This document shows, one piece after another, positions 1-64,000 of a stretch of 64,000 nt of DNA; within the stretch, counting starts at the first letter, position 1, and each line of letters begins with the position of its first letter. A program made the translations under genes and the position numbers. The DNA is taken from positions 1-64,000 of the forward strand of contig CACFBG010000006.1 in the NCBI GenBank assembly GCA_902564535.1, read 5' to 3'. The notes under the pieces are model-generated. The model was not told the origin of the DNA and made no database searches. It saw only the letters and a program-made list of their open reading frames with translations. The DNA comes from an uncultured Prochlorococcus sp. (GTDB taxonomy: Bacteria > Cyanobacteriota > Cyanobacteriia > PCC-6307 > Cyanobiaceae).

Positions 1-1
1 G

Positions 2-157
2 CCAATCTTTTCAGATGAATATCCAACTCCTGCTAAGCGTCCTTGTTATTCATTATTAGATTGCAGAGAGACCACAAGCATTTTGGATATAAGTCAAACT
101 CATTGGAGGCAATCTCTATTTGATGTTTGCAAGCAATTGCGCTTAAGATTGAAATGA
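2..157 (+). CDS. rfbD: dTDP-4-dehydrorhamnose reductase, C-terminal fragment (cut by window edge)
   Basis: This open frame enters from the left edge and ends at a TGA, leaving the last 51 residues. It contains the sequence YPTPAKRPCYSLLD, which matches the conserved C-terminal segment of RmlD/RfbD reductases (YPTPAxRPxxSxLd), followed by a terminal helix. RmlD makes dTDP-L-rhamnose from dTDP-4-keto-L-rhamnose. It lies 36 bp upstream of rmlB on the same strand, the usual partner in this pathway, so the two are probably co-transcribed. The call rests on the C-terminal motif and the neighbour only, since the Rossmann domain is outside the window. Confidence 0.8.
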   Translation, partial: PIFSDEYPTPAKRPCYSLLDCRETTSILDISQTHWRQSLFDVCKQLRLRLK

Positions 158-193
158 CTGTGTGTATTAGTTCCTATTCAGGAGTGAATTGAA

Positions 194-1294
194 TTGATAG
201 ATCTGAATTCTTATTTCCAAGAACCTCCAAGAATTCTAGTTACTGGAGGTGCAGGCTTTATTGGAGGGGCTCTAATTCGAAAATTATTAAAGGAAACACA
301 AGCGAAGATATTTAATCTCGATAAGTTAGGTTACGCTAGTGATTTATCAGGCATAGAAAAAACATTATTTTCTTTAGATAATCAAGATTCCAATCGGTAT
401 CAATTTATCAAAGTTGATCTTTCTAAGATAGATACTACTTTAGATGCAATAAAGAGCATTAGTCCTGATTTAATTTTTCATTTAGCAGCAGAAAGTCATG
501 TTGATAGATCTATTGATAATCCTATTACTTTTCTTGAAAGTAATGTAATAGGAACATACAATCTTCTCAATGCTGCAAGATGTCATTGGGATAGATTACC
601 TAAAACAAGAAAAGCTACTTTTCGCTTCCATCATATTAGTACTGATGAGGTTTTTGGATCTCTAGGAGATCATGGAAGATTTTCGGAATCGAGTCCTTAT
701 GATCCCAGAAGCCCTTATTCAGCAAGTAAGGCAGCAAGTGATCATTTTGTAAGTGCCTGGAACCATACTTATGGATTACCAGTTGTAATTACAAATTGTT
801 CAAATAACTATGGACCTTGGCAGTTTCCAGAGAAATTAATCCCAGTAGTTATTTTAAAGGCTCTAGAGGGCGAGTCCATTCCTCTTTATGGAGATGGTAA
901 GAATGTTCGAGATTGGCTCTATGTAGAAGACCATGTTGATGGATTATTATGCGCTGCTTTAAGTGGAAAAATAGGCGGTAAATATTGTATTGGTGGTAAT
1001 AGTGAACAATCTAATAAGCAAGTTGTTGAAAAAATTTGTTTTTTGTTAGATGAAATGATGCCTTCAAATAATTCATATACTTCTTTAATTGAATATGTAA
1101 AAGATAGACCTGGACATGACTATCGTTATGCTATTAACCCTAAGCTGATCAATGATGAATTAAATTGGTCTCCTTCTATTGATTTTGAAATAGGCCTTCG
1201 TAAAACTATTGCTTGGTATCTAGAAAATTTAGATTGGTGTAATTTTGTTCTAAGTAAATCTGGTTACTCAGGTGAAAGACTAGGGCGAAATTAA
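194..1294 (+). CDS. rfbB: dTDP-glucose 4,6-dehydratase
   Basis: RmlB/RfbB converts dTDP-glucose to dTDP-4-keto-6-deoxyglucose, the second step of dTDP-rhamnose synthesis, in the cytoplasm. The 366-residue protein is an extended short-chain dehydrogenase. The NAD-binding GGAGFIGG is near residues 18-25, the family's catalytic Thr-Asp-Glu at 150-152, and the Tyr-x-x-x-Lys pair at Y175/K179 (YSASK). SHVDRS at 101-106 is also typical of RmlB. The start is a TTG preceded by AGGAG at 180-184, a good Shine-Dalgarno spacing. It follows rmlD and converges on the next gene with only 8 bp between them. Length is close to the family norm of about 355. Confidence 0.93.
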   Translation: MIDLNSYFQEPPRILVTGGAGFIGGALIRKLLKETQAKIFNLDKLGYASDLSGIEKTLFSLDNQDSNRYQFIKVDLSKIDTTLDAIKSISPDLIFHLAAESHVDRSIDNPITFLESNVIGTYNLLNAARCHWDRLPKTRKATFRFHHISTDEVFGSLGDHGRFSESSPYDPRSPYSASKAASDHFVSAWNHTYGLPVVITNCSNNYGPWQFPEKLIPVVILKALEGESIPLYGDGKNVRDWLYVEDHVDGLLCAALSGKIGGKYCIGGNSEQSNKQVVEKICFLLDEMMPSNNSYTSLIEYVKDRPGHDYRYAINPKLINDELNWSPSIDFEIGLRKTIAWYLENLDWCNFVLSKSGYSGERLGRN

Positions 1295-1302
1295 TTTAGT
1301 CT

Positions 1303-2502
1303 TTAACATCCAAATTTTTTATGTAGTTGTACATTTATAGTTTTGATCACACTTGACCAATTATCTTTAGATTGTTGTCTAAATAATCGAATGCTGGGGT
1401 ACCATTGAGTGCTGTTGCCTTGTAAACCCCATCTCCATTCTGGGACCCATGGTAATGCCACCCATGTTTCGATACCCATTGCTCCTGCTAAATGAGCAAT
1501 AACGCTATCGGTAGTTATAACCAGATCACATTGATCTATAACTGCTGCTGTATCTCTAAAGTCCAGACTTTGATTGAGTTGATATTGTCCTTCAACAAAT
1601 GAGAGATGCAGATTGCTTTTCAGTTGTCTTTGGCCAACACCTTTTTGAAGGGATACAAATTCTATCCCTTTTAAATTCTTTATTTCTAAAAGATCATTAA
1701 AATGCATAGATCTGCCTTCATTATAAATACTTTTCTCAAATTCTAGATTTCCTTGCCAGTGTAATCCTATTAGTTTATGATTTTGTTGTCGCATTAATAT
1801 GCTTTTCCATTTTGAAATCCTCTCTAGATTTGCTTTTATATATGCATTTTGTTGAGGAATTTTAGCGTTTATCTTGCATTTTAATGGCATGCTTAAAAGA
1901 GAACACCATTTTGTAAGTCTAGGGTCTTGACTAGGACTTAATGTATTAGTAACGTTTTTAAGACTGCTGCCCTCTTTTAGTAATAAAATCAGTTGGCTTT
2001 GACAAAAAAGAATTACATTCACTCCTAATTTTTCTATTGCAATTGCAAATCGACAAAATTGAATTGTATCACCTAAACCTTGTTCGGATACTAAAATAAG
2101 GTTTTTAGGAAGTTGTTTATCTTCTTGAAGTCCATTCCATTCTTGACCGTAATAGGTTTTGAAGAAATTATTATCTTCTTTAGTTAACCTGGCTTCGTAA
2201 GCGTTCCAACCTTCTTCGAAGTTTTCCGTTAAAAGTAAATCTAAGGCAAGATTTTGTTTGGCTGATTCCTTTCCTTCTCCAGGAATATCAATGCTTTTTC
2301 TGTATGCGCGAATAGCTTCAAGTACTTTTCTTTGCATATGCAAGGCAATTCCAAGATTATAATAAGCAACTGATAGATTGGGACTTTTTAAAATACCTTT
2401 TGAGATGAGATTTTGTGCTAAAGAAGGATCTCGTGGACAGATAGAATTTCCATAATTTATTAAATCAATACTGCTTAAATGATCCATAAATTTTCTATAC
2501 AA
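1303..2502 (-). CDS. TPR protein with a GT9-like (heptosyltransferase-type) C-terminal domain
   Basis: Residues about 28-105 resemble TPR helices (VAYYNLGIAL, then an EAIRAYRKSI helix). SEQGLGDTIQF at 139-149 and TTDSVIAHLAGAMG near residue 330 are the two signatures of TPR-linked GT9-like domains, which share the ADP-heptose:LPS heptosyltransferase fold. A tail of the type WYPSIRLFRQ is also typical. The domain order and both motifs recur in the protein at 16700-18484, and the motifs without clear TPRs at 55092-56132. A sugar-transfer role in surface glycan or glycoprotein synthesis is inferred; donor and acceptor cannot be read from the sequence. It is divergent from the gene at 2716. Confidence 0.7.
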   Translation of the reverse strand: MYRKFMDHLSSIDLINYGNSICPRDPSLAQNLISKGILKSPNLSVAYYNLGIALHMQRKVLEAIRAYRKSIDIPGEGKESAKQNLALDLLLTENFEEGWNAYEARLTKEDNNFFKTYYGQEWNGLQEDKQLPKNLILVSEQGLGDTIQFCRFAIAIEKLGVNVILFCQSQLILLLKEGSSLKNVTNTLSPSQDPRLTKWCSLLSMPLKCKINAKIPQQNAYIKANLERISKWKSILMRQQNHKLIGLHWQGNLEFEKSIYNEGRSMHFNDLLEIKNLKGIEFVSLQKGVGQRQLKSNLHLSFVEGQYQLNQSLDFRDTAAVIDQCDLVITTDSVIAHLAGAMGIETWVALPWVPEWRWGLQGNSTQWYPSIRLFRQQSKDNWSSVIKTINVQLHKKFGC

Positions 2503-2658
2503 AAGGTTTTAAGATTGGTCAGAGAATACTTGCTACAGGGAATGTATTTTCCATTCTTTAATTATATATGCCTGTTAAATAAATTTTATGAATTTAGTCA
2601 ATGTTTGATTCTATATTTCTGGAGCTTAATCAATTTTCTCGTAAAGTTATGATCCTTT

Positions 2659-2672
2659 TGATGCTTGCATCA
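2659..2672. promoter_or_regulatory. 14-bp palindrome in a divergent promoter region
   Basis: TGATGC-TT-GCATCA is a perfect inverted repeat with a 2-bp centre. It sits in the 213-bp gap between the divergent genes starting at 2502 (minus) and 2716 (plus), 44 bp upstream of the latter. It could be a regulator binding site. The AT-rich gap gives a real chance of coincidence, and no clear promoter boxes flank it. Confidence 0.25.
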
Positions 2673-2715
2673 TTACCTCTACATGAGAAGCTTATATACA
2701 TAGATAGTCCCTTTA

Positions 2716-3618
2716 ATGAGGATTTTGGTTGCAATAGTCCACCATTGGAACCCTGATGGATGTGGACGGCATGCTTCTCTCAGACCTGATTTTCGTCCTC
2801 GAAAGGAGGGCTTGCAGCAACAGCTGCTTGCTTTGAAGCGGCTCGGGCCTTTTCAAGGCACGGTAGATTTCTCCTCCTTAAGTTTTTATCCCACTAATGG
2901 TGATTTGGGACATGTCATAGATATCAGATTAATTACTGACGGTCAAAAAACGGTTATTAATCATTTAGATAATGCTTATAAGTCCTACTTTATAGAAGTA
3001 CCAACAAATCCTCTTACTAGTTTCCATTTGGGATTTGAAGCTCAGAAATTTTTAGCTTCTCAACTTGATGAGAATTATGATCTTTATTGTTATATGGAAG
3101 ATGATTTAGTAATACATGACCCAATGTTTTTTCATAAAATAGTTTGGTTTAATAAAGAACTTGGTGATGAAAAATTAGTTTTGCCTCATCGAGTCGAATT
3201 TTTAAAGCATCCATATTTTCTTCAGAAGCTTTATGTAGATGGTCCTTCACAAGAAGTTGCGAAAAAATTAATTCCTAATCCACCTCAATCATTAGTTGCT
3301 GGGACACCTGCTGGAAGAATCAAATATGAGTCTCCATTAAACCCTCATTCTGGATGCTTCTTTTTGACAGCTTCTCAATTAGATTTTTGGCATAAACAAT
3401 CTTCTTGGCAAGATGGTGATGTTAGTTACATATCACCACTTGAAAGTGCAGCGACACTTGGTATTGCAAGAAATTTCATGCTATATAAACCTACTTTGCC
3501 ATATGCTGCTTGGATGGAAATACAACATTGGGGAGGTGGGTTTATATCACAAATACGACCTCCTGAAAATGCTGAGAAACAAGAAGATACTTTGAAAATT
3601 GAAGAGGCAAAAAATTAA
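2716..3618 (+). CDS. putative glycosyltransferase with an EDD motif (paralogue of 26228-27088)
   Basis: No named family was recognised. The 300-residue protein begins with a hydrophobic strand (MRILVAIVHHWNP), carries YCYMEDDLVI with Glu-Asp-Asp at 128-130, and has NPHSGCFFLT near residue 210. EDD after a hydrophobic strand resembles the DxD metal and nucleotide-sugar site of GT-A glycosyltransferases. The protein at 26228-27088 shares the N-terminal strand, the EDD motif at the same depth and the NPHSGC block, so the two are paralogues inside one glycan island. A GT-A role is inferred. The ATG is well placed, and the gene lies 2 bp upstream of the GT4 gene at 3621, suggesting co-transcription. 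Confidence 0.55.
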   Translation: MRILVAIVHHWNPDGCGRHASLRPDFRPRKEGLQQQLLALKRLGPFQGTVDFSSLSFYPTNGDLGHVIDIRLITDGQKTVINHLDNAYKSYFIEVPTNPLTSFHLGFEAQKFLASQLDENYDLYCYMEDDLVIHDPMFFHKIVWFNKELGDEKLVLPHRVEFLKHPYFLQKLYVDGPSQEVAKKLIPNPPQSLVAGTPAGRIKYESPLNPHSGCFFLTASQLDFWHKQSSWQDGDVSYISPLESAATLGIARNFMLYKPTLPYAAWMEIQHWGGGFISQIRPPENAEKQEDTLKIEEAKN

Positions 3619-3620
3619 CT

Positions 3621-4838
3621 ATGATTTCCTTAAAAATTTTACTTATTCATCAAAATTTCCCTGGACAGTTTCGTCAGTTGGCACCATTTTTATATAATCA
3701 AGGTCATGAAATTATCTCTATATGTTCACATAAACGTCCTGTTATTGGTAAGTTTAGAGTATTGCGTTATGAAGTTCCAGAAAAGCTTCCAGAAGGATCG
3801 CCTCATTCCTCTCAGTTATCTCATGAGGCCTTTATTAGGGCCTCAAATGTTGCCAAGATTTGTTCACAATTAAAGGCGGAAGGTTGGTATCCAGACTTGA
3901 TATGCGCCCATACAGGGTGGGGCGAAACTTTGGCAATTAAAGAAGTGTGGGAGAATGTTCCTCAAATACTTTGGCCTGAGCTTTGGCTGCGTCCCGAGCA
4001 TGCAGGATGGGGCTTGGATCCAACGAAATTAAGACCTTCTTTAGAACAACAGTTAGAACATGTTCCTAGAAATACTCTAACTAGGGCAGCATTATCTCAA
4101 GCAAATGGTTGGGTGGTACCAACGAAGCATCAAGCACAGAGTTTTCCTAAAGAATTTCAAGATGAGCGAATGCAAGTTATTCACGAAGGTATAGATACTT
4201 CTTTGGCTGTTCCAGATTCTTCAGCAACATTAAAAGTTGGAGATATAAATATTACTCAAGAAATTCCAACAATTACTTTTGTCAATCGAAATTTAGAACG
4301 TTTACGAGGTTTTGATACTTTCATGCGAGCCTTGCCAGAAATTCAGATGAGAAATAAAAAAGTACGTGTGTTAATTGTTGGCGATAACGAAGGTGGTTAT
4401 GGAGGAGGTCATCCAAGTGGAAGGATATTAAAGGATGTTATGTTAGAAGAAATGGCAGGAAAATTGGATTTAAATAGAATTCATTTCCTAGGACGAATTC
4501 CTCATCATTTATTAATTAATTTATTTCAGATAAGTACTGTTCATGTCTATTTAAGCTATCCATTTGTTTTAGGATGGAGTTTGCTTGAAGCGATGTCTTG
4601 TGGTTGTTCTATTATTGGTAGTCAAGGTATGCCAGTATCAGAAGCTATTGAAAATAATGTTCAAGGAATACTGATACCAATTAATGACTATAATCAATTA
4701 TCTAATTCAATTATTGATCTTCTTGGCAAACCTACTTTATGTTCGCAGTTATCTGTGAATGCGAGAAAAAAATCATTAGAATGGGGACAATCATTAACTT
4801 TGGATAAACTTTATAAATATCTCTTAAGTGTTATTTGA
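3621..4838 (+). CDS. glycosyltransferase family 4
   Basis: This is a two-domain GT-B glycosyltransferase of 405 residues. The N-terminal strand and loop (ILLIHQNFPGQFRQL) are the acceptor-side Rossmann start. VIHEGID near residue 186 is a domain-linker block seen in this subgroup. The C-terminal block SLLEAMSCGCSIIGSQ followed by VSEAIENN holds the E-x7-E-like donor-binding region of GT4. It is closely similar in architecture to the protein at 8845-10053, which starts LLFSHSNFPAQFRRL, so the pair arose by duplication. It follows the EDD-motif gene with a 2-bp gap. The sugar specificity is unknown. Confidence 0.85.
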   Translation: MISLKILLIHQNFPGQFRQLAPFLYNQGHEIISICSHKRPVIGKFRVLRYEVPEKLPEGSPHSSQLSHEAFIRASNVAKICSQLKAEGWYPDLICAHTGWGETLAIKEVWENVPQILWPELWLRPEHAGWGLDPTKLRPSLEQQLEHVPRNTLTRAALSQANGWVVPTKHQAQSFPKEFQDERMQVIHEGIDTSLAVPDSSATLKVGDINITQEIPTITFVNRNLERLRGFDTFMRALPEIQMRNKKVRVLIVGDNEGGYGGGHPSGRILKDVMLEEMAGKLDLNRIHFLGRIPHHLLINLFQISTVHVYLSYPFVLGWSLLEAMSCGCSIIGSQGMPVSEAIENNVQGILIPINDYNQLSNSIIDLLGKPTLCSQLSVNARKKSLEWGQSLTLDKLYKYLLSVI

Positions 4839-4871
4839 TAATAGGATCATATCTTCTTCTATTGTGGTTGT

Positions 4872-6029
4872 TTATTTGAAATTTAAAAAAATTTCTTCTA
4901 TTTTCTTTGCTGATGACAGAGTACTAAAATTTTCGTACGCAATTCTTTTTCCATTTTGACCAAAAGTATGAATTAGTTGCGGATTTTTAGCGAGTTTAAG
5001 CAACTTTTGACTAAGATCATTTGGGTCTTCCTTCTTAAATAGCCATCCATTTATCCCAGGTTCTACTAGTTCCTTGCTGCCTCCTACACCACTGGAAATC
5101 AAAGCAAGACCACTTGCCATTGCTTCTGCTTGAACAATTCCAAATGCTTCTGGGTAAATTGAAGGGAAAACAAATATATGATTTAGTCTAAAAAATCTTG
5201 AAAGTTGTGATCTGGTTAAAGACCCTGTAAAAAAAACTGAATCTCTAATGTGATTTTGATTGAGAAAGTTTTCTAGCGCTTCTTTATACCCATGACCAAA
5301 TTCTCCTCCTGCGATGTATGTTCGCGTAAAGATACCTAAGTCTTTTAGTTTGACTAAAGCTTCTATTAATGTATGCAACCCCTTTGATGACATTAATAGA
5401 CCTGCAAACCCAATACATAGAGGCTTATTTTGAGAGCCATCTGGCAATTCAGGTAGTTTTCTTTTATTCAAATTATTGTCAAACAATTCTACTCTTGCGC
5501 CAGGATAAATAATATTAGAATGTTCCACCTTGAATCCTTTTTGCACTAATGATTCATAAACAGCATAACTTGCTGATAATAAGACATATCTTTTTATTTT
5601 TGGTATGCCTAATGAGCTAAAAGAAGGCTCCATGAAACCTATATGATGAAGTATGGGTAAACCTGTATTGATTAATGTTGGAAGAATTTCAAGACCAATT
5701 AGATCTAGATTTCCAATTAAAATTCCTGTCCAATTTTGATCTAAAAGAATCTCTTTTAAGAGAGCAATATTATCTTGATCTATTTTTGATCTTTTGATGG
5801 GATCTAAAATATTATTTACTCCGCCTTCGTATGAACCTTTGAGGGAAAGAGATCTATTAATTTCATACTCTTGATTTTCGTGAGTTGTATTTAAATATGG
5901 TGCATTACTACATATAACAGTGATTTCGTGCCCGAGTTTTCTCAGCCCCCACACAAAATCTGCCATCGCTCTTCCATATCCTCCTAATTCCTGAGGGGGA
6001 TAAAGGTTGGTTATAAGAAGAATTTTCAT
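4872..6029 (-). CDS. glycosyltransferase family 4
   Basis: GT-B glycosyltransferase. MKILLITNLYPPQELGGYG gives the first strand and the glycine loop, and PEAFGIVQAEAMASGLALIS is the canonical GT4 E-x7-E donor site near residue 310. The open frame extends 11 residues further to an ATG at 6062. I chose the ATG at 6029 because the family begins directly with the MKILLITN strand and because the longer form would run into the divergent gene at 6080. It converges on the gene ending at 4838. The transferred sugar cannot be predicted. Confidence 0.85.
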   Translation of the reverse strand: MKILLITNLYPPQELGGYGRAMADFVWGLRKLGHEITVICSNAPYLNTTHENQEYEINRSLSLKGSYEGGVNNILDPIKRSKIDQDNIALLKEILLDQNWTGILIGNLDLIGLEILPTLINTGLPILHHIGFMEPSFSSLGIPKIKRYVLLSASYAVYESLVQKGFKVEHSNIIYPGARVELFDNNLNKRKLPELPDGSQNKPLCIGFAGLLMSSKGLHTLIEALVKLKDLGIFTRTYIAGGEFGHGYKEALENFLNQNHIRDSVFFTGSLTRSQLSRFFRLNHIFVFPSIYPEAFGIVQAEAMASGLALISSGVGGSKELVEPGINGWLFKKEDPNDLSQKLLKLAKNPQLIHTFGQNGKRIAYENFSTLSSAKKIEEIFLNFK

Positions 6030-6079
6030 GGCCAATCTTCGGTTTTTCTCATAGGCTGTCACTTCAAATTCTCATTCTT

Positions 6080-7654
6080 GTGAGTAATCTGCCCGCTCTT
6101 GTTGCTAGTTCAGATCTATTGCCTGAAGGAGGACCTTTAAATGGTCGTCGCTTAGCTGGGCAAACTTTGTTATGGCTTTGGTCTAAATATTCTGCATCTG
6201 ATCCTTTAGCTTTGCTTTCTTCTAAGGATTTAAAAGCAGGCTTTGAAAGATTTAGCAGATTGGCTGGCCATAGAGGAAAGCTAAATATTCTTGATTTTAT
6301 CAATCCAGCAGAAATAACTCCATATGGGGCTTTGTTTCTACCCGACCCTTCTATTGGTCGATGGGCTCATTGGCGGGCACTTTGTGGCCCAGCAAAATTT
6401 TCTCTTATAGGTCAAATTCATACATTAAGTACACCGGTTTCAATGCGTTTAATGCAGGAGCTTGTGACTGAACCTATTAAACCTTGGGATGCTTTGATTT
6501 GCAGTAGTCATGCAGGTAAAGCAGTTGTTCAAGGCGTTTTGGATGATAGAGAAGAGCAGTTATTAAATAGATTTCAACAAAATATTCCTGCAAATATTGA
6601 AAGACCTCAATTACCTGTAATTCCTCTACCTATTGATACTGAACAGATTCAAAAGGCATTACCCAGCAAAATCTCAGCACGTAAAAACCTAGGTTTGGAT
6701 CCGAATGCGCATGTAGTTCTTTGGTTGGGCAGATTATCCATGCTCACAAAGTTAGATCCTTGGCCTACTTATCTTGCATTGGAACAAGCAGCATTACTAC
6801 TCAAAAAACCTTTGATTTTGATTGAATGTGGGCCAGATGATTCGCCTCATCAAGCAATACATTTTAATCAATTAAAGTCTTTATGTCCCCATGTTAATTT
6901 TGCTCGTTTTGGAGGAGATAAACCGGTTTCTGAAAGTACCAAGTATCAATGTATGGCTTCATCAGATATCGCAATTTCATTAGTCGACAATACTCAAGAG
7001 ACTTTTGGCTTGTCCGTAGCTGAGGCGATGGCATCAGGTTTGCCAGTAGTTGCATCAAATTGGAATGGATATAGGGATTTAATAAGGGATGGAATAGATG
7101 GTTTTTTGATTCCTACTAAATGGAGTTCTTCGGCCCATGATCTTTCTACTCGCCTTGGTTGGGCAAGTTCATTAGGGATAATGAACTATCCAATGTCTGC
7201 TGGATGCCTCGCTCAACTTGTTCAAATTGATTTATCAGCAGCTGTAGCGGCAATTGTTTCTCTTTTGACCCAGCCAGCGATGCTTAGAGCAATGAGTGAA
7301 GCTGCAAAGTTTAGAGCTGAAAAGCATTTTGGATTTGCATTTGTCATGGCTAAATATATAGAGCTTTTTGAATTACTTAAGGAGAAAAGACAATTAGCTT
7401 CTGAGAAACATCAAATTCCCCAAAAACCTTCTATCACTATTAATCCGGTTCAAGCTTTTACTAGTTATCCATCCTCATTTTCTGAATCAATATTCAATGA
7501 TAATATGGAATGCAATGATCTACCTGAGGTAGTTAAAGAAGGGAGATCGCCTTTATGGAATGAATTAAAAAATGGATTACCATCTAATCTCCTAACTAAA
7601 TTAGAAAAGGAATTATTACTTAAACATCAAATTAACAAATCTAATTTATTTTGA
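6080..7654 (+). CDS. glycosyltransferase family 4, long form
   Basis: A 524-residue GT-B protein. The C-terminal half has VVLWLGRLSMLTK, then ETFGLSVAEAMASGLPVVAS, the GT4 E-x7-E block near residues 308-327. After the catalytic core there is an insertion and a roughly 70-residue tail without recognisable motifs. The annotated start is GTG at 6080. However, the same frame is open back to 6017, and its codons just upstream encode LQILILV, a typical GT4 first strand leading into SNLPA. The true start may therefore be a non-standard codon such as CTG at 6056. A TTGA overlap couples it to the next small gene. Confidence 0.8.
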   Translation: MSNLPALVASSDLLPEGGPLNGRRLAGQTLLWLWSKYSASDPLALLSSKDLKAGFERFSRLAGHRGKLNILDFINPAEITPYGALFLPDPSIGRWAHWRALCGPAKFSLIGQIHTLSTPVSMRLMQELVTEPIKPWDALICSSHAGKAVVQGVLDDREEQLLNRFQQNIPANIERPQLPVIPLPIDTEQIQKALPSKISARKNLGLDPNAHVVLWLGRLSMLTKLDPWPTYLALEQAALLLKKPLILIECGPDDSPHQAIHFNQLKSLCPHVNFARFGGDKPVSESTKYQCMASSDIAISLVDNTQETFGLSVAEAMASGLPVVASNWNGYRDLIRDGIDGFLIPTKWSSSAHDLSTRLGWASSLGIMNYPMSAGCLAQLVQIDLSAAVAAIVSLLTQPAMLRAMSEAAKFRAEKHFGFAFVMAKYIELFELLKEKRQLASEKHQIPQKPSITINPVQAFTSYPSSFSESIFNDNMECNDLPEVVKEGRSPLWNELKNGLPSNLLTKLEKELLLKHQINKSNLF

Positions 7655-7875
7655 GACACTCAACTGTACGACATTTCTTAATTCGAACCCATTGGAAAAG
7701 ATGGCTTTTACCTTGCTTGTGTTTACTGCCGTATATCCTTTCTCTTCTTTGGCTGGTTGCATCTGGTCTTTATTGGGTTGCCCAAGTAATGCTTGCTCCT
7801 TTAGCAATGGGAATAATTTTAGCTGCTTTGACTTATTTGTTAGCTGTTATTGAATTTCGAGGAACCCTTCGCTGA
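7651..7875 (+). CDS. small two-helix membrane protein
   Basis: The function is not recognised. The 74-residue product has a basic N-terminus (RHFLIRTHWKRW), a hydrophobic segment at about 18-40 and a second at about 42-66, then a short EFRGTLR tail. This predicts a small inner-membrane protein with two transmembrane helices. The TTG start overlaps the stop codon of the preceding GT4 gene (TTGA), so translation is probably coupled and both belong to one transcript. It may be a membrane partner of the neighbouring glycosyltransferases, which is inference from position only. Confidence 0.6.
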   Translation: MRHSTVRHFLIRTHWKRWLLPCLCLLPYILSLLWLVASGLYWVAQVMLAPLAMGIILAALTYLLAVIEFRGTLR

Positions 7876-7894
7876 GATATCCTTTATCATGTAA

Positions 7895-8824
7895 TTGAGT
7901 GTATGCAATCAAGTGGTGCAAATACCAAATTCAGCATGGTCAGTGCAAGGGGCAAAGGCCCAAGGTCAACGAGAGCTTTTGGCTAGATTCTGGATTGCAG
8001 CTCCAACAGATATGTTGGAAATTTTATGGGAATCACAGTTAGGACAAGCAACTGTTGAATTGGTTCAAGTCTTAAATAATGACTCTCAATTAACTCCACA
8101 GGAGATTGAACTCAGGACACAAATTAATGAAAGGCTTGGTCAAGGTTTGCAACAGCCTTTGTCCCCTCAGCTTCTTTTAGCTGCTTTTCTTTTTTCTCCT
8201 AAAGATCGTCTAATAATTCAAAATCCAGAACAGTCTTTACCTTCTTGGCTGGTTAAAATATATCAGACTCTTTATAGCAATACTTCAGTTAATACAACTT
8301 TTACCCCTTCAAATATTTCTGGGGTACAAGGAGATAGTCAAGTAGAAGATTTAAATAAGTTTCCTAATACTTTGCAGGAATTAATTACTAATAAAATTCA
8401 ATTAAATAGGATGCTTGGATTGGCAAATTTATATTATATTGATCCTGAAGATAAGGAAATATATGATGAACTTGTAGAAGTAAGAAGATCCTTTTCCCAT
8501 GCAATAGATAGATGTAACGAGGACGCTTTAGAAGAAATATGGACCAATCATCTGCAAGATAGATATTGGTCAATGGTTAGATCTGGTGTTCAATCACAAT
8601 CTCTTTCATCGGAAGATGAGGATATTAAACAAACTGCTGTCAGCAAGTTATCTCCTGCAATGGGAGGAGGCTTCGATAAGCCTGGTGCAACTAATGCTCT
8701 ACTAATAGCAATGCTTTATTTTGAGCCTGGATCTATGACAGTTAATGATCCTGATCAAAATATTCCTTCTTGGTTAAAAGATAATTTCCAAGAAATATTT
8801 ATGCAACCATTATCTTCAAATTAA
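7895..8824 (+). CDS. hypothetical protein with an internal duplication
   Basis: No family was recognised for this 309-residue, apparently soluble protein. It contains a repeated block. The first copy, about residues 90-127, runs LSPQLLLAAFLFSP to NPEQSLPSWLVKIYQTLY. The second, about 265-302, runs TNALLIAMLYFEPG to DPDQNIPSWLKDNFQEIF. Each copy is preceded by a helical region containing E-x-[IL]-W (LEILWESQL, LEEIWTNHL), so the whole protein looks like two related halves. It starts at a TTG 19 bp after the small membrane protein and ends 20 bp before the next GT4 gene. The position suggests a role with the glycosyltransferases or the RTX protein. Confidence 0.65.
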   Translation: MSVCNQVVQIPNSAWSVQGAKAQGQRELLARFWIAAPTDMLEILWESQLGQATVELVQVLNNDSQLTPQEIELRTQINERLGQGLQQPLSPQLLLAAFLFSPKDRLIIQNPEQSLPSWLVKIYQTLYSNTSVNTTFTPSNISGVQGDSQVEDLNKFPNTLQELITNKIQLNRMLGLANLYYIDPEDKEIYDELVEVRRSFSHAIDRCNEDALEEIWTNHLQDRYWSMVRSGVQSQSLSSEDEDIKQTAVSKLSPAMGGGFDKPGATNALLIAMLYFEPGSMTVNDPDQNIPSWLKDNFQEIFMQPLSSN

Positions 8825-8844
8825 TAGAGAGAATAACTCTCTTC

Positions 8845-10053
8845 ATGCGGTTACTTTTTTCTCACTCAAATTTCCCTGCTCAGTTTCGAAGATTATTACC
8901 AGCTCTTCAAGCTAAAGGGCATGAAATTGTATTTTTATGCACACAGAAAGAATGGCATGCTCCAGATTCTGATGGTTTAAGGTTGCTTCCTTACAAAATC
9001 CATAGAAATTCAAAGCAGCAATTTTTACATCCTTATTTAAGACGTTTTGAGGATGTGGTGCTTAATGGTCAAGCAGCATTTCGTGCAGCAACTAAATTAA
9101 AATCAGAAGGTTGGGAACCTGACGTAATTATTAGTCATATAGGTTTTGGCAGTGGTTTATATCTGCCTGATTGTTTTCCGAACTCAAAAAAAATAGGAAA
9201 TATTGAATGGTTTTATAGGCCTTATGGAAGCGATGTCGATTTTTTAAATAAAGGCCATGTTGAAGATGATCGAAAATTAAGACTTAGGACTTGGAATGCA
9301 CAACTCTTGTTAGAAGCTGAGTCCTCAGATGTTTTAGTTACGCCTACCAAATGGCAATGGGAGCAATTACCTTCCGATTTGCAATCTAGAACAAGAATTA
9401 TTCACGAAGGCATTGATTTTGCTTTTCTGTCTGCACTTAAGAAAAAACCACCATCGCTTTTGGATTCTTTACCTGATAAACCTGAAATTGAATGGGTTAC
9501 ATATGTAAGCAGGGGATTTGAAGAATATCGAGGATTCCCTCAGGCTATGCAAGCTCTTGAATTGATTCAGAAAAGACGACCTAATGTGCATCTCGCAATT
9601 GCTGGGTCAGATGTAGTTGCATATGGTTCTGGCAGAGAAGATGGTAGAAGTTGGAAGCAATGGGCTTTAGATGATCTTGATTTAGATCCACTCCGCACTC
9701 ATTGGCTTGGTTCATTACAAGAAGCTGATTATCACGTTCTCTTGGCCCATTCAAAAGCTCACCTATATATAACTGTTCCATTTGTTTTAAGTTGGAGCTT
9801 GTTGGAGGTTATGGCTGCAGGCTGTTCGATTGTTGCTAGCAATACGCCCCCTGTTGAAGAAGTGCTTCAAAATTGCACAAATGCTTTTTTGGTGGATTTT
9901 TGGGACCCATTGGCTCAGGCAGATGCTATTGACAAGATTCTTTCTGACCCTCTAAACGCCACTAAAATGGGACTAAAGGCAAGTGAAGCAGCGAAAAAAT
10001 ACTCATTTGATGCTTCTTTTAAAGCGTGGGAATCGATGCTTTTAGGACTCTAA
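8845..10053 (+). CDS. glycosyltransferase family 4 (paralogue of 3621-4838)
   Basis: A 402-residue GT-B enzyme with LLFSHSNFPAQFRRL at the N-terminus, RIIHEGIDFAF near residue 185, and SWSLLEVMAAGCSIVAS with a PVEEVL partner near 316-345 as the GT4 donor site. The same block order and spacing occur in the gene at 3621-4838, so they form a duplicated pair with probably related substrates. It is the last gene before the RTX protein gene, which has its own candidate promoter 81 bp downstream. The donor sugar is unknown. Confidence 0.85.
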   Translation: MRLLFSHSNFPAQFRRLLPALQAKGHEIVFLCTQKEWHAPDSDGLRLLPYKIHRNSKQQFLHPYLRRFEDVVLNGQAAFRAATKLKSEGWEPDVIISHIGFGSGLYLPDCFPNSKKIGNIEWFYRPYGSDVDFLNKGHVEDDRKLRLRTWNAQLLLEAESSDVLVTPTKWQWEQLPSDLQSRTRIIHEGIDFAFLSALKKKPPSLLDSLPDKPEIEWVTYVSRGFEEYRGFPQAMQALELIQKRRPNVHLAIAGSDVVAYGSGREDGRSWKQWALDDLDLDPLRTHWLGSLQEADYHVLLAHSKAHLYITVPFVLSWSLLEVMAAGCSIVASNTPPVEEVLQNCTNAFLVDFWDPLAQADAIDKILSDPLNATKMGLKASEAAKKYSFDASFKAWESMLLGL

Positions 10054-10101
10054 AAATCTCTTTTCTAGCATTGTGATTTTCAGCACAATTAATTTAATCT
10101 T

Positions 10102-10117
10102 GTTAGGACACCCTAAC
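10102..10117. promoter_or_regulatory. inverted repeat upstream of the RTX gene promoter
   Basis: GTTAGG-ACAC-CCTAAC is a perfect 6-bp-arm inverted repeat. It lies 17 bp upstream of the candidate -35 box of the RTX gene and 49 bp after the stop of the preceding GT4 gene. No T-run follows, so it is unlikely to be an intrinsic terminator. A regulator site is possible. Confidence 0.25.
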
Positions 10118-10133
10118 TACTGGGCTAATCCAT

Positions 10134-10162
10134 TTGCAGTAAGACATTTAAACAGCTATAAA
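10134..10162 (+). promoter_or_regulatory. sigma70-type promoter of the RTX protein gene
   Basis: TTGCAG at 10134-10139 and TATAAA at 10157-10162 are separated by exactly 17 bp. This is a good match to the bacterial housekeeping promoter (TTGACA-N17-TATAAT). Transcription would begin near 10169, giving a leader of about 50 nt before the annotated start. The placement just upstream of the most compositionally distinct gene of the window supports independent expression. Confidence 0.55.
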
Positions 10163-10172
10163 TATGCCGCCT

Positions 10173-10200
10173 AGTCTCTTATTTATTTAGGGACTTTTTT
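10173..10200 (+). promoter_or_regulatory. 5'-leader hairpin followed by a T-run
   Basis: AGTCTC (10173-10178) pairs with GGGACT (10190-10195), including one G-U pair, across an 11-nt loop, and a run of six T ends at 10200. It resembles a weak intrinsic terminator. It lies only a few bases after the predicted transcription start of the RTX gene, so a 5' mRNA-stabilising hairpin is as likely. It could also end transcripts arriving from the GT4 gene upstream. Confidence 0.35.
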
Positions 10201-10218
10201 AAGGCACACTCCGCCCCC

Positions 10219-12327
10219 TTGGTGGGTGCGGTTGTGACATATAAACCAACCCACCAATCCACGAAGCCTTCAAAAGTGAGTTACACCAAGTACACAGGAA
10301 CCAGCACCGCGGACACCCTTCTCGGAAGCTCAGGTGCAGATTCAATAGCCGCTCTGGCGGGGGACGATACAGTCCTCGTTAACGGTAATGACCTGATCTA
10401 TCTCGACGCAGGAAATGACAGCCTGACGATGGACAGTGGCATGACCTCAAGTACCGTCTACGGCGGTGAGGGTAATGACACCATCAACGGATATCACGTT
10501 TTCGATACCTCCCTTGTAGACGGTGGAGATGGCGCTGACACCCTTTCATTCGGTTCAGCCCCTGTTTCTTCTACCCTCGAGGGTGGAGCTGGAGCAGACT
10601 CCCTTTACATCGCTAAGAGCGTAACGGGATTAGAAATTTCAGGTGGTAGTTCAACTTCTACTACTGATGACGGTGCTGATACCCTCTATCTTTCTGGAAG
10701 CCTTGTAAGTTCTACCGTTCAAGGTAACGGTGGTACTGACACCTTGTACGTTGGAGGGGCAGTTAAGTCTTCCATCGTTCGTGGTGGTACAGGTAATGAC
10801 ACCCTCAGCTTCGGGACAAGCATCTCCAGTTCAACTATTTACGGAGACAAGGGAGCTGACACCCTAAATATTGGACAACAAAATGTTATTTCTTCTTTAA
10901 TCCAAGGGGGAAGCAATGTTGATACAACCACTGATGGTTCTGACAGAATCTCAGTTGGTGTTGCTATTACTTCTTCCACCATTCTTGGTAATGCAGGAAA
11001 TGACACCATTAACTTGGCTGGTACTGGTTTAGTAACCAACTCAAGTGTTCATGGTGGTAAAGATAATGACTTAGTTACTGCTGGTGCAAAAACTCTTACA
11101 TCAGCTTATTTAGCTGGTGATTTGGGTAATGACACCATTAGTTTGGCAGCAACATCCATTCATGGTTCTACAATTTACGGAGATAATTCCAAAACTTCAG
11201 GTGGCGCTGATGTTATTAACATCGCTACTGCCACTTCAGGTGTAGATAACGTATCTATTTATGGTGGAAGCGGAAATGACACCATCGTTCTAACAGATGG
11301 TGGTGATGATGTAGTCAAAACTAGCTACTTCCAAGCTAATGCTGGCGCAGACTCCCTTGTATTCCTTGGATCTGCTCTTTCCTCCACTCTTAGAGGTGGT
11401 GCTGGTAATGACACCTTAAGCATCACTTACTCTGGATCTGGTGGTTCACTTTCATCCCAGTTCTATGGAGATAAAGGTGCTGACAACATTACAGTTGCAA
11501 CCGGTTGGGGCTCAGTAACCCTTTACGGTGACCAAGACGCTACTGGATCTGGTGGTGGTAGTGACACCATTGAGATCGGATACCTAACAACTGGTGGAAG
11601 TATCGTTTATGCAGGTGAAGGTAATGACACCATCAACGCTGCCAGTGCAACTTCAACCACACTTTATGGAGGAGCTGGAGCTGACTCACTAGCCTTAGGC
11701 GCTGGTGCGGCAACTAAGCTTTACGGAGATACTGGAAACGATACTCTCAGTATTGGTTCTGGAACAACAACTCTTTACGGTGGAGCTGGAACTGACTCAG
11801 TACTAATGGGTACTGGTGTATCAAACAAAATTTATGGTGACGCAGACGCTGACACCTTTAGTGCAGCTGGTGCCTTTAATACATCTACAGTTACTGGTGG
11901 AGCTGGCAACGACGTCTTCCACTTCACAGCTAACTCTGCTGCGAACTTCACTAGTTCCGCTATCAGTGGTGGAACTGGAAATGATTCCATTAACTTCGGT
12001 AATGCAGTCACAACCGCTAACCTTTCAAGTACTATCTACTTCGGATATGGTGATGGTGCAGACTCCATTAACTTCGGTATCCACGGTTCCAGCGCCGCAG
12101 CTGGTGGCCTAGTCATCGCAGTTGATTCACAATACGGTGCTACAACAAGCTTCGGTTATGGTGGATCAGGTGGTTCAACTAGCAGAACTATATCCTTCGG
12201 TTCTGGTACTAAGAAAGGAAGCATTTCCTTCACCAACCTATACACCAAGACAACCAACACTGGTTTAGGTGCACAAGGTATTTCCTTCACAACAGTAAGT
12301 ACCTCTACTATCACCGCTTTAGGCTGA
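10219..12327 (+). CDS. RTX-type calcium-binding repeat protein, probable type I secretion substrate
   Basis: The 702-residue product has about thirty [GD]-x-D-[TS]-[LIV] motifs, usually preceded by GGxG (GGEGNDTI, GGAGADSL, GGTGNDTL). These are the calcium-binding turns of RTX beta-roll proteins. The units recur about every 20 residues with a Ser/Thr-rich patch (SSTV, SSTL, SSTI) between turns, unlike classical tandem nonapeptides. I see no cysteine, no N-terminal signal peptide, and a Ser/Thr-rich C-terminus free of charged residues, all as expected for type I export. A PPIase-ABC-HlyD export operon lies 6 kb downstream. The start is uncertain: TTG 10219, GTG 10222 and GTG 10234 all lie near a GC-rich hairpin. 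Codons favour C endings far more than in the neighbours, which suggests high expression or foreign origin. Confidence 0.85.
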   Translation: MVGAVVTYKPTHQSTKPSKVSYTKYTGTSTADTLLGSSGADSIAALAGDDTVLVNGNDLIYLDAGNDSLTMDSGMTSSTVYGGEGNDTINGYHVFDTSLVDGGDGADTLSFGSAPVSSTLEGGAGADSLYIAKSVTGLEISGGSSTSTTDDGADTLYLSGSLVSSTVQGNGGTDTLYVGGAVKSSIVRGGTGNDTLSFGTSISSSTIYGDKGADTLNIGQQNVISSLIQGGSNVDTTTDGSDRISVGVAITSSTILGNAGNDTINLAGTGLVTNSSVHGGKDNDLVTAGAKTLTSAYLAGDLGNDTISLAATSIHGSTIYGDNSKTSGGADVINIATATSGVDNVSIYGGSGNDTIVLTDGGDDVVKTSYFQANAGADSLVFLGSALSSTLRGGAGNDTLSITYSGSGGSLSSQFYGDKGADNITVATGWGSVTLYGDQDATGSGGGSDTIEIGYLTTGGSIVYAGEGNDTINAASATSTTLYGGAGADSLALGAGAATKLYGDTGNDTLSIGSGTTTLYGGAGTDSVLMGTGVSNKIYGDADADTFSAAGAFNTSTVTGGAGNDVFHFTANSAANFTSSAISGGTGNDSINFGNAVTTANLSSTIYFGYGDGADSINFGIHGSSAAAGGLVIAVDSQYGATTSFGYGGSGGSTSRTISFGSGTKKGSISFTNLYTKTTNTGLGAQGISFTTVSTSTITALG
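10300..12075 (+). repeat. degenerate in-gene repeats of about 60 bp encoding the RTX units
   Basis: The core GGTAATGACACC and its variants GGTGCTGACACC and GGAGCTGACTCC recur through the coding region, mostly about 60 bp apart, corresponding to the 20-residue protein units. Spacing varies where longer loops are inserted. Conservation is strongest at the GxGxD turn codons. These are translated repeats, not CRISPR or intergenic repeats. They give the locus potential for recombination between units and so for length variation between strains. Confidence 0.7.
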
Positions 12328-12337
12328 TTCAAATAAC

Positions 12338-12373
12338 AAATAATCAAGAGCCCCAAATAGTTCTTGATTATTT
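12338..12373 (+). terminator. long stem-loop after the RTX gene
   Basis: A perfect 12-bp stem pairs 12338-12349 (ending AATCAAGA) with 12362-12373 (starting TCTTGATT), closing a 12-nt loop. It begins 11 bp after the RTX stop codon. There is no long T-run directly after it, so it probably protects the 3' end or assists the stronger terminator just downstream. Confidence 0.6.
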
Positions 12374-12384
12374 AAATAACCAAA

Positions 12385-12414
12385 GGGAAGGAGTAAATCC
12401 TTCCCCTTTTTTTT
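12385..12414 (+). terminator. Rho-independent terminator of the RTX gene
   Basis: GGGAAGGA (12385-12392) and TCCTTCCC (12398-12405) form a perfect 8-bp GC-containing stem with the 5-nt loop GTAAA, followed by C and eight T (12407-12414). This is a textbook intrinsic terminator. Its T-run ends only 7 bp before the ATG of the GT41 gene, so that gene needs read-through or a promoter inside the RTX gene. Confidence 0.88.
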
Positions 12415-12421
12415 GCTTGAA

Positions 12422-14554
12422 ATGCAACCAAACTGGCAAAAATTATTGTTTATCTCTCCTTCTAAGGATGAAATTCTTGCGTTAAAGGATCAAAGAAATT
12501 TAACTCTAGATAATATTGCTTTATTAATCCTTGACTCTCAGTTTTTAAAAGCAGAGACAGCATTACTTGCTCAATTGAATAATAATAAAAAAGATACTCT
12601 TTTATTACTTGCTTTTCTCGATTTAAAAACTAGGAATTTTGCGCGTCTAAATCGCTTGATGCCTAGTTTGGTAGATAATTATCAGAAAGATCCATTCTTA
12701 AGAGCATTAATTATTTTTTGGTACTTATTAAATGGAACCATATCTCAATTAGACATTCCTTTGCCATTGTTTTGGAATGATGAAACCAATTGTACTTATT
12801 TAGCCTTAGCTCATTGTCATTGGCTGATTGAAAAACGCTCTTATCATGAATGCCAACAGATAATCAACAATTTATTAGTTCATAATTCATTAGACACTAA
12901 AATTATAGAAGCTAAGATTTTAACTACTCAACGCCAATATGCTAAGACCATTGAATTATTAATTCCTTGGCGGCCTTATTCTTATGGGAATCAGGAATAT
13001 TGGAGGCTTTTTTTAAATGCTCATTTTCAACTTGAACAAGGTAGAGATTTAGATTTATATATTCGACAAGCTTTAGATGAGATTCCTATAAGAGAAGAAC
13101 TTAATCATCTATATGCATGGGGATGCTTGTTGAATAAAAAACCAGCATTAGGAAGATATAGCCTCTTAAAACAACGTTTACTCGGTTGGAATTTACTAGA
13201 CGCTACCTCAATAGCTCATTTATATAATACTCATGAAATGTTAGGGCAGACTGAGAATTTAATTCATATTTTGCCCCAACTGAAATCTAATCCCATTGAA
13301 TATTTAGATGTATATTCTAATTTGCTTATTCATTTGACTAGTTTAGAAAATCCTCAGGTTCAGGAAGTTAGCCAGCAATTAATGCAAGGAATATCTTGCA
13401 CACCAGGTTTTGATAAACATTCACCCTCCAAAGTTTTTCCTTCTATTAAACAAAATAAAAAGAGAAATTTACGTATAGCTTGGATTACAGGAGATTGCAG
13501 ATATCATCCTGTGGCTAGGTTCCTTTTAGGGGCTCTATTTAAATCTGCAGGTAATTTTACACATAATCATCTCTTAGTTTCTACAAAAAATTTGGAAGAT
13601 AAAATTCCTGATTTATTTAGTGATATTAAAGGATTGGACTTTTATGATTTTTCTGAGCACAAGGCTCATAATTTAACTAATTCAATAAGGGCCCTTGATG
13701 CAGATATAGCCATTGATCTTTCAGGTTGGACTCATGGTAATGCTGCTGCTTCTTTCATAGCTAGAATTGCTTCAGTTCAAGTTAATTATTTAGGATACTT
13801 TGGTACCACTGGTATACCTTCAATGGATTGGTGGCTTGGAGATTCAAATTTATTTCCTACTAAAATGAATCAGTGGCATAGTGAAAAGTTACTAAGACTG
13901 CCGCGTTGTTTTATTGCTTGGACTCCACATCCTGCTTTACCAGAAGCGGAAGCTCATATTCCTGAAGCACCTAAAGGCCCAATTCGCTTTGGATGTTTCA
14001 ATCATTTGCGCAAACTTTCCGACTCCACACTTCGAGCTTGGTCTTCAATACTTTCTGCAATTCCAGATTCTAGATTAGTTTTAAAGGCACCTGGTTTTCA
14101 GGACCCAATGACAATAGCTTTATTCAAGAGAAGAATCCTCAGAGCAAATATTGATTTAGAGCGTATAGATTTTTTGCCTTTTTCATCAACAGTTTCAGAA
14201 CATTTACAGCAATATAAATATGTTGATATTGCTTTAGATCCTTTCCCAAATGGAGGCTGTACAACTACTGTTGAAGCTCTTTGGATGGGTGTTCCAGTCA
14301 TTACACTTAAAGGAGAGTCTTATGTTAGTCGCATGAGTACTGCAGTGTTAATGGGGGCAAATCTTAAAGAGTGGGTCGCTAGTGACCTTGATAGTTATAT
14401 TAAACTCGCTTTGGATAATGCAGCTAACTTAACTCCTTTACGTTATTCAAGAAATTCATGGAGAGAGAAGTTAAATGCATCTGAGTTAGGCGATTCTAAA
14501 GGGCTAATTAGAGCTCTTGAGAGTTCATTTACTCAGATGCATGCATCTTCTTAA
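12422..14554 (+). CDS. GT41 family (O-GlcNAc transferase / SPINDLY-like) glycosyltransferase
   Basis: The C-terminal half is a GT41 domain. LRIAWITGDCRYHPVARFLL near residue 360 aligns with the OGT block carrying the conserved histidine (NHP in OGT). FGCFNHLRKLSD near 530 carries the donor-binding lysine, and the CTTTVEALWMGVPVITL block near 615-635 is the nucleotide-sugar loop. DLSGWTHGNAAASF and VNYLGYFGTTG are also typical. The N-terminal 340 residues are helical and probably divergent TPRs, though no clear consensus is visible. Family members transfer GlcNAc, fucose or glucose to Ser/Thr of proteins. Lying directly after the RTX gene, it is a candidate modifier of that protein. I prefer ATG 12422 to TTG 12413, which lies in the terminator T-run. 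Its stop overlaps the next, convergent, gene. Confidence 0.85.
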   Translation: MQPNWQKLLFISPSKDEILALKDQRNLTLDNIALLILDSQFLKAETALLAQLNNNKKDTLLLLAFLDLKTRNFARLNRLMPSLVDNYQKDPFLRALIIFWYLLNGTISQLDIPLPLFWNDETNCTYLALAHCHWLIEKRSYHECQQIINNLLVHNSLDTKIIEAKILTTQRQYAKTIELLIPWRPYSYGNQEYWRLFLNAHFQLEQGRDLDLYIRQALDEIPIREELNHLYAWGCLLNKKPALGRYSLLKQRLLGWNLLDATSIAHLYNTHEMLGQTENLIHILPQLKSNPIEYLDVYSNLLIHLTSLENPQVQEVSQQLMQGISCTPGFDKHSPSKVFPSIKQNKKRNLRIAWITGDCRYHPVARFLLGALFKSAGNFTHNHLLVSTKNLEDKIPDLFSDIKGLDFYDFSEHKAHNLTNSIRALDADIAIDLSGWTHGNAAASFIARIASVQVNYLGYFGTTGIPSMDWWLGDSNLFPTKMNQWHSEKLLRLPRCFIAWTPHPALPEAEAHIPEAPKGPIRFGCFNHLRKLSDSTLRAWSSILSAIPDSRLVLKAPGFQDPMTIALFKRRILRANIDLERIDFLPFSSTVSEHLQQYKYVDIALDPFPNGGCTTTVEALWMGVPVITLKGESYVSRMSTAVLMGANLKEWVASDLDSYIKLALDNAANLTPLRYSRNSWREKLNASELGDSKGLIRALESSFTQMHASS

Positions 14555-16701
14555 TTTAATCCTAATAAATTTAATTTTTGCATAATTTGATCTTCTATTT
14601 GTGAAGAAACGCGCTTACCATTGGCTAAATTTGATTGACTAATTTTATGCCTTAATTCATTTCGCCTTTCAACTTCTCTTTGGCCCTTTAAAGCCAAAGA
14701 TTTTGCAATATTTTCATAGTCTTTTAGATCTTGCGCTATCCATTCTTCACAGCCAGCACTTTTTAGAATGCTACTACTTAATCTGCCAACCATTCCTTTA
14801 CCAGCCAGAGTAATGACTGGGACCCCCATCCAAAGAGCTTCAGCAGTGGTTGTAGCGCCTCCATAAGGGAATGTATCTAAACCTATGTCTATCCATTTAT
14901 ATAACTCCATATGAGCTTTGGTTCCCTCGATCCAATCTAACAAAATAATCTGATCATCTTTTAAGCCAGATTTTATGAATGATTGATAAATTCTTTCTTT
15001 TTCTTCGGCTTCTAGAAAGGTAATACTTTTGATTACAATCTGGCTATTGGGTATGCTTTTTATTAATTTAGAAAAGAAATTAATACATTTATTATTAAGT
15101 TTTCTACTATTATTAAAAGATCCAAAACTGATCTTTTTGCTTTTTAATTTTTCTATTTTAGGCAATCTTACTGGCTCATATGCCATATAACCTCCATGAA
15201 TTTTTATTAGCTTTTCTTGCTTATCTATATTACTTAGCCCTCCAAAAAGTTCTTCGTCGCCTATCCATCCATCAATGCATGATAAATAAGTGGGAGCAAA
15301 ATATCCAAGATAACTTAATTGAATGGGTGCAGGCTTGTGAATAAGAGCGCTTAGTCTACTCCCTCCCGTAAATCCACCCAGTTCAATTACAGCATCTATC
15401 TTATGATCACAGATAAGACGAGCTATGGTCATATCATCAACTTGCGCAAGATTAATCCATTGATTGCATTGAGTGGCAACAAGTTCTGTTATTCCATCTT
15501 GTTTATAACCGCAATGCAAACCTATAATATCGACTTTTTCTTTGTTATGATTTTTTAGAATTGGGAGTAAAAATCTAGAGACTGGATGATTTGAAAAATC
15601 AGCGGATAAATATGCAATTCTTATTTTTCTATTCCCAATATTTTCCCTAATTGTATCTTGCCAAATCGGACCAATTCCATTTTTTTCTTTTTCTTTTTCC
15701 CAGGACTTAGTAATATTTAGAAGAATTTTTGAATCAATAATAGTAGAAGCTGCACCGATAAATTGGACATTAAAAATATGTTCATCAGGCACTTTATCCC
15801 AATCTTGACGTTCTAAATCTAATAGCTGTAAAGCTTTTTTTATTTCTCCACTTTCAGATAGACTTTGGGCTAAAAATTGCTTTAATGTTTCATTATTGGG
15901 ATTAAAAATAAGTCCTTTTTTGAGCTTTTTTTGACAAGATAGATTATTATGATGTGCTTTTTCGCAAGCTGCAAGATCTATCCAATAACTTGCTTCATGG
16001 GGTTTAAGCTCGGTTAGTTCTTTTAATATAATTTTTGCTTCTTCTATTGATTCCATTTTTAATAGAATTCCTGCCCATGCACCTTTAATATGAACATTAG
16101 CTTTTTGATTTAATGATAATGATTCGTAAATTTCAATGGCTTGGTCGAATTGCTTAAGTTCTTTCGATAAAGTTAATCTATTAGCTATTAAACCGCAATG
16201 ATCAGGTAATACTTTGCTTCCATAATTAAAGGCTTCTAATGCTTTTGGAATTAGTTTGAACTTATAATAAGTTGCCCCTAATTCTAGCCATGCTAATCCT
16301 TGCTTAGAATTTTTCTTGCAAAATTGCTCTAATAAATTTATTGCCTGTTGATTATTCTTTAGGTGCAGTAAAAGATTTGATAGTTTTAAAACAGGTTGAA
16401 GTGCTTGTGGTTTTAGTTTGATGGTTAGTTTTAATAAATGAATTGCCTTATCAAAAATACGTAATTTTATATATGTATTGGCTGCATTGAATAATAATTG
16501 GTAATTATTTGGCCATATAGTTAAGTATTTCTCATAAAGAGTAATTGCCTCATCTAATTTGTTCTCATCTGATAATAATGAGCCAAGATTACCTACATCT
16601 TCTGCAATGCATTCTGTATCTAGCAGCTCCCTATAAAGTTCTTTGGCCATTTTTATATGACCATTCATATGAGCAGAGTGCGCTCTTTGACGTAATGTCA
16701 T
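14551..16701 (-). CDS. TPR-containing GT41 (O-GlcNAc transferase-like) glycosyltransferase
   Basis: Residues about 1-330 are TPRs (HMNGHIKMAKELYRELL, AITLYEKYLTIWPNN, AIHLLKLTIKLKPQ and others). A GT41 catalytic region follows: IRIAYLSADFSNHPVSRF near residue 370 with the OGT-type NHP histidine, FGSFNNSRKLNN near 532 with the conserved lysine, and ATTTAEALWMGVPVITL near 617. Overall this matches bacterial OGT-like proteins with an N-terminal TPR superhelix that binds protein substrates. It is convergent with the first GT41 gene, the two stops sharing TTAA at 14551-14554. Its start codon overlaps that of the divergent gene at 16700. A soluble cytoplasmic enzyme acting before export is inferred. 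Confidence 0.88.
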   Translation of the reverse strand: MTLRQRAHSAHMNGHIKMAKELYRELLDTECIAEDVGNLGSLLSDENKLDEAITLYEKYLTIWPNNYQLLFNAANTYIKLRIFDKAIHLLKLTIKLKPQALQPVLKLSNLLLHLKNNQQAINLLEQFCKKNSKQGLAWLELGATYYKFKLIPKALEAFNYGSKVLPDHCGLIANRLTLSKELKQFDQAIEIYESLSLNQKANVHIKGAWAGILLKMESIEEAKIILKELTELKPHEASYWIDLAACEKAHHNNLSCQKKLKKGLIFNPNNETLKQFLAQSLSESGEIKKALQLLDLERQDWDKVPDEHIFNVQFIGAASTIIDSKILLNITKSWEKEKEKNGIGPIWQDTIRENIGNRKIRIAYLSADFSNHPVSRFLLPILKNHNKEKVDIIGLHCGYKQDGITELVATQCNQWINLAQVDDMTIARLICDHKIDAVIELGGFTGGSRLSALIHKPAPIQLSYLGYFAPTYLSCIDGWIGDEELFGGLSNIDKQEKLIKIHGGYMAYEPVRLPKIEKLKSKKISFGSFNNSRKLNNKCINFFSKLIKSIPNSQIVIKSITFLEAEEKERIYQSFIKSGLKDDQIILLDWIEGTKAHMELYKWIDIGLDTFPYGGATTTAEALWMGVPVITLAGKGMVGRLSSSILKSAGCEEWIAQDLKDYENIAKSLALKGQREVERRNELRHKISQSNLANGKRVSSQIEDQIMQKLNLLGLN

Positions 16702-18484
16702 GCCATTGGGACCTCTCAGCTCTAGTTCAGTCCAAATGTCTCCTAGTCCAGCCTACAACCAAGTCGATAACTGGTCGAGCTTATTGCAACTGGTTAGTTC
16801 ATGCCCTCGAGAGGAGCTTGAGCAGCATCGAGCTTTTGCCGATAAAACATTAAAGTCATCAAAAGATGTTGGTTGGGCATTACCTCTAGGTTATGCGCTT
16901 TATAGGCTTGAACTTTATAAAGAAGCCTTAAATGTCCTTGAAATGGCTGAAGTATTTGCTGATACAGATACTGAATACAACATGATTATGGGCATGTCAG
17001 CAAGGAAAATTCCTGGTAAAAAAGAAATTGCAAAGCAGGCGTATTCAAGAGCATTAAAAATAAGTCCTTATAGAGCTGATATTTTTTATAATCTTGGCAA
17101 TCTCATGAGAGATGAGAGTCCTAAAATAGCTGAAAGGGCCTATAGATTTAGTCTACTAATAGATAATACCGCTTATTTAACTTGGCATAATTTGGGTATT
17201 TCATTGAATGAGCAAGATAAATTTTATGAAGCATTAAAAGCATTTAGACAGGGAATTAAAATAAATCCTATGCATGCTGATGGATGGTGTAACGCAGGAC
17301 TATCTTTATTTGGTATGGAGCAATTTAAAAGAGCAATAAAATATTTTCATTGCACACTTCAAATTGATGAAAAAAGTGAACCAGGACATGTTAATTTAGG
17401 GTATGCTTTAATGAATGATAGAAGGCCTTATGAAGCATTAGATTATCTTAAGAAAGGTTTATCTTTGAATCAAGGTTCAGTCAATTCTGTTTGGAATTTA
17501 TCATTAATTCATTTGATGTTAGGAAATTATATAGAAGGTTGGGATTTGTATGAAGCACGTTTTGGTACTGATCAATTTAAAGATCATGTTTGGCCATCTT
17601 CAGGAGTTAGAATTACTGCTTTTTCTGAACTTAAAGTAACTAAAGATAATCCATTACTGGTTTGGAGTGAGCAAGGCATGGGAGATGTTATTCAATTTTG
17701 TCGATATCTATATTTACTTGAGGAAAAAGATATACCATTTGTTTTCTCTACCAGAAAAAATTTGATTGAATTAATGAAGACATGGCTACCTTTCTCTGAT
17801 AAAATAATTCTTGAAAAGACCTGGACTCCTGAAGAAGATAATCGCCCCCAGATTCCTTTAATGAGCTTGCCACGATTATTTGGTACTGAGACTCATACCA
17901 TTCCTAACCATTGCCCTTATTTAACACCAACAAAGAAAATTCCAGATCGTCTTTTATTAAATGAAGCACCAGGGGGATTGAAAGTAGGTTTTGCTTGGGC
18001 CTCCAACCCTGATAATAAGCAAATGTATCGCCATAAAACTATGCCCCCAGAACTATTGTTGTCACATTTTATAGATTTAGTTGATTTGGATCTTATAGAT
18101 TTACACTCTTTACAAATAGGTAAAGATTCTAAGAATATAGAACAATACAAAGATCATCAGAGAGTATATAATTGGGATGGAAAATTAGATGATTTTTCTG
18201 ATACAGCTTTTGTGATTAATCAGCTTGATATGGTTATTAGTGTAGATACTGCTGTAGCTCATTTGGGCGGAGCGTTAGGCAAGCCTACTTGGCTATTACT
18301 CCCTCATAATGCAGATTTCAGATGGCTGCTTGACTCTACTGATAGTCCTTGGTATCCCACAATGAGAATTTTTAGGCAACCTCAACGAGGTGATTGGGAA
18401 TTTGTGGCAAAAGAGATTAAAGAAGCTTTAGGAATGCTTTTTGCTTTAGATCTTGATTCATTATCAAATTCTAAATTAAAATAA
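16700..18484 (+). CDS. TPR protein with a GT9-like glycosyltransferase domain
   Basis: A 594-residue protein. TPR units cover about residues 35-275 (AYSRALKISPYRADIFYNLG, ALKAFRQGIKINPMHADGW). The GT9-like domain begins with VWSEQGMGDVIQFCRYL near residue 321 and has VDTAVAHLGGALGKPTWLLL near 515 and WYPTMRIFRQ after it. It has the same plan as the protein at 1303-2502. The ATG at 16700 forms a shared CATG with the divergent GT41 start. A later ATG at 16736 would remove the overlap and trim a Ser/Pro-rich leader. Its stop overlaps the PPIase start (TAATG), so it heads the type I secretion operon. That position suggests it acts on the exported protein. Confidence 0.75.
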   Translation: MPLGPLSSSSVQMSPSPAYNQVDNWSSLLQLVSSCPREELEQHRAFADKTLKSSKDVGWALPLGYALYRLELYKEALNVLEMAEVFADTDTEYNMIMGMSARKIPGKKEIAKQAYSRALKISPYRADIFYNLGNLMRDESPKIAERAYRFSLLIDNTAYLTWHNLGISLNEQDKFYEALKAFRQGIKINPMHADGWCNAGLSLFGMEQFKRAIKYFHCTLQIDEKSEPGHVNLGYALMNDRRPYEALDYLKKGLSLNQGSVNSVWNLSLIHLMLGNYIEGWDLYEARFGTDQFKDHVWPSSGVRITAFSELKVTKDNPLLVWSEQGMGDVIQFCRYLYLLEEKDIPFVFSTRKNLIELMKTWLPFSDKIILEKTWTPEEDNRPQIPLMSLPRLFGTETHTIPNHCPYLTPTKKIPDRLLLNEAPGGLKVGFAWASNPDNKQMYRHKTMPPELLLSHFIDLVDLDLIDLHSLQIGKDSKNIEQYKDHQRVYNWDGKLDDFSDTAFVINQLDMVISVDTAVAHLGGALGKPTWLLLPHNADFRWLLDSTDSPWYPTMRIFRQPQRGDWEFVAKEIKEALGMLFALDLDSLSNSKLK

Positions 18485-19218
18485 TGAAGGATATGTTGAC
18501 AGATAAAAAAATAATAAGTCTGATCCATAGAATGGAACTTATGCCTTCCATCGTTAATAGATATATAGAGGAAGAGATAATTAATTTAGTTTCCTTGCCT
18601 AAAACTTGGCATGACAATGCTTTAAAAGAGTTTTTAGAAGGAGAAAAATTATCGAAAGATGACCTAAATTCATGGTTAGAGAAAAAATGTTGGAATATTG
18701 ATGACCTGACTTTGCATTTGGCTAGGCCAGAGGCTCTTTATCGTTTTTCGAAGCAAAGATTTGGCCCAGGTTTAGAAGAAAAATTTTTAGCTAATGCAAA
18801 GGATTTAGATGATGTAATCTATTCTCTTATTAGAGTTAAAGATCCATTTTTGGCAAATGAGTTGTGGATGCGTTTATGTGAAAGAGAAGTAAGTTTTGTT
18901 GATTTAGCGGCTAATTATGGAGAAGGGCCAGAAGCACAACGTAAGGGTTTAATTGGTCCAATTTCTTTTGGATCATTACAACCTTCTATGATTCAAGATC
19001 TTTTAAGAGGTCTATCTCCAGGGGAATTTACACCACCTACACAACTTGGAGAATGGCATATATTAATTAGGCTAGAACAAATTAGTCCATCTTCATTTGA
19101 TTCAAAAACACGGGATAAACTGTTAAGTGATCAGCTATCTGCTTTCATTAAAGATCGTTCTATAACCCTTTTGAATGGGGAACAATTAGAACCTCTCCAT
19201 TATGATCCTGAATCATGA
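18484..19218 (+). CDS. parvulin-type peptidyl-prolyl isomerase of the secretion operon
   Basis: The 244-residue protein has a helical N-terminal region, then a parvulin/rotamase-like stretch at about residues 110-205. In it, FVDLAANYGEGPEAQRKGLIGPISFGSL resembles the family's F.elA..yS..pga...GGdLGwf block, and L.GLSPGEFTPPTQLGEWHILI matches its substrate-gate segment. There is no signal peptide, so it is presumably cytoplasmic. It overlaps the upstream gene by 1 bp and the ABC exporter by 4 bp (ATGA), so the genes are surely co-transcribed. PPIases next to HlyB/HlyD-type exporters recur in cyanobacteria, where keeping RTX substrates competent for export is a plausible role. Confidence 0.75.
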   Translation: MKDMLTDKKIISLIHRMELMPSIVNRYIEEEIINLVSLPKTWHDNALKEFLEGEKLSKDDLNSWLEKKCWNIDDLTLHLARPEALYRFSKQRFGPGLEEKFLANAKDLDDVIYSLIRVKDPFLANELWMRLCEREVSFVDLAANYGEGPEAQRKGLIGPISFGSLQPSMIQDLLRGLSPGEFTPPTQLGEWHILIRLEQISPSSFDSKTRDKLLSDQLSAFIKDRSITLLNGEQLEPLHYDPES

Positions 19219-22200
19219 TTGAAAAGGCAATTTCTCAGCAGGATCTATTAAAGCGGTTTGAAGCTTTTGCTTTATTAGAACCTGACCATCTTGAGTGGCT
19301 ATCCACTCGAGTTATACAATTTCATTCAAATGTAGGACAAGAATTATTAGTTCCAGATCGTTTACCCGAGCATTGTTTTTGCATTGTGCAAGGAAGAGGG
19401 AGATTATTGCATCAAGACCCTGGTCTTGAAAGACCGGTCACCCTTGCCTTAAGTCAACCTGGAGACTTAGTTGGCTGGATTGGGCTTACTAGACGAGCTC
19501 CATGTGAATGGGTAACTGCTTCAACTCCAATGAAGCTTTTAGGAATTAAATCAGAAGATTTTTATTGGTTAGAAAATAATTCTCATGCTTTTGCAGATTG
19601 GACGTCTAATCATAATTCCCCAGCAGAATTTATGGATACATTAGGCCCTGCATTAAGACGTCGATCTAAAGCAGAACCACCAGAACGAGATGTTCTTAGA
19701 AGTCTTCTACCAGGAATGCAAACAGTTACATTTAATTCTGGAGATCCATTACCTTCTGAGCCAGAAGATTCGATTTGGCTATGGAATGGCTTTCCCACTG
19801 GTCAAAATAATTTAAAAATAGATATAGGAGATTATGTTCAAATTGATGAGCTAAAGAAATTGCCTAATAAAATAAGTCTTAGATTATTAAGAATAGATCT
19901 AAATCTTTGGGAACAATTTATAGATTCATCAGATGATATTGAAGAAGTTGAATTCAGTATTCCACAAGTAAGTGATAGTGCAGGGGAAGATAGGTATAGC
20001 GATTTGTTATTACCTGAGCCACAAGGAATGAAGGTAGATAGAAGTAATACAACTCAACAAGAAGAAAGAATTGATGATTTAAAAACTAATTTAAAGACAC
20101 CTGTAAGAACTGGGGTTGGATCCCTCGCTCAGGTTATGGCATGTTTAGAGATGTTTGCTATATATTATAAAATACCTTTTAGATCAGATATAATTGAAAG
20201 AATTACAAGGGATCAGCTTCGAGATAAAAAACCAAATTTATTAATGGTTGGTAATATTGCCACAGTATTAGGATTAACAGGAGCACTAACACCTATAGCT
20301 GAAGATCAATTACATAGGGTTCAGTTTCCATGTATAGCTTTAATTGCCTCACAAACATCTGTAATTTATGATATAAGCAAAGGAATCGTGAAGGCCGTTG
20401 TTCCCGAATATGGGAAAGTTTCACTTTCTTTGGCTGAATTTACTGAAGGTAAAGGTGGTGCCGAGATATTAACTTTAACCCCAGGTCGTGATGCGCAAAA
20501 ACGTAAACTAAATTTTAAATGGTTTTTGCCTCAATTAAGCAAATATAGACGAAGTTTAATAGAAGTTTTCTTGGCTTCATTGGTTTTACAATTGACAAAT
20601 CTTGCTACTCCTTTAGTTTTTCAGCAAATTTTTGATAAAGTAATAGGCCAACAAAATCTTGATACATTATATACTTTGGGTTTGGTATTGTTAGCAATTA
20701 GTGTATTTCAAGGGTTGTTAGGTGCTGTAAGAACTTACCTATTTACAGACACTACAAATCGAATTGATATAGCACTTGGAGGTCAAGTAATACAACACTT
20801 ATTAAGACTCCCACTTAGTTATTTTGATAGAAGACCTGTAGGTGAATTGCAAACTCGTATTGGAGAGCTAGGAAATATTAGAAGTTTTCTTACTGGAAAT
20901 GCCATAACTTTAATTTTAGATGTTGTCTTCTCTGTAATTTATGTAGCTGTAATGTTAACTTACAGTGGTGTACTAACTGCGGTCTCATTAGCTGTAATAC
21001 CTTTATTTTTGGGTTTAACAATCGTTGCATCACCTGTAATTAGAGGTCAGCTTCGTAAAGCTGCTGAAAAAAATGCTAGAACCCAGGCCTTATTAATTGA
21101 GTCGTTAAATGGTGTTCAAACTATTAAAGCCCAAAATGCAGAGAATTCAGTTCGTTGGAATTGGCAGCAGAGATATTCAGCATTTATGAGCGAGAGTTTT
21201 AGAACTCTTTTGATTGGAATTTCGGCAGGAACAGTTAGTGGATTTCTTAATCAATTAACTGGTTTATTAACTTTATGGGTTGGAGCTTATTTGGTTATAA
21301 AAGGGGATTTAACTATTGGTCAACTTATTGCTTTTAGAATTATTTCTGGCTATGTTGTTGGTCCCTTGTTAAACCTTGCCACTAGTTGGCAAAGTTTTCA
21401 AGGAGTTGCATTGTCAATGGAACGTTTAAGCGATGTTGTCGATGCAGTAGATGAATCTGGTGGTGAATTAACTGATCAATTACCATTACCTCCAATTGAC
21501 GGAGAAATTACGTTCCAAAATGTTGATTTTAGTTTTGTAGAAGGAACTAAAGTTGTTTCAAATGTTAGTTTTAAGGTAACTCCTGGTTCTTTTGTAGGAA
21601 TAGTAGGAAGAAGTGGAAGTGGTAAAAGTACAATTATGAAGTTACTGCCAAGATTATATGAGCCAGAAAAAGGGAGAATATTAATAGATGGATATGATAT
21701 TTCTAAACTTCAACTTTCTTCTGTTCGGAGACAAATTGGCATAGTTCCTCAAGATAGTCTCCTATTTGATGGAAGTATTAGAGAAAATATTTCCCTTACT
21801 TCTCCCGATACCACTAGCGAAGAAATTGCGGAGGCAGCTCGAATTGCAGGTGCACATGATTTTATTATGGAACTGCCAGAAGGTTATGCAACTCGTGTAG
21901 GAGAAAGAGGCAGTAGTTTGTCAGGTGGACAACGTCAAAGGATTGCAATAGCAAGAGCAGTATTGCAGAAACCTTCTTTATTAATTCTTGATGAGGCGAC
22001 CAGTGCTCTTGATTACATTACTGAAAGACAAGTGTGTTTGAATTTAAAACGGTATTTTTCCGGAACAACAGTTTTCTTTATTACTCATCGCTTAAGTACA
22101 GTTCGCTCATCTGATGAGATCCTATTATTAGAAACAGGAAGCTTGGTTGAAAAAGGAAGTCATAGCGAGCTTATGAAATTGCAAGGTCGTTATTACGCTC

Positions 22201-22232
22201 TTTATTCACAACAGGAGGCAGACATTGACTAA
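19215..22232 (+). CDS. type I secretion ABC exporter with cNMP-binding-like and degenerate C39 domains
   Basis: This is a HlyB-type ATPase/permease of 1005 residues. Residues about 15-125 resemble a cyclic-nucleotide-binding fold. Residues about 295-420 are a C39-peptidase-like domain in which AQVMACLEM replaces the catalytic DCG block, with Gln306 at the Cys position, so no leader peptide cleavage is expected. Transmembrane helices span about 440-720. The ATPase has the Walker A GRSGSGKST at 798-806, the LSGGQ signature near 902, Walker B LLILDEATS near 922-930 and an H-loop FFITHR. It overlaps the PPIase and HlyD genes. The presumed substrate is the RTX protein at 10219. Confidence 0.9.
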   Translation: MIEKAISQQDLLKRFEAFALLEPDHLEWLSTRVIQFHSNVGQELLVPDRLPEHCFCIVQGRGRLLHQDPGLERPVTLALSQPGDLVGWIGLTRRAPCEWVTASTPMKLLGIKSEDFYWLENNSHAFADWTSNHNSPAEFMDTLGPALRRRSKAEPPERDVLRSLLPGMQTVTFNSGDPLPSEPEDSIWLWNGFPTGQNNLKIDIGDYVQIDELKKLPNKISLRLLRIDLNLWEQFIDSSDDIEEVEFSIPQVSDSAGEDRYSDLLLPEPQGMKVDRSNTTQQEERIDDLKTNLKTPVRTGVGSLAQVMACLEMFAIYYKIPFRSDIIERITRDQLRDKKPNLLMVGNIATVLGLTGALTPIAEDQLHRVQFPCIALIASQTSVIYDISKGIVKAVVPEYGKVSLSLAEFTEGKGGAEILTLTPGRDAQKRKLNFKWFLPQLSKYRRSLIEVFLASLVLQLTNLATPLVFQQIFDKVIGQQNLDTLYTLGLVLLAISVFQGLLGAVRTYLFTDTTNRIDIALGGQVIQHLLRLPLSYFDRRPVGELQTRIGELGNIRSFLTGNAITLILDVVFSVIYVAVMLTYSGVLTAVSLAVIPLFLGLTIVASPVIRGQLRKAAEKNARTQALLIESLNGVQTIKAQNAENSVRWNWQQRYSAFMSESFRTLLIGISAGTVSGFLNQLTGLLTLWVGAYLVIKGDLTIGQLIAFRIISGYVVGPLLNLATSWQSFQGVALSMERLSDVVDAVDESGGELTDQLPLPPIDGEITFQNVDFSFVEGTKVVSNVSFKVTPGSFVGIVGRSGSGKSTIMKLLPRLYEPEKGRILIDGYDISKLQLSSVRRQIGIVPQDSLLFDGSIRENISLTSPDTTSEEIAEAARIAGAHDFIMELPEGYATRVGERGSSLSGGQRQRIAIARAVLQKPSLLILDEATSALDYITERQVCLNLKRYFSGTTVFFITHRLSTVRSSDEILLLETGSLVEKGSHSELMKLQGRYYALYSQQEADID

Positions 22233-23859
22233 AGAAAACGAATTGAATTCACTCTATAAAAAAATATTGAGTATCAAATCTTTTTTAGTATCTAATATTA
22301 AAAAAGTAGATTTCAAGTCTAAATCATTACTATTTTTAGATCAATTAAAATCATCTAGTACTAGATTAAATGTTTTTATTAATTCTAAAATTAGGCCCAG
22401 AGCTTCACGATTGAAGCAGAAGATCAAGGGAAAACTTCCACCTAAAGTAATTATAGCTAAAAATTATATTTATGATAAGACTTCTTCTAGTTTATTATCA
22501 ATTAAGGGTTATGTAAAACCGAAAGTATATTCTAAATATACACAATGTAAAAATTATATTTTAGATATAATTAATACAAGAGGGGCTTCGGTAAAAGTAT
22601 TAAAGAGAAGTACTGATGATGTTGAAATACCAGTTCCTGGTACACCTTTTAAAGAATGGACTGATCATTCAGCTTCTCTTCGTCAGGGCAGACATTGGTC
22701 TTCAACAATAATTGCTTTATGTTCAACAATGTTTGTTGGAGCGTTACTGTGGGCCTTTACTGCTCGTATTGATCAGACAATTACTGTGCGCGGGAGATTG
22801 CAACCATCTGGTTCAGTTAGAGAAGTTGAATCACCTAGCGCAGGTGTAGTTAGCAAGGTTTATATAAAAGATGGTGATGTTGTTACTAGTGGACAACCTT
22901 TATTTATTGTTGAATCGAAAGGATTAGCTAGTAAACGTTCTGGTTTGTCAAATACCTTGGCAATTTTGGAGGTTCAAGCTGCTTCTTTAAAAGCAATTAT
23001 GACTGCTAAAGGTGATTCAAATAAAATTGTTACCATGCCACCTTTGCCAATTATTGATGATCCAGATCTTTCTTCGAAATTAGTTATTGCTCAACAACAA
23101 TCTCAGTTGATTTTATCTCAACTTTCTCAAATAGCTTTCAGATTAGAAAGTCGTGAAAAAACCTTAAACCTTCAAAAACAAATTGCACAGAATTTGAAGC
23201 CTTTATATGAGGTGGGAGCTATTGCTAGAAATCAATATTTAAATAAGTTAAATCAAGTCCAAGTGGTTCGAGCTGATGTTCAAAGCCTTAGGCAAGAAAG
23301 GACAAGGATCCTAGGACAGGCTGCGGTTCAATTAAATCAATTAAATACACAAATGATAAATTTGCGTTCACAGTTAGTTCAAATTGGTGAAACCTTAGCT
23401 TATCGGACAGTTAAAGCTCCTATAGATGGAAAGATTTTTGACACTAAAGTCTCTCCTTATTCAGTAGTTAATGGTGGAGCTTTAGTTTTAAAGATAGTTC
23501 CAGATAATCGTTTAGAGGCAGCAGTTCAAATAAGTAATACAGATATTGGCTTTGTTAAAACAGGGATGAACGTAAACGTAGCAGTTGATTCCTTCCCTTC
23601 TGGCGAATTTGGATATTTAGAAGGAACTTTGAAAAGCGTTGGATCAGATGCTCTTCCACCTTCCCCAGATTCTCCTGGATATAAATTTCCAGCAACTATT
23701 ACTCTTAAACAACAGGAAGTTGAGTCGGGAGGGAAATTACTTAACCTTCAAAGTGGAATGGGTGTAGCTGCTAATATTAAATTACGATCTAGACCAGTGA
23801 TAACACTTTTAACAGATTTATTTACTAAGCAATTAGAAGGAGTAAGCCGTTTTCGTTAG
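22225..23859 (+). CDS. HlyD-type membrane fusion protein with a long basic N-terminal extension
   Basis: The periplasmic adaptor of type I secretion. One transmembrane helix lies at about 159-178 (TIIALCSTMFVGALLWAFTA). The lipoyl half-motif GVVSKVYIKDGDVVTSGQPLF, a coiled-coil hairpin at about 280-400 and beta-barrel segments ending near residue 530 follow. The cytoplasmic N-terminus is about 158 residues, much longer than the roughly 60 in HlyD, and is rich in Lys, Ser and Tyr with short repeated helices. The TTG start lies 8 bp inside the ABC gene. No outer-membrane TolC-like gene is in the window, so the outer channel must be encoded elsewhere. Its stop overlaps the convergent GT4 gene. 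Confidence 0.88.
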   Translation: MTKENELNSLYKKILSIKSFLVSNIKKVDFKSKSLLFLDQLKSSSTRLNVFINSKIRPRASRLKQKIKGKLPPKVIIAKNYIYDKTSSSLLSIKGYVKPKVYSKYTQCKNYILDIINTRGASVKVLKRSTDDVEIPVPGTPFKEWTDHSASLRQGRHWSSTIIALCSTMFVGALLWAFTARIDQTITVRGRLQPSGSVREVESPSAGVVSKVYIKDGDVVTSGQPLFIVESKGLASKRSGLSNTLAILEVQAASLKAIMTAKGDSNKIVTMPPLPIIDDPDLSSKLVIAQQQSQLILSQLSQIAFRLESREKTLNLQKQIAQNLKPLYEVGAIARNQYLNKLNQVQVVRADVQSLRQERTRILGQAAVQLNQLNTQMINLRSQLVQIGETLAYRTVKAPIDGKIFDTKVSPYSVVNGGALVLKIVPDNRLEAAVQISNTDIGFVKTGMNVNVAVDSFPSGEFGYLEGTLKSVGSDALPPSPDSPGYKFPATITLKQQEVESGGKLLNLQSGMGVAANIKLRSRPVITLLTDLFTKQLEGVSRFR

Positions 23860-24998
23860 CTTTTAGATACTTTATTGATTACATCATTGTATAATTTAAT
23901 TGTTGAATCTGTAGTCTTTTCCCAATTAAATTCTGTGAGCACTCTTTTCTTTAATTTACTGACTCTTGGATGTTGTTTACCTTCTTCAAAGGATTGAATT
24001 ACTGATGTCAGAACTGACTCTGAGTCTGCAGGATCAACATATAATGCATCATCCTTAAGGTATTCTAATTCATGACCAAAAGTACTTCCAATAACAGGGG
24101 TATTATTGATAGCTGCTTCTAAACTTACAAGGCCACATGTTTCACACCAACTTGGCAGTATATGTACTGCCGCAGCTGCATACGCAGATCCTAATAGGCT
24201 TTGAGGCAGATGATCAATAATAGTCAATTTATCTCCTGATATTTCCTTACATAATTCTCCATAAGCAGGCCAATTTTCACTGCTACCAATTAATACTATC
24301 GGTATGTTTGTTTTACGTAATGCCCAGCAAAGCATTGCTTGATTTTTGGCAGGTTCAATACGACCAGCTTGCATTATAAAAGGTTGATTAATGCCAGTTT
24401 TATCTTTAAATTCTTTAGGGTCTGAATCCAAAAAGATTTTAGGGTTAACACCATAATTAGCAATTTCAAATGAGTTCCCCTTCCAGAAAAGATCATCTCT
24501 TATGGCTTTCATTTCTAGGTAACTATTAGGAAGTAGACCATCAACTTTTTGCATTAGCTCTCGAAGTTTTGGTAGGCCAAACTTTTTATCATGACCAAAT
24601 CCATTGCTGTAATGGGCTTCGCCAGATTCCTCAAGCACTAGAATCCTTTCTTTTAGAAGTCGTAAATTATCTTCTTTGCCAGATTCCATGGCATCTTGTA
24701 TTGCACTAAAGGTTGCTCGACTACCCCAAAAGGCCTTAGGGATTGAGATCCATATAGGTGAAGCGACTACTGGAACACCTTCTTTGTCACAACTTTGTAA
24801 TTGTTTCCCAAAATTATTAAATTCTCTACAATTGAATAGGTGTACTAGATCAAACCCTTTTGTATCAGGTTGATCGTTATTTGTAATTGCGATTTGATGC
24901 CCCCTTTGGTAAAGACGTTCTGTTGTTTCGCGAATTTGAACTGAATCTCCCCCCTTCCAGCTAGCTGCCCCACTATGGTTCACCATTAGTACTTTCAT
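23856..24998 (-). CDS. glycosyltransferase family 4
   Basis: A 380-residue GT-B enzyme. The N-terminal MKVLMVNHSGAASWKGGDSV includes the glycine loop, IMQAGRIEPAKNQAML near residue 210 is the start of the donor domain, and CGLVSLEAAINNTPVIGS followed by HELEYL is the GT4 E-x7-E-like block near 280-300. It is the last gene of a minus-strand run beginning at 30238. It overlaps the hlyD-like gene at the stop codons (23856-23859), so the two transcripts are antisense at their 3' ends. Substrate is unknown. Confidence 0.83.
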   Translation of the reverse strand: MKVLMVNHSGAASWKGGDSVQIRETTERLYQRGHQIAITNNDQPDTKGFDLVHLFNCREFNNFGKQLQSCDKEGVPVVASPIWISIPKAFWGSRATFSAIQDAMESGKEDNLRLLKERILVLEESGEAHYSNGFGHDKKFGLPKLRELMQKVDGLLPNSYLEMKAIRDDLFWKGNSFEIANYGVNPKIFLDSDPKEFKDKTGINQPFIMQAGRIEPAKNQAMLCWALRKTNIPIVLIGSSENWPAYGELCKEISGDKLTIIDHLPQSLLGSAYAAAAVHILPSWCETCGLVSLEAAINNTPVIGSTFGHELEYLKDDALYVDPADSESVLTSVIQSFEEGKQHPRVSKLKKRVLTEFNWEKTTDSTIKLYNDVINKVSKS

Positions 24999-25156
24999 AT
25001 CTAGCTTCCTTTAAACATGAAACTACTATACATTTTATGATTTATTCTAATTATTAGAAGTGAATTTATTCCATAGCTGATATTTCTATATTTTGTGATA
25101 GTTCTCTAATTGAATAAAATCTAACAATTGCACTTTATTTATTGTAGATAAAATAA

Positions 25157-26203
25157 TTAGATTTCTGGAAATCTTTGAACAAGTTTTTGATCCAATTCAA
25201 ATCTATTTGACCAAATATCCTGATAAATTTTAATTCGAGTAGGCAGTAAATTTCTAAGATTACAATTATTTTTCACATAATCATGAGAAGATGAAATGAT
25301 TTTGAGTCTTTTATCTAAATTATTACTTAATTCTTCGGCCATAGGTATAATTTCATTAAGTTTAGATGAATACATCCCATTTTGATGATGCCCTAGAATT
25401 TTTTTATATAGTCCTGGGCCTCCAACCGTTGCAACAGATTCAGCAGCAGCCTCCATCCATTTGATTTCTGTTTTACAATTGTTGGGTAAATTGTTATCTA
25501 GTGGCAGAAGTGCAATGTGACAACTTCTCATGACTTTTCTATATTTAAGATATTTTAAAAGAGGATAAGATTCAATATTTTTGCTAGGTAATGAATTAGC
25601 CATTTTTCTGTCTCCTATAATTACAATCTTAAGAAAAGGATTCTTATCACACCATTCTTTTAAAGGAGCCAAAAGTGTTTGGTGCTCCAATATACGATTT
25701 TGGTTGCCAATAAATATACGGATATTATCTTTATTTGTATAGTGCTTCTCAAGATTTATTTCTGGTATTCGCCATACAGCATTCTCAAAAATATAACTTA
25801 TTGGTTGAATATGTTGTAGAGAATTAGCTAATATATAGGATGAAGTATGCAAAGCATGGCACAATTTAAGAGGTGCCATTGATATATTATTAAGTGCAAT
25901 TTTGATCTCTTCGGGAAATAAATCAGGATGATCATCCCATTCTATAAGGAGAATAGAATTTACTCTCCTTATTCTTCTTATAATATAAAGTTGCTCTTCC
26001 CAGCTTGATGGTCTAGGCCTTTGCCATATTACTAAGCTATTTGGTCTAACTACTTTACTTAATCGAAATGGATATTTAAATATTCTGCAATCAACTCCTA
26101 ATCTTTGAAGACCACAAAATGGTTCACGAATTCTTACTTGTTCGTGTGGTCCATGACTATTGACAAGAATCTCTAGTTTTAGAGTCGAATAGTTATTATT
26201 CAA
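25157..26203 (-). CDS. putative GT-B glycosyltransferase (GT4-like)
   Basis: The 348-residue protein lacks a full GT4 signature but has a GT-B feel. It has an N-terminal ILVNSHGPHEQVRIREPF, LLIEWDDHPDLFPE near residue 100, IRIFIGNQNRI and LKIVIIGDRKM as first strands of the second domain, then VMRSCHIALLPLDNNLPNN and TEIKWMEAAAESVATV where GT4 enzymes bind the donor. The E-x7-E block is degenerate (KWMEAAAESVATVGG). It sits in the minus-strand run between a GT4 and the second EDD-motif protein. A sugar transferase role is likely but less sure than for its neighbours. Confidence 0.6.
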   Translation of the reverse strand: MNNNYSTLKLEILVNSHGPHEQVRIREPFCGLQRLGVDCRIFKYPFRLSKVVRPNSLVIWQRPRPSSWEEQLYIIRRIRRVNSILLIEWDDHPDLFPEEIKIALNNISMAPLKLCHALHTSSYILANSLQHIQPISYIFENAVWRIPEINLEKHYTNKDNIRIFIGNQNRILEHQTLLAPLKEWCDKNPFLKIVIIGDRKMANSLPSKNIESYPLLKYLKYRKVMRSCHIALLPLDNNLPNNCKTEIKWMEAAAESVATVGGPGLYKKILGHHQNGMYSSKLNEIIPMAEELSNNLDKRLKIISSSHDYVKNNCNLRNLLPTRIKIYQDIWSNRFELDQKLVQRFPEI

Positions 26204-26227
26204 AATAAAGCAAGTTTGATCATAAAA

Positions 26228-27088
26228 TCATACATTTTCAAATGGGTGACGACGCCATAATTGATCCAAGTGATTGACCATTAAGAAACGATATTGTGAA
26301 GGAATAGGCTTCATTATTTTTAGAATGGGTAACAGTAATCCACTACCAGCTTGCTCTAGAGGGCCTGATAATTCGAAATCAGAAATCCAATTTTTATTAA
26401 TCCAGTAATCTCTAACTTTTAATGCTTGACGCTGAGTAAGAAAGTAACAACCTGAATGAGGATTTGTAGCTCTATAAAAATATTGATTACCAAGTGGCCA
26501 AGGGATTTCAATTTTCTCTCCAGTATCCCAAAATAAGTCAGGTCTCCCTCCTTCTGGATCTCCTGATAGGATCACATCTCCTTCTCCTGGAATAGATTCG
26601 CAACGATGTGGCATAAAAGCAATATTTCCATCTGTTTGCTCATCTAAATATTTTATTTTCAAAAAGAAATCTCTATCTTCAATGAGTAAATCGTCTTCCA
26701 TATAACAGATTATGTCATAATCATTTGCTTGGCGTAATAAACTTTGGCTAGTAAATAGAGGGATCTGAGTGTAGTCATTAAATGTCGTATGTATAATTTG
26801 GATGCTTTGATGTTCTTTAAGTTGAGTTGAAAGAGTTGCTATTTTTGGACAGTATAATTGAAATGTAAGATCCACCTTATGAGCTATTTTTAATTCTTTT
26901 GTGAAAATATTTGTTCCTAACCCTTTAGAAGTATGTATAAAATATTTTTGATTATGCCTAATTCTATTACCATGAGTAACTTGAGATAGAGCTTGTTTTT
27001 TGACCTCTCTTTTTTCTTCATTTTGAGAGGAATATATTGACCCTTCTACCGGATTAAAGACATGTGGAATACCAATCAGAATTCTCAT
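26228..27088 (-). CDS. putative glycosyltransferase with an EDD motif (paralogue of 2716-3618)
   Basis: A 286-residue protein of no named family. It begins MRILIGIPHVFNP, has CYMEDDLLIEDRDFF with Glu-Asp-Asp at 131-133, and NPHSGCYFLTQRQ near residue 210. The other copy at 2716-3618 shares the N-terminal strand (MRILVAIVHHWNP), the CYMEDDL block and NPHSGC. Conservation of an acidic triplet after a strand points to a metal-dependent GT-A-like site, which is inference. It lies between a sulfotransferase and a GT4-like gene in the same minus-strand run. Confidence 0.55.
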   Translation of the reverse strand: MRILIGIPHVFNPVEGSIYSSQNEEKREVKKQALSQVTHGNRIRHNQKYFIHTSKGLGTNIFTKELKIAHKVDLTFQLYCPKIATLSTQLKEHQSIQIIHTTFNDYTQIPLFTSQSLLRQANDYDIICYMEDDLLIEDRDFFLKIKYLDEQTDGNIAFMPHRCESIPGEGDVILSGDPEGGRPDLFWDTGEKIEIPWPLGNQYFYRATNPHSGCYFLTQRQALKVRDYWINKNWISDFELSGPLEQAGSGLLLPILKIMKPIPSQYRFLMVNHLDQLWRRHPFENV

Positions 27089-27234
27089 TTTAACTTTGTG
27101 AAATAGGTATGTTGCTAATCATCTTTCCCAATAAGAATTAAGAGCTTTTATTTTCTTGAAAATAATACTTCATTTATGACTTCTTCGCAATAGTTTGATT
27201 ATTTCTTACCAACTTTTTTAGCATTTTCAGTAAT

Positions 27235-28056
27235 TTAATCATCCCATGTGATCCCTATCTCTTCTTTTACCCATTTGTAAGTACTAGAGAGCTCGTTAAT
27301 TATTTTATGCTTTATATCTAATGAAACATTAGTTGATTCTCCAGCCCCAGGATTTCCTATGGGAATATTGATATTTTCACTAAAGGGCTTTATTCCTAAG
27401 AAAGTACTTAATAAATTAAGGCTAGATATATTGTTTTTAAATATATCCTCGCTTTTTAGTATTAATAAATTCTTTGCTTTAAATAGATTTGTATAGCGTT
27501 GAATTTGGATCTCATATCTACTACGCGATATATAGCTATGTTCTTGATGACTTTTGTTGGTTTGACCAGGAATATGAATAAGAGTCTGGCTATTTTCTAA
27601 GCGGTCCTTTTCTGCTTTTAAAGCTTCTTCTAAAGTTAGATTTTCCAACCCTAATCTGACTGAATGAAAATATTGTGATAAGGCTCTTTCGACTGGATTA
27701 CGTAAAAGCAAGATCAACTTGATATTCTTTTTGAACTTATAAATTCTTTTTGGAACTGCCTCATGATAGATATAATAAGGTGTTATTTCACCTCTTATTT
27801 TTCCTGCACTTGCTTCTTTAAAATGGTTTATGTACCATTCATCACCATAATTATAAAACTTAGTGAAATAATGAATCTCTTTATTGTCTGGAAGGAATAT
27901 ATCAGGATGCTGCTTCAGTATTTGATATAAAGTTGTAGTCCCACCTTTTTGTGTTCCTATTCCTAAAAAATGTGGTTTAGGCCTTTGAGATCTGATCCCC
28001 CAAAATGCTTTTAACTGTTTATTAAAGTCAAGAAGTTTAGCAGAGTTACTCTTCAT
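27235..28056 (-). CDS. sulfotransferase (PAPS-dependent)
   Basis: A 273-residue cytosolic-type sulfotransferase. The 5'-phosphosulfate loop GTQKGGTTTLY lies at residues 35-44 after the strand HFLGI. The 3'-phosphate site is LLLRNPVERALSQYFHS, with Arg119 and Ser127. SRSRYEIQIQRYTNLF near residue 180 is a typical heparan N-sulfotransferase-like block. Such enzymes move sulfate from PAPS to sugar hydroxyl or amino groups. The gene is 7 bp downstream of the sulfotransferase-GT fusion and is presumably in its operon. Surface-glycan sulfation is the likely role. Confidence 0.85.
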   Translation of the reverse strand: MKSNSAKLLDFNKQLKAFWGIRSQRPKPHFLGIGTQKGGTTTLYQILKQHPDIFLPDNKEIHYFTKFYNYGDEWYINHFKEASAGKIRGEITPYYIYHEAVPKRIYKFKKNIKLILLLRNPVERALSQYFHSVRLGLENLTLEEALKAEKDRLENSQTLIHIPGQTNKSHQEHSYISRSRYEIQIQRYTNLFKAKNLLILKSEDIFKNNISSLNLLSTFLGIKPFSENINIPIGNPGAGESTNVSLDIKHKIINELSSTYKWVKEEIGITWDD

Positions 28057-28063
28057 GATTATA

Positions 28064-30238
28064 TTATCTAATACTTAAAATTTTATCATTAAAAATTAAT
28101 CGCTTAATATTTTTTTTGACCATATCTTTGATTTTTTTGATGATACTGCTATTAATATTTTTATTTATCTCTTTTGTATAATTATTTCTTGGAATCCTTT
28201 CATGAAATGCCTGCCAACTTAAGTTTATTTTCCATGGATCTATTTTTGCTCTTAATAAATACGCATGTTGATCAGTATTTGTAAGTGCTTCATTTAGATG
28301 ATGAGCAAGTTCATTAGGATTGGGCTTTGCAAGCCATTTTCTATCAACTTCTCTCACCATTTCTTTTATACCACCTGTATCAGTCGTAACTACTCTAAGA
28401 TTACTGTCTAGCAATTCCTCTAATACACATGGACTATTCTCTATGATGGAAGGAATCACTACAACGTATTTTAACTTTTCTATTAATTGCAGTGCTTCTA
28501 AGCGATTTAAAGTGTTTTGAAATTCATATTCAATATTTAGATGATTTAATTTGCTTTTAATTAACTCAGATGAAAGAGTACCCTCATCTAAATAACAATC
28601 GCTACCGACAAATAATATTTTGGCAGGCTTAGATTTCAGTTGTTCTAGTGCCTTAAGAAATAATTTTAAACCTTTTCGAGCTTCTAGTCTGCCAAAGAAG
28701 ATCAATTTATTCTGATTAGATGAATTGTATGAAGCATTATTTATCAATCTTTTACTCAGAGTACAATTTCGTTGACTCACAATATTAATTTCTTTTTGAA
28801 GAATCTTCTCTTTGACCCATTTAAGCATGAATTCTGATGGAGATATTAATAGATCGGCATTGTTAATAGAATCTTCTTCTAAGGCCCTAATCAGACCTTC
28901 TTCGTATAAATGCTTTTCATCTATTTTGAGACCCCCATTTTTCTCCCTAGGCCAAGGATTCCCACCCCTTGTCCATGCTGTAGGCCCATGTAATCCAATA
29001 AATACTTTTGAAGATTCTAGTAAATTATTTTTCAACCCACTGCCTAACCCTAGCCAATCATGGACATGTATCACATCAGGTTTTATTTCACTTACTTTTT
29101 TATATATAACCCTATTTAATTCTATTCTTGTTAGGCCATTTGGATTGATTTTCAAGATATTAATTCGATGATTAAAATCTTCGGATATTTTTTCATCTGA
29201 CGAATTTACAAGTATTATGGATGTAGAATGTCCAGCTTCAATAAGAGAATTTGCTAGTTCATAATAAGCTGAACCTATCCCTCCGCAATTAACATAATTT
29301 TGAAGTTCCGCTGTGATAATTATCACTTTAACCTTTGGCTGAAGAGTTTGTGTGCTCTCGTAAATACTATTTAGCCCAAGTTTGCTTTCATTACTTTGCA
29401 TTATATCCTTTATTTTGTTAGGAAGGTTTTTAGCCTTCCTATTTAAATTATATTCAAAGCTTTTCTTATTTAAAAAATCAGTTAATTGTATAGTATGTTG
29501 ATCCATCTCATATGATTTATCTATTAGTTGTTTGCTTGGTAACTTCATGTCAATATGATCGTGGATTCGTTTTTCTAAATCTTTTGCAGGCTTCCAATTT
29601 AAAAACTTGCAAATATGAAAAACTTCACGCTCAGGATTTTCAAGAATATCTTCAAAATTAGTAATAGAATAATTATCTTTTGATAACATTCTAATTGTCT
29701 CAAAAGTATTAATATATGTCCTTTGCCATAGAGCTTCTGCCCATAACATAGGCACTTGTCCTTTTTCACTGAATGACTTAATATTTCTCAAGGGATCTCT
29801 ATGAACTATTAGAAGCTTTATTTGTATTTTCATCTCTGTTAAAACTTTCACCCAATCTTTTAATAAAATTGCTGATCTGGGATCTTTTACAGCCCACAAG
29901 TTTGTATTTTTTAATCTTCTTTTAATGATATTAGATAGCTCTACCTGAAAAGTTTCTCTAATTGAATTATGTTCAGTTTCAAGTGAGAATGAACCTTTAT
30001 AGCTGCTCCAATGTCTTTTTAATAGAACAAGAGTTTTATCTTGTAGATCAACGATATCTTTATCTTCAAAATAATCATAACGCGGCCTTAAATGTTTTGG
30101 AATACCACTTTTCATTAACAACTTATTTCCCATTGGAACTCCTGCTGAATTCAATAGTCCACCTAAGAGAGAAGTTCCACTATTGTGCATCCCTATAATG
30201 AGGCAGCAGGTCTTTTCGGATTTTTGTCTTGGGATCAC
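28064..30238 (-). CDS. fusion of a sulfotransferase domain and a GT4 glycosyltransferase
   Basis: A 724-residue two-enzyme protein. Residues 1-260 form a sulfotransferase: IIGMHNSGTSLLGGLL at 14-29 is the PAPS P-loop and LIVHRDPLRNIKSF is the 3'-phosphate site. From about residue 302 a GT-B glycosyltransferase begins (KVIIITAELQNYVNCGGIG), with LIFFGRLEARKGLKLFL and a donor block PSIIENSPCVLEELLDS near residue 597. The two catalytic domains in one chain suggest coupled addition and sulfation of a sugar. This is the first gene of the minus-strand run and is divergent from the GT2 gene at 30387. The frame is continuous with no sign of an artefactual join. Confidence 0.83.
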   Translation of the reverse strand: MIPRQKSEKTCCLIIGMHNSGTSLLGGLLNSAGVPMGNKLLMKSGIPKHLRPRYDYFEDKDIVDLQDKTLVLLKRHWSSYKGSFSLETEHNSIRETFQVELSNIIKRRLKNTNLWAVKDPRSAILLKDWVKVLTEMKIQIKLLIVHRDPLRNIKSFSEKGQVPMLWAEALWQRTYINTFETIRMLSKDNYSITNFEDILENPEREVFHICKFLNWKPAKDLEKRIHDHIDMKLPSKQLIDKSYEMDQHTIQLTDFLNKKSFEYNLNRKAKNLPNKIKDIMQSNESKLGLNSIYESTQTLQPKVKVIIITAELQNYVNCGGIGSAYYELANSLIEAGHSTSIILVNSSDEKISEDFNHRINILKINPNGLTRIELNRVIYKKVSEIKPDVIHVHDWLGLGSGLKNNLLESSKVFIGLHGPTAWTRGGNPWPREKNGGLKIDEKHLYEEGLIRALEEDSINNADLLISPSEFMLKWVKEKILQKEINIVSQRNCTLSKRLINNASYNSSNQNKLIFFGRLEARKGLKLFLKALEQLKSKPAKILFVGSDCYLDEGTLSSELIKSKLNHLNIEYEFQNTLNRLEALQLIEKLKYVVVIPSIIENSPCVLEELLDSNLRVVTTDTGGIKEMVREVDRKWLAKPNPNELAHHLNEALTNTDQHAYLLRAKIDPWKINLSWQAFHERIPRNNYTKEINKNINSSIIKKIKDMVKKNIKRLIFNDKILSIR

Positions 30239-30344
30239 TTGTATTTAAATGTTGTTGGGGCTCTTAAGGTGAGCATGGCCTTTAAATAAGGTATACCACT
30301 CATGCTTAGATAGAATCGAATCCAAGAGAGTTAGATTAACTGTG

Positions 30345-30362
30345 TTTGAGTATTGACTCAAA
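30345..30362. promoter_or_regulatory. inverted repeat between divergent glycan operons
   Basis: TTTGAGT-ATTG-ACTCAAA is a perfect 7-bp-arm inverted repeat. It lies in the 148-bp gap between the minus-strand sulfotransferase-GT fusion gene and the plus-strand GT2 gene, 25 bp before the latter's start. It could be a shared operator. No confident -10/-35 pair was identified beside it. Confidence 0.3.
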
Positions 30363-30386
30363 AATCTGTTCTGATTCGTAAGGCCC

Positions 30387-32138
30387 TTGTTTGCAGATTT
30401 GCTAAAGCTAGTTGCTTGGATACGCAAAAAAACACCTGCGTCATTAAAACGTGCTCTTTTGACTTATAAAGCGCTTGGAAAGAGTAATACTCTTGATGAA
30501 ACTAGTAGTTATAAAAATATGCATGAATATTTTGATACTTTTACTGAAAAATCTCCACCAATTTACAATCACAAGATCCCTTTATTTGATAAGATGCTAA
30601 TAACTAGCTTTGGCTTATCATTTAGAGAATGGCAAATTCATTTTTGGCTTCAGAAATTACCAATCCCTGAATTAGGAAATAGTGAAATAATTAATTCTGA
30701 TTATAATTTCACTATTTTGACTATAAAGCCTTTGAATTCTCAAGATAAATCTTTGTCAAATTTAAAAATAGCAATAAATTTTGAATCCCCTTCTTCTGAT
30801 AATTATGAGCAATGGATATTAGGACTAAAAAATCAAGACATTATTTGGGATATTAATCCTAAAAGAACTTGTTTTCTTGAGGAGATGGGATTACCTGCAT
30901 ACTGGTTAGATGCAACTAACATTTCAAATAGCTGGCTTATAGAGGCTAAGGCTAATGACAAAGAATATTGGGGTAAATATCTTGGATTATCAGTATTGGC
31001 TCCTGAACAAATTATGGTTTTGGGCCATGGAGGATCAGAATTAGACAGGTCTTTGGCTAAAGATTACATTATTAATAATCAAGTTATTGAACCTAAAATA
31101 TATTATCTTCCTGGATGGAAGGAGATTATTATAGCAAATAAATTAGATTCCTATTATCAGGCAAGATGGCTATATAAAATTTCAAGTTCGCTGAATAGTG
31201 TAGTATTAATGGATAGTGATAGTTTTTTTGAAGATTCTTTTCGAAAGTTATTTCCGAGTGACTTATATTTTTGTAAGTCTCCAATCACTAGTTCTGAACT
31301 TCGTTTATACTTAAAAGGTCAAGAAGCTTATGCTATCGCTGAAGAACGCAGGGCCTCCTCTTTTGAGAAAGTTTATATTTGGGAGACATCTTTACGACCA
31401 AAAATAGCAGTATTAATTAGTCTTTATAATTATGAGAGTAGGATACGTGATGCACTTGAAAGTGTTGCTAATCAAACGCAATCAAATATTGAGTTAATAG
31501 TTGTAGATGATGGCTCTAGTGATCAAGGATTAAATGTTGTCCAAGATTGGATGGAGAATACTATCTTAGAAAAATCTCACCCATTTGTAAGATTGCTTTT
31601 GATTAGGCATCAAACTAATTTTGGCTTAGCTGCTGCAAGAAATACGGCTTTTGCAGAGGCTCTTTCTGAATGGTGTTTTGTCCTAGATGCCGATAATGAA
31701 TTATTCCCAAATGCCCTGCGGTCATGCTATGGAATTACTCAATGTAGTTCTGAACAATTAGCAGTAGTTCATCCTTTGTTATTAGTTGAAGCAGAGAACG
31801 GCCGTGAAGATGACGATCGCAGTTTAGTTGGCTTGGCCCCATGGCAAAAACACCGCTTAATGCATGAAAACACTATTGATGCAATGGCTTTAGTAAGGCA
31901 TTCAGCTTGGAAGCTAGTTGGTGGTTATACCCACATTGATGGAGGTTGGGAAGATTATGATTTTTGGTGCAAATTGATTGATCAAGGTTTTTTTGGAATT
32001 CAATGTCCAGAAATTCTTGCAGTGTACCGAAGCCACAAGAAATCTATGAGTCATATATATACTAATACCAGCTGGCGCTCACTTTCTAGAACTTTAAAGA
32101 AGCGTCATCCCTGGATGCAACCAAGAGCATTAGAGTGA
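30387..32138 (+). CDS. glycosyltransferase family 2 with a large unknown N-terminal domain
   Basis: The C-terminal part from about residue 335 is GT2. AVLISLYNYESRIRDALESV opens it, VVDDGSSD near residue 371 and LDADN near 433 are the nucleotide-sugar and metal sites, and GGWEDYDFWCKL near 519 is the usual acidic catalytic block. The first 330 residues show no motif I know, although IMVLGHGGSELDR and VVLMDSDSFFEDSF suggest another nucleotide-binding or GT-like fold, with MDSDS a possible second DxD. The start is TTG, preceded closely by AAGG. It heads a plus-strand run reaching the ABC exporter at 38491. Confidence 0.8.
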   Translation: MFADLLKLVAWIRKKTPASLKRALLTYKALGKSNTLDETSSYKNMHEYFDTFTEKSPPIYNHKIPLFDKMLITSFGLSFREWQIHFWLQKLPIPELGNSEIINSDYNFTILTIKPLNSQDKSLSNLKIAINFESPSSDNYEQWILGLKNQDIIWDINPKRTCFLEEMGLPAYWLDATNISNSWLIEAKANDKEYWGKYLGLSVLAPEQIMVLGHGGSELDRSLAKDYIINNQVIEPKIYYLPGWKEIIIANKLDSYYQARWLYKISSSLNSVVLMDSDSFFEDSFRKLFPSDLYFCKSPITSSELRLYLKGQEAYAIAEERRASSFEKVYIWETSLRPKIAVLISLYNYESRIRDALESVANQTQSNIELIVVDDGSSDQGLNVVQDWMENTILEKSHPFVRLLLIRHQTNFGLAAARNTAFAEALSEWCFVLDADNELFPNALRSCYGITQCSSEQLAVVHPLLLVEAENGREDDDRSLVGLAPWQKHRLMHENTIDAMALVRHSAWKLVGGYTHIDGGWEDYDFWCKLIDQGFFGIQCPEILAVYRSHKKSMSHIYTNTSWRSLSRTLKKRHPWMQPRALE

Positions 32139-32157
32139 TCTAACATTACTTAAAGAA

Positions 32158-33387
32158 ATGAACCCAAATCTTAAGTTAATATATTTAGTTAAGTCGTTAT
32201 CAGAAGACCGTGGTGAGCGAAGAATAATTTCTGCTTCTTTAGTTATTTTATTAAGAAAAAGAAAGATATTTATGAAACTTATGGTTCCATTTGCGCGTTT
32301 TTTGCCTCATGTTAATAATTCTAAATTCATTCTATGGCATAGTTTGATATTATGCTTTTCGGGTAAGAAAAATATTAGTTATAATCCTAATTTTATTCTT
32401 GATTCTCTGAAAGCCACTAGTTCTTATGATTGTGCTAAGTCTGCGAAAGAGTTATACCTCCATTCAGGTTTTGGCAGAGGCATTAACTACAAGCAACTTT
32501 TTCATAAATTAAAAGAAATTCTTCCTAATCGATTATTTATATTTCATCATTATGATAAGCGAGGTTTTCTTGAGAAGTCTTGGATTAATCTTCTTTCATT
32601 AATAAAAGATTTCGGCTGGACTGTAATCATTTCAACTAGTTACCTTGACGATAATATTTCAAAGCAACTTGAGCAAAAAGGCTTTCTGATTGCTAATAGA
32701 TTAAACATTGGTCTTTGCCTTGGAGCTTATAAGGATTTGGTATTAATTCTTTCTTCTAATGTTCAAATATCTTCTAACTTGCAATCATTGATTCTGTGTA
32801 ATAATAGTACTTTACCTATTTTAGATGAATCTTACTTTACAGATAAATTATCAATTTTGATAGATAATTATGAATCCTCTAAGCAGCCTACTTTAGTTGG
32901 GTTGACTGATTCTTCAGAAAGAGGGTGTTATCATTTGCAATCTTATTTCTTATATGCAAATACCTTATGCTTAAAAAGTAAATTTTGGAATAAGTTTTGG
33001 CTATCTTTTAATTTATTTCAAGAGAAGGAAGAATTGATTAATGCTGGAGAAATAGGTTTATCTCAATATGTTCTTTCAAAAGGCTTCACTTTAAAAGCTC
33101 TTTATCCATTAATAGAGAACTTAATATACAATGAAGATATGTCTATTAAATTATCGAAATTAGGTTTTTCCAATCCAGGGCAATTAAATCAATCACTATT
33201 TGCATGGGAAAACCTCCTAGATAAAGGCTGCCCATTAATTAAGAAAAGAGTAATATTTGATTTGGATAATGTCAATGATCAGATTTTCCCTATTACTTCC
33301 ATTGAGAAATATATAAATAATGGACGAAAAGACATTATAATAGAAGATATTAAGGAAAATTTTATAAGTCGAAATATTAATTTATAA
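32158..33387 (+). CDS. RgpF-like rhamnan-synthesis family protein
   Basis: The 409-residue protein has the hallmark order of the RgpF family. LFIFHHYDKRGFLEKSWINL is near residue 127, NIGLCLGAYKDLVLILSSN follows where the family has R-x-N-x-G-x-D-x-G, then SLILCNNSTLPI, and CYHLQSYFLYANTLCLKSKFW near 260-285. RgpF members take part in making rhamnose-glucose polysaccharides and are treated as glycosyltransferases. That agrees with dTDP-rhamnose genes at the start of the island. The match is by motif order; residues are divergent, so substrate is uncertain. It is 19 bp after the GT2 gene. Confidence 0.65.
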   Translation: MNPNLKLIYLVKSLSEDRGERRIISASLVILLRKRKIFMKLMVPFARFLPHVNNSKFILWHSLILCFSGKKNISYNPNFILDSLKATSSYDCAKSAKELYLHSGFGRGINYKQLFHKLKEILPNRLFIFHHYDKRGFLEKSWINLLSLIKDFGWTVIISTSYLDDNISKQLEQKGFLIANRLNIGLCLGAYKDLVLILSSNVQISSNLQSLILCNNSTLPILDESYFTDKLSILIDNYESSKQPTLVGLTDSSERGCYHLQSYFLYANTLCLKSKFWNKFWLSFNLFQEKEELINAGEIGLSQYVLSKGFTLKALYPLIENLIYNEDMSIKLSKLGFSNPGQLNQSLFAWENLLDKGCPLIKKRVIFDLDNVNDQIFPITSIEKYINNGRKDIIIEDIKENFISRNINL

Positions 33388-33436
33388 GAATACATTTAAT
33401 GAATTATTTAATTACTTACTTTTTCATTAATTTTTC

Positions 33437-34564
33437 ATGATGCAACATCTTTTGCGGGAATTTGCGCCAGGTTATGGAGGAGTTGAGAGAGTCGCCCATT
33501 CTATAGCTAATGAACTAGGTGGAACAGTATTTTCCTTGCGTTTTGGTAAGCTTTCTTTTGATCCTTTGCAAGTCAAATACCGTAGAGCTCATTTAAAAAG
33601 CTTTGAATTAGGAAGACTATATTTGCCTTTAATCTCAAGGAATTTGATAGATTTGGTTTTTAGTAAAAAGCCATTAATTGCTCATTTGCCTTGCCCGACT
33701 GTCTTGATAATTGGCTTGATCTCTAGGATTATCAATCCAAAAAGATTTATTTGCTTTTACTGGCATTCTTTCATTGAATCTAAACTAAGCTTTACAGGGA
33801 TTTTAGAGATAATATATCAATTCCTTGCTCTTAAAATTGGCATATTTTTTCCAGTTATTGTCACTTCACCTGTATTACAAAATACTCTCATATCCAAGGG
33901 ATTATGTGGTAAAAAAATATATATTCTTCCTTGTTCTTTGCCTGATGAACTAGAGCATTTATATGCAGAGATTAGTCAAAATAGAAAAATAAAAACCTCT
34001 ACAATAGATACAATAATAGCAATATGTAGGCTAGATAGTTATAAACGAGTTGATTGGTTGATTGATGCTTTTAGTCAAACTTTAGCTGCAAAAAGATTAA
34101 TTATATTGGGCGATGGACCTAATAGAAATGGTTTAGAGTTGCAGGCTCAAAATTGTATAAGAACTGATCAAAAAGTTGTTTTTTATGGAAGAGTCGATGA
34201 AGAGTTGAAACGTCGACTTCTGATAGAGGCTGATTTATTAGTTTTGCCTTCTGATAAATCCAATGAGGCCTTTGGCATTGTTCAATTAGAAGCTATGGCT
34301 TCTGGTATACCCGCTCTTGCTTACCATTATAGGAATTCAGGCATGTATTGGGTTAGTAAATTGCCTTCATTGGAATGGTCTGGTAGACCTAATGATTTGG
34401 CTTCATTGATTCAAAAACTTTTTACTCATCCAGATTTATATAAGCTTGCTTGTGAAGAATCAATAATTCGATATAATCATAAATTTGCTATTACTAAATG
34501 GAGGAAACGTTTACATGAAGTCTTGGATAATTATCCCCAAATAAATTTTGTTCAATCTAATTAA
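33437..34564 (+). CDS. glycosyltransferase family 4
   Basis: A 375-residue GT-B enzyme. FAPGYGGVERVAHSIAN gives the N-terminal glycine loop, IIAICRLDSYKRVDWLIDAF near residue 193 starts the donor domain, LIILGDGPNRNGLE follows, and NEAFGIVQLEAMASGIPALA near 275-294 is the canonical E-x7-E donor site. It is co-directional with the GT2 and RgpF-like genes. Start is ATG; a second ATG follows immediately and either could be used. Donor and acceptor are unknown, though GDP-mannose or GDP-fucose is possible given gmd/fcl just downstream. Confidence 0.87.
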   Translation: MMQHLLREFAPGYGGVERVAHSIANELGGTVFSLRFGKLSFDPLQVKYRRAHLKSFELGRLYLPLISRNLIDLVFSKKPLIAHLPCPTVLIIGLISRIINPKRFICFYWHSFIESKLSFTGILEIIYQFLALKIGIFFPVIVTSPVLQNTLISKGLCGKKIYILPCSLPDELEHLYAEISQNRKIKTSTIDTIIAICRLDSYKRVDWLIDAFSQTLAAKRLIILGDGPNRNGLELQAQNCIRTDQKVVFYGRVDEELKRRLLIEADLLVLPSDKSNEAFGIVQLEAMASGIPALAYHYRNSGMYWVSKLPSLEWSGRPNDLASLIQKLFTHPDLYKLACEESIIRYNHKFAITKWRKRLHEVLDNYPQINFVQSN

Positions 34565-34566
34565 TT

Positions 34567-34595
34567 TTGTGTTATCCTTATGCTCTTATTAGAAT
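34567..34595 (+). promoter_or_regulatory. candidate promoter of the gmd-fcl-exporter operon
   Basis: TTGTGT at 34567-34572 and TAGAAT at 34590-34595 are spaced by 17 bp. The -10 matches consensus at five of six positions, the -35 only at the first three. It would give a leader of about 34 nt before the gmd ATG. The gap between the GT4 stop and gmd is only 71 bp, and this is the best box pair in it. Confidence 0.4.
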
Positions 34596-34635
34596 AGAAC
34601 TTTATCCTTCATTGATGAGATAAGTTTTTAAAAGG

Positions 34636-35748
34636 ATGACAGAATCTAAAACAGCTTTAATTACAGGGATTACAGGCCAAGATGGAAGTTATCTTGCAGA
34701 GTTTCTTTTAGCTAAAGGTTATTCAGTACATGGAATAAAAAGGCGATCAAGTAGTTTTAACTCTGCAAGAATTGATCATCTTTATCAAGATCCTCATCAA
34801 ATAGATTCTGAAGGTTCTCCTCCCTCCTTTCAATTGCATTATGGTGACCTTACTGATAGCACTAATTTGATTAGATTAATTCAGCAAATTAAGCCCGATG
34901 AAATTTATAATTTAGGAGCACAAAGTCATGTAGCAGTTAGTTTTGATAGCCCTGAATATACGGCAAACACAGATGCTCTAGGTGTATTAAGAATATTAGA
35001 ATCTGTTCGTATCCTTGGGCTTTGTAATAGAACAAAAGTATATCAAGCGAGTACTAGCGAGCTTTATGGTTTGGTTCAAGAATCACCTCAGACAGAACAA
35101 ACTTCCTTTTATCCACGTTCACCATATGGTGTTGCAAAATTATATGCATATTGGATAACAGTTAACTATCGAGAATCTTATAACATGTTTGCTTGTAATG
35201 GGATACTTTTTAACCATGAATCTCCTAGAAGAGGAGAAACTTTTGTAACTCGAAAAATTACACGTGGATTGGCAAGAATTGAGGCAGGTCTAGATGAATT
35301 TCTTTACATGGGAAATTTAGATGCTTTAAGAGATTGGGGTCATGCTCGTGACTATGTTGAAATGCAATGGTTAATGTTACAACAAGAAAAACCAGAAGAT
35401 TTTATTATAGCTACTGGTCGTCAAGAGTCTGTGAGAAAGTTTATTGAGTTAACTGCTATAGAGTTGGGGTGGGGTGGTATTGAATGGGAAGGTAATGATG
35501 TTCAAGAATTAGGTAAACGTGCTGATAATGGTCAAACTGTTATACGTATTGATCCTAGATATTTTCGGCCATCTGAAGTTGAAAGTTTGTTGGGAGATCC
35601 AACTAAAGCGCACAAAAAATTAGGCTGGAAGCCAAAAATTAATTTAGAAGAACTCGTCTCTGAGATGGTCAATTTTGATAGAGAAGAGGCACAAAAAGAA
35701 GCTTTACTGCTAAATCAGGGATTTAATATTTTCTCAGGTAGAGAATGA
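34636..35748 (+). CDS. gmd: GDP-mannose 4,6-dehydratase
   Basis: Gmd converts GDP-D-mannose to GDP-4-keto-6-deoxy-D-mannose, the first step of GDP-L-fucose synthesis. The 370-residue protein is the family's usual size. It has [16 protein letters not shown] at 10-25 (NADP binding), [26 protein letters not shown], the catalytic STSELYG and [14 protein letters not shown] with the Tyr-x-x-x-Lys pair, and [16 protein letters not shown]. It overlaps fcl by 4 bp (ATGA), so the two steps are co-expressed. GDP-fucose may also feed the island's glycosyltransferases. Confidence 0.96.
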
Positions 35749-36707
35749 ATAAATTAATTGACCCAACTGATCGTATATTTGTCTGTGGGCATAGAGGAAT
35801 GGTTGGTAGTGCAATAGTTAGACGTTTAAAAATGAGTAACTATGGCTCTTCAGAGCAAGGTTCTATACTTATAGCATCAAGGTTAGATTTAGATTTAGAA
35901 GATGTGACAGCAGTCAATATATGGATGAAGGAAAATAAACCTGATGTTGTTATTCTTGCAGCAGCTAAGGTTGGTGGAATATATGCAAATTCTACTTATC
36001 CAAAAGACTTTTTATTGAATAATTTAAAAATACAGAATAATGTCATTGAATCATCATTTTATAATGGAGTAAGAAGATTTTGTTTTTTAGGAAGTAGTTG
36101 TATCTACCCTAAATTTGCAAAGCAACCTATTACAGAAGACTCTTTATTGACAGGTGAACTAGAAGCAACAAATGAGCCTTATGCAATTGCAAAGATAGCT
36201 GGAATTAAGTTAATAGAGGCACTTATTAAACAATACGATTTTGATGGCTTTAGCTTAATGCCTACTAATTTATATGGTCCAGGTGACAATTATCATGTAC
36301 AAAATAGTCATGTTATGGCGGCTTTTATTCGTAGATTTTGTGAGGCGGCAGACCAATCACTTTCAAATGTAACTTGTTGGGGCTCAGGGAGGCCTCGTAG
36401 AGAATTCTTACATGTAGATGATCTTGCTGATGCAATAGTTTTTTGTCTTGAATCATGGAAACCAGATCCTCTTGAGCCAAGCTTCTTAAATGTTGGAGCT
36501 GGTAATGATTTAACTATTTATGATTTGGCTCACAAAGTCGCTTTGGCCGCTGGTTTCCGTGGAGAAATTAGTTGGGATCATTCAAAGCCTGATGGGACTC
36601 CAAGGAAATTATTAGAAATTTCTAAATTGGTTTCTAAGGGTTGGCTACCTAAAATTTCTTTGGACCAAGGGATCAAAAATACAATAGAGGACTGGAGGCA
36701 GAGCTAA
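35745..36707 (+). CDS. fcl: GDP-L-fucose synthase
   Basis: Fcl (WcaG) epimerises and reduces the Gmd product to GDP-L-fucose. The 320-residue protein has the NADPH loop [10 protein letters not shown] at 15-24, [43 protein letters not shown] with the catalytic Tyr-x-x-x-Lys, and NLYGPGDNY. All are signatures of the family at normal spacing. Its ATG overlaps the gmd stop. A 243-bp stretch then separates it from the best-supported start of the exporter ATPase. Confidence 0.96.
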
Positions 36708-36950
36708 TGTATGAGTCTGTGATTGCTTATTTTCATTAACGGTTAATTCTTTATAGTTACCTTTCAACTCAAGTAAGGGTTTGAAAACTTCTACTGTGGG
36801 GTTAATCTAATCAGCCTTAGCGCATGAGCGCAATAGGATCCTTTGCAAACAGTTCTTCCAATCGGGTCAGAATCAAGCCCACCACTAACCTTAACTTCTG
36901 GGAAAAAGCATCTTGATAATGCTTTCCCTGGAGGAGACCCTGCAGTTCTT

Positions 36951-37685
36951 ATGCAACTTAAGGATGTTGGTTTAGATATTCCCGTATACACAACTGAGAC
37001 TCGTACTTTGAAGTCGAGTTTGATTAGATCAGTTACTGGAGGCAAATTAAGTCGGAGGCGAGGCGGTGCTGTGATAACTGCTCTTCACAAAGTTAGTTGC
37101 ACAGTTCGAGAGGGAGAAAGAATTGCTTTGATAGGCCATAACGGTGCAGGCAAGACAACTTTTTTACGATTGATTTCAGGCATTTATAGGCATACCACTG
37201 GCACCTTTGAATCTAGAGTTTCTGTATATCCAATGCTCCATAAGAGCTTTATTACAAGTCCAGACTTAAGCGGACTTCAAGCAATTAAGGCTCATTATTT
37301 AATGGTTAAGGGCAATTTAAGAAATTTTGAACAATTTAGTGAAGATGTTATTGGTTTTTCTGGCTTAGGTGATTTTATTCATTTGCCTGTAAAAACTTAT
37401 AGTCAAGGAATGTCCACACGTTTGTTATTTGCTGTTCTTACGGCCTGCAGACATGAATGCTTGGCTCTAGATGAAGGACTAGGTGCAGGAGATAGTGTTT
37501 TCTTTGAGAAAGCTCAACAAAGACTTCATGATTTTCTAAGTACTACTGGAACAGTTTTTATAGCATCTCATTCTGACTCACTATTACGTAGTTTTTGTAA
37601 TAGAGGATTAGTTTTTGAGGAAGGAAGAGTTGTATTTGATGGTTCTCTTCAGTCAGCTTTAGATTATTACCATCAGGGAAATTGA
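36951..37685 (+). CDS. polysaccharide ABC exporter, ATPase subunit (Wzt/KpsT/TagH type)
   Basis: The ATPase of an ABC-2 polysaccharide exporter. GHNGAGKTT is Walker A, YSQGMSTRLLFAV the signature, LALDEGLGAGD Walker B and IASHS the H-loop. The ending FDGSLQSALDYYHQ is typical of KpsT/TagH/short Wzt proteins, and there is no C-terminal carbohydrate-binding domain. The frame is open to a TTG at 36843. I chose ATG 36951 because the family starts with a strand like MQLKDVGLDIPVY and because GGAGGAG (36930-36936) lies upstream. Its stop overlaps the permease start (TGATG). It probably exports a finished glycan made by the island. Confidence 0.87.
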   Translation: MQLKDVGLDIPVYTTETRTLKSSLIRSVTGGKLSRRRGGAVITALHKVSCTVREGERIALIGHNGAGKTTFLRLISGIYRHTTGTFESRVSVYPMLHKSFITSPDLSGLQAIKAHYLMVKGNLRNFEQFSEDVIGFSGLGDFIHLPVKTYSQGMSTRLLFAVLTACRHECLALDEGLGAGDSVFFEKAQQRLHDFLSTTGTVFIASHSDSLLRSFCNRGLVFEEGRVVFDGSLQSALDYYHQGN

Positions 37686-38491
37686 TGTTGCATTCTATTA
37701 GTCGTACTAGATCTGTTTCCAATACTTTGCGTGAAGCTTGGGCTATGCGAAGAGTTTGGTGGTTTACAGCAACTGCAAGAACTAAAGCTCGTTTTGTTAG
37801 AACTTTATTTGGGAGTTTTTGGCTTGGCTTTTCTAACCTTTTGTCTATTGCCGCTTTATCTTTTGTTTACGGCGCAGTCTTTAAAGTGCAAAATTTTAAT
37901 GAATATGTAGTTTATTTGGGAATTGGTTTAGTTATTTGGAATACAATTGCATCTGCTATCGGATCCGCGCCAAATTTATTTGAACATAATCAAGCACATG
38001 TACATAATACAAATTTAAATCCAGTCTTTTATACACTTGAGGAATGGTCTTTTCAGTTGCAAACATTTGCTCAATCATTTTTATTGGTTACATTTGTTCT
38101 TTGCTATTTTCAACATAATTTATTTATTAATATCTTTTTAGTTGGTTGGTTGCCAATTCTTAATTTATTTCTTTTTCTTTATTGGGGACCTCTTTTTGTT
38201 TGCTTGCTAGGGGTAAGATATCGAGATCTTTATCAATTAGTTCCTATAGTTTTACAGCTTATTTTCCTTTTATCTCCTATCCTATATATTAAAGAGAATC
38301 TTGGCGGCTTAGAATGGACTGCCAATATTAATCCCTTATATCGAATTTTAAGCCAAGTCAGGAATGCTTTGATTACAGGGAACATTGAATGGGGAGATGG
38401 AATTCTACTGTTGATTTTTAATTTAATTCTGATATGGATGGCTATTAGACGATTGAATAAGGAAAGTTCAAATCTTCCATTCCTGATTTAA
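37685..38491 (+). CDS. polysaccharide ABC exporter, permease subunit (Wzm/KpsM type)
   Basis: An ABC-2 permease of 268 residues. After a basic amphipathic N-terminus (RRVWWFTATARTKARFVRT) there are about six hydrophobic helices, the last ending near residue 250. FGSFWLGFSNLLSIAALSFVY is the first helix, and LSPILYIKENLGG with INPLYRILSQVRNAL is the conserved C-terminal block of Wzm/KpsM/TagG. It overlaps the ATPase gene and ends 15 bp before the convergent GT4 at 38507. The pair moves undecaprenyl- or lipid-linked polysaccharide across the inner membrane. Confidence 0.88.
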   Translation: MLHSISRTRSVSNTLREAWAMRRVWWFTATARTKARFVRTLFGSFWLGFSNLLSIAALSFVYGAVFKVQNFNEYVVYLGIGLVIWNTIASAIGSAPNLFEHNQAHVHNTNLNPVFYTLEEWSFQLQTFAQSFLLVTFVLCYFQHNLFINIFLVGWLPILNLFLFLYWGPLFVCLLGVRYRDLYQLVPIVLQLIFLLSPILYIKENLGGLEWTANINPLYRILSQVRNALITGNIEWGDGILLLIFNLILIWMAIRRLNKESSNLPFLI

Positions 38492-38506
38492 TCCTTATAA
38501 ATTCAT

Positions 38507-40015
38507 CTAGCTTATTAAGCTAATTAAATCTTTTGTAAATTGATAGTTTATTGATTTTGATTTTTCTAAGTATCTATTAATTCTAAATGCTCTTTCTTCT
38601 TCAGGATTTTTGTATTTTAACTCGTTTAGATTATTAACTGACTGAATAGCAGTTGCCCATTCCCTGGTATTAAGTGTATTGATAGTTATAATATATTCTT
38701 TGAAATCGTCTATAGATTGAATTTCATTATGTGCATCACAAGCACTAACTATAGCTGGCATTCCTAAGCAAGCAGCATCTAGAGCAGGAATTCCAAAGCC
38801 CTCTACTAAGGAAGGACTTAAAAGTGCAATTGAATTCAGATATAGATCAAGTTTCGTGCTCTCATCTATATATCCTGTTAATATTATTCCAGGCTCTGTC
38901 TTTACAATTTCTTTCACTGCTTTACTAAAAGAATCTTTCTTTAATTTACCGGTAACACAAAGCTTTATGCCTTCTCTACCAAGATTAGACTCAGCATAAG
39001 CCTTAACAAGAAATAGCAAGTTTTTCCTCGCTTCTACAGATGAATTAAATAGTAAATATTTGTATGGCTGAAGAATTTGTTTTTTACTTTCAGATAAAAG
39101 ATAGCTAACAGGCCTCATGTCATTCTTTATATTAGGAGCTAAGTTAATCCAGTTAGGTAGTTCAAGAGATGGGGGCTGTATGATTACTTTTTCGATAATA
39201 TTTTTATTTTGATTGATCAAACTATTTTTATCTGATTGAATATTATTTTTGAACTTTATGGCTGTTGATTCTGATACATAAATTCTTCTTGATGGAATAC
39301 ATGCTTGTAATCTATGACTAAATTGCAACATATTTTCATTGTGAGGGGCATATTCTATTGCTATCACATCATGAATAGTTTGAATAAATCTAGGCACATT
39401 AATAGGCTTGATATTTAGTGGACAACTTGTAATGAATACATCAAAACCATTAAGATCTATTTTGACTGGTTTTTGAATATTTAGTAGTGCTGCAATTTGA
39501 CTTGCATGAAAAACTTTTTTTGCACAAAGTATCCCTTCAACATCTTGCAAATATGATAATCTTTCTTGTCTTAGATTTGGATTGTCAAATAATGAACTCA
39601 AATTAATTTGATTAATTTCTTTTTGTCGATAATATCTAGGTCTTCTTATCCATTCTATTATTTCAATTAATAAATTCCAAAACTTGTTTATTTTATTTGC
39701 AATTGAAAATTTTTTTTCAAACCATTTTAACTCTGAATAGTCTATTCCCGTTGTTAATGAGCCAAGTACTTTTGAACTATGAATTATTTTTTGAGTCGCA
39801 ATGGGTAATCTATTTAATCCAGCTTTCTTTTTTGAAACATCGAATTGTGTAAGTAGCCAAACTTCTGCTCCTGCCTCTTTGAGATTTCTGATGACCGCCT
39901 TCGAATAAGTTGCTATGCCACGATGTTCTTTTTGCTCAAGATCAAGAGCTGTCAATACTATTCTCTTCCCCTTAAGGGGCTTTTGATTGACGTAATTGGA
40001 GCCGTTCAGTTGCAT
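38507..40015 (-). CDS. glycosyltransferase family 4 (mannosyltransferase-like)
   Basis: A 502-residue GT-B enzyme, longer than usual because of about 150 helical residues between the N-terminal loop (ALDLEQKEHRGIATYSKAVI) and FDVFITSCPLNIK. YLLFNSSVEARKNLLFLVKAY near residue 330 starts the donor domain, and LSPSLVEGFGIPALDAACLGMPAIVS near 400 is the donor block. The sequence around IQTIHDVIAIEY and FSHRLQACIPSRRIYVSES resembles GT4 mannosyltransferases such as WbdA/MtfB types. It is last in the island on the minus strand, preceded by a structured 163-bp gap. Confidence 0.82.
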   Translation of the reverse strand: MQLNGSNYVNQKPLKGKRIVLTALDLEQKEHRGIATYSKAVIRNLKEAGAEVWLLTQFDVSKKKAGLNRLPIATQKIIHSSKVLGSLTTGIDYSELKWFEKKFSIANKINKFWNLLIEIIEWIRRPRYYRQKEINQINLSSLFDNPNLRQERLSYLQDVEGILCAKKVFHASQIAALLNIQKPVKIDLNGFDVFITSCPLNIKPINVPRFIQTIHDVIAIEYAPHNENMLQFSHRLQACIPSRRIYVSESTAIKFKNNIQSDKNSLINQNKNIIEKVIIQPPSLELPNWINLAPNIKNDMRPVSYLLSESKKQILQPYKYLLFNSSVEARKNLLFLVKAYAESNLGREGIKLCVTGKLKKDSFSKAVKEIVKTEPGIILTGYIDESTKLDLYLNSIALLSPSLVEGFGIPALDAACLGMPAIVSACDAHNEIQSIDDFKEYIITINTLNTREWATAIQSVNNLNELKYKNPEEERAFRINRYLEKSKSINYQFTKDLISLIS

Positions 40016-40081
40016 GTAAAAAACATAACCCCTTTACCTTAACCCTCCTTTAAAAACTTAGGAAGCTTTGGGAATTTCTCT

Positions 40082-40144
40082 TTTCTCTTAATTGATTGAC
40101 TAATCAAACTGAAGAGAAACCAGTAAATTTCTTGAAAATTTACT
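40082..40144. promoter_or_regulatory. two stem-loops in the gap between glycosyltransferase genes
   Basis: The first is a nested stem: TTTCTCTT (40082-40089) pairs with AAGAGAAA (40112-40119), and inside it TTGATT (40092-40097) pairs with AATCAA (40102-40107). The second is a perfect 9-bp stem, AGTAAATTT-CTTGA-AAATTTACT (40122-40144). Neither is followed by a T-run on either strand, so they are not simple terminators. They fall in the 5' leader region of the minus-strand GT4 gene and may be mRNA structures or protein sites. Confidence 0.35.
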
Positions 40145-40178
40145 CTTTATTAGTATACCAATTCTGTATTTTGAAACG

Positions 40179-41147
40179 TTAATTTTTTTTTAACCGCTCA
40201 ATTTCTTCTGACATTTGGATTCTTTTTAATTGTAATGTATGTGCTTGATTCTTCCAATATTCTAACTCTTGTTTGATCTCTTTTTCATCCCTATCATTTT
40301 CCTTTGAGATATTATTTTGAATGGTAATCATATCTTTATGTATCTTAGCTAATATCTCAATTTCTTTTCTGTTGGAATTAATTTCAGCTAAAAGATCTTT
40401 TTTACTTATATTTTCTAGGAATTTTCTTCTTCTTTGTCTCATGAGGCACAAGTCTTCTGAGTTATTCCCAAATTGGTTTTTTTCTTTTCTTGTTGTTGAT
40501 ATAAAGTGAATGCCACTAAAGTCTGAGCATAAAACTATTTTTTGCCCAAGTTTTTCTCTAATGTCTAGACAAAGTTCTACATCTTCACCACATACATTAT
40601 AATTTTCATTGAATAATATTGATAAAAATGTATTTCTTCTAATAAGTGTGAGGGCGCCTGTAGAAGCAGGAATTACCTCGTTCAGTTCATTATACTCTTT
40701 ATTAGCAAATGGAACTAATCCCTCAAGCCTATGATAAGGAGAATTTTTTCTATCAAAAACTATTCCAGTATGTACTAAATTTTCATCTTGATCTCGTAAT
40801 TGTGCAGCAACAATTCCATGATCTGATTGTTGCATTAAACAATTGATTCCATGATCAATACTATTACTATCTAGAATTATATCGTCATTAATAAATAGCA
40901 ATATTTCTCCATTTGCTTTTTGAGCAAGTTGGTTCATATTTGTTGCAAAATGATATGGCGACCTTTGAGTGATAAGAAATTCATATTGCGAATTATTTTC
41001 TATCTCTTCTTCTGCCTTTTCTTCTCCATTCCAAGAGCAAAGAATTTCTACATCATGTGTTCCTAATTTGGTTGCTTGGGAAATACTGTTAAGCATTCCA
41101 TTCAGTAGTGACGGATTACAGGAAACTACTAAGATCGATAGACGCAT
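40179..41147 (-). CDS. glycosyltransferase family 2 with a C-terminal coiled coil
   Basis: A 322-residue protein. The GT2 domain has SILVVSCNPSLLNGMLNSIS at the start, ILLFINDDIILD (DxD-like) near residue 90, and YNVCGEDVELCLDIREKLG near 190, the acidic catalytic block common in rhamnosyltransferase-like GT2 enzymes. From about residue 240 the sequence becomes charged and helical (KDLLAEINSNRKEIEILAK, QELEYWKNQAHTLQLKRIQ), predicting a coiled coil for oligomerisation or membrane-complex assembly. It is divergent from secA and marks the island's boundary with the housekeeping block. Confidence 0.82.
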   Translation of the reverse strand: MRLSILVVSCNPSLLNGMLNSISQATKLGTHDVEILCSWNGEEKAEEEIENNSQYEFLITQRSPYHFATNMNQLAQKANGEILLFINDDIILDSNSIDHGINCLMQQSDHGIVAAQLRDQDENLVHTGIVFDRKNSPYHRLEGLVPFANKEYNELNEVIPASTGALTLIRRNTFLSILFNENYNVCGEDVELCLDIREKLGQKIVLCSDFSGIHFISTTRKEKNQFGNNSEDLCLMRQRRRKFLENISKKDLLAEINSNRKEIEILAKIHKDMITIQNNISKENDRDEKEIKQELEYWKNQAHTLQLKRIQMSEEIERLKKN

Positions 41148-41153
41148 CTTGAC

Positions 41154-41189
41154 CTATCTGAATAGATAAGAGAATATCAATTCAGATAG
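41154..41189. promoter_or_regulatory. 10-bp-arm inverted repeat between GT2 and secA
   Basis: CTATCTGAAT (41154-41163) and ATTCAGATAG (41180-41189) are perfect inverted copies separated by 16 bp. A smaller repeat TATCT-GAAT-AGATA overlaps the left arm. The site lies within 7 bp of the GT2 start codon on the minus strand and 149 bp upstream of secA. A transcription-factor site or a 5' hairpin of the GT2 mRNA would both fit. Confidence 0.35.
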
Positions 41190-41289
41190 CATTTTCTGGA
41201 ATTTGCTTGCCATCCTTCATTGAGAGCTTTACTTATTGCTTGATGTAATGAGACTTTCACGATCTTAAGTTTTTTACTAACAGACCTCC

Positions 41290-41318
41290 TGAACCCAGTT
41301 AATCTGGATTTATATAAT
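41290..41318 (+). promoter_or_regulatory. candidate secA promoter
   Basis: TATAAT at 41313-41318 is a perfect -10 box, 20 bp before the secA ATG. The hexamer 17 bp upstream (41290-41295, TGAACC) is a poor -35, as is common in picocyanobacteria. The leader would be about 13 nt. Confidence 0.45.
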
Positions 41319-41337
41319 TTTTTTCTCCCTATAAGTC

Positions 41338-44190
41338 ATGCTCAAGCTACTGCTGGGTGATCCAAATGCCCGCAAGCTGAAGCGTTTTCAACCAATTGTC
41401 ACTGACATCAATCTCTTAGAAGAGGAGATCATTCCTTTAAGTGATGATCAACTTCGAGAGAAAACAGCAGAGTTTCGCCAGAGCCTTGCCAACGCAGGTC
41501 AGATGGATAAACAGGCTGAGTTACTTGATGAGCTTCTTCCAGAGGCATTTGCTGTTGTTCGAGAAGCGGCAAAGCGAGTTCTTGGCATGCGACATTTTGA
41601 TGTTCAGTTAATTGGGGGCATGGTCCTTCATGAAGGGCAAATTGCTGAAATGAAAACAGGGGAAGGCAAAACTTTAGTTGCGACTTTGCCTAGTTATTTA
41701 AATGCTCTAATTGGAAGAGGAGTTCATGTCGTCACAGTTAATGATTACTTAGCTAGAAGAGATGCTGAATGGATGGGACAAGTTCATCGCTTTCTTGGCT
41801 TGAGTGTAGGTTTAATTCAGCAGGATATGTCGCCTGAAGAAAGACGAAAAAATTACTTATGTGACATTACTTATGCAACTAATTCAGAACTTGGATTTGA
41901 TTATCTTCGTGATAATATGGCTACAGATATGAACGAAGTAGTACAGAGAAACTTTCAATATTGTGTTATAGATGAAGTTGATTCAATTTTGATTGATGAA
42001 GCTAGAACACCATTAATTATTTCTGGACAAGTTGAGCGCCCACAAGAGAAATATCAAAAAGCTTCTGAAGTAGCAACAGTCTTAGAAAGAGCTGCTGAAA
42101 TGGGTAAAGATGGAATTGATCCAGAAGGTGATTATGAGGTAGATGAGAAACAAAGAAGCTGTACTTTGACTGATGAAGGCTTTGCAAAAGCAGAAGAAAT
42201 GTTAAAAGTTAATGATTTATTTGATCCATCTGATCCTTGGGCTCATTATATAACAAATGCTTTAAAAGCGAAAGAATTATTTGTAAGAGATGTGAATTAC
42301 ATCGTGCGCGATGGAGAGGCTGTAATTGTTGATGAATTTACTGGTCGTGTAATGCCAGGAAGGAGATGGAGTGATGGACAACATCAAGCTATTGAAGCTA
42401 AAGAGCATTTAGATATACAGCCTGAGACTCAGACTCTTGCTTCTATTACTTATCAAAATTTCTTTTTATTATATCCTCGATTGGCAGGAATGACTGGTAC
42501 AGCGAAAACAGAGGAGGTAGAATTTGAGAAAACATATAAATTAGAGACATCAGTTATACCAACTAATATGCCTAGAGCCAGGCAAGATTGGTCTGATCAG
42601 GTTTATAAAACTGAATCAGCAAAATGGAGAGCAGTAGCAAATGAAACTGCTCAAATCCATAAACAAGGAAGACCTGTTTTAGTTGGAACAACTAGTGTTG
42701 AAAAAAGTGAGCTGTTGAGTTCATTACTTTCAGAACAATCAATTCCTCATAATCTCCTTAATGCTAAGCCTGAGAATGTAGAAAGAGAGGCTGAAATTGT
42801 TGCTCAAGCTGGACGAGCGGGTGCAGTCACTATTGCTACTAATATGGCAGGACGTGGGACAGATATCATCCTTGGAGGTAATAGTGACTACATGGCTCGT
42901 CTAAAGTTAAGAGAAGTTTTACTTTCACGTTTGGTGCGGCCTGAAGAGGGACATAAACCTCCTATTCCATTGCAAAGGAACTCTATATCTTCGGAAGGTT
43001 TTGCTAATAAATCTGAAAGTTCTAAATTAAAAAATAAGGCTCCTTCCGAATCGAAAGCAATAGGCAGTCTTTACCCCTGTTCTCTTACCGAAGAAATTGA
43101 AAATGAACTTTCATTATTGGCAAAAGATTTAGTAAAAGCTTGGGGAGATAGGGCATTAACTGTAATTCAATTAGAAGATCGAATTTCAACGGCTGCAGAA
43201 AAGGCTCCCACAGAAGATCTTCAGATTTCTGCATTAAGACAATCTATTTCCAAAGTCAAAAATGAGTATGATGTTGTTGTTTCTCAAGAAGAGATAAGAG
43301 TTAGAGAAGCAGGTGGGCTTCATGTTATAGGTACTGAAAGGCATGAATCTCGTAGAGTTGATAATCAATTAAGGGGTAGAGCTGGTAGGCAGGGTGATTT
43401 AGGTAGTACAAGATTTTTCTTATCTTTGGGAGATAATCTTTTAAGAATTTTCGGAGGAGAGAGAGTTGCTTCTTTGATGAATGCTTTCAGAGTCGATGAA
43501 GACATGCCTATCGAATCAGGAATACTTACACGTTCTCTTGAAGGTGCTCAGAAGAAAGTAGAAACTTATTATTACGATATTCGTAAACAAGTTTTTGAAT
43601 ATGATCAGGTTATGAATAATCAAAGAAGAGCCGTTTATTCTGAAAGAAGAAGGGTTTTAGAAGGTTTGGATTTAAAGAGGCAAGTTATTAGTTATGGAGA
43701 AAGAACAATGATCGAAATTGTCGAGGCATATGTCAATCCAGATTTACCTCCTGAAGAATGGGATTTATCTCAATTAGTGGAGAAAGTTCAGGAATTCATT
43801 TATTTATTAGAAGATTTAAAATCTGAGCATATACGTGGGTTAAATATTGATGAATTAAAATCATTTTTACAAGAACAATTAAGGAATGCCTATGATATGA
43901 AAGAAGCTCAGATAGAAGAGAAGAAACCTGGATTAATGAGGGAAGCAGAAAGGTTTTTTATCCTTCAGCAGATTGATACGTTATGGAGAGAGCATTTGCA
44001 ATCAATGGATGCTTTGAGAGAGTCAGTTGGATTGAGAGGTTATGGACAAAAAGATCCTTTAATTGAGTATAAAAATGAGGGATACGATATGTTTCTAGAA
44101 ATGATGACTAATATGAGAAGAAATGTTATTTACTCTATGTTTATGTTTCAACCTGCATCATCTGCCGATTCAGGTGAAGCTACTTCATAA
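41338..44190 (+). CDS. secA: preprotein translocase ATPase SecA
   Basis: SecA drives Sec-dependent export across the plasma and thylakoid membranes. The 950-residue protein has [17 protein letters not shown] (Walker A, near residue 103), [18 protein letters not shown] (DEAD box), [20 protein letters not shown], and [14 protein letters not shown]. Nucleotide-binding domain 2 carries an insert at about residues 540-640 (from RPEEGHKP to about the [13 protein letters not shown] segment), as seen in cyanobacterial and plastid SecA. The C-terminus ends without the Cys-x-Cys...Cys-His zinc motif that binds SecB. It overlaps the convergent cysE by 43 bp. Confidence 0.97.
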
Positions 44191-44930
44191 TTCTTTGATT
44201 CCTCTCCAAGAAACTCGATAATTTCTTTATCTTTTAGACTTTGAGCTGCTCCTGAAAATATATTTTTAGGACTCCTTCCTTCACTAATATCTTTTAATGA
44301 ATTTTGCAATGTTGATACATAACCTTCCAGTTGATCAATTCTCTCCATAAGGTTTCTAATTACACTCGCTTCAGCATCTGGAAGTGCAGAGTGGGCTAGA
44401 GGATTGATTTTGACTCCACTTTGATGAAGAACTCGGCCAGGGATCCCAACAACTGTGCTATTAGCTTCAACATTTCTTACTACCACTGAACCTGCACCAA
44501 TTCGAGTGTTTTCTCCAACGGTAATTGCGCCTAATACTTTTGCACCTGCTCCAACCACTACATTCTCTAAAAGGGTTGGATGTCTTTTGCCATCTTCTTT
44601 TCCTGTACCTCCAAGTGTTACACCTTGATATAGAAGGCACCTATTTCCAATTTCAGCTGTTTCCCCAATAACAACACCCATTCCATGATCAATAAAGACA
44701 CCCTTTCCGATTATTGCTCCAGGATGAATTTCTACTCCAGTGAATGCTCTAGTGATTTGGCTGAGCAACCTAGGCGCAAGAGGAAATCGATATTTCCAAA
44801 GCTTGTGACTAATTCTATGAAGTGTTAAAGCATGAAAACCGGGGTAGCAAAGCAACATTTCCAGCAAGCCTCTGGCGGCTGGATCTCTTTCTTTAATTAT
44901 TGCCAGATCGGCCTTGATTGCTTTGAGCAT
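44148..44930 (-). CDS. cysE: serine O-acetyltransferase
   Basis: CysE makes O-acetylserine from serine and acetyl-CoA, the precursor of cysteine. Residues 1-60 are the helical N-terminal domain ([19 protein letters not shown]). Residues about 65-165 are hexapeptide repeats of a left-handed beta-helix ([63 protein letters not shown]), with the catalytic His/Asp in the FIDHG segment. The 260-residue length is normal, with a Ser/Glu-rich tail. The last 43 bp overlap the 3' end of secA on the opposite strand. Confidence 0.94.
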
Positions 44931-44952
44931 TGCTCAGCTTATATCGTCAACT

Positions 44953-45942
44953 TTAAGAAACTAAAAGACCTATCTCTTTACGCAGCTGTTCAATCGTTGC
45001 ATTGCTTAAGTAGCTTTCGGCACAGTGTACTTGAGGCATTCTCATTAATTGAGAACGATTTTGTCTAAGGCTGTGTTCGACCATTGGCAAGCTTGGGCGA
45101 TCACAAAGTACGTGACTAGAGGCTCTTAGCAATGCAAGTAATCTACTTCCAACATCAGGTGTTGCGGTCATTAGAAGGAGTTCATTTCCTCGCATGCTGT
45201 GAAGGATAACTTCAGCTGCTCGAAGAATACCTGGGCTAATGCTTACCAGTCCTACGCAGCTTCCAGGCCTCAACTCTTTAAGCATTGCAAGTTCTTCTCT
45301 GAAGTCATTGAGATCTACCGCTACTGCCCTAACACTATGCTTTTTGGCGAGTTCTTCTAAAGGTTGAAGAAAATACCTGCTCGTAACTACTGTCCCATTA
45401 CTTGAGCTATCTAGTACGCTTTCAAGTTCTTCCATAGGAACCACTTCTACAGGTACATCGAGACAGGGTGCGAGCTCTTCTGCAATTAACATTGAAGCCC
45501 CAATATCTTCTCTTGGAGTGCTTACAAGCACTCGTGCTCCACATCTCAATCTCCAGTCAATTTCTCTAGTTAGAAGTTCTCTAGTTTGTTGGAGAGTGCA
45601 TCCTGCATTGAGTAGTCCATCTACACATTTGCGTACTTCCTGATCCAGATCTTTTACGACTCGATTCCTAACACTTGTTGAAGCTCTAATTTCTCGTTGT
45701 TTTTGTTGATCTCTGACATAAATACCTGAACCAGCCATTGCTTCTACAACCCCATCAGTCTCAAGTTGTCGATATACTTTGCTAATCGTATTTCTGTGAA
45801 GACCTGTCTGCATCGCAAGTTGGCGAGTACTTGGAAGGCGATGACCTGGTGGGTAATGCCTTGCAGCTATTGCAAAGCAAATCTGGTTATATAACTGGCT
45901 TGATGCAGGGATGTCACTTTCCTGTTGTATATGGAATCGCAC
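44953..45942 (-). CDS. GntR-family transcriptional regulator
   Basis: Residues 1-75 are a GntR winged helix-turn-helix. SQLYNQICFAIAARHYPPGHRLPSTRQLA and GLHRNTISKVYRQLETDGVVEAMAGSGIYV contain the recognition helix and wing. The remaining 250 residues are not a recognised FCR-type effector domain and have no full MocR aminotransferase signature. They form an alpha/beta segment conserved with picocyanobacterial homologues as I remember them, which I could not check. It lies between cysE and infC on the minus strand. Three palindromes just upstream (46007-46072) are candidate autoregulatory sites. Confidence 0.85.
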   Translation of the reverse strand: MRFHIQQESDIPASSQLYNQICFAIAARHYPPGHRLPSTRQLAMQTGLHRNTISKVYRQLETDGVVEAMAGSGIYVRDQQKQREIRASTSVRNRVVKDLDQEVRKCVDGLLNAGCTLQQTRELLTREIDWRLRCGARVLVSTPREDIGASMLIAEELAPCLDVPVEVVPMEELESVLDSSSNGTVVTSRYFLQPLEELAKKHSVRAVAVDLNDFREELAMLKELRPGSCVGLVSISPGILRAAEVILHSMRGNELLLMTATPDVGSRLLALLRASSHVLCDRPSLPMVEHSLRQNRSQLMRMPQVHCAESYLSNATIEQLRKEIGLLVS

Positions 45943-46006
45943 GCTGCTTGGACAGGTCGCTATTCGTCCACCTTAAGAACTAGTGGGCCCGGTGACAATC
46001 TTTTGC

Positions 46007-46072
46007 GTGTCATGTGACACTGTGCCAGTGTATTTCTTATTAGTAACTATTACTGCTCCTACTTCAGTAGGA
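46007..46072. promoter_or_regulatory. cluster of three palindromes upstream of the GntR regulator
   Basis: Within 66 bp are GTGTCA-TG-TGACAC (46007-46020), the overlapping ACACTG-TGC-CAGTGT (46017-46031), and TCCTACT-TC-AGTAGGA (46057-46072), all perfect. They lie 65-130 bp upstream of the regulator's start codon in a 262-bp gap after infC. GntR proteins bind short palindromes as dimers, so these are plausible operators, and one overlap suggests two competing sites. No gene or RNA was seen in the rest of the gap. Confidence 0.45.
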
Positions 46073-46204
46073 ATATTAAAGAACTATGTTGAGGATAGTC
46101 TTCTCGAGTTTATTTATTGATTTAGGAAATAATCAATCTTTTATTATATAAATATTTGTTATTTATTGTTGCGGTTAGGTTTCAAGGCTTTTATTCATTC
46201 TTTT

Positions 46205-46846
46205 TTAATTATTGTTGGACGAATTAACTTTAGAAGGGGTCGTAATGGTTCGTATTGCTTTTTTAGGCGTTGAATCTTCGCTTTCTTTTTTGATTAAAGG
46301 AGTTTTTCTTGGTGTAAGGAACATAATCATGTTACGGCCTTCTCTTTTTGGGGCTTGTTGAACTTCCGCTTTTTCTTCAAGATCCTTTGCCATCCTTCTT
46401 AAAAGAGTTTCAGCAAGAGCAGTATGTTGAATTTCCCGACCTCTGAATATCACTGTGCATTTGACTTTGTCCCCAGCTTTGAGAAATCTAATTGCATGAC
46501 CTATTCGAACATCGTAATCATGTTGATCGATTTTGTACCTCATTTTGACTTCTTTTACTTCAGTTTGATGTGATTTTTTCTTAGCTTCTTTAGCTTTTTT
46601 TTCTTGTTCAAATTTAAACTTCCCATAATCCATAATCCTGCAAACAGGAGGATCAGCTTTTTCGCTTACTAGTACAAGATCAAGTTCTCGTTCTTTAGAA
46701 ATCTCGAGAGCTTCTTCTCTAGTAATTACTCCAAGTTGGGATCCATCTGAGTCGACTACCCTTAACCTTGGGTACTCAATTCTCTCATTGATGTTAGGAA
46801 GCTCCCTGACAGGAGCGCGGCGGTCAAAACGAGGACGTGGAGGCAT
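46205..46846 (-). CDS. infC: translation initiation factor IF-3
   Basis: IF-3 blocks premature 50S joining and proofreads the start codon. The 213-residue protein has the N-domain ([31 protein letters not shown]), the linker ([18 protein letters not shown]) and the C-domain ([31 protein letters not shown], then MIMFLTPRK). After the core there is a roughly 25-residue Ser/Thr/Lys-rich tail. It starts with ATG, not the AUU found in enteric infC, so the classical autoregulation by start codon is absent. miaA is upstream on the same strand with a 53-bp gap. Confidence 0.96.
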
Positions 46847-46899
46847 TCAGTAAGTATGGGAAATATGCAGACAAAAACAAGGTCTTCGCTTTCTCTGCT

Positions 46900-47802
46900 T
46901 TATAAGCCTAAGCCTGACTTGATCAAAGATAGTGCTTCTCTTAGAGGTTCCTCATCTTTTAACCAAAAAGGATCATGTTGGTTTCGGAACCATGTCCTTT
47001 GCCTTTTGGCTAATTGTTGAGTTCTCATAGTAGTGATTGCAATGGCTTCCTCTTGATTTGAATTACCATTAATTACATCTATAGCTTCTTTATATCCGAT
47101 AGTTTGCAGCATTGGGAGATTGACTCCATATCGTTGAATAAGAACTTTGGTTTCATCAATTAATCCATTTTCATATAGGTTGATGGTTCTATTAATTATT
47201 CGTTGACGCAAATTGTGAGGATCTAATCCCAATTCTAAAATCCTCCATGGGGGTTTTTTGAATTTTTGCTGAGAACTGATTGGGTTACCTGTTGCATAAA
47301 TAACTTCAAGTGCTCTTTGTGTACGTATTTTGTCATTAGAGGAGATTTTGCTTGCCGCTATTGGATCTGCTGCTCCAAGAATTGAGTAAGAAGCTTCCTG
47401 CCCTAACTCTTCTAATTGTGTCCGTAATTGTTTTTGTGGAGGTACTGCTGGGGGTAATAATCCTTGTGTAATCGCTTTTATATACAAGCCACTTCCTCCA
47501 ACGAGAAAGGCTTTCCCTTTTGCAAGGATTGATTCTTCAATATTTTTTTTAGCAATTTTATGAAATTCGTGAAGAGTTATAGGTTGGTTAGGAAGCCGAA
47601 GATTTATGAGGAAATGAACAACCTTATTTAATTGATCTTCATTAGGTTTTGCTGTTCCTATATTCATTCCTTCATATACCTGACGAGAATCAATATTCTG
47701 GATTGCAACATCTAAGGTTTTGGCGAGTTCTATTCCTAGAGATGTTTTCCCGCTAGCAGTTGGTCCTAGCAAAACAATTACAAGGGGCTTGGAATAGTCC
47801 AT
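46900..47802 (-). CDS. miaA: tRNA dimethylallyltransferase
   Basis: MiaA isopentenylates A37 of tRNAs that read UNN codons. The 300-residue protein begins [20 protein letters not shown], the P-loop, and continues with [33 protein letters not shown] and the RRTxR-like region [29 protein letters not shown] and [11 protein letters not shown] are the family's C-terminal motifs. It reads away from gyrB across a 170-bp divergent gap and toward infC. Confidence 0.95.
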
Positions 47803-47918
47803 ATATGTTCCTTACAATAGATATTAAGAGTTTGAAGCAAGTCAAATTAAAACTCCTTTCAAGATTTATTGGCGAGCCTTTTGGATCCACTAGTGATAAA
47901 TTGAGTTTGTCAGGTTGA

Positions 47919-50290
<2,372 letters not shown>

Positions 50291-50299
50291 ATATTGACA

Positions 50300-50671
50300 A
50301 TGTTTAGTTGGCAAGATTTATCTCTTGTTTCTTTTGGCGCTATTCTTGGCACTTGGTTGAGGTTCTATCTCTTAAAACTCTTTCAATTGTTTTTTAAAAG
50401 AGAATTCTTGGGAACTTTTCTTGTGAATTTTTTGGCGACTTGTACTTTGTCTTTTATTATAACTTCTAAAGATATTGCATTAGAATTTAATAAAAGCTTT
50501 AATATATTTTTTCTGTTTGGCTTTTTAGGCAGTCTTAGTACTTTCTCAACATTTATTTTAGAAACATCTGAGGCTGTTATGAATAATTGTTGGAGAGAAG
50601 GTTTATTTATTATTTTCTTATCTGTATTGGCAACTTTTATCGCCGGATCAATTATCTTTCTTTTTAATTGA
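50300..50671 (+). CDS. crcB: CrcB fluoride channel, subunit 1
   Basis: CrcB/Fluc channels export fluoride as dual-topology dimers. The product is about 123 residues with four hydrophobic helices. FLGTFLVNFLATCTLSF corresponds to the GN/GTxxxN pore helix and FGFLGSLSTFSTFILET to the GxxGxxTTFSTF pore motif. TTG at 50294 is an alternative start two codons upstream. It is followed 13 bp later by a second, different crcB gene, so a heterodimeric channel is likely. Confidence 0.85.
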   Translation: MFSWQDLSLVSFGAILGTWLRFYLLKLFQLFFKREFLGTFLVNFLATCTLSFIITSKDIALEFNKSFNIFFLFGFLGSLSTFSTFILETSEAVMNNCWREGLFIIFLSVLATFIAGSIIFLFN

Positions 50672-50684
50672 TTAATCTTTAACT

Positions 50685-51038
50685 TTGAAATCAAATCTTT
50701 CTAATTTATCATTAATAGCAATGGGAGCAATCCCTGGTGCTTTGTTGCAACTCCATTTTCAAAATTATGTAATTGGTAATTTGCTAGGCTCTGCAATCTT
50801 AGGTTCGATTATTGGTTTAAAATTATCTAAAAGATTAAAGCTTATAATAGGATTTGGTTTCTGTGGATCTTTAACAACTTTTAGTGGATGGATGGTCCAA
50901 AGTCTGCAATATGCATCTCAAGGGTATTTCAGTAAAGCAATATTTACGATATTTGCTCTTATTATTCTAGGCTTATTATTTGCGTTTTTTGGATTTTATC
51001 TTGGAAGAAAAATTAGGCTTTTAATGCATTCTCAATAG
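50685..51038 (+). CDS. crcB: CrcB fluoride channel, subunit 2
   Basis: A 117-residue four-helix membrane protein. IGNLLGSAILGSIIGLKL is the conserved N/G pore helix, and GFGFCGSLTTFSGWMVQS is the Phe-box and Thr-containing motif. It is distinct in sequence from the first CrcB. Paired adjacent crcB genes are known to form heterodimers with opposite orientation. Start is a TTG. The last 26 bp overlap the convergent glutathione peroxidase gene. Confidence 0.85.
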   Translation: MKSNLSNLSLIAMGAIPGALLQLHFQNYVIGNLLGSAILGSIIGLKLSKRLKLIIGFGFCGSLTTFSGWMVQSLQYASQGYFSKAIFTIFALIILGLLFAFFGFYLGRKIRLLMHSQ

Positions 51039-51492
51039 ATTCTATTAATTCTGGATTATTAGGTTCAATTGCACTTTTAAATCGTTTTATTACTGTTCCA
51101 TCTTTTGATATGAGGAATTTTTCAAAATTCCATTCAACATCTCCAGATGGTTCGACTTTATTCAAAGTTGTATATGGTTCAGTAGTAGACCCTTTGGCGT
51201 GTACTTTTTCAAAGATCTGAAAATTTACATTAAAAGTTTTAGAGCAAAAGGCTTTGATTTCAGAAATTGAGCCTGGTTCTTGCTCTCCAAAATCATTGCA
51301 AGGAAAGGCTAAAACCAGAAAGCCTTTATTGCGATAATGGTTTTGGAGCTCTTGCAAACCTTCATATTGCTTTGTAAAACCACATTTGCTAGCAACATTT
51401 ACTATTAGAAGAACTTTCCCTTGAAAGTCACTAAGCTTCTTGTTAGTACCATTTTCTGTCTGTACTAGGACTTGGCTGATATTCACGCTCAT
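51013..51492 (-). CDS. glutathione peroxidase-like thiol peroxidase
   Basis: A 159-residue GPx family protein. NVASKCGFTKQYEGLQ holds the peroxidatic Cys37, FPCNDFGEQEPGS the conserved Cys65 and Gln71, FCSKTFNVNFQIF near residue 82 a further Cys, and VEWNFEKFLISKDG the active-site Trp. It uses Cys rather than selenocysteine, so thioredoxin is the likely reductant, as in plant and cyanobacterial relatives. The 62-bp gap to mgtE is divergent. Confidence 0.93.
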   Translation of the reverse strand: MSVNISQVLVQTENGTNKKLSDFQGKVLLIVNVASKCGFTKQYEGLQELQNHYRNKGFLVLAFPCNDFGEQEPGSISEIKAFCSKTFNVNFQIFEKVHAKGSTTEPYTTLNKVEPSGDVEWNFEKFLISKDGTVIKRFKSAIEPNNPELIESIENALKA

Positions 51493-51554
51493 TGATTTAA
51501 AGGTAGTAATAGATCAACATAGCCATAAGATAAACCTACCCTGGCTGCAGGTGT

Positions 51555-52979
51555 ATGAATGATGCCACGGGGGTGCCCATAACAACCTCTGCTGAAGTTA
51601 ATGGTCCTCAACTGGCTGATGTTGTAGTGCAGCAGCTAGAAGGAATGTTAGCGGCTGGGAATTATGACGGCGTAAAAACTTTGCTTGAGCCTGTTCAGCC
51701 TGTAGATATTGCCCAAGCTATTGGTAATTTGCCTTTAATTTTGCAAGCTTTAGCTTTCAGGCTATTGAACAAAAATGAAGCAATCGAGGTTTATGAATAT
51801 CTTGACCCATCCGTTCAGCAAAGTCTTTTAGACAGGCTCAGGTCAGGAGAGGTCCTTGAATTAGTAGAAGAAATGTCTCCAGATGATCGAGTCAGACTCT
51901 TTGATGAGTTGCCAGCGAAGGTCGTTAGACGCTTGTTAAGTGAACTAAGTCCTTCGGAGAGGAAGGTAACTGCTGAGTTATTGGGATATGAGCCTGAAAC
52001 TGCAGGCAGATTGATGACAACCGAGTTCATTGATCTCAAGGAATTTCATACTGCTGCAGAGGCTTTGTCAATTGTTAGAAGACAAGCCTCAGATAAGGAA
52101 ACTATTTATAGTCTTTATGTCACTGATAGAGAAAGACATCTGACAGGCATTCTTTCTTTAAGGGATCTTGTTACCGCCGAACCAGAGGATTTAATAGGCG
52201 ATGTAATGACTAGGGATGTTGTTCGAGTTAGTACAGTTACCGATCAAGAAGAGGTTGCTAGGGCTATACAGCGTTATGACTTTCTTGCATTGCCAGTTGT
52301 AGATCGAGAACAAAGATTAGTTGGCATAGTTACTGTTGATGATGTGATTGATGTTATTGAGCAGGAAGCTACTAGGGATATTTATGCAGCTGGTGCGGTT
52401 CAGGCAGGAGATGAAGATGATTATTTTCAAAGTAATTTATTTGTCGTAGCAAGACGCCGGGTTGTGTGGCTAGCTGTTTTGGTAGTTGCTAATGGATTAA
52501 CTACGCAAGTAATTGCAATGAATGGCGAAGTACTTAGGCAAGTGGTTCTTTTAGCTGCTTTTATCCCTTTACTAATAGGAACAGGAGGTAACGTCGGAGC
52601 TCAAAGTTCCACGGTTGTTATTAGAGGTTTAAGTACTCAGAGGATTCAAGCTCTGGGGTCTTTTAAAGCTATTTTTCGAGAAGCAATTGCAGGCGCACTT
52701 TTAGGTTTGCTGATGCTAATCATTGTTGTTCCATTTGCATGGTGGAGAGGGGAAGGACCATTAGTAGGAGCAGCAGTCGGTATAAGTCTTTTTGCAATTA
52801 CTACTTTGGCTGCTACGGCAGGAGCGGCTCTTCCGTTGATGTTTGATCGCATGGGACTAGATCCAGCATTAATGTCAGCGCCTTTTATTACCACTGCAAC
52901 TGACGTGGCTGGGGTTTTAATTTATCTGAGAACAGCTTCTTGGCTTTTAGCCAAGATAGGCGCAGCAAACCTGTCTTGA
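51555..52979 (+). CDS. mgtE: magnesium transporter MgtE
   Basis: A 474-residue Mg2+ channel. The N-domain runs to about residue 150 (EMSPDDRVRLFDELPAKVVRRLLSEL, then LLGYEPETAGRLMTTEFI), and a CBS pair covers about 160-285 (IYSLYVTDRERHLTGILSLRDL and FLALPVVDREQRLVGIVTVDDV). Five C-terminal membrane helices follow. RRVVWLAVLVVANGLT and IPLLIGTGGNVGAQSSTVVIRGL contain the family's pore region. The CBS domains sense cytosolic Mg2+. The gene stands alone between divergent gpx and the sigma factor. Confidence 0.95.
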   Translation: MNDATGVPITTSAEVNGPQLADVVVQQLEGMLAAGNYDGVKTLLEPVQPVDIAQAIGNLPLILQALAFRLLNKNEAIEVYEYLDPSVQQSLLDRLRSGEVLELVEEMSPDDRVRLFDELPAKVVRRLLSELSPSERKVTAELLGYEPETAGRLMTTEFIDLKEFHTAAEALSIVRRQASDKETIYSLYVTDRERHLTGILSLRDLVTAEPEDLIGDVMTRDVVRVSTVTDQEEVARAIQRYDFLALPVVDREQRLVGIVTVDDVIDVIEQEATRDIYAAGAVQAGDEDDYFQSNLFVVARRRVVWLAVLVVANGLTTQVIAMNGEVLRQVVLLAAFIPLLIGTGGNVGAQSSTVVIRGLSTQRIQALGSFKAIFREAIAGALLGLLMLIIVVPFAWWRGEGPLVGAAVGISLFAITTLAATAGAALPLMFDRMGLDPALMSAPFITTATDVAGVLIYLRTASWLLAKIGAANLS

Positions 52980-53086
52980 TAGGTATTTATACTCATTTTT
53001 TTGGGAATTTACGCTTTTCGACGCTTCTTAACACTTCTTCGTAGTACGCTTAACAAAACTCAATAAAGACCTTTAGGTGCTTACCT

Positions 53087-54079
53087 GTGTCTTCTCAAAC
53101 GTCTGAATTACAAATTGAAAAATCTCACAAAAGTAATGCAGAAATTGATTTAGTGCGTTCTTATTTAAGAGATATTGGACGAGTGGCTTTGCTCACTCAT
53201 GAACAAGAAATCACTTTGGGGCGACAGGTTCAGGAATTGAATGCTTTGGAGTCTCTTCAAGAAGAACTCGAATTGAAGCTTGGAGAAAAGCCAAATCTTT
53301 CAACTTTGGCTAAGGCTGCAGGATTCTCTGAGGTTCAGGTTAAAAAGAAATTTAGAAGTGGCCAACGAGCAAAAGAGCGAATGGTTGCTGCCAATTTGCG
53401 TTTAGTTGTAAGTGTTGCCAAGAAATATACAAAAAGGAATTTGGAATTATTGGATTTAATTCAAGAAGGGACAATAGGTTTGGTTAGGGGGGTTGAGAAA
53501 TTTGACCCTGCTCGTGGATATAAGTTTTCTACTTATGCGTATTGGTGGATTCGTCAAGGAATAACAAGAGCTATAGCAGAAAAGAGTCGCACCATTAGAT
53601 TGCCAATTCATATAACAGAGATGTTGAACAAGTTAAAAAAGGGGCAGAGACAGTTAAGTCAAGAATTATCTAGAACACCTACTATTTCCGAATTAGCAGA
53701 GTTTGTTGATTTACCAGAGGATGCAGTCAAGGAGGTGATGTGTAGTGCACGCCAACCTATGAGTTTGCAAATGAAAGTTGGTGATGGAGAAGATACTGCA
53801 TTAATGGATTTACTTCCAGGCAATTTGCCATTACCAAGTGAGCAAATTGAAGATGATTGTATGAAGGGTGATTTAAATACAATGCTTGAACAATTGCCCG
53901 AAAGACAAGCAACTGTTTTGCGATTGAGGTATGGGATGAATGGAGATGATCCTATGACTCTTACTGGGATAGGTCGAGTTTTAGGGATTAGTCGAGATAG
54001 AGTTAGAAATCTAGAAAGAGATGGATTAAGAGGTCTTAGACGTCTTGGTGATACTGTTGAAGCTTATTTAGCTGCTTGA
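53087..54079 (+). CDS. group 2 RNA polymerase sigma factor
   Basis: A 330-residue sigma70-family protein. Region 1.2 (DLVRSYLRDIGRVALLTHEQE) is present without a long region 1.1, region 2 has ANLRLVVSVAKKYTKRNLEL, QEGTIGLVRGVEKFDPARGY and FSTYAYWWIRQGITRAI, and region 4 has LPERQATVLRLRYGMN and GISRDRVRNLERDGLRGL. The short N-terminus and good -10 recognition residues mark a cyanobacterial group 2 (SigB/C/D-like) factor rather than the primary one. Start is GTG. Its 3' end overlaps the hydrolase by 16 bp. Confidence 0.93.
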   Translation: MSSQTSELQIEKSHKSNAEIDLVRSYLRDIGRVALLTHEQEITLGRQVQELNALESLQEELELKLGEKPNLSTLAKAAGFSEVQVKKKFRSGQRAKERMVAANLRLVVSVAKKYTKRNLELLDLIQEGTIGLVRGVEKFDPARGYKFSTYAYWWIRQGITRAIAEKSRTIRLPIHITEMLNKLKKGQRQLSQELSRTPTISELAEFVDLPEDAVKEVMCSARQPMSLQMKVGDGEDTALMDLLPGNLPLPSEQIEDDCMKGDLNTMLEQLPERQATVLRLRYGMNGDDPMTLTGIGRVLGISRDRVRNLERDGLRGLRRLGDTVEAYLAA

Positions 54080-54981
54080 ATAATTTTCAATAGCAAACTA
54101 TTAACTTTTTCTGGATTTTCATCATGAGGACAATGTCCTGCTCCATGAACAACTTCTAAGGAACGAATACATTCTATATTTTGAATCCATTTTTTTGCTT
54201 CATCGATAGGTTCCCAAGGGTCTTTATCACCCCAAATCATGTCAACCGTTATTGTCATATTTTCCATTAGAAGAGGAGCTAAATGATCATCAAAAAGATT
54301 TATAAAACCTCTAAAGGCTTCTGAAGCATTTTCCCTTTCACTTGGCTTATGTAATAGTTTAATTAGTTCTTCATTAATATTATTACCACTTGGATAAGCT
54401 TGTTCTAAAATGCTTTTGATCACTTTAGGATTGGCAGCATTTTTAAATAGAAGACTACTTAACCACCTTTGCTTAACTATTGTTTTAAGAAAAGGTCTAA
54501 TGTATTTCATGAAAGATGATTGTTCATCCAATCTTTTGTCATCCATTGCACGTTGAGCGCAGTCAATAAGAACTATCCCAGTACAATTATTTTGAAGTAT
54601 TTGTGCTGCACGAAGAGCAACTACACCTCCTATAGAATTGCCAACTAATAGTACAGGTTTTTGAATTATGTTTAAGCAGAAATCAGCTATTTGCTCTCCC
54701 CATGTATCAAAGCAATAGATAAATCCATCAACATTAATATCCTCTCCTCTTAGCTTTGAATAAGGTTGACTACTCTCTCCAAATCCAATTAGATCAATTG
54801 CATAACAAGGATTTATATCAGATAAAACTCTTTGATTATTGCGCCAGTGTTCTTTACAACCTCCAAAACCATGTATTAGTAAAGTGGCAATTTTGGATTC
54901 CATTCCTTTATCTTCTAGTGTCCATGCAACTTCCATATTCTTCCATTTCCAGATATTTATAGTTTGTTTTTGAGAAGCCAA
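54064..54981 (-). CDS. alpha/beta hydrolase
   Basis: A 305-residue alpha/beta-hydrolase fold protein. LLIHGFGGCKEHWRNN is the oxyanion HG region, LVGNSIGGVVALRAA holds the nucleophile serine, IWGDKDPWEP the acid and HGAGHCPHDENP the catalytic histidine. All three members of the triad are in order. A cap domain occupies about residues 150-230. Relatives in cyanobacteria are often annotated as epoxide hydrolase-like or chlorophyll-ester-related, but nothing here fixes the substrate. It converges on the sigma gene with a 16-bp overlap. Confidence 0.88.
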   Translation of the reverse strand: MASQKQTINIWKWKNMEVAWTLEDKGMESKIATLLIHGFGGCKEHWRNNQRVLSDINPCYAIDLIGFGESSQPYSKLRGEDINVDGFIYCFDTWGEQIADFCLNIIQKPVLLVGNSIGGVVALRAAQILQNNCTGIVLIDCAQRAMDDKRLDEQSSFMKYIRPFLKTIVKQRWLSSLLFKNAANPKVIKSILEQAYPSGNNINEELIKLLHKPSERENASEAFRGFINLFDDHLAPLLMENMTITVDMIWGDKDPWEPIDEAKKWIQNIECIRSLEVVHGAGHCPHDENPEKVNSLLLKIIQAAK

Positions 54982-55091
54982 TCGTTTTATTTTCAGATAA
55001 AATTAGTATATTAAATTTTTGAAGAATTAGTCTTCGATTTATTCATCATAAACTTAGCTACATTATTTTATCAATTTTTTTAAATTAAAAT

Positions 55092-56132
55092 TTATTGAAG
55101 ATAATCAAAAACTTTTTTTATGGGTTCAATCCATGAGAAATATTTCTCTTGTTGTATAGTAATCAAATTATTATGATAACAACTATCTTTTTTATTCAAT
55201 TCAAGCCATCTTTCATCTGGAGAGAATGGTAATAGAACGAAAGCTTTCTTGCCAAGAGAAGCACAAAGATGTGCCAAAGCTGTGTCAATTGTTATGACTT
55301 CACTTGTTTTTACTAAATCAATCAAATCCTTTAATTTTCCTTTATCTGGTCTATACAAATCAATGCCAATATTGGTTAATGATTGGGATTCATTATCATT
55401 CCAATTTGATATATCAATGATTTTTTTATTAGATTTAAAACTTAGCCATCTATACATTTCTAATACATTTTGAAAAGCAACAGATCTAACATGACAGGAG
55501 AATTTATCTGTACCAATTGCCGCTTTCCAGCAAAAAAGATAGGAATCTAAATTTCTATTAATACGGGGAAGTGAAATCCATGAATCAAAGTTGAAATTAG
55601 GCTCATTATCATTAAGCCAGTAGCGAAAAGCGCTATAATTAATCCCTTTTGTACTGCTTATTTTTATATTTTTCTTCAATAAAATTATATCTTTTAGGAT
55701 GTCAAGATACTTTTGGGAAAGATCAATTTCTAATAATATATCTTTCCTTTTCGTGAAATTACTTAATAGAGAAATTGCTTCCAAATGATCACCTAGACCA
55801 CCATTTAATGCAACTTGTAAACGTCTAGTTTTTAAACAATTTGTTATTTCATCATTAATAATCTTATGCCAATAAGAATGATAGAGATATTTGTGTGGGT
55901 TATTTTCTTGGAACTTACGAGCTATTCGAAATCTTAAACTACCTTGTAATGCGTTTTCTATATTCGCTGACGAATCTAATAATTCAATTATTAGATTCGT
56001 CAGGCCCACATTTAAAGCTTGGTGCCCATTTGAGAAGTTTAGTCCGTATTTCTTTAGATTTATTTTCACCCAATCACGTACAAAATTAATATCATTAGTG
56101 TAGAGCTGCCAATCATTAGAATTGATTTTCAT
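55092..56132 (-). CDS. GT9-like glycosyltransferase domain protein without clear TPRs
   Basis: A 346-residue relative of the C-terminal domains at 1303-2502 and 16700-18484. QVALNGGLGDHLEAISLLSNF corresponds to their SEQGLGD block, and VITIDTALAHLCASLGKKAFVLL to their TTDS-x-AHLAGAMG block, with FSPDERWLEL near the end. The N-terminal 110 residues are helical but show no TPR consensus. It lies in a small accessory patch beside a sulfotransferase gene. Sugar transfer is inferred from the family. Confidence 0.65.
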   Translation of the reverse strand: MKINSNDWQLYTNDINFVRDWVKINLKKYGLNFSNGHQALNVGLTNLIIELLDSSANIENALQGSLRFRIARKFQENNPHKYLYHSYWHKIINDEITNCLKTRRLQVALNGGLGDHLEAISLLSNFTKRKDILLEIDLSQKYLDILKDIILLKKNIKISSTKGINYSAFRYWLNDNEPNFNFDSWISLPRINRNLDSYLFCWKAAIGTDKFSCHVRSVAFQNVLEMYRWLSFKSNKKIIDISNWNDNESQSLTNIGIDLYRPDKGKLKDLIDLVKTSEVITIDTALAHLCASLGKKAFVLLPFSPDERWLELNKKDSCYHNNLITIQQEKYFSWIEPIKKVFDYLQ

Positions 56133-56228
56133 AAAAGTATTCTACTGCATCTGCTATTATAAAATATTATATAACATTGATCTTTGTAATGTAGTTATGA
56201 AATAGTTAGATTGTAAAGATAAAACAGA

Positions 56229-56867
56229 CTAATTATATTTAAATCTTATAAAGTCTTCTTCATATATTTTATAAATTATATCTTGACTTCTATTGCTTAG
56301 AAAGATTTCTTGATCCTTTGGCGGCAATTCATTATCTTCCTTTTTTGGAATTGTTGTATTGTTGCTTTGCCCTAATAAATTTAGATCTAAATAATTTTTG
56401 ATGAGCTGCATTCCTTCTTTTTCAATTTGAAAAATAGAATATGCCTGATCAGGGTATAAGAAGGATGATTGACTTAAGAAGTGATTATCTAGCCAACCTA
56501 TTGATTGATATTTTAGAACAAGAATTTCCTGTATGAATGTATCAATAGATACTGCATTGTTGATTTTATTCTCTCGAAACTTTTGGTGCTTATAGGCACT
56601 AATTACTCTTTCAAAAGGGTTTCTAGTTATAGTGAAATATAGGTCGAAGAATGTTTTTGGAAATAATCTTGATAATGATTGGCCATCTATATGCTGTGGT
56701 GAACTAATATTCCATGTTTTTTTGTTCGGTTTTAAATAATAAAAGTCATCATGAAATCCTATATGTACATTTTTAAATGATGACAAATATTGAAGGATTG
56801 CAGTCCCAGCACATTTTGGAATATGAGCGAAATGCATAAGCTTTCCATTGCATTTAATAATCGCCAT
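56229..56867 (-). CDS. sulfotransferase of the HIPKCAGT (heparan 2-O / carbohydrate) family
   Basis: A 212-residue protein. FAHIPKCAGTAILQYL at 13-28 is the PAPS-binding loop of carbohydrate sulfotransferases, and YFTITRNPFERVISAYKHQKF near residue 100 is the 3'-phosphate site. It differs in family from the sulfotransferases at 27235 and 28064. The protein ends at NRSQDIIYKIYEEDFIRFKY, a helix typical of the family's C-terminus. The gene is upstream of the GT9-like gene on the minus strand and is followed, across a 611-bp gap, by the tandem 225-residue genes. Confidence 0.82.
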   Translation of the reverse strand: MAIIKCNGKLMHFAHIPKCAGTAILQYLSSFKNVHIGFHDDFYYLKPNKKTWNISSPQHIDGQSLSRLFPKTFFDLYFTITRNPFERVISAYKHQKFRENKINNAVSIDTFIQEILVLKYQSIGWLDNHFLSQSSFLYPDQAYSIFQIEKEGMQLIKNYLDLNLLGQSNNTTIPKKEDNELPPKDQEIFLSNRSQDIIYKIYEEDFIRFKYN

Positions 56868-57478
56868 TTTGCCTATTCTGTCTTTTATACTTAATTGTGG
56901 CTTAAATTAGACTATATTTTGTAAGATTTAATCTATAAGATGTAAAATTTAATGCAATAAATTTTTGTTTTGGTTCCAGTAAGAATTTATAAAATAAAAG
57001 TCTGAATTTATTATGCTTCACGAAATTAATTATAATTTAATTAAAAAAGTCAGAGTTTTGATCGAATTTATTTATGTTAAAAACTTTGTCTTGATTTAAT
57101 TCTTCCAATCTTTGATACTTCTTTTTTAAACTAGGCATGCCTTCATCTGATTCTTCCTGAAACCAACACCTTCAAATTACTAAATGATTATTCAACTAGA
57201 TTGGCGATAATACAATTAATTTGATCCTAAGTTAATATGAATAACTGTCAAACTTTCTTTTTTTATTGATAAAGTCTTTATATAAATCTTTTGTACCTTT
57301 TCATAATTTATTAATCAAGATATTAATTATGAAATTATCGATGAAAATAGATTTCTTAGACTTTTAAATATTATTAAGATAATGTCAATATATTTAAATA
57401 ATTTGATTACTTTAGACTGATATATTTTAGTTTTTGGTATTTTACTTCTATGCACATTTGAAGCTTTTCTATTAGCTA
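56868..57478. other. 611-bp AT-rich gap without a convincing gene
   Basis: This is the only stretch over 300 bp without a supported gene. It is very AT-rich with many short A/T runs. No tRNA, terminator or clear promoter was seen. On the minus strand 57037-57138 is a 33-codon frame (MPSLKKKYQRLEELNQDK...), open upstream as a protein-like stretch WFQEESDEG before a TGA near 57172. That may be the tail of a decayed gene. The rest may hold divergent promoters for the genes at 56867 and 57479. Confidence 0.5.
57037..57138 (-). pseudogene. possible remnant of a protein C-terminus
   Basis: A 33-codon frame from ATG to TAA encodes MPSLKKKYQRLEELNQD and a further N/F-rich tail. The residues just upstream in frame (WFQEESDEG) also look protein-like before a TGA. 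Short size and AT-rich surroundings mean chance is possible. It matches no protein I recognise. A decayed gene or a small real peptide would both fit. Confidence 0.2.
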
Positions 57479-57697
57479 ATGGCAAGAATGCATTTTGTGA
57501 CAGCACACTTTGGTGGAGAGATACCATGGTTTCATCAATTACAATCGGAAAAGCATCAAATCTCGTTTAATTATTATCATGATGGAAATTTCCCATCTCG
57601 CCACCTTTCTATGCATCCCAGGCTAAAAGCTAAAATTCCAAAGATGCTTGAATGGAAATACGTTGATTCAGATTGGTATGTATGGATGGATTCTTCT
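57479..57697 (+). repeat. direct repeat, copy 1 (5' part of tandem paralogues)
   Basis: The first 219 bp of the gene are nearly identical to 58265-58483, with scattered substitutions, ending at the shared ATGGATTCTTCT. Beyond this point the two genes diverge abruptly. The other copy is listed separately. This pattern indicates duplication followed by partial gene conversion or segmental replacement. Confidence 0.75.
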
Positions 57698-58156
57698 GTT
57701 AAATTATTAGATAAGGACCCAGTAGATAAGATATTAGAAGCATTGCAAAATAAACCTCTTTGTTTATTTAGGCATTCTTATGGAGGCTCTATAAAGTTCG
57801 AAGCTAGGAGGGTTCTTAAATCACTTGAACTGAAGCATTCATATACTCAAAATAGATACCTTGGAGAGCCAATTAAACAGCAACTCTTGCATTACCTTGG
57901 TGATATTGATTTTGTGGATACAAATCTTTTTGCTATGACATTTTTCGTTTACCATAAATCTGTTGCAGATTTAATGCAGAAATGGTTTCTTGAAAATATA
58001 CTTTGGACAATTGAAGATCAGATTTCTTTCCCTTATGTTTTGCACAAGTCAGGTTTAGAATTCTCTTTATTTGATGGCTTTATTGATGATAAGAGAGGTA
58101 ATAATCTTTTTGAATGGGATTGGAAAAGTAGAGAAAAATCATTATTGACAAAATAA
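57479..58156 (+). CDS. hypothetical protein, first copy of a tandem pair (possible GT-A-like)
   Basis: A 225-residue protein of no family I can name with confidence. Conserved elements are MHFVTAHFGG at the N-terminus, YYHDGNFPSRHLSMHPRLKA, and WYVWMDSSVKL near residue 66-76, where the acidic residue after a hydrophobic strand recalls GT-A or DUF616-type sugar transferases. Further on are PLCLFRHS and LGDIDFVDTNLFA. The first 73 residues are about 92% identical to the next gene, the rest clearly less. It stands after the AT-rich gap with an ATG start and no strong Shine-Dalgarno. Confidence 0.55.
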   Translation: MARMHFVTAHFGGEIPWFHQLQSEKHQISFNYYHDGNFPSRHLSMHPRLKAKIPKMLEWKYVDSDWYVWMDSSVKLLDKDPVDKILEALQNKPLCLFRHSYGGSIKFEARRVLKSLELKHSYTQNRYLGEPIKQQLLHYLGDIDFVDTNLFAMTFFVYHKSVADLMQKWFLENILWTIEDQISFPYVLHKSGLEFSLFDGFIDDKRGNNLFEWDWKSREKSLLTK

Positions 58157-58264
58157 TTAGATTAACTATAAAATAATTTTTAATAATATATCATTACTAT
58201 TTATTCCATGTTGGAGTATTTTTGAAATCTTGGTATTAATTCTTCAAATTAGATTAGGTAACTC

Positions 58265-58483
58265 ATGGCCAGAGTGCATTTTGTGACAGCCCACTTTGGT
58301 GGGAAAATACCATGGCTTCCTCAATTGCAATCAGAAAAGCATCATATCTCATTTAATTATTATCATGATGGAAACTTTCCATCTCGCCATCTTTCTATGC
58401 ACCCTAGGTTTAAGGCAAAAATTCCAAAGATGCTTGAATGGAAATATGTTGATTCAGATTGGTATGTATGGATGGATTCTTCT
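58265..58483 (+). repeat. direct repeat, copy 2 (5' part of tandem paralogues)
   Basis: The counterpart of 57479-57697. The last 36 bases before the boundary are identical in both copies, and the sequence differs markedly from codon 74 onward. The intergenic sequence upstream of the two copies is not evidently shared. Confidence 0.75.
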
Positions 58484-58942
58484 ATAATGCCATTAGAAGG
58501 AATTGATCTTGCCGATTTAGTTGTTAAGGAGGCTGGGGATAAACCTTTATGCTTCTTCCGTCATTCTAAGGTAAATACAATAAGAGAAGAGGCAATAAGG
58601 ACAATACAGATGTTAAAGAAGGGCCATAAATACTTTATTAATAGGTATTCTGGAGAACCAATAATTAATCAACTTATTCATTATTACGGTGATATTGATT
58701 TTAAAGATAAGATTTTATTGGCGGGTAATTTTTTTGCTTATCATAGGTCTGCTAGTGGATTGATGCAAGAATGGTTTAACCAAATAGTTCAATGGAGTCT
58801 GAAGGATCAAATTTCATTGCCATATGTACTTTATAAAAGTGGTCTAAATTACTCAATATTTGATGGTTATACTAATATAAAAAATAAATATTTTACCTGG
58901 GAATGGAGAAAACGTGAAAGATCATTATTGCATAGACCCTAG
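58265..58942 (+). CDS. hypothetical protein, second copy of a tandem pair (possible GT-A-like)
   Basis: A 225-residue paralogue of the gene at 57479. Its N-terminal 73 residues differ at six positions (M4V, E14K, F18L, H19P, Q27H, L49F). From residue 74 it diverges strongly but keeps matching blocks such as PLCFFRHS, INRYSGEPI, YGDIDF, KDQISLPYVLYKSGL and FDGY, with an ending of basic WRKRERSLL in place of WKSREKSLL. Function is unknown; the WYVWMDSS element suggests a glycosyltransferase-like role. The 108-bp gap after copy 1 holds no obvious terminator. Confidence 0.55.
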   Translation: MARVHFVTAHFGGKIPWLPQLQSEKHHISFNYYHDGNFPSRHLSMHPRFKAKIPKMLEWKYVDSDWYVWMDSSIMPLEGIDLADLVVKEAGDKPLCFFRHSKVNTIREEAIRTIQMLKKGHKYFINRYSGEPIINQLIHYYGDIDFKDKILLAGNFFAYHRSASGLMQEWFNQIVQWSLKDQISLPYVLYKSGLNYSIFDGYTNIKNKYFTWEWRKRERSLLHRP

Positions 58943-59019
58943 CTTTATTTTGCAGTTGTTTGAATTTTACTGATTATTTTACCTTCAAATTTCAGCTATT
59001 TTTCTAATTGTATTCGCTT

Positions 59020-60189
59020 ATGGGTTTAAGACAAAAATATTTTTCTTCAAGTATTTTTGATGATGAGGATATACAGAATTTACGAATTTCACTTTTGAAT
59101 TGGTTTGAAAATCACGGACGACATTTTATTCCTTGGAAACTTAAAGCTGATGGTAAATCTCCAAATCGCTTAGATATATTAGACGTTTATCCTATTTGGA
59201 TTGCTGAAGTAATGCTGCAACAGACTCAATTAAGAGTTGTTGTGCCTTATTGGGAAAAATGGATGCTTGTTTTTCCAACTTTAGAGGACCTTGCTAGTTC
59301 AAATGAGCAGAAAGTTCTCTTGATTTGGCAAGGACTTGGTTATTATTCAAGAGCCAGAAGAATTCATCAAACAGCTAAAATTTTGGCAACTAAAATTGGC
59401 GAAAATTCTTCATTAAATTTAAATGCTTGGCCAAGAAATATGGAGTTTTGGATGGCTCTACCTGGAATTGGTCGTACTACATCTGGGAGTATTCTTTCTT
59501 CTGCTTTTAATTTGCCTTATCCAATATTGGATGGCAATGTTAAAAGAGTTTACTCAAGGCTGTTGGGCCTTGCAACTCCAGTTTCTAGAAATACTTCGAA
59601 ATTGTGGGATATTAGTGAGCAGTTATTGGATAAAGATCAACCTAGAAATTTCAATCAAGCTTTAATGGATCTAGGTTCAATAATCTGTACTCCTTATGCT
59701 CCAAATTGTGACAATTGCATATGGCATAATAAATGTAGTGCTTATTTAATGAACCAACAAACTAATCTTCCTGTGAAAGATACTAAAAAAAAGATTCCTT
59801 ATCAAGTAATAGGTGTCGCAGTTATTTTTAATTCTAAGGGTCATATTTTGATTGATCAAAGACTAAATGAAGGCTTGTTAGGTGGTTTATGGGAATTCCC
59901 TGGAGGTAAAAAAGAAGAAAATGAATTAATTGAGGAAACAATTCATCGAGAAATCAAGGAGGAGTTAGATATCGAAGTAAAAATAAATCAAAGTTTGATT
60001 AATTTTAGACATAATTATAGTCATAAAAGGCTGAAATTTGAAGTTTTTATATGTGACTGGGTATCAGGCAAGCCAAAACCTTTAGAAAGTCAAATAATAG
60101 AATGGGTTAGGCCTCAAGAATTGCATAAGTATCCCTTCCCTGCCGCAAATGCCAAGATAATTAATGCTTTAATAAAATATCTTGATTAA
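59020..60189 (+). CDS. mutY: A/G-specific adenine DNA glycosylase
   Basis: MutY removes adenine opposite 8-oxoguanine. The roughly 389-residue protein has EVMLQQTQLRVVVPYWEKWM with the catalytic Glu region, the helix-hairpin-helix LPGIGRTTSGSILSSAF with a downstream catalytic Asp (LDGNVKR), and the [4Fe-4S] cluster CTPYAPNCDNCIWHNKC (spacing C-x6-C-x2-C-x5-C). A C-terminal NUDIX-like domain has GGKKEENELIEETIHREIKEEL, the Nudix box. I prefer ATG 59020 to the in-frame TTG 59008. Confidence 0.93.
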   Translation: MGLRQKYFSSSIFDDEDIQNLRISLLNWFENHGRHFIPWKLKADGKSPNRLDILDVYPIWIAEVMLQQTQLRVVVPYWEKWMLVFPTLEDLASSNEQKVLLIWQGLGYYSRARRIHQTAKILATKIGENSSLNLNAWPRNMEFWMALPGIGRTTSGSILSSAFNLPYPILDGNVKRVYSRLLGLATPVSRNTSKLWDISEQLLDKDQPRNFNQALMDLGSIICTPYAPNCDNCIWHNKCSAYLMNQQTNLPVKDTKKKIPYQVIGVAVIFNSKGHILIDQRLNEGLLGGLWEFPGGKKEENELIEETIHREIKEELDIEVKINQSLINFRHNYSHKRLKFEVFICDWVSGKPKPLESQIIEWVRPQELHKYPFPAANAKIINALIKYLD

Positions 60190-60239
60190 TTGAGATTTGT
60201 TTATTTTAATAAATACCAAAGCATTTTACTCATTGATGC

Positions 60240-61259
60240 ATGATTGAATCTCAACATTTAAAGCGACCACAAGTTATTTGTCTAGGCGAGGCACTTGTAG
60301 ACCGCTTAGGAGAGCCTGGAGATCAATTGATCAATAATAGTTCCTTCCAGGATTTCTTGGGTGGAGCACCAGCCAACGTTGCATGTGGATTAGCAAGATT
60401 AGGGATCAATGTATCTTTTTTAGGACGTATTGGAAATGATCAAATTGGTATGAAATTTTCTAAACTTATGCAGGAACGAGATATTAATCTAGATTGTTTG
60501 CAGCATGATTTCTTAAGACCAAGCAGAATAGTACTTGTATCAAGAGATCTTAATTGTGATAGAACTTTTGCTGGCTTTTATGGAGATAAGGGAGAAGGTT
60601 TTGCTGATCAAGCTCTCACATTAGAGGAGTTAAAGAAGCATTGGGGATCTATTGAATCTTTTGCAGATTGGCTTGTAATAGGAACAATTCCACTCGCAAG
60701 TAGAGCTTCAGCAGAGGTTCTATGTTGGAGCGTGAATGAGGCCTTGAATAAAAATCTGAGCATTGCTCTGGATGTGAATTGGAGGCCTACTTTTTGGGAC
60801 CAAAATACTTCTCCATCTAGAGGCCCAGAGCAAAATGAAATTGAGGCGATTAAGCCTTTGATAAAGCAGGCTTCATTGTTGAAGCTTGCTGAAGAGGAGG
60901 CTAATTGGTTTTTTAAGACTAATGATCCATTGAAAATATCAAAATCCCTTTCTAGAAACCCTGATGTTGTTGTTACTAATGGAAAATATCCTATTAAGTG
61001 GTATTTAAAAGGCTTCGTTGGCGAGACTTCTACAGTATCCAATTTTGAAGTGATTGATACTACTGGTGCTGGAGATGCCTTTATGTCAGGCCTTTTATAC
61101 AAGATTATTTCCAATAAAGTGAAAAATCAATCCATTGATGAAATGAATTCAATAGTTCGCTTTGCAGCTGCATGTGGAGCGTTGGTTTGTCAGGGTGAAG
61201 GAGCTATCAATCCTCAGCCAAATCTTCAAGAAGTTGAATCATTTTTATCTTCCTTTTAA
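60240..61259 (+). CDS. PfkB-family sugar kinase (fructokinase-like)
   Basis: A 339-residue PfkB kinase. GGAPANVACGLARLGINVSFLGRIGND is the PfkB signature 1, LDVNWRPTFW is in the substrate region and DTTGAGDAFMSGLLY near residue 277 is signature 2, with the catalytic Asp and anion hole. Fructokinase-like members phosphorylate fructose, and related kinases use other sugars, so the substrate is not fixed. It ends with a 15-bp convergent overlap with tsaE. Confidence 0.85.
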   Translation: MIESQHLKRPQVICLGEALVDRLGEPGDQLINNSSFQDFLGGAPANVACGLARLGINVSFLGRIGNDQIGMKFSKLMQERDINLDCLQHDFLRPSRIVLVSRDLNCDRTFAGFYGDKGEGFADQALTLEELKKHWGSIESFADWLVIGTIPLASRASAEVLCWSVNEALNKNLSIALDVNWRPTFWDQNTSPSRGPEQNEIEAIKPLIKQASLLKLAEEEANWFFKTNDPLKISKSLSRNPDVVVTNGKYPIKWYLKGFVGETSTVSNFEVIDTTGAGDAFMSGLLYKIISNKVKNQSIDEMNSIVRFAAACGALVCQGEGAINPQPNLQEVESFLSSF

Positions 61260-61700
61260 TTTACCAGGCGGAGATAATTCAGCTCTTCTTTCTCCATTAG
61301 GTAGATATTCAATTTGCATATGCCAGGCATCGTCAATATATCTTTGTAATCTTTCAGGCCATTCAATAACAATTAATGCGTTCATTTGATTAGCCTCTTC
61401 CTCTTCTTGAAGAAAAAGCTCATAAGCTGAATTCGCATTTTCTAATCTGTATAGGTCAATATGCACTAAAGGAGGTTTTCCAGAGCTGTAATGCTGTGAA
61501 AGATTAAAAGTCGGACTGGTAATAGGTTCCAAAATACCTAAGGTTTTTGCTATCCCTTTCACTAATGAGGTTTTGCCAGCACCTAAAGGTCCTTGCAGAA
61601 GCAGTATTTTTAAGTCAGTGATATTTCGTGGCATTGTTTCTCCAAGGGCAATTGTGTCCTCGAGATTCTTTAGAATCCATCTTTGTTTTGTAGATTGCAT
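61245..61700 (-). CDS. tsaE: tRNA threonylcarbamoyladenosine biosynthesis ATPase
   Basis: TsaE supports t6A37 modification of tRNA with TsaB, TsaD and TsaC. The 151-residue protein has [19 protein letters not shown], the P-loop, then [26 protein letters not shown] and IVIEWPERL, the family's conserved order. It is divergent from ahcY, whose ATG lies 72 bp away, and overlaps the kinase gene by 15 bp at the 3' ends. Confidence 0.93.
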
Positions 61701-61772
61701 TTTTATATAGTCGAAAGGCTCAACAGTTTTGCTGAGTTCACTTTCGAATATTTCCTTACCAGTGATTCAACC

Positions 61773-63203
61773 ATGGTGGCCGTCCCAACTTCAGATTCTT
61801 CATTAGAGCTCTTTAATGATTATTGCGTTGCAGATATTGATCTGGCGGATTTTGGGCGCCGAGAACTTGCTGTTGCCGAAACAGAAATGCCAGGTTTGAT
61901 GGCTTTGCGCGAAAAATACCAGGATGAGAAACCTTTAAAAGGGGCTTTAATCGCTGGGAGCTTACATATGACAATTCAAACAGGAGTTTTGATTGAAACG
62001 CTTCTGCATTTAGGGGCAGAAGTCCGTTGGGCTTCTTGCAATATTTTTTCAACACAAGATCATGCAGCGGCAGCTATTGCAGCTCGTGGTGTTCCGGTGT
62101 TTGCAAAAAAAGGAGAAACGCTTGAAGAGTATTGGGCTTACACCCATCGAATTCTTGAGTGGGGACATGACAGGTCTCCAAACATGATTTTGGATGATGG
62201 TGGGGATGCAACTGGCTTGGTAATACTAGGTTGTAAGGCCGAACAAGATGTTTCAGTCTTAGCTAAACCTTCTAATGAGGAAGAGACCTATTTATTTGCG
62301 GCGATCAAATCAAAACTTGCCGAAGATTCAAGCTTTTATTCGCGCATTAAAAATAGTATTAAAGGAGTAACCGAAGAAACAACTACAGGTGTCGCTCGCC
62401 TTTATCAAATGGAAAAAAGTGGAGAATTACCGTTTCCTGCCATTAACGTTAATGACTCTGTCACGAAAAGTAAGTTTGATAATTTATATGGCTGTAGAGA
62501 GTCGCTTGTAGATGGAATTAAACGTGCGACTGATGTAATGGTGGCAGGTAAAGTAGCGCTTGTTTTAGGTTATGGAGATGTTGGTAAAGGTTCTGCACAA
62601 TCTTTAAGAGGTCTTGGTGCAACTGTAATGATTTCAGAAGTTGATCCTATATGTGCATTGCAAGCATCCATGGAAGGTTACCGAGTTGTTCGTTTGGAAG
62701 ATGTTGTTCAAGATGTTGATATTTTTGTAACTGCCACTGGCAATTACCAAGTTATTAGACATGAACATTTGATTTGTATGAAAGACGAGGCCATAGTTAG
62801 TAACATTGGCCATTTTGATAATGAAATAGATGTAGCTTCATTGAAGAAGTATCATTGGGAGAATATTAAACCTCAAGTTGATCATATTACCTTGCCAAAT
62901 GGGAATAGAATTATCTTATTAGCAGAAGGTAGGCTGGTAAATTTAGGTTGTGCTACTGGTCATCCAAGTTTTGTTATGAGTAATTCTTTTACTAATCAAG
63001 TCCTTGCTCAGATTGAGTTATTTGTCAAAGGAAATGAATATTTAAATAAGGTTTATGTTTTACCAAAGTATCTTGATGAAATGGTTGCAAGACTTCATTT
63101 AGAAAAGATAGGTGCGAAATTAACAGAATTAACACCTTCACAGGCAGAATATATCAATGTTCCAATTGAAGGGCCTTATAAGCAAGAGCATTATCGATAT
63201 TAA
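61773..63203 (+). CDS. ahcY: adenosylhomocysteinase (S-adenosylhomocysteine hydrolase)
   Basis: AhcY splits S-adenosylhomocysteine to adenosine and homocysteine, clearing methyltransferase product. The start [14 protein letters not shown] at ATG 61773 matches cyanobacterial AhcY, giving 476 residues; the frame opens earlier to 61683 but those codons overlap tsaE. Features are [45 protein letters not shown], the NAD site [18 protein letters not shown], and the family's C-terminal [12 protein letters not shown]. The long form carries the insert typical of cyanobacteria and plants. Confidence 0.97.
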
Positions 63204-63255
63204 TAACATTTGATTTTAATTAACTATTAAATAAAATATTGATTATAATGATTTT

Positions 63256-63912
63256 ATGGAATTCAATGAAATTATAACAAATTTGCCTCAATTAATAGGT
63301 AATGCTGTAGAAGCGAACGAATGGATTGGTTATTCGACGATTTTGTTGGCAATGTTTCTTGAAAATATATTTCCTCCTATTCCTTCTGAATTAATTATGC
63401 CTTTGGGTGGATTTTATGTTCAGCAAGGACAATTAGATTTTGTACCAGTTGTTATTGCTGGTTTGTTAGGAACAGTCTTAGGGGCTTTTCCGTGGTATTG
63501 GATAGGTAGAGTAATTAATGAACAACGTATTAATAATTGGTTAAAAAATTATGGGAGGTGGATAGGAATTAGCTCTGAAGAATTTTCTAGAAGTAGGCGA
63601 TGGTTTAACAGATATGGAACATCTTTAGTTTTTTGGGGAAGATTGGTGCCAGGGATACGAACTTTGATATCAGTACCAGCAGGGATTGAAATGATGCCTT
63701 TACTTCCTTTTATTATTTGGACAACTGCAGGTAGTTTGATATGGACTTTATTTTTAACTATTGCAGGTCAGATTTTGGGCGAAAGTTATCAGCAAGTTTC
63801 AGTTTTGATTGAGCCTTTCTCAAAAATAATAAAAATAAGTTTATTATTTCTATTATTTTCAGGCTTTATATTCTTGCTTATTAGAATTATTAGATCTAAT
63901 AGAAATAAATAA
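63256..63912 (+). CDS. DedA family membrane protein
   Basis: A 218-residue DedA/VTT protein, a probable lipid-scramblase or undecaprenyl-phosphate recycling family member. MFLENIFPPIPSELIMPLGGFY is the conserved N-terminal re-entrant region with the key Glu and Pro, and FWGRLVPGIRTLISVPAGIEMM holds the R-x3-P-x-x-R motif. Four to five hydrophobic helices follow. It begins at an ATG 52 bp after ahcY and converges on ssb with an 8-bp gap. If it is involved in undecaprenyl-phosphate flipping it could serve the glycan island, which is inference. Confidence 0.87.
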   Translation: MEFNEIITNLPQLIGNAVEANEWIGYSTILLAMFLENIFPPIPSELIMPLGGFYVQQGQLDFVPVVIAGLLGTVLGAFPWYWIGRVINEQRINNWLKNYGRWIGISSEEFSRSRRWFNRYGTSLVFWGRLVPGIRTLISVPAGIEMMPLLPFIIWTTAGSLIWTLFLTIAGQILGESYQQVSVLIEPFSKIIKISLLFLLFSGFIFLLIRIIRSNRNK

Positions 63913-63920
63913 GAAGTTAA

Positions 63921-64000
63921 TTAAAAAGGAATTTCTTCACTAGTTGGGCCGCCACTAGCATAATTATTAGAACCAGTTGTGTTTGCCTCAGAGTCTCTTT
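63921..64000 (-). CDS. ssb: single-stranded DNA-binding protein, C-terminal fragment (cut by window edge)
   Basis: The minus-strand frame ending at 63921 reads SNNYASGGPTSEEIPF, a low-complexity Ser/Gly/Asn tail finishing in EEIPF, the SSB acidic tip that binds replication and repair partners. The OB domain is beyond the window's right edge. The call rests on this ending alone but the pattern is distinctive. Confidence 0.75.
   Translation of the reverse strand, partial: RDSEANTTGSNNYASGGPTSEEIPF

Follow-up and report, generated by a model that had tools for sequence, protein, structure and literature searches.

A GT4 glycosyltransferase fused to a sulfotransferase-fold domain, with an adjacent companion sulfotransferase, in Prochlorococcus and related picocyanobacteria

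Can a single gene tie the addition of a sugar to its sulfation? The question is raised by a locus of an uncultured Prochlorococcus sp. (contig CACFBG010000006.1), in whose first 64,000 nucleotides, hereafter the window, the original prediction placed a sulfotransferase (ST) fused to a glycosyltransferase (GT) of family GT4, proposing that this enzyme may couple both reactions in one surface polymer. The placement of sulfate on cyanobacterial surface sugars is little known, and these sugars are what phages and grazers of marine picocyanobacteria meet first.

The predicted continuous frame of 724 codons was confirmed as a single open frame with a GTG start, lying on the minus strand, which the prediction had left unmentioned; the plus strand over the same positions is full of stops. 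Three Pfam domains are found in the product, all above their gathering cut-offs: Sulfotransfer_3 at residues 13-215 (E 8.9e-7), Glyco_transf_4 at 319-477 and Glycos_transf_1 at 506-659 (E 3.6e-19). The features of the locus are the following:

28064..30238, minus strand: ST-GT4 fusion gene, 724 aa, GTG start, supported by Pfam and by orthologues
29549..30217, minus strand: sulfotransferase-fold half (residues 8-230), PF13469, with profile and Foldseek matches
30170..30193, minus strand: 5'-PAPS loop GMHNSGTS (residues 16-23), with Asn19 in place of Lys/Arg at 30182-30184
29876..29887, minus strand: KDPR motif (residues 118-121), invariant in the A4 set
29774..29800, minus strand: 3'-phosphate site R147-x7-S155, recognized by motif, invariant in the A4 set
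29339..29548, minus strand: linker (residues 231-300), poorly conserved, 19-26% identity to orthologues
28169..29338, minus strand: GT4 glycosyltransferase half with GT-B fold (residues 301-690), from Pfam and structure comparison
28415..28441, minus strand: GT4 EX7E block ENSPCVLEE (residues 600-608), recognized by motif
28067..28168, minus strand: basic C-terminal tail (residues 691-724), a possible peripheral membrane anchor
27235..28056, minus strand: companion sulfotransferase, similar to heparan sulfate (HS) 3-OST, PF00685, with Lys37 and R119/S127 kept, starting 7 bases after the fusion gene
30387..32138, plus strand: divergent X-GT2 gene, corresponding to the C-terminal part of the ST-X-GT2 fusions of relatives, without the ST domain
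36843..38491, plus strand: ABC ATPase and ABC-2 permease pair (PF00005, PF01061), putatively for surface glycan export

Regarding the C-terminal half, the GT-B domain with a GT4 donor block that had been predicted after residue 302 was borne out by Pfam, by fold alignment and by the EX7E block. The families of the two GT halves, PF13439 and PF00534, reach 49.7 bits (cut-off 28.5) and 69.4 bits (cut-off 26.4), and no curated NCBIfam family reached its cut-off for this half. Alignment of GT-B chains over residues of about 300-686 of the model, whose GT half has stretches below pLDDT 50, gives Z scores from 22.8 to 17.6, the highest being 6kih (Z 22.8, rmsd 5.1, 351 residues aligned). The motifs EX7E, GGIGSA and R..K are present in five of the six genomes that carry the fusion. 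Beyond this domain, the last 40 residues bear a net charge of +8 (+3 to +9 across the six orthologues) and no strongly hydrophobic stretches were found in the fusion protein, a combination that would suit a peripheral membrane protein.

The fusion is present in six of 400 genomes of the family, the own genome included, representing five genera, with orthologues 38-48% identical to the window copy. The same domain order, which the prediction had proposed to look for in other proteins, is found at full length in the own genome and in three others (G013, G054 and G252), whereas two copies are altered: the one from G238 (locus L035) has one in-frame TAA early in the sulfotransferase part, leaving the GT part intact, and the one from G296 (L037) has lost the GT donor half in frame, keeping the ST half. 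A joining artefact, named in the prediction as something that could overturn it, is thus refuted by independent genomes; although the window genome, a draft of 1.37 Mb, is only 74.7% complete, the identical order recurs in the three full-length copies, that of G252 lying on a contig of 2.57 Mb, and in the two altered ones, so that a sequencing or assembly error fusing two genes has practically no probability. A scan of genome contigs with the fusion protein gave one relative, Prochlorococcus sp. AG-409-L18, counted as one with G013. Among 386 genomes of the phylum, a sample without the other five carriers, neither the A1 profile nor the loop pattern GMHNSGTSL detected any full-length ST-GT4 or loop, respectively, beyond the window's own. 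A phage origin was also considered and rejected, as the viral contigs and phages searched contained no relative.

Comparing the three intact orthologues with the window copy, the ST half is 48-54% and the GT half 44-53% identical, with 19-26% for the linker, so both domains are conserved while the segment between them diverges. As the ST half has diverged no further than the GT half, it is constrained rather than decaying.

Is this conserved N-terminal half still a sulfotransferase? It scores 29.8 bits against PF13469 (cut-off 27), and the A4 profile search retrieved the CurM sulfotransferase 4gbm (E 6e-13) and also TPST1, whose GVPRSGTT is aligned opposite GMH-SGTS. PDB matches of the full-length model covered the GT half only and therefore the ST half was modelled separately, resulting in a pLDDT of 88 and a pTM of 0.88. 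The top Foldseek matches of this model are all sulfotransferases (4gox, E 1e-7; 4gbm; TPST2), corresponding to the sulfotransferase domains of olefin synthase and CurM and to tyrosylprotein sulfotransferases, at a TM of about 0.6 and a large rmsd, and so at the family level only.

The predicted PAPS P-loop is indeed there, as is the predicted 3'-phosphate site, but the prediction had passed over the Asn at the Lys/Arg position of the loop. This Asn occurs in all six carriers, as seen in five aligned rows and in the G238 frame upstream of its stop. Among 49 distinct frames surveyed, restricted to those passing the pattern R-[DNHESA]-[PA]-x5-S and leaving frames without such a site uncounted, 44 have Arg and five have Asn, all five being ST-GT4. 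As described in the sections of PMC11625862 consulted, the loop Lys/Arg is catalytic, stabilizes the transition state and is among the features by which the fold family is defined. This defining feature is missing from the ST half, which is here given the cautious name of sulfotransferase-fold domain rather than being counted as a proven sulfotransferase.

Other known or candidate functional positions are retained. R147 and S155 do not vary in the A4 set (L034 has AA instead of DP after the Arg), H18 and E58, candidates for the catalytic base as His or Glu, are also invariant there, and K118 is kept within KDPR. In addition, basic residues found only in the ST-GT4 clade occupy positions 43 (K/R), 51 (R), 94 (R) and 159 (K). 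In tyrosylprotein sulfotransferase, Arg, Glu and the Lys of KDP are catalytic, and other sulfotransferases become inactive or weakly active when their Lys is mutated; a literature search for loop mutagenesis in tyrosylprotein sulfotransferase gave nothing relevant. It is possible that K118 or the clade-specific basic residues compensate for the lost charge, and Glu58 could serve as base. Nevertheless, given the loop Asn, the fused ST half may transfer little or no sulfate. The second objection foreseen in the prediction, that either half might have its catalytic residues mutated, is partly borne out, at the loop but not at the KDPR Lys or the 3'-phosphate site.

The activity that the fused half may have lost could be supplied by the adjacent gene, as its residues suggest. 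This gene, correctly predicted as another sulfotransferase, scores 60.5 bits against PF00685 (cut-off 22), and its matches to sequences of known structure comprise 3rnl (E 2.3e-31), 3-OST-3 1t8t (E 8.4e-24) and NDST 1nst (E 2.2e-13). Its catalytic Lys37 and the 3'-phosphate residues R119 and S127 are invariant in the six carriers, and it adjoins the fusion gene in all six loci; in L034, L035 and L037 the two genes overlap by 4 bases. Of 38 other ST-GT fusions, 27 have a member of the companion family within 10 kb, oriented divergently in 26 cases, as counted from the best 48 rows of the companion survey and assuming that its 300 genomes are the first 300 of the family set; the 38 are those retained from 42 ST rows at E 5e-15 or better, after leaving out two beyond G299, the second copy of G264, and G255. 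Companion and ST-GT fusion thus form a recurring unit.

Most of the related ST domains belong to ST-X-GT2 proteins of picocyanobacteria (about 800-1,100 aa), and other cyanobacteria have ST-GT2x3, ST-GT2x2 and ST-GT2x3-methyltransferase proteins (e.g., L069, L070 and L077). The X middle domain and the C-terminal GT2 of the ST-X-GT2 family are absent from the window fusion, which has a GT4 instead. The X-GT2 genes (window 30387-32138; L068, L072, L074 and L075) have an X of about 280 aa, with no Pfam match, preceding a GT2 domain that resembles chondroitin synthase, and the ST domain is usually found in front of X.

In the ST-domain tree, where long branches may meet and the exact root is unsure, ST-GT4 forms one clade (100/99) apart from that of ST-X-GT2 (97/98). 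The idea that ST-GT4 recently took its ST domain from a neighbouring ST-X-GT2 gene was rejected, since the ST-GT4 domains make up their own clade beside the ST-X-GT2 one. The X-GT2 neighbour lacks its ST domain in all four ST-GT4 carriers that have X-GT2 (the window genome, G000, and G013, G054 and G252), compared with two of 25 other rows (G143 and the second copy in G164), giving a hypergeometric value of 6e-4 that ignores kinship, the tree allowing about two independent cases. In G238 and G296 no X-GT2 match was obtained at 1e-20. The X-GT2 tree, built from 29 rows with the X region and leaving out, among others, GT2-only and partial rows, places the ST-less carriers at two points inside the ST-fused rows: G000, G013 and G054 beside G028, G042 and G078 (99/96), and G252 beside G140 (96/91). 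The simplest reading of these trees would be that an old ST-GT4 gene moves between loci and that, when it lands beside ST-X-GT2, the latter loses its own ST.

Downstream of X-GT2 there are an RgpF-like gene, another GT4 gene and the ABC-2-type exporter pair; two genes lying among these look by eye like GDP-mannose dehydratase and GDP-fucose synthase. In L036 (G252) a gene at 13430-14257, sulfatase- or phosphatase-like by eye, separates X-GT2 from the exporter. The glycan island is bordered by a secA-like gene, also recognized by eye, in the window (41338-44190), in L035 (3705-6563) and in L037 (6292-9126), as if this gene marked a fixed edge of a variable region. On the upstream side, an RTX-repeat protein, two GT41 (O-GlcNAc-transferase-like) proteins, a TPR protein and a type I secretion ABC/HlyD pair stand together at 10219-23859, possibly as a system in which a secreted RTX protein receives its sugars in the cytoplasm and is then exported. 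Two further genes, 25157-26203 and 26228-27088, resemble by eye genes of L033 and L034, and comparison with Pfam, NCBIfam and PDB sequences gave no match for either; at 57479-58156 and 58265-58942 two very similar adjacent genes of 225 aa appear by eye to be tandem copies. APS kinase, for PAPS supply, occurs in the six carriers, which counts for little as it is widespread.

Building on what was directly observed (the fusion and its conservation, the loop Asn, a GT half with intact GT4 motifs, and an intact companion always adjacent to it), the best explanation, to which a probability of about 0.48 was given, is that of a GT4 enzyme with an Asn-fixed ST-fold half, working with an active 3-OST-like companion to build a sulfated glycan for the cell surface, with export through an ABC-2-type transporter. 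The fusion protein would be cytoplasmic and probably peripheral to the membrane, its GT half extending a lipid-linked surface glycan by a sugar at the cytoplasmic face, with substrate and membrane site both putative, and the companion would add sulfate, as the second member of a conserved two-protein unit. The fused ST half may dock the companion, or bind PAP(S) or the sulfated acceptor, and sugar addition would in this way follow sulfation or be tied to it. More tentatively, the ST half may be a pseudo-sulfotransferase, fixed by an Arg-to-Asn change in the loop and maintained by selection, acting as an adaptor or reader that yokes the GT4 to a separate active sulfotransferase, keeping growth and sulfation of the glycan in step; the unit would then have displaced the ST of the polymerase-like X-GT2 gene at least twice. 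Some observations count against the best explanation: G296 kept the ST half and lost the GT donor half, which is contrary to a GT-centred role; the stop codon of G238 falls in the ST part and spares the GT part; and the retained KDPR, 3'-phosphate Arg/Ser, Glu58 and clade-specific basic residues speak against an inactive ST half.

Those same retained residues, together with the fold and the constraint on the ST half, would be expected if the protein were truly bifunctional, its ST half being active despite the Asn and sulfating the sugar added by the GT half, with the missing charge coming from K118 of KDPR or from the clade-specific Arg/Lys. The absence of ST from X-GT2 wherever ST-GT4 adjoins, as if one ST had replaced another, also agrees with this alternative, which is far from certain and yet nearly as likely as the docking or reader role. 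However, the lost Lys/Arg is the residue treated as catalytic in all characterized families, according to the sections of PMC11625862 consulted, and its Arg form is kept in all 44 relatives. Consequently, the coupling of sugar addition and sulfation by one enzyme, as originally proposed, is favoured by the conserved fusion, the GT4 motifs, the glycan locus and APS kinase, but is only partly supported given the Asn of all six carriers and the intact companion; a specialized, possibly non-catalytic module fits better. A rather improbable alternative is that the target of the unit is a secreted RTX-type surface protein and not a polysaccharide. The RTX gene at 10219, the two GT41 genes and the type I secretion pair lie just upstream in the window, type I ABC/HlyD-like genes stand beside the fusion in L033, L034 and L035, and RTX-like repeats are seen by eye in L035 and L037; however, the 19 kb examined around the G252 copy (L036) contain none of these genes and have by eye an ABC-2-type exporter pair instead, and companion and ST-X-GT2 units recur in many genomes, as counted without regard to RTX context.

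This compact unit, a GT4 enzyme with a modified ST-fold half plus an active companion, offers a direct way to ask whether chain growth and sulfation are coupled, and whether sulfotransferase folds can serve non-catalytic purposes in bacterial glycan assembly. The alternation of ST-GT4 with ST-X-GT2 is a natural experiment in module exchange.

Regarding known systems, no paper on a sulfotransferase-glycosyltransferase fusion was found in the open-access literature searched, which does not imply absence from print. Among the closest systems are the uncharacterized ST-X-GT2 proteins, which share an N-terminal ST of the same family, GMH-SGTS, KDPR, a nearby 3-OST-like companion and a C-terminal GT, but differ in the loop Arg, the GT2 instead of GT4, the middle domain X and the separate ST clade. 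The fold and the 3'-phosphate site are those of PF13469 sulfotransferases, such as tyrosylprotein sulfotransferase, CurM and the olefin-synthase ST domains, whereas ST-GT4 has Asn for the loop Lys/Arg and an attached glycosyltransferase. Likewise, the GT-B fold and EX7E are common to the GT4 enzymes HepE (4xsp: Z 21.2, rmsd 4.7, 328 residues aligned), PimA, BshA and PglA, in contrast to which ST-GT4 carries an N-terminal ST-fold domain. NDST (1nst) also joins an ST domain, in its case belonging to PF00685, to another glycan-modifying domain; its partner, however, is a deacetylase, and it is the companion, not the fusion, that matches the NDST ST domain. The synechan xss cluster of Synechocystis 6803, in the portion of PMC8205485 consulted, has sulfotransferase and glycosyltransferase genes side by side for a sulfated surface polysaccharide, but as separate genes and with Wzx/Wzy export, unlike the window. 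ST-GT fusions recur in cyanobacteria, and the GT4 version, with its fixed Asn and constant companion, is distinct and forms a single clade.
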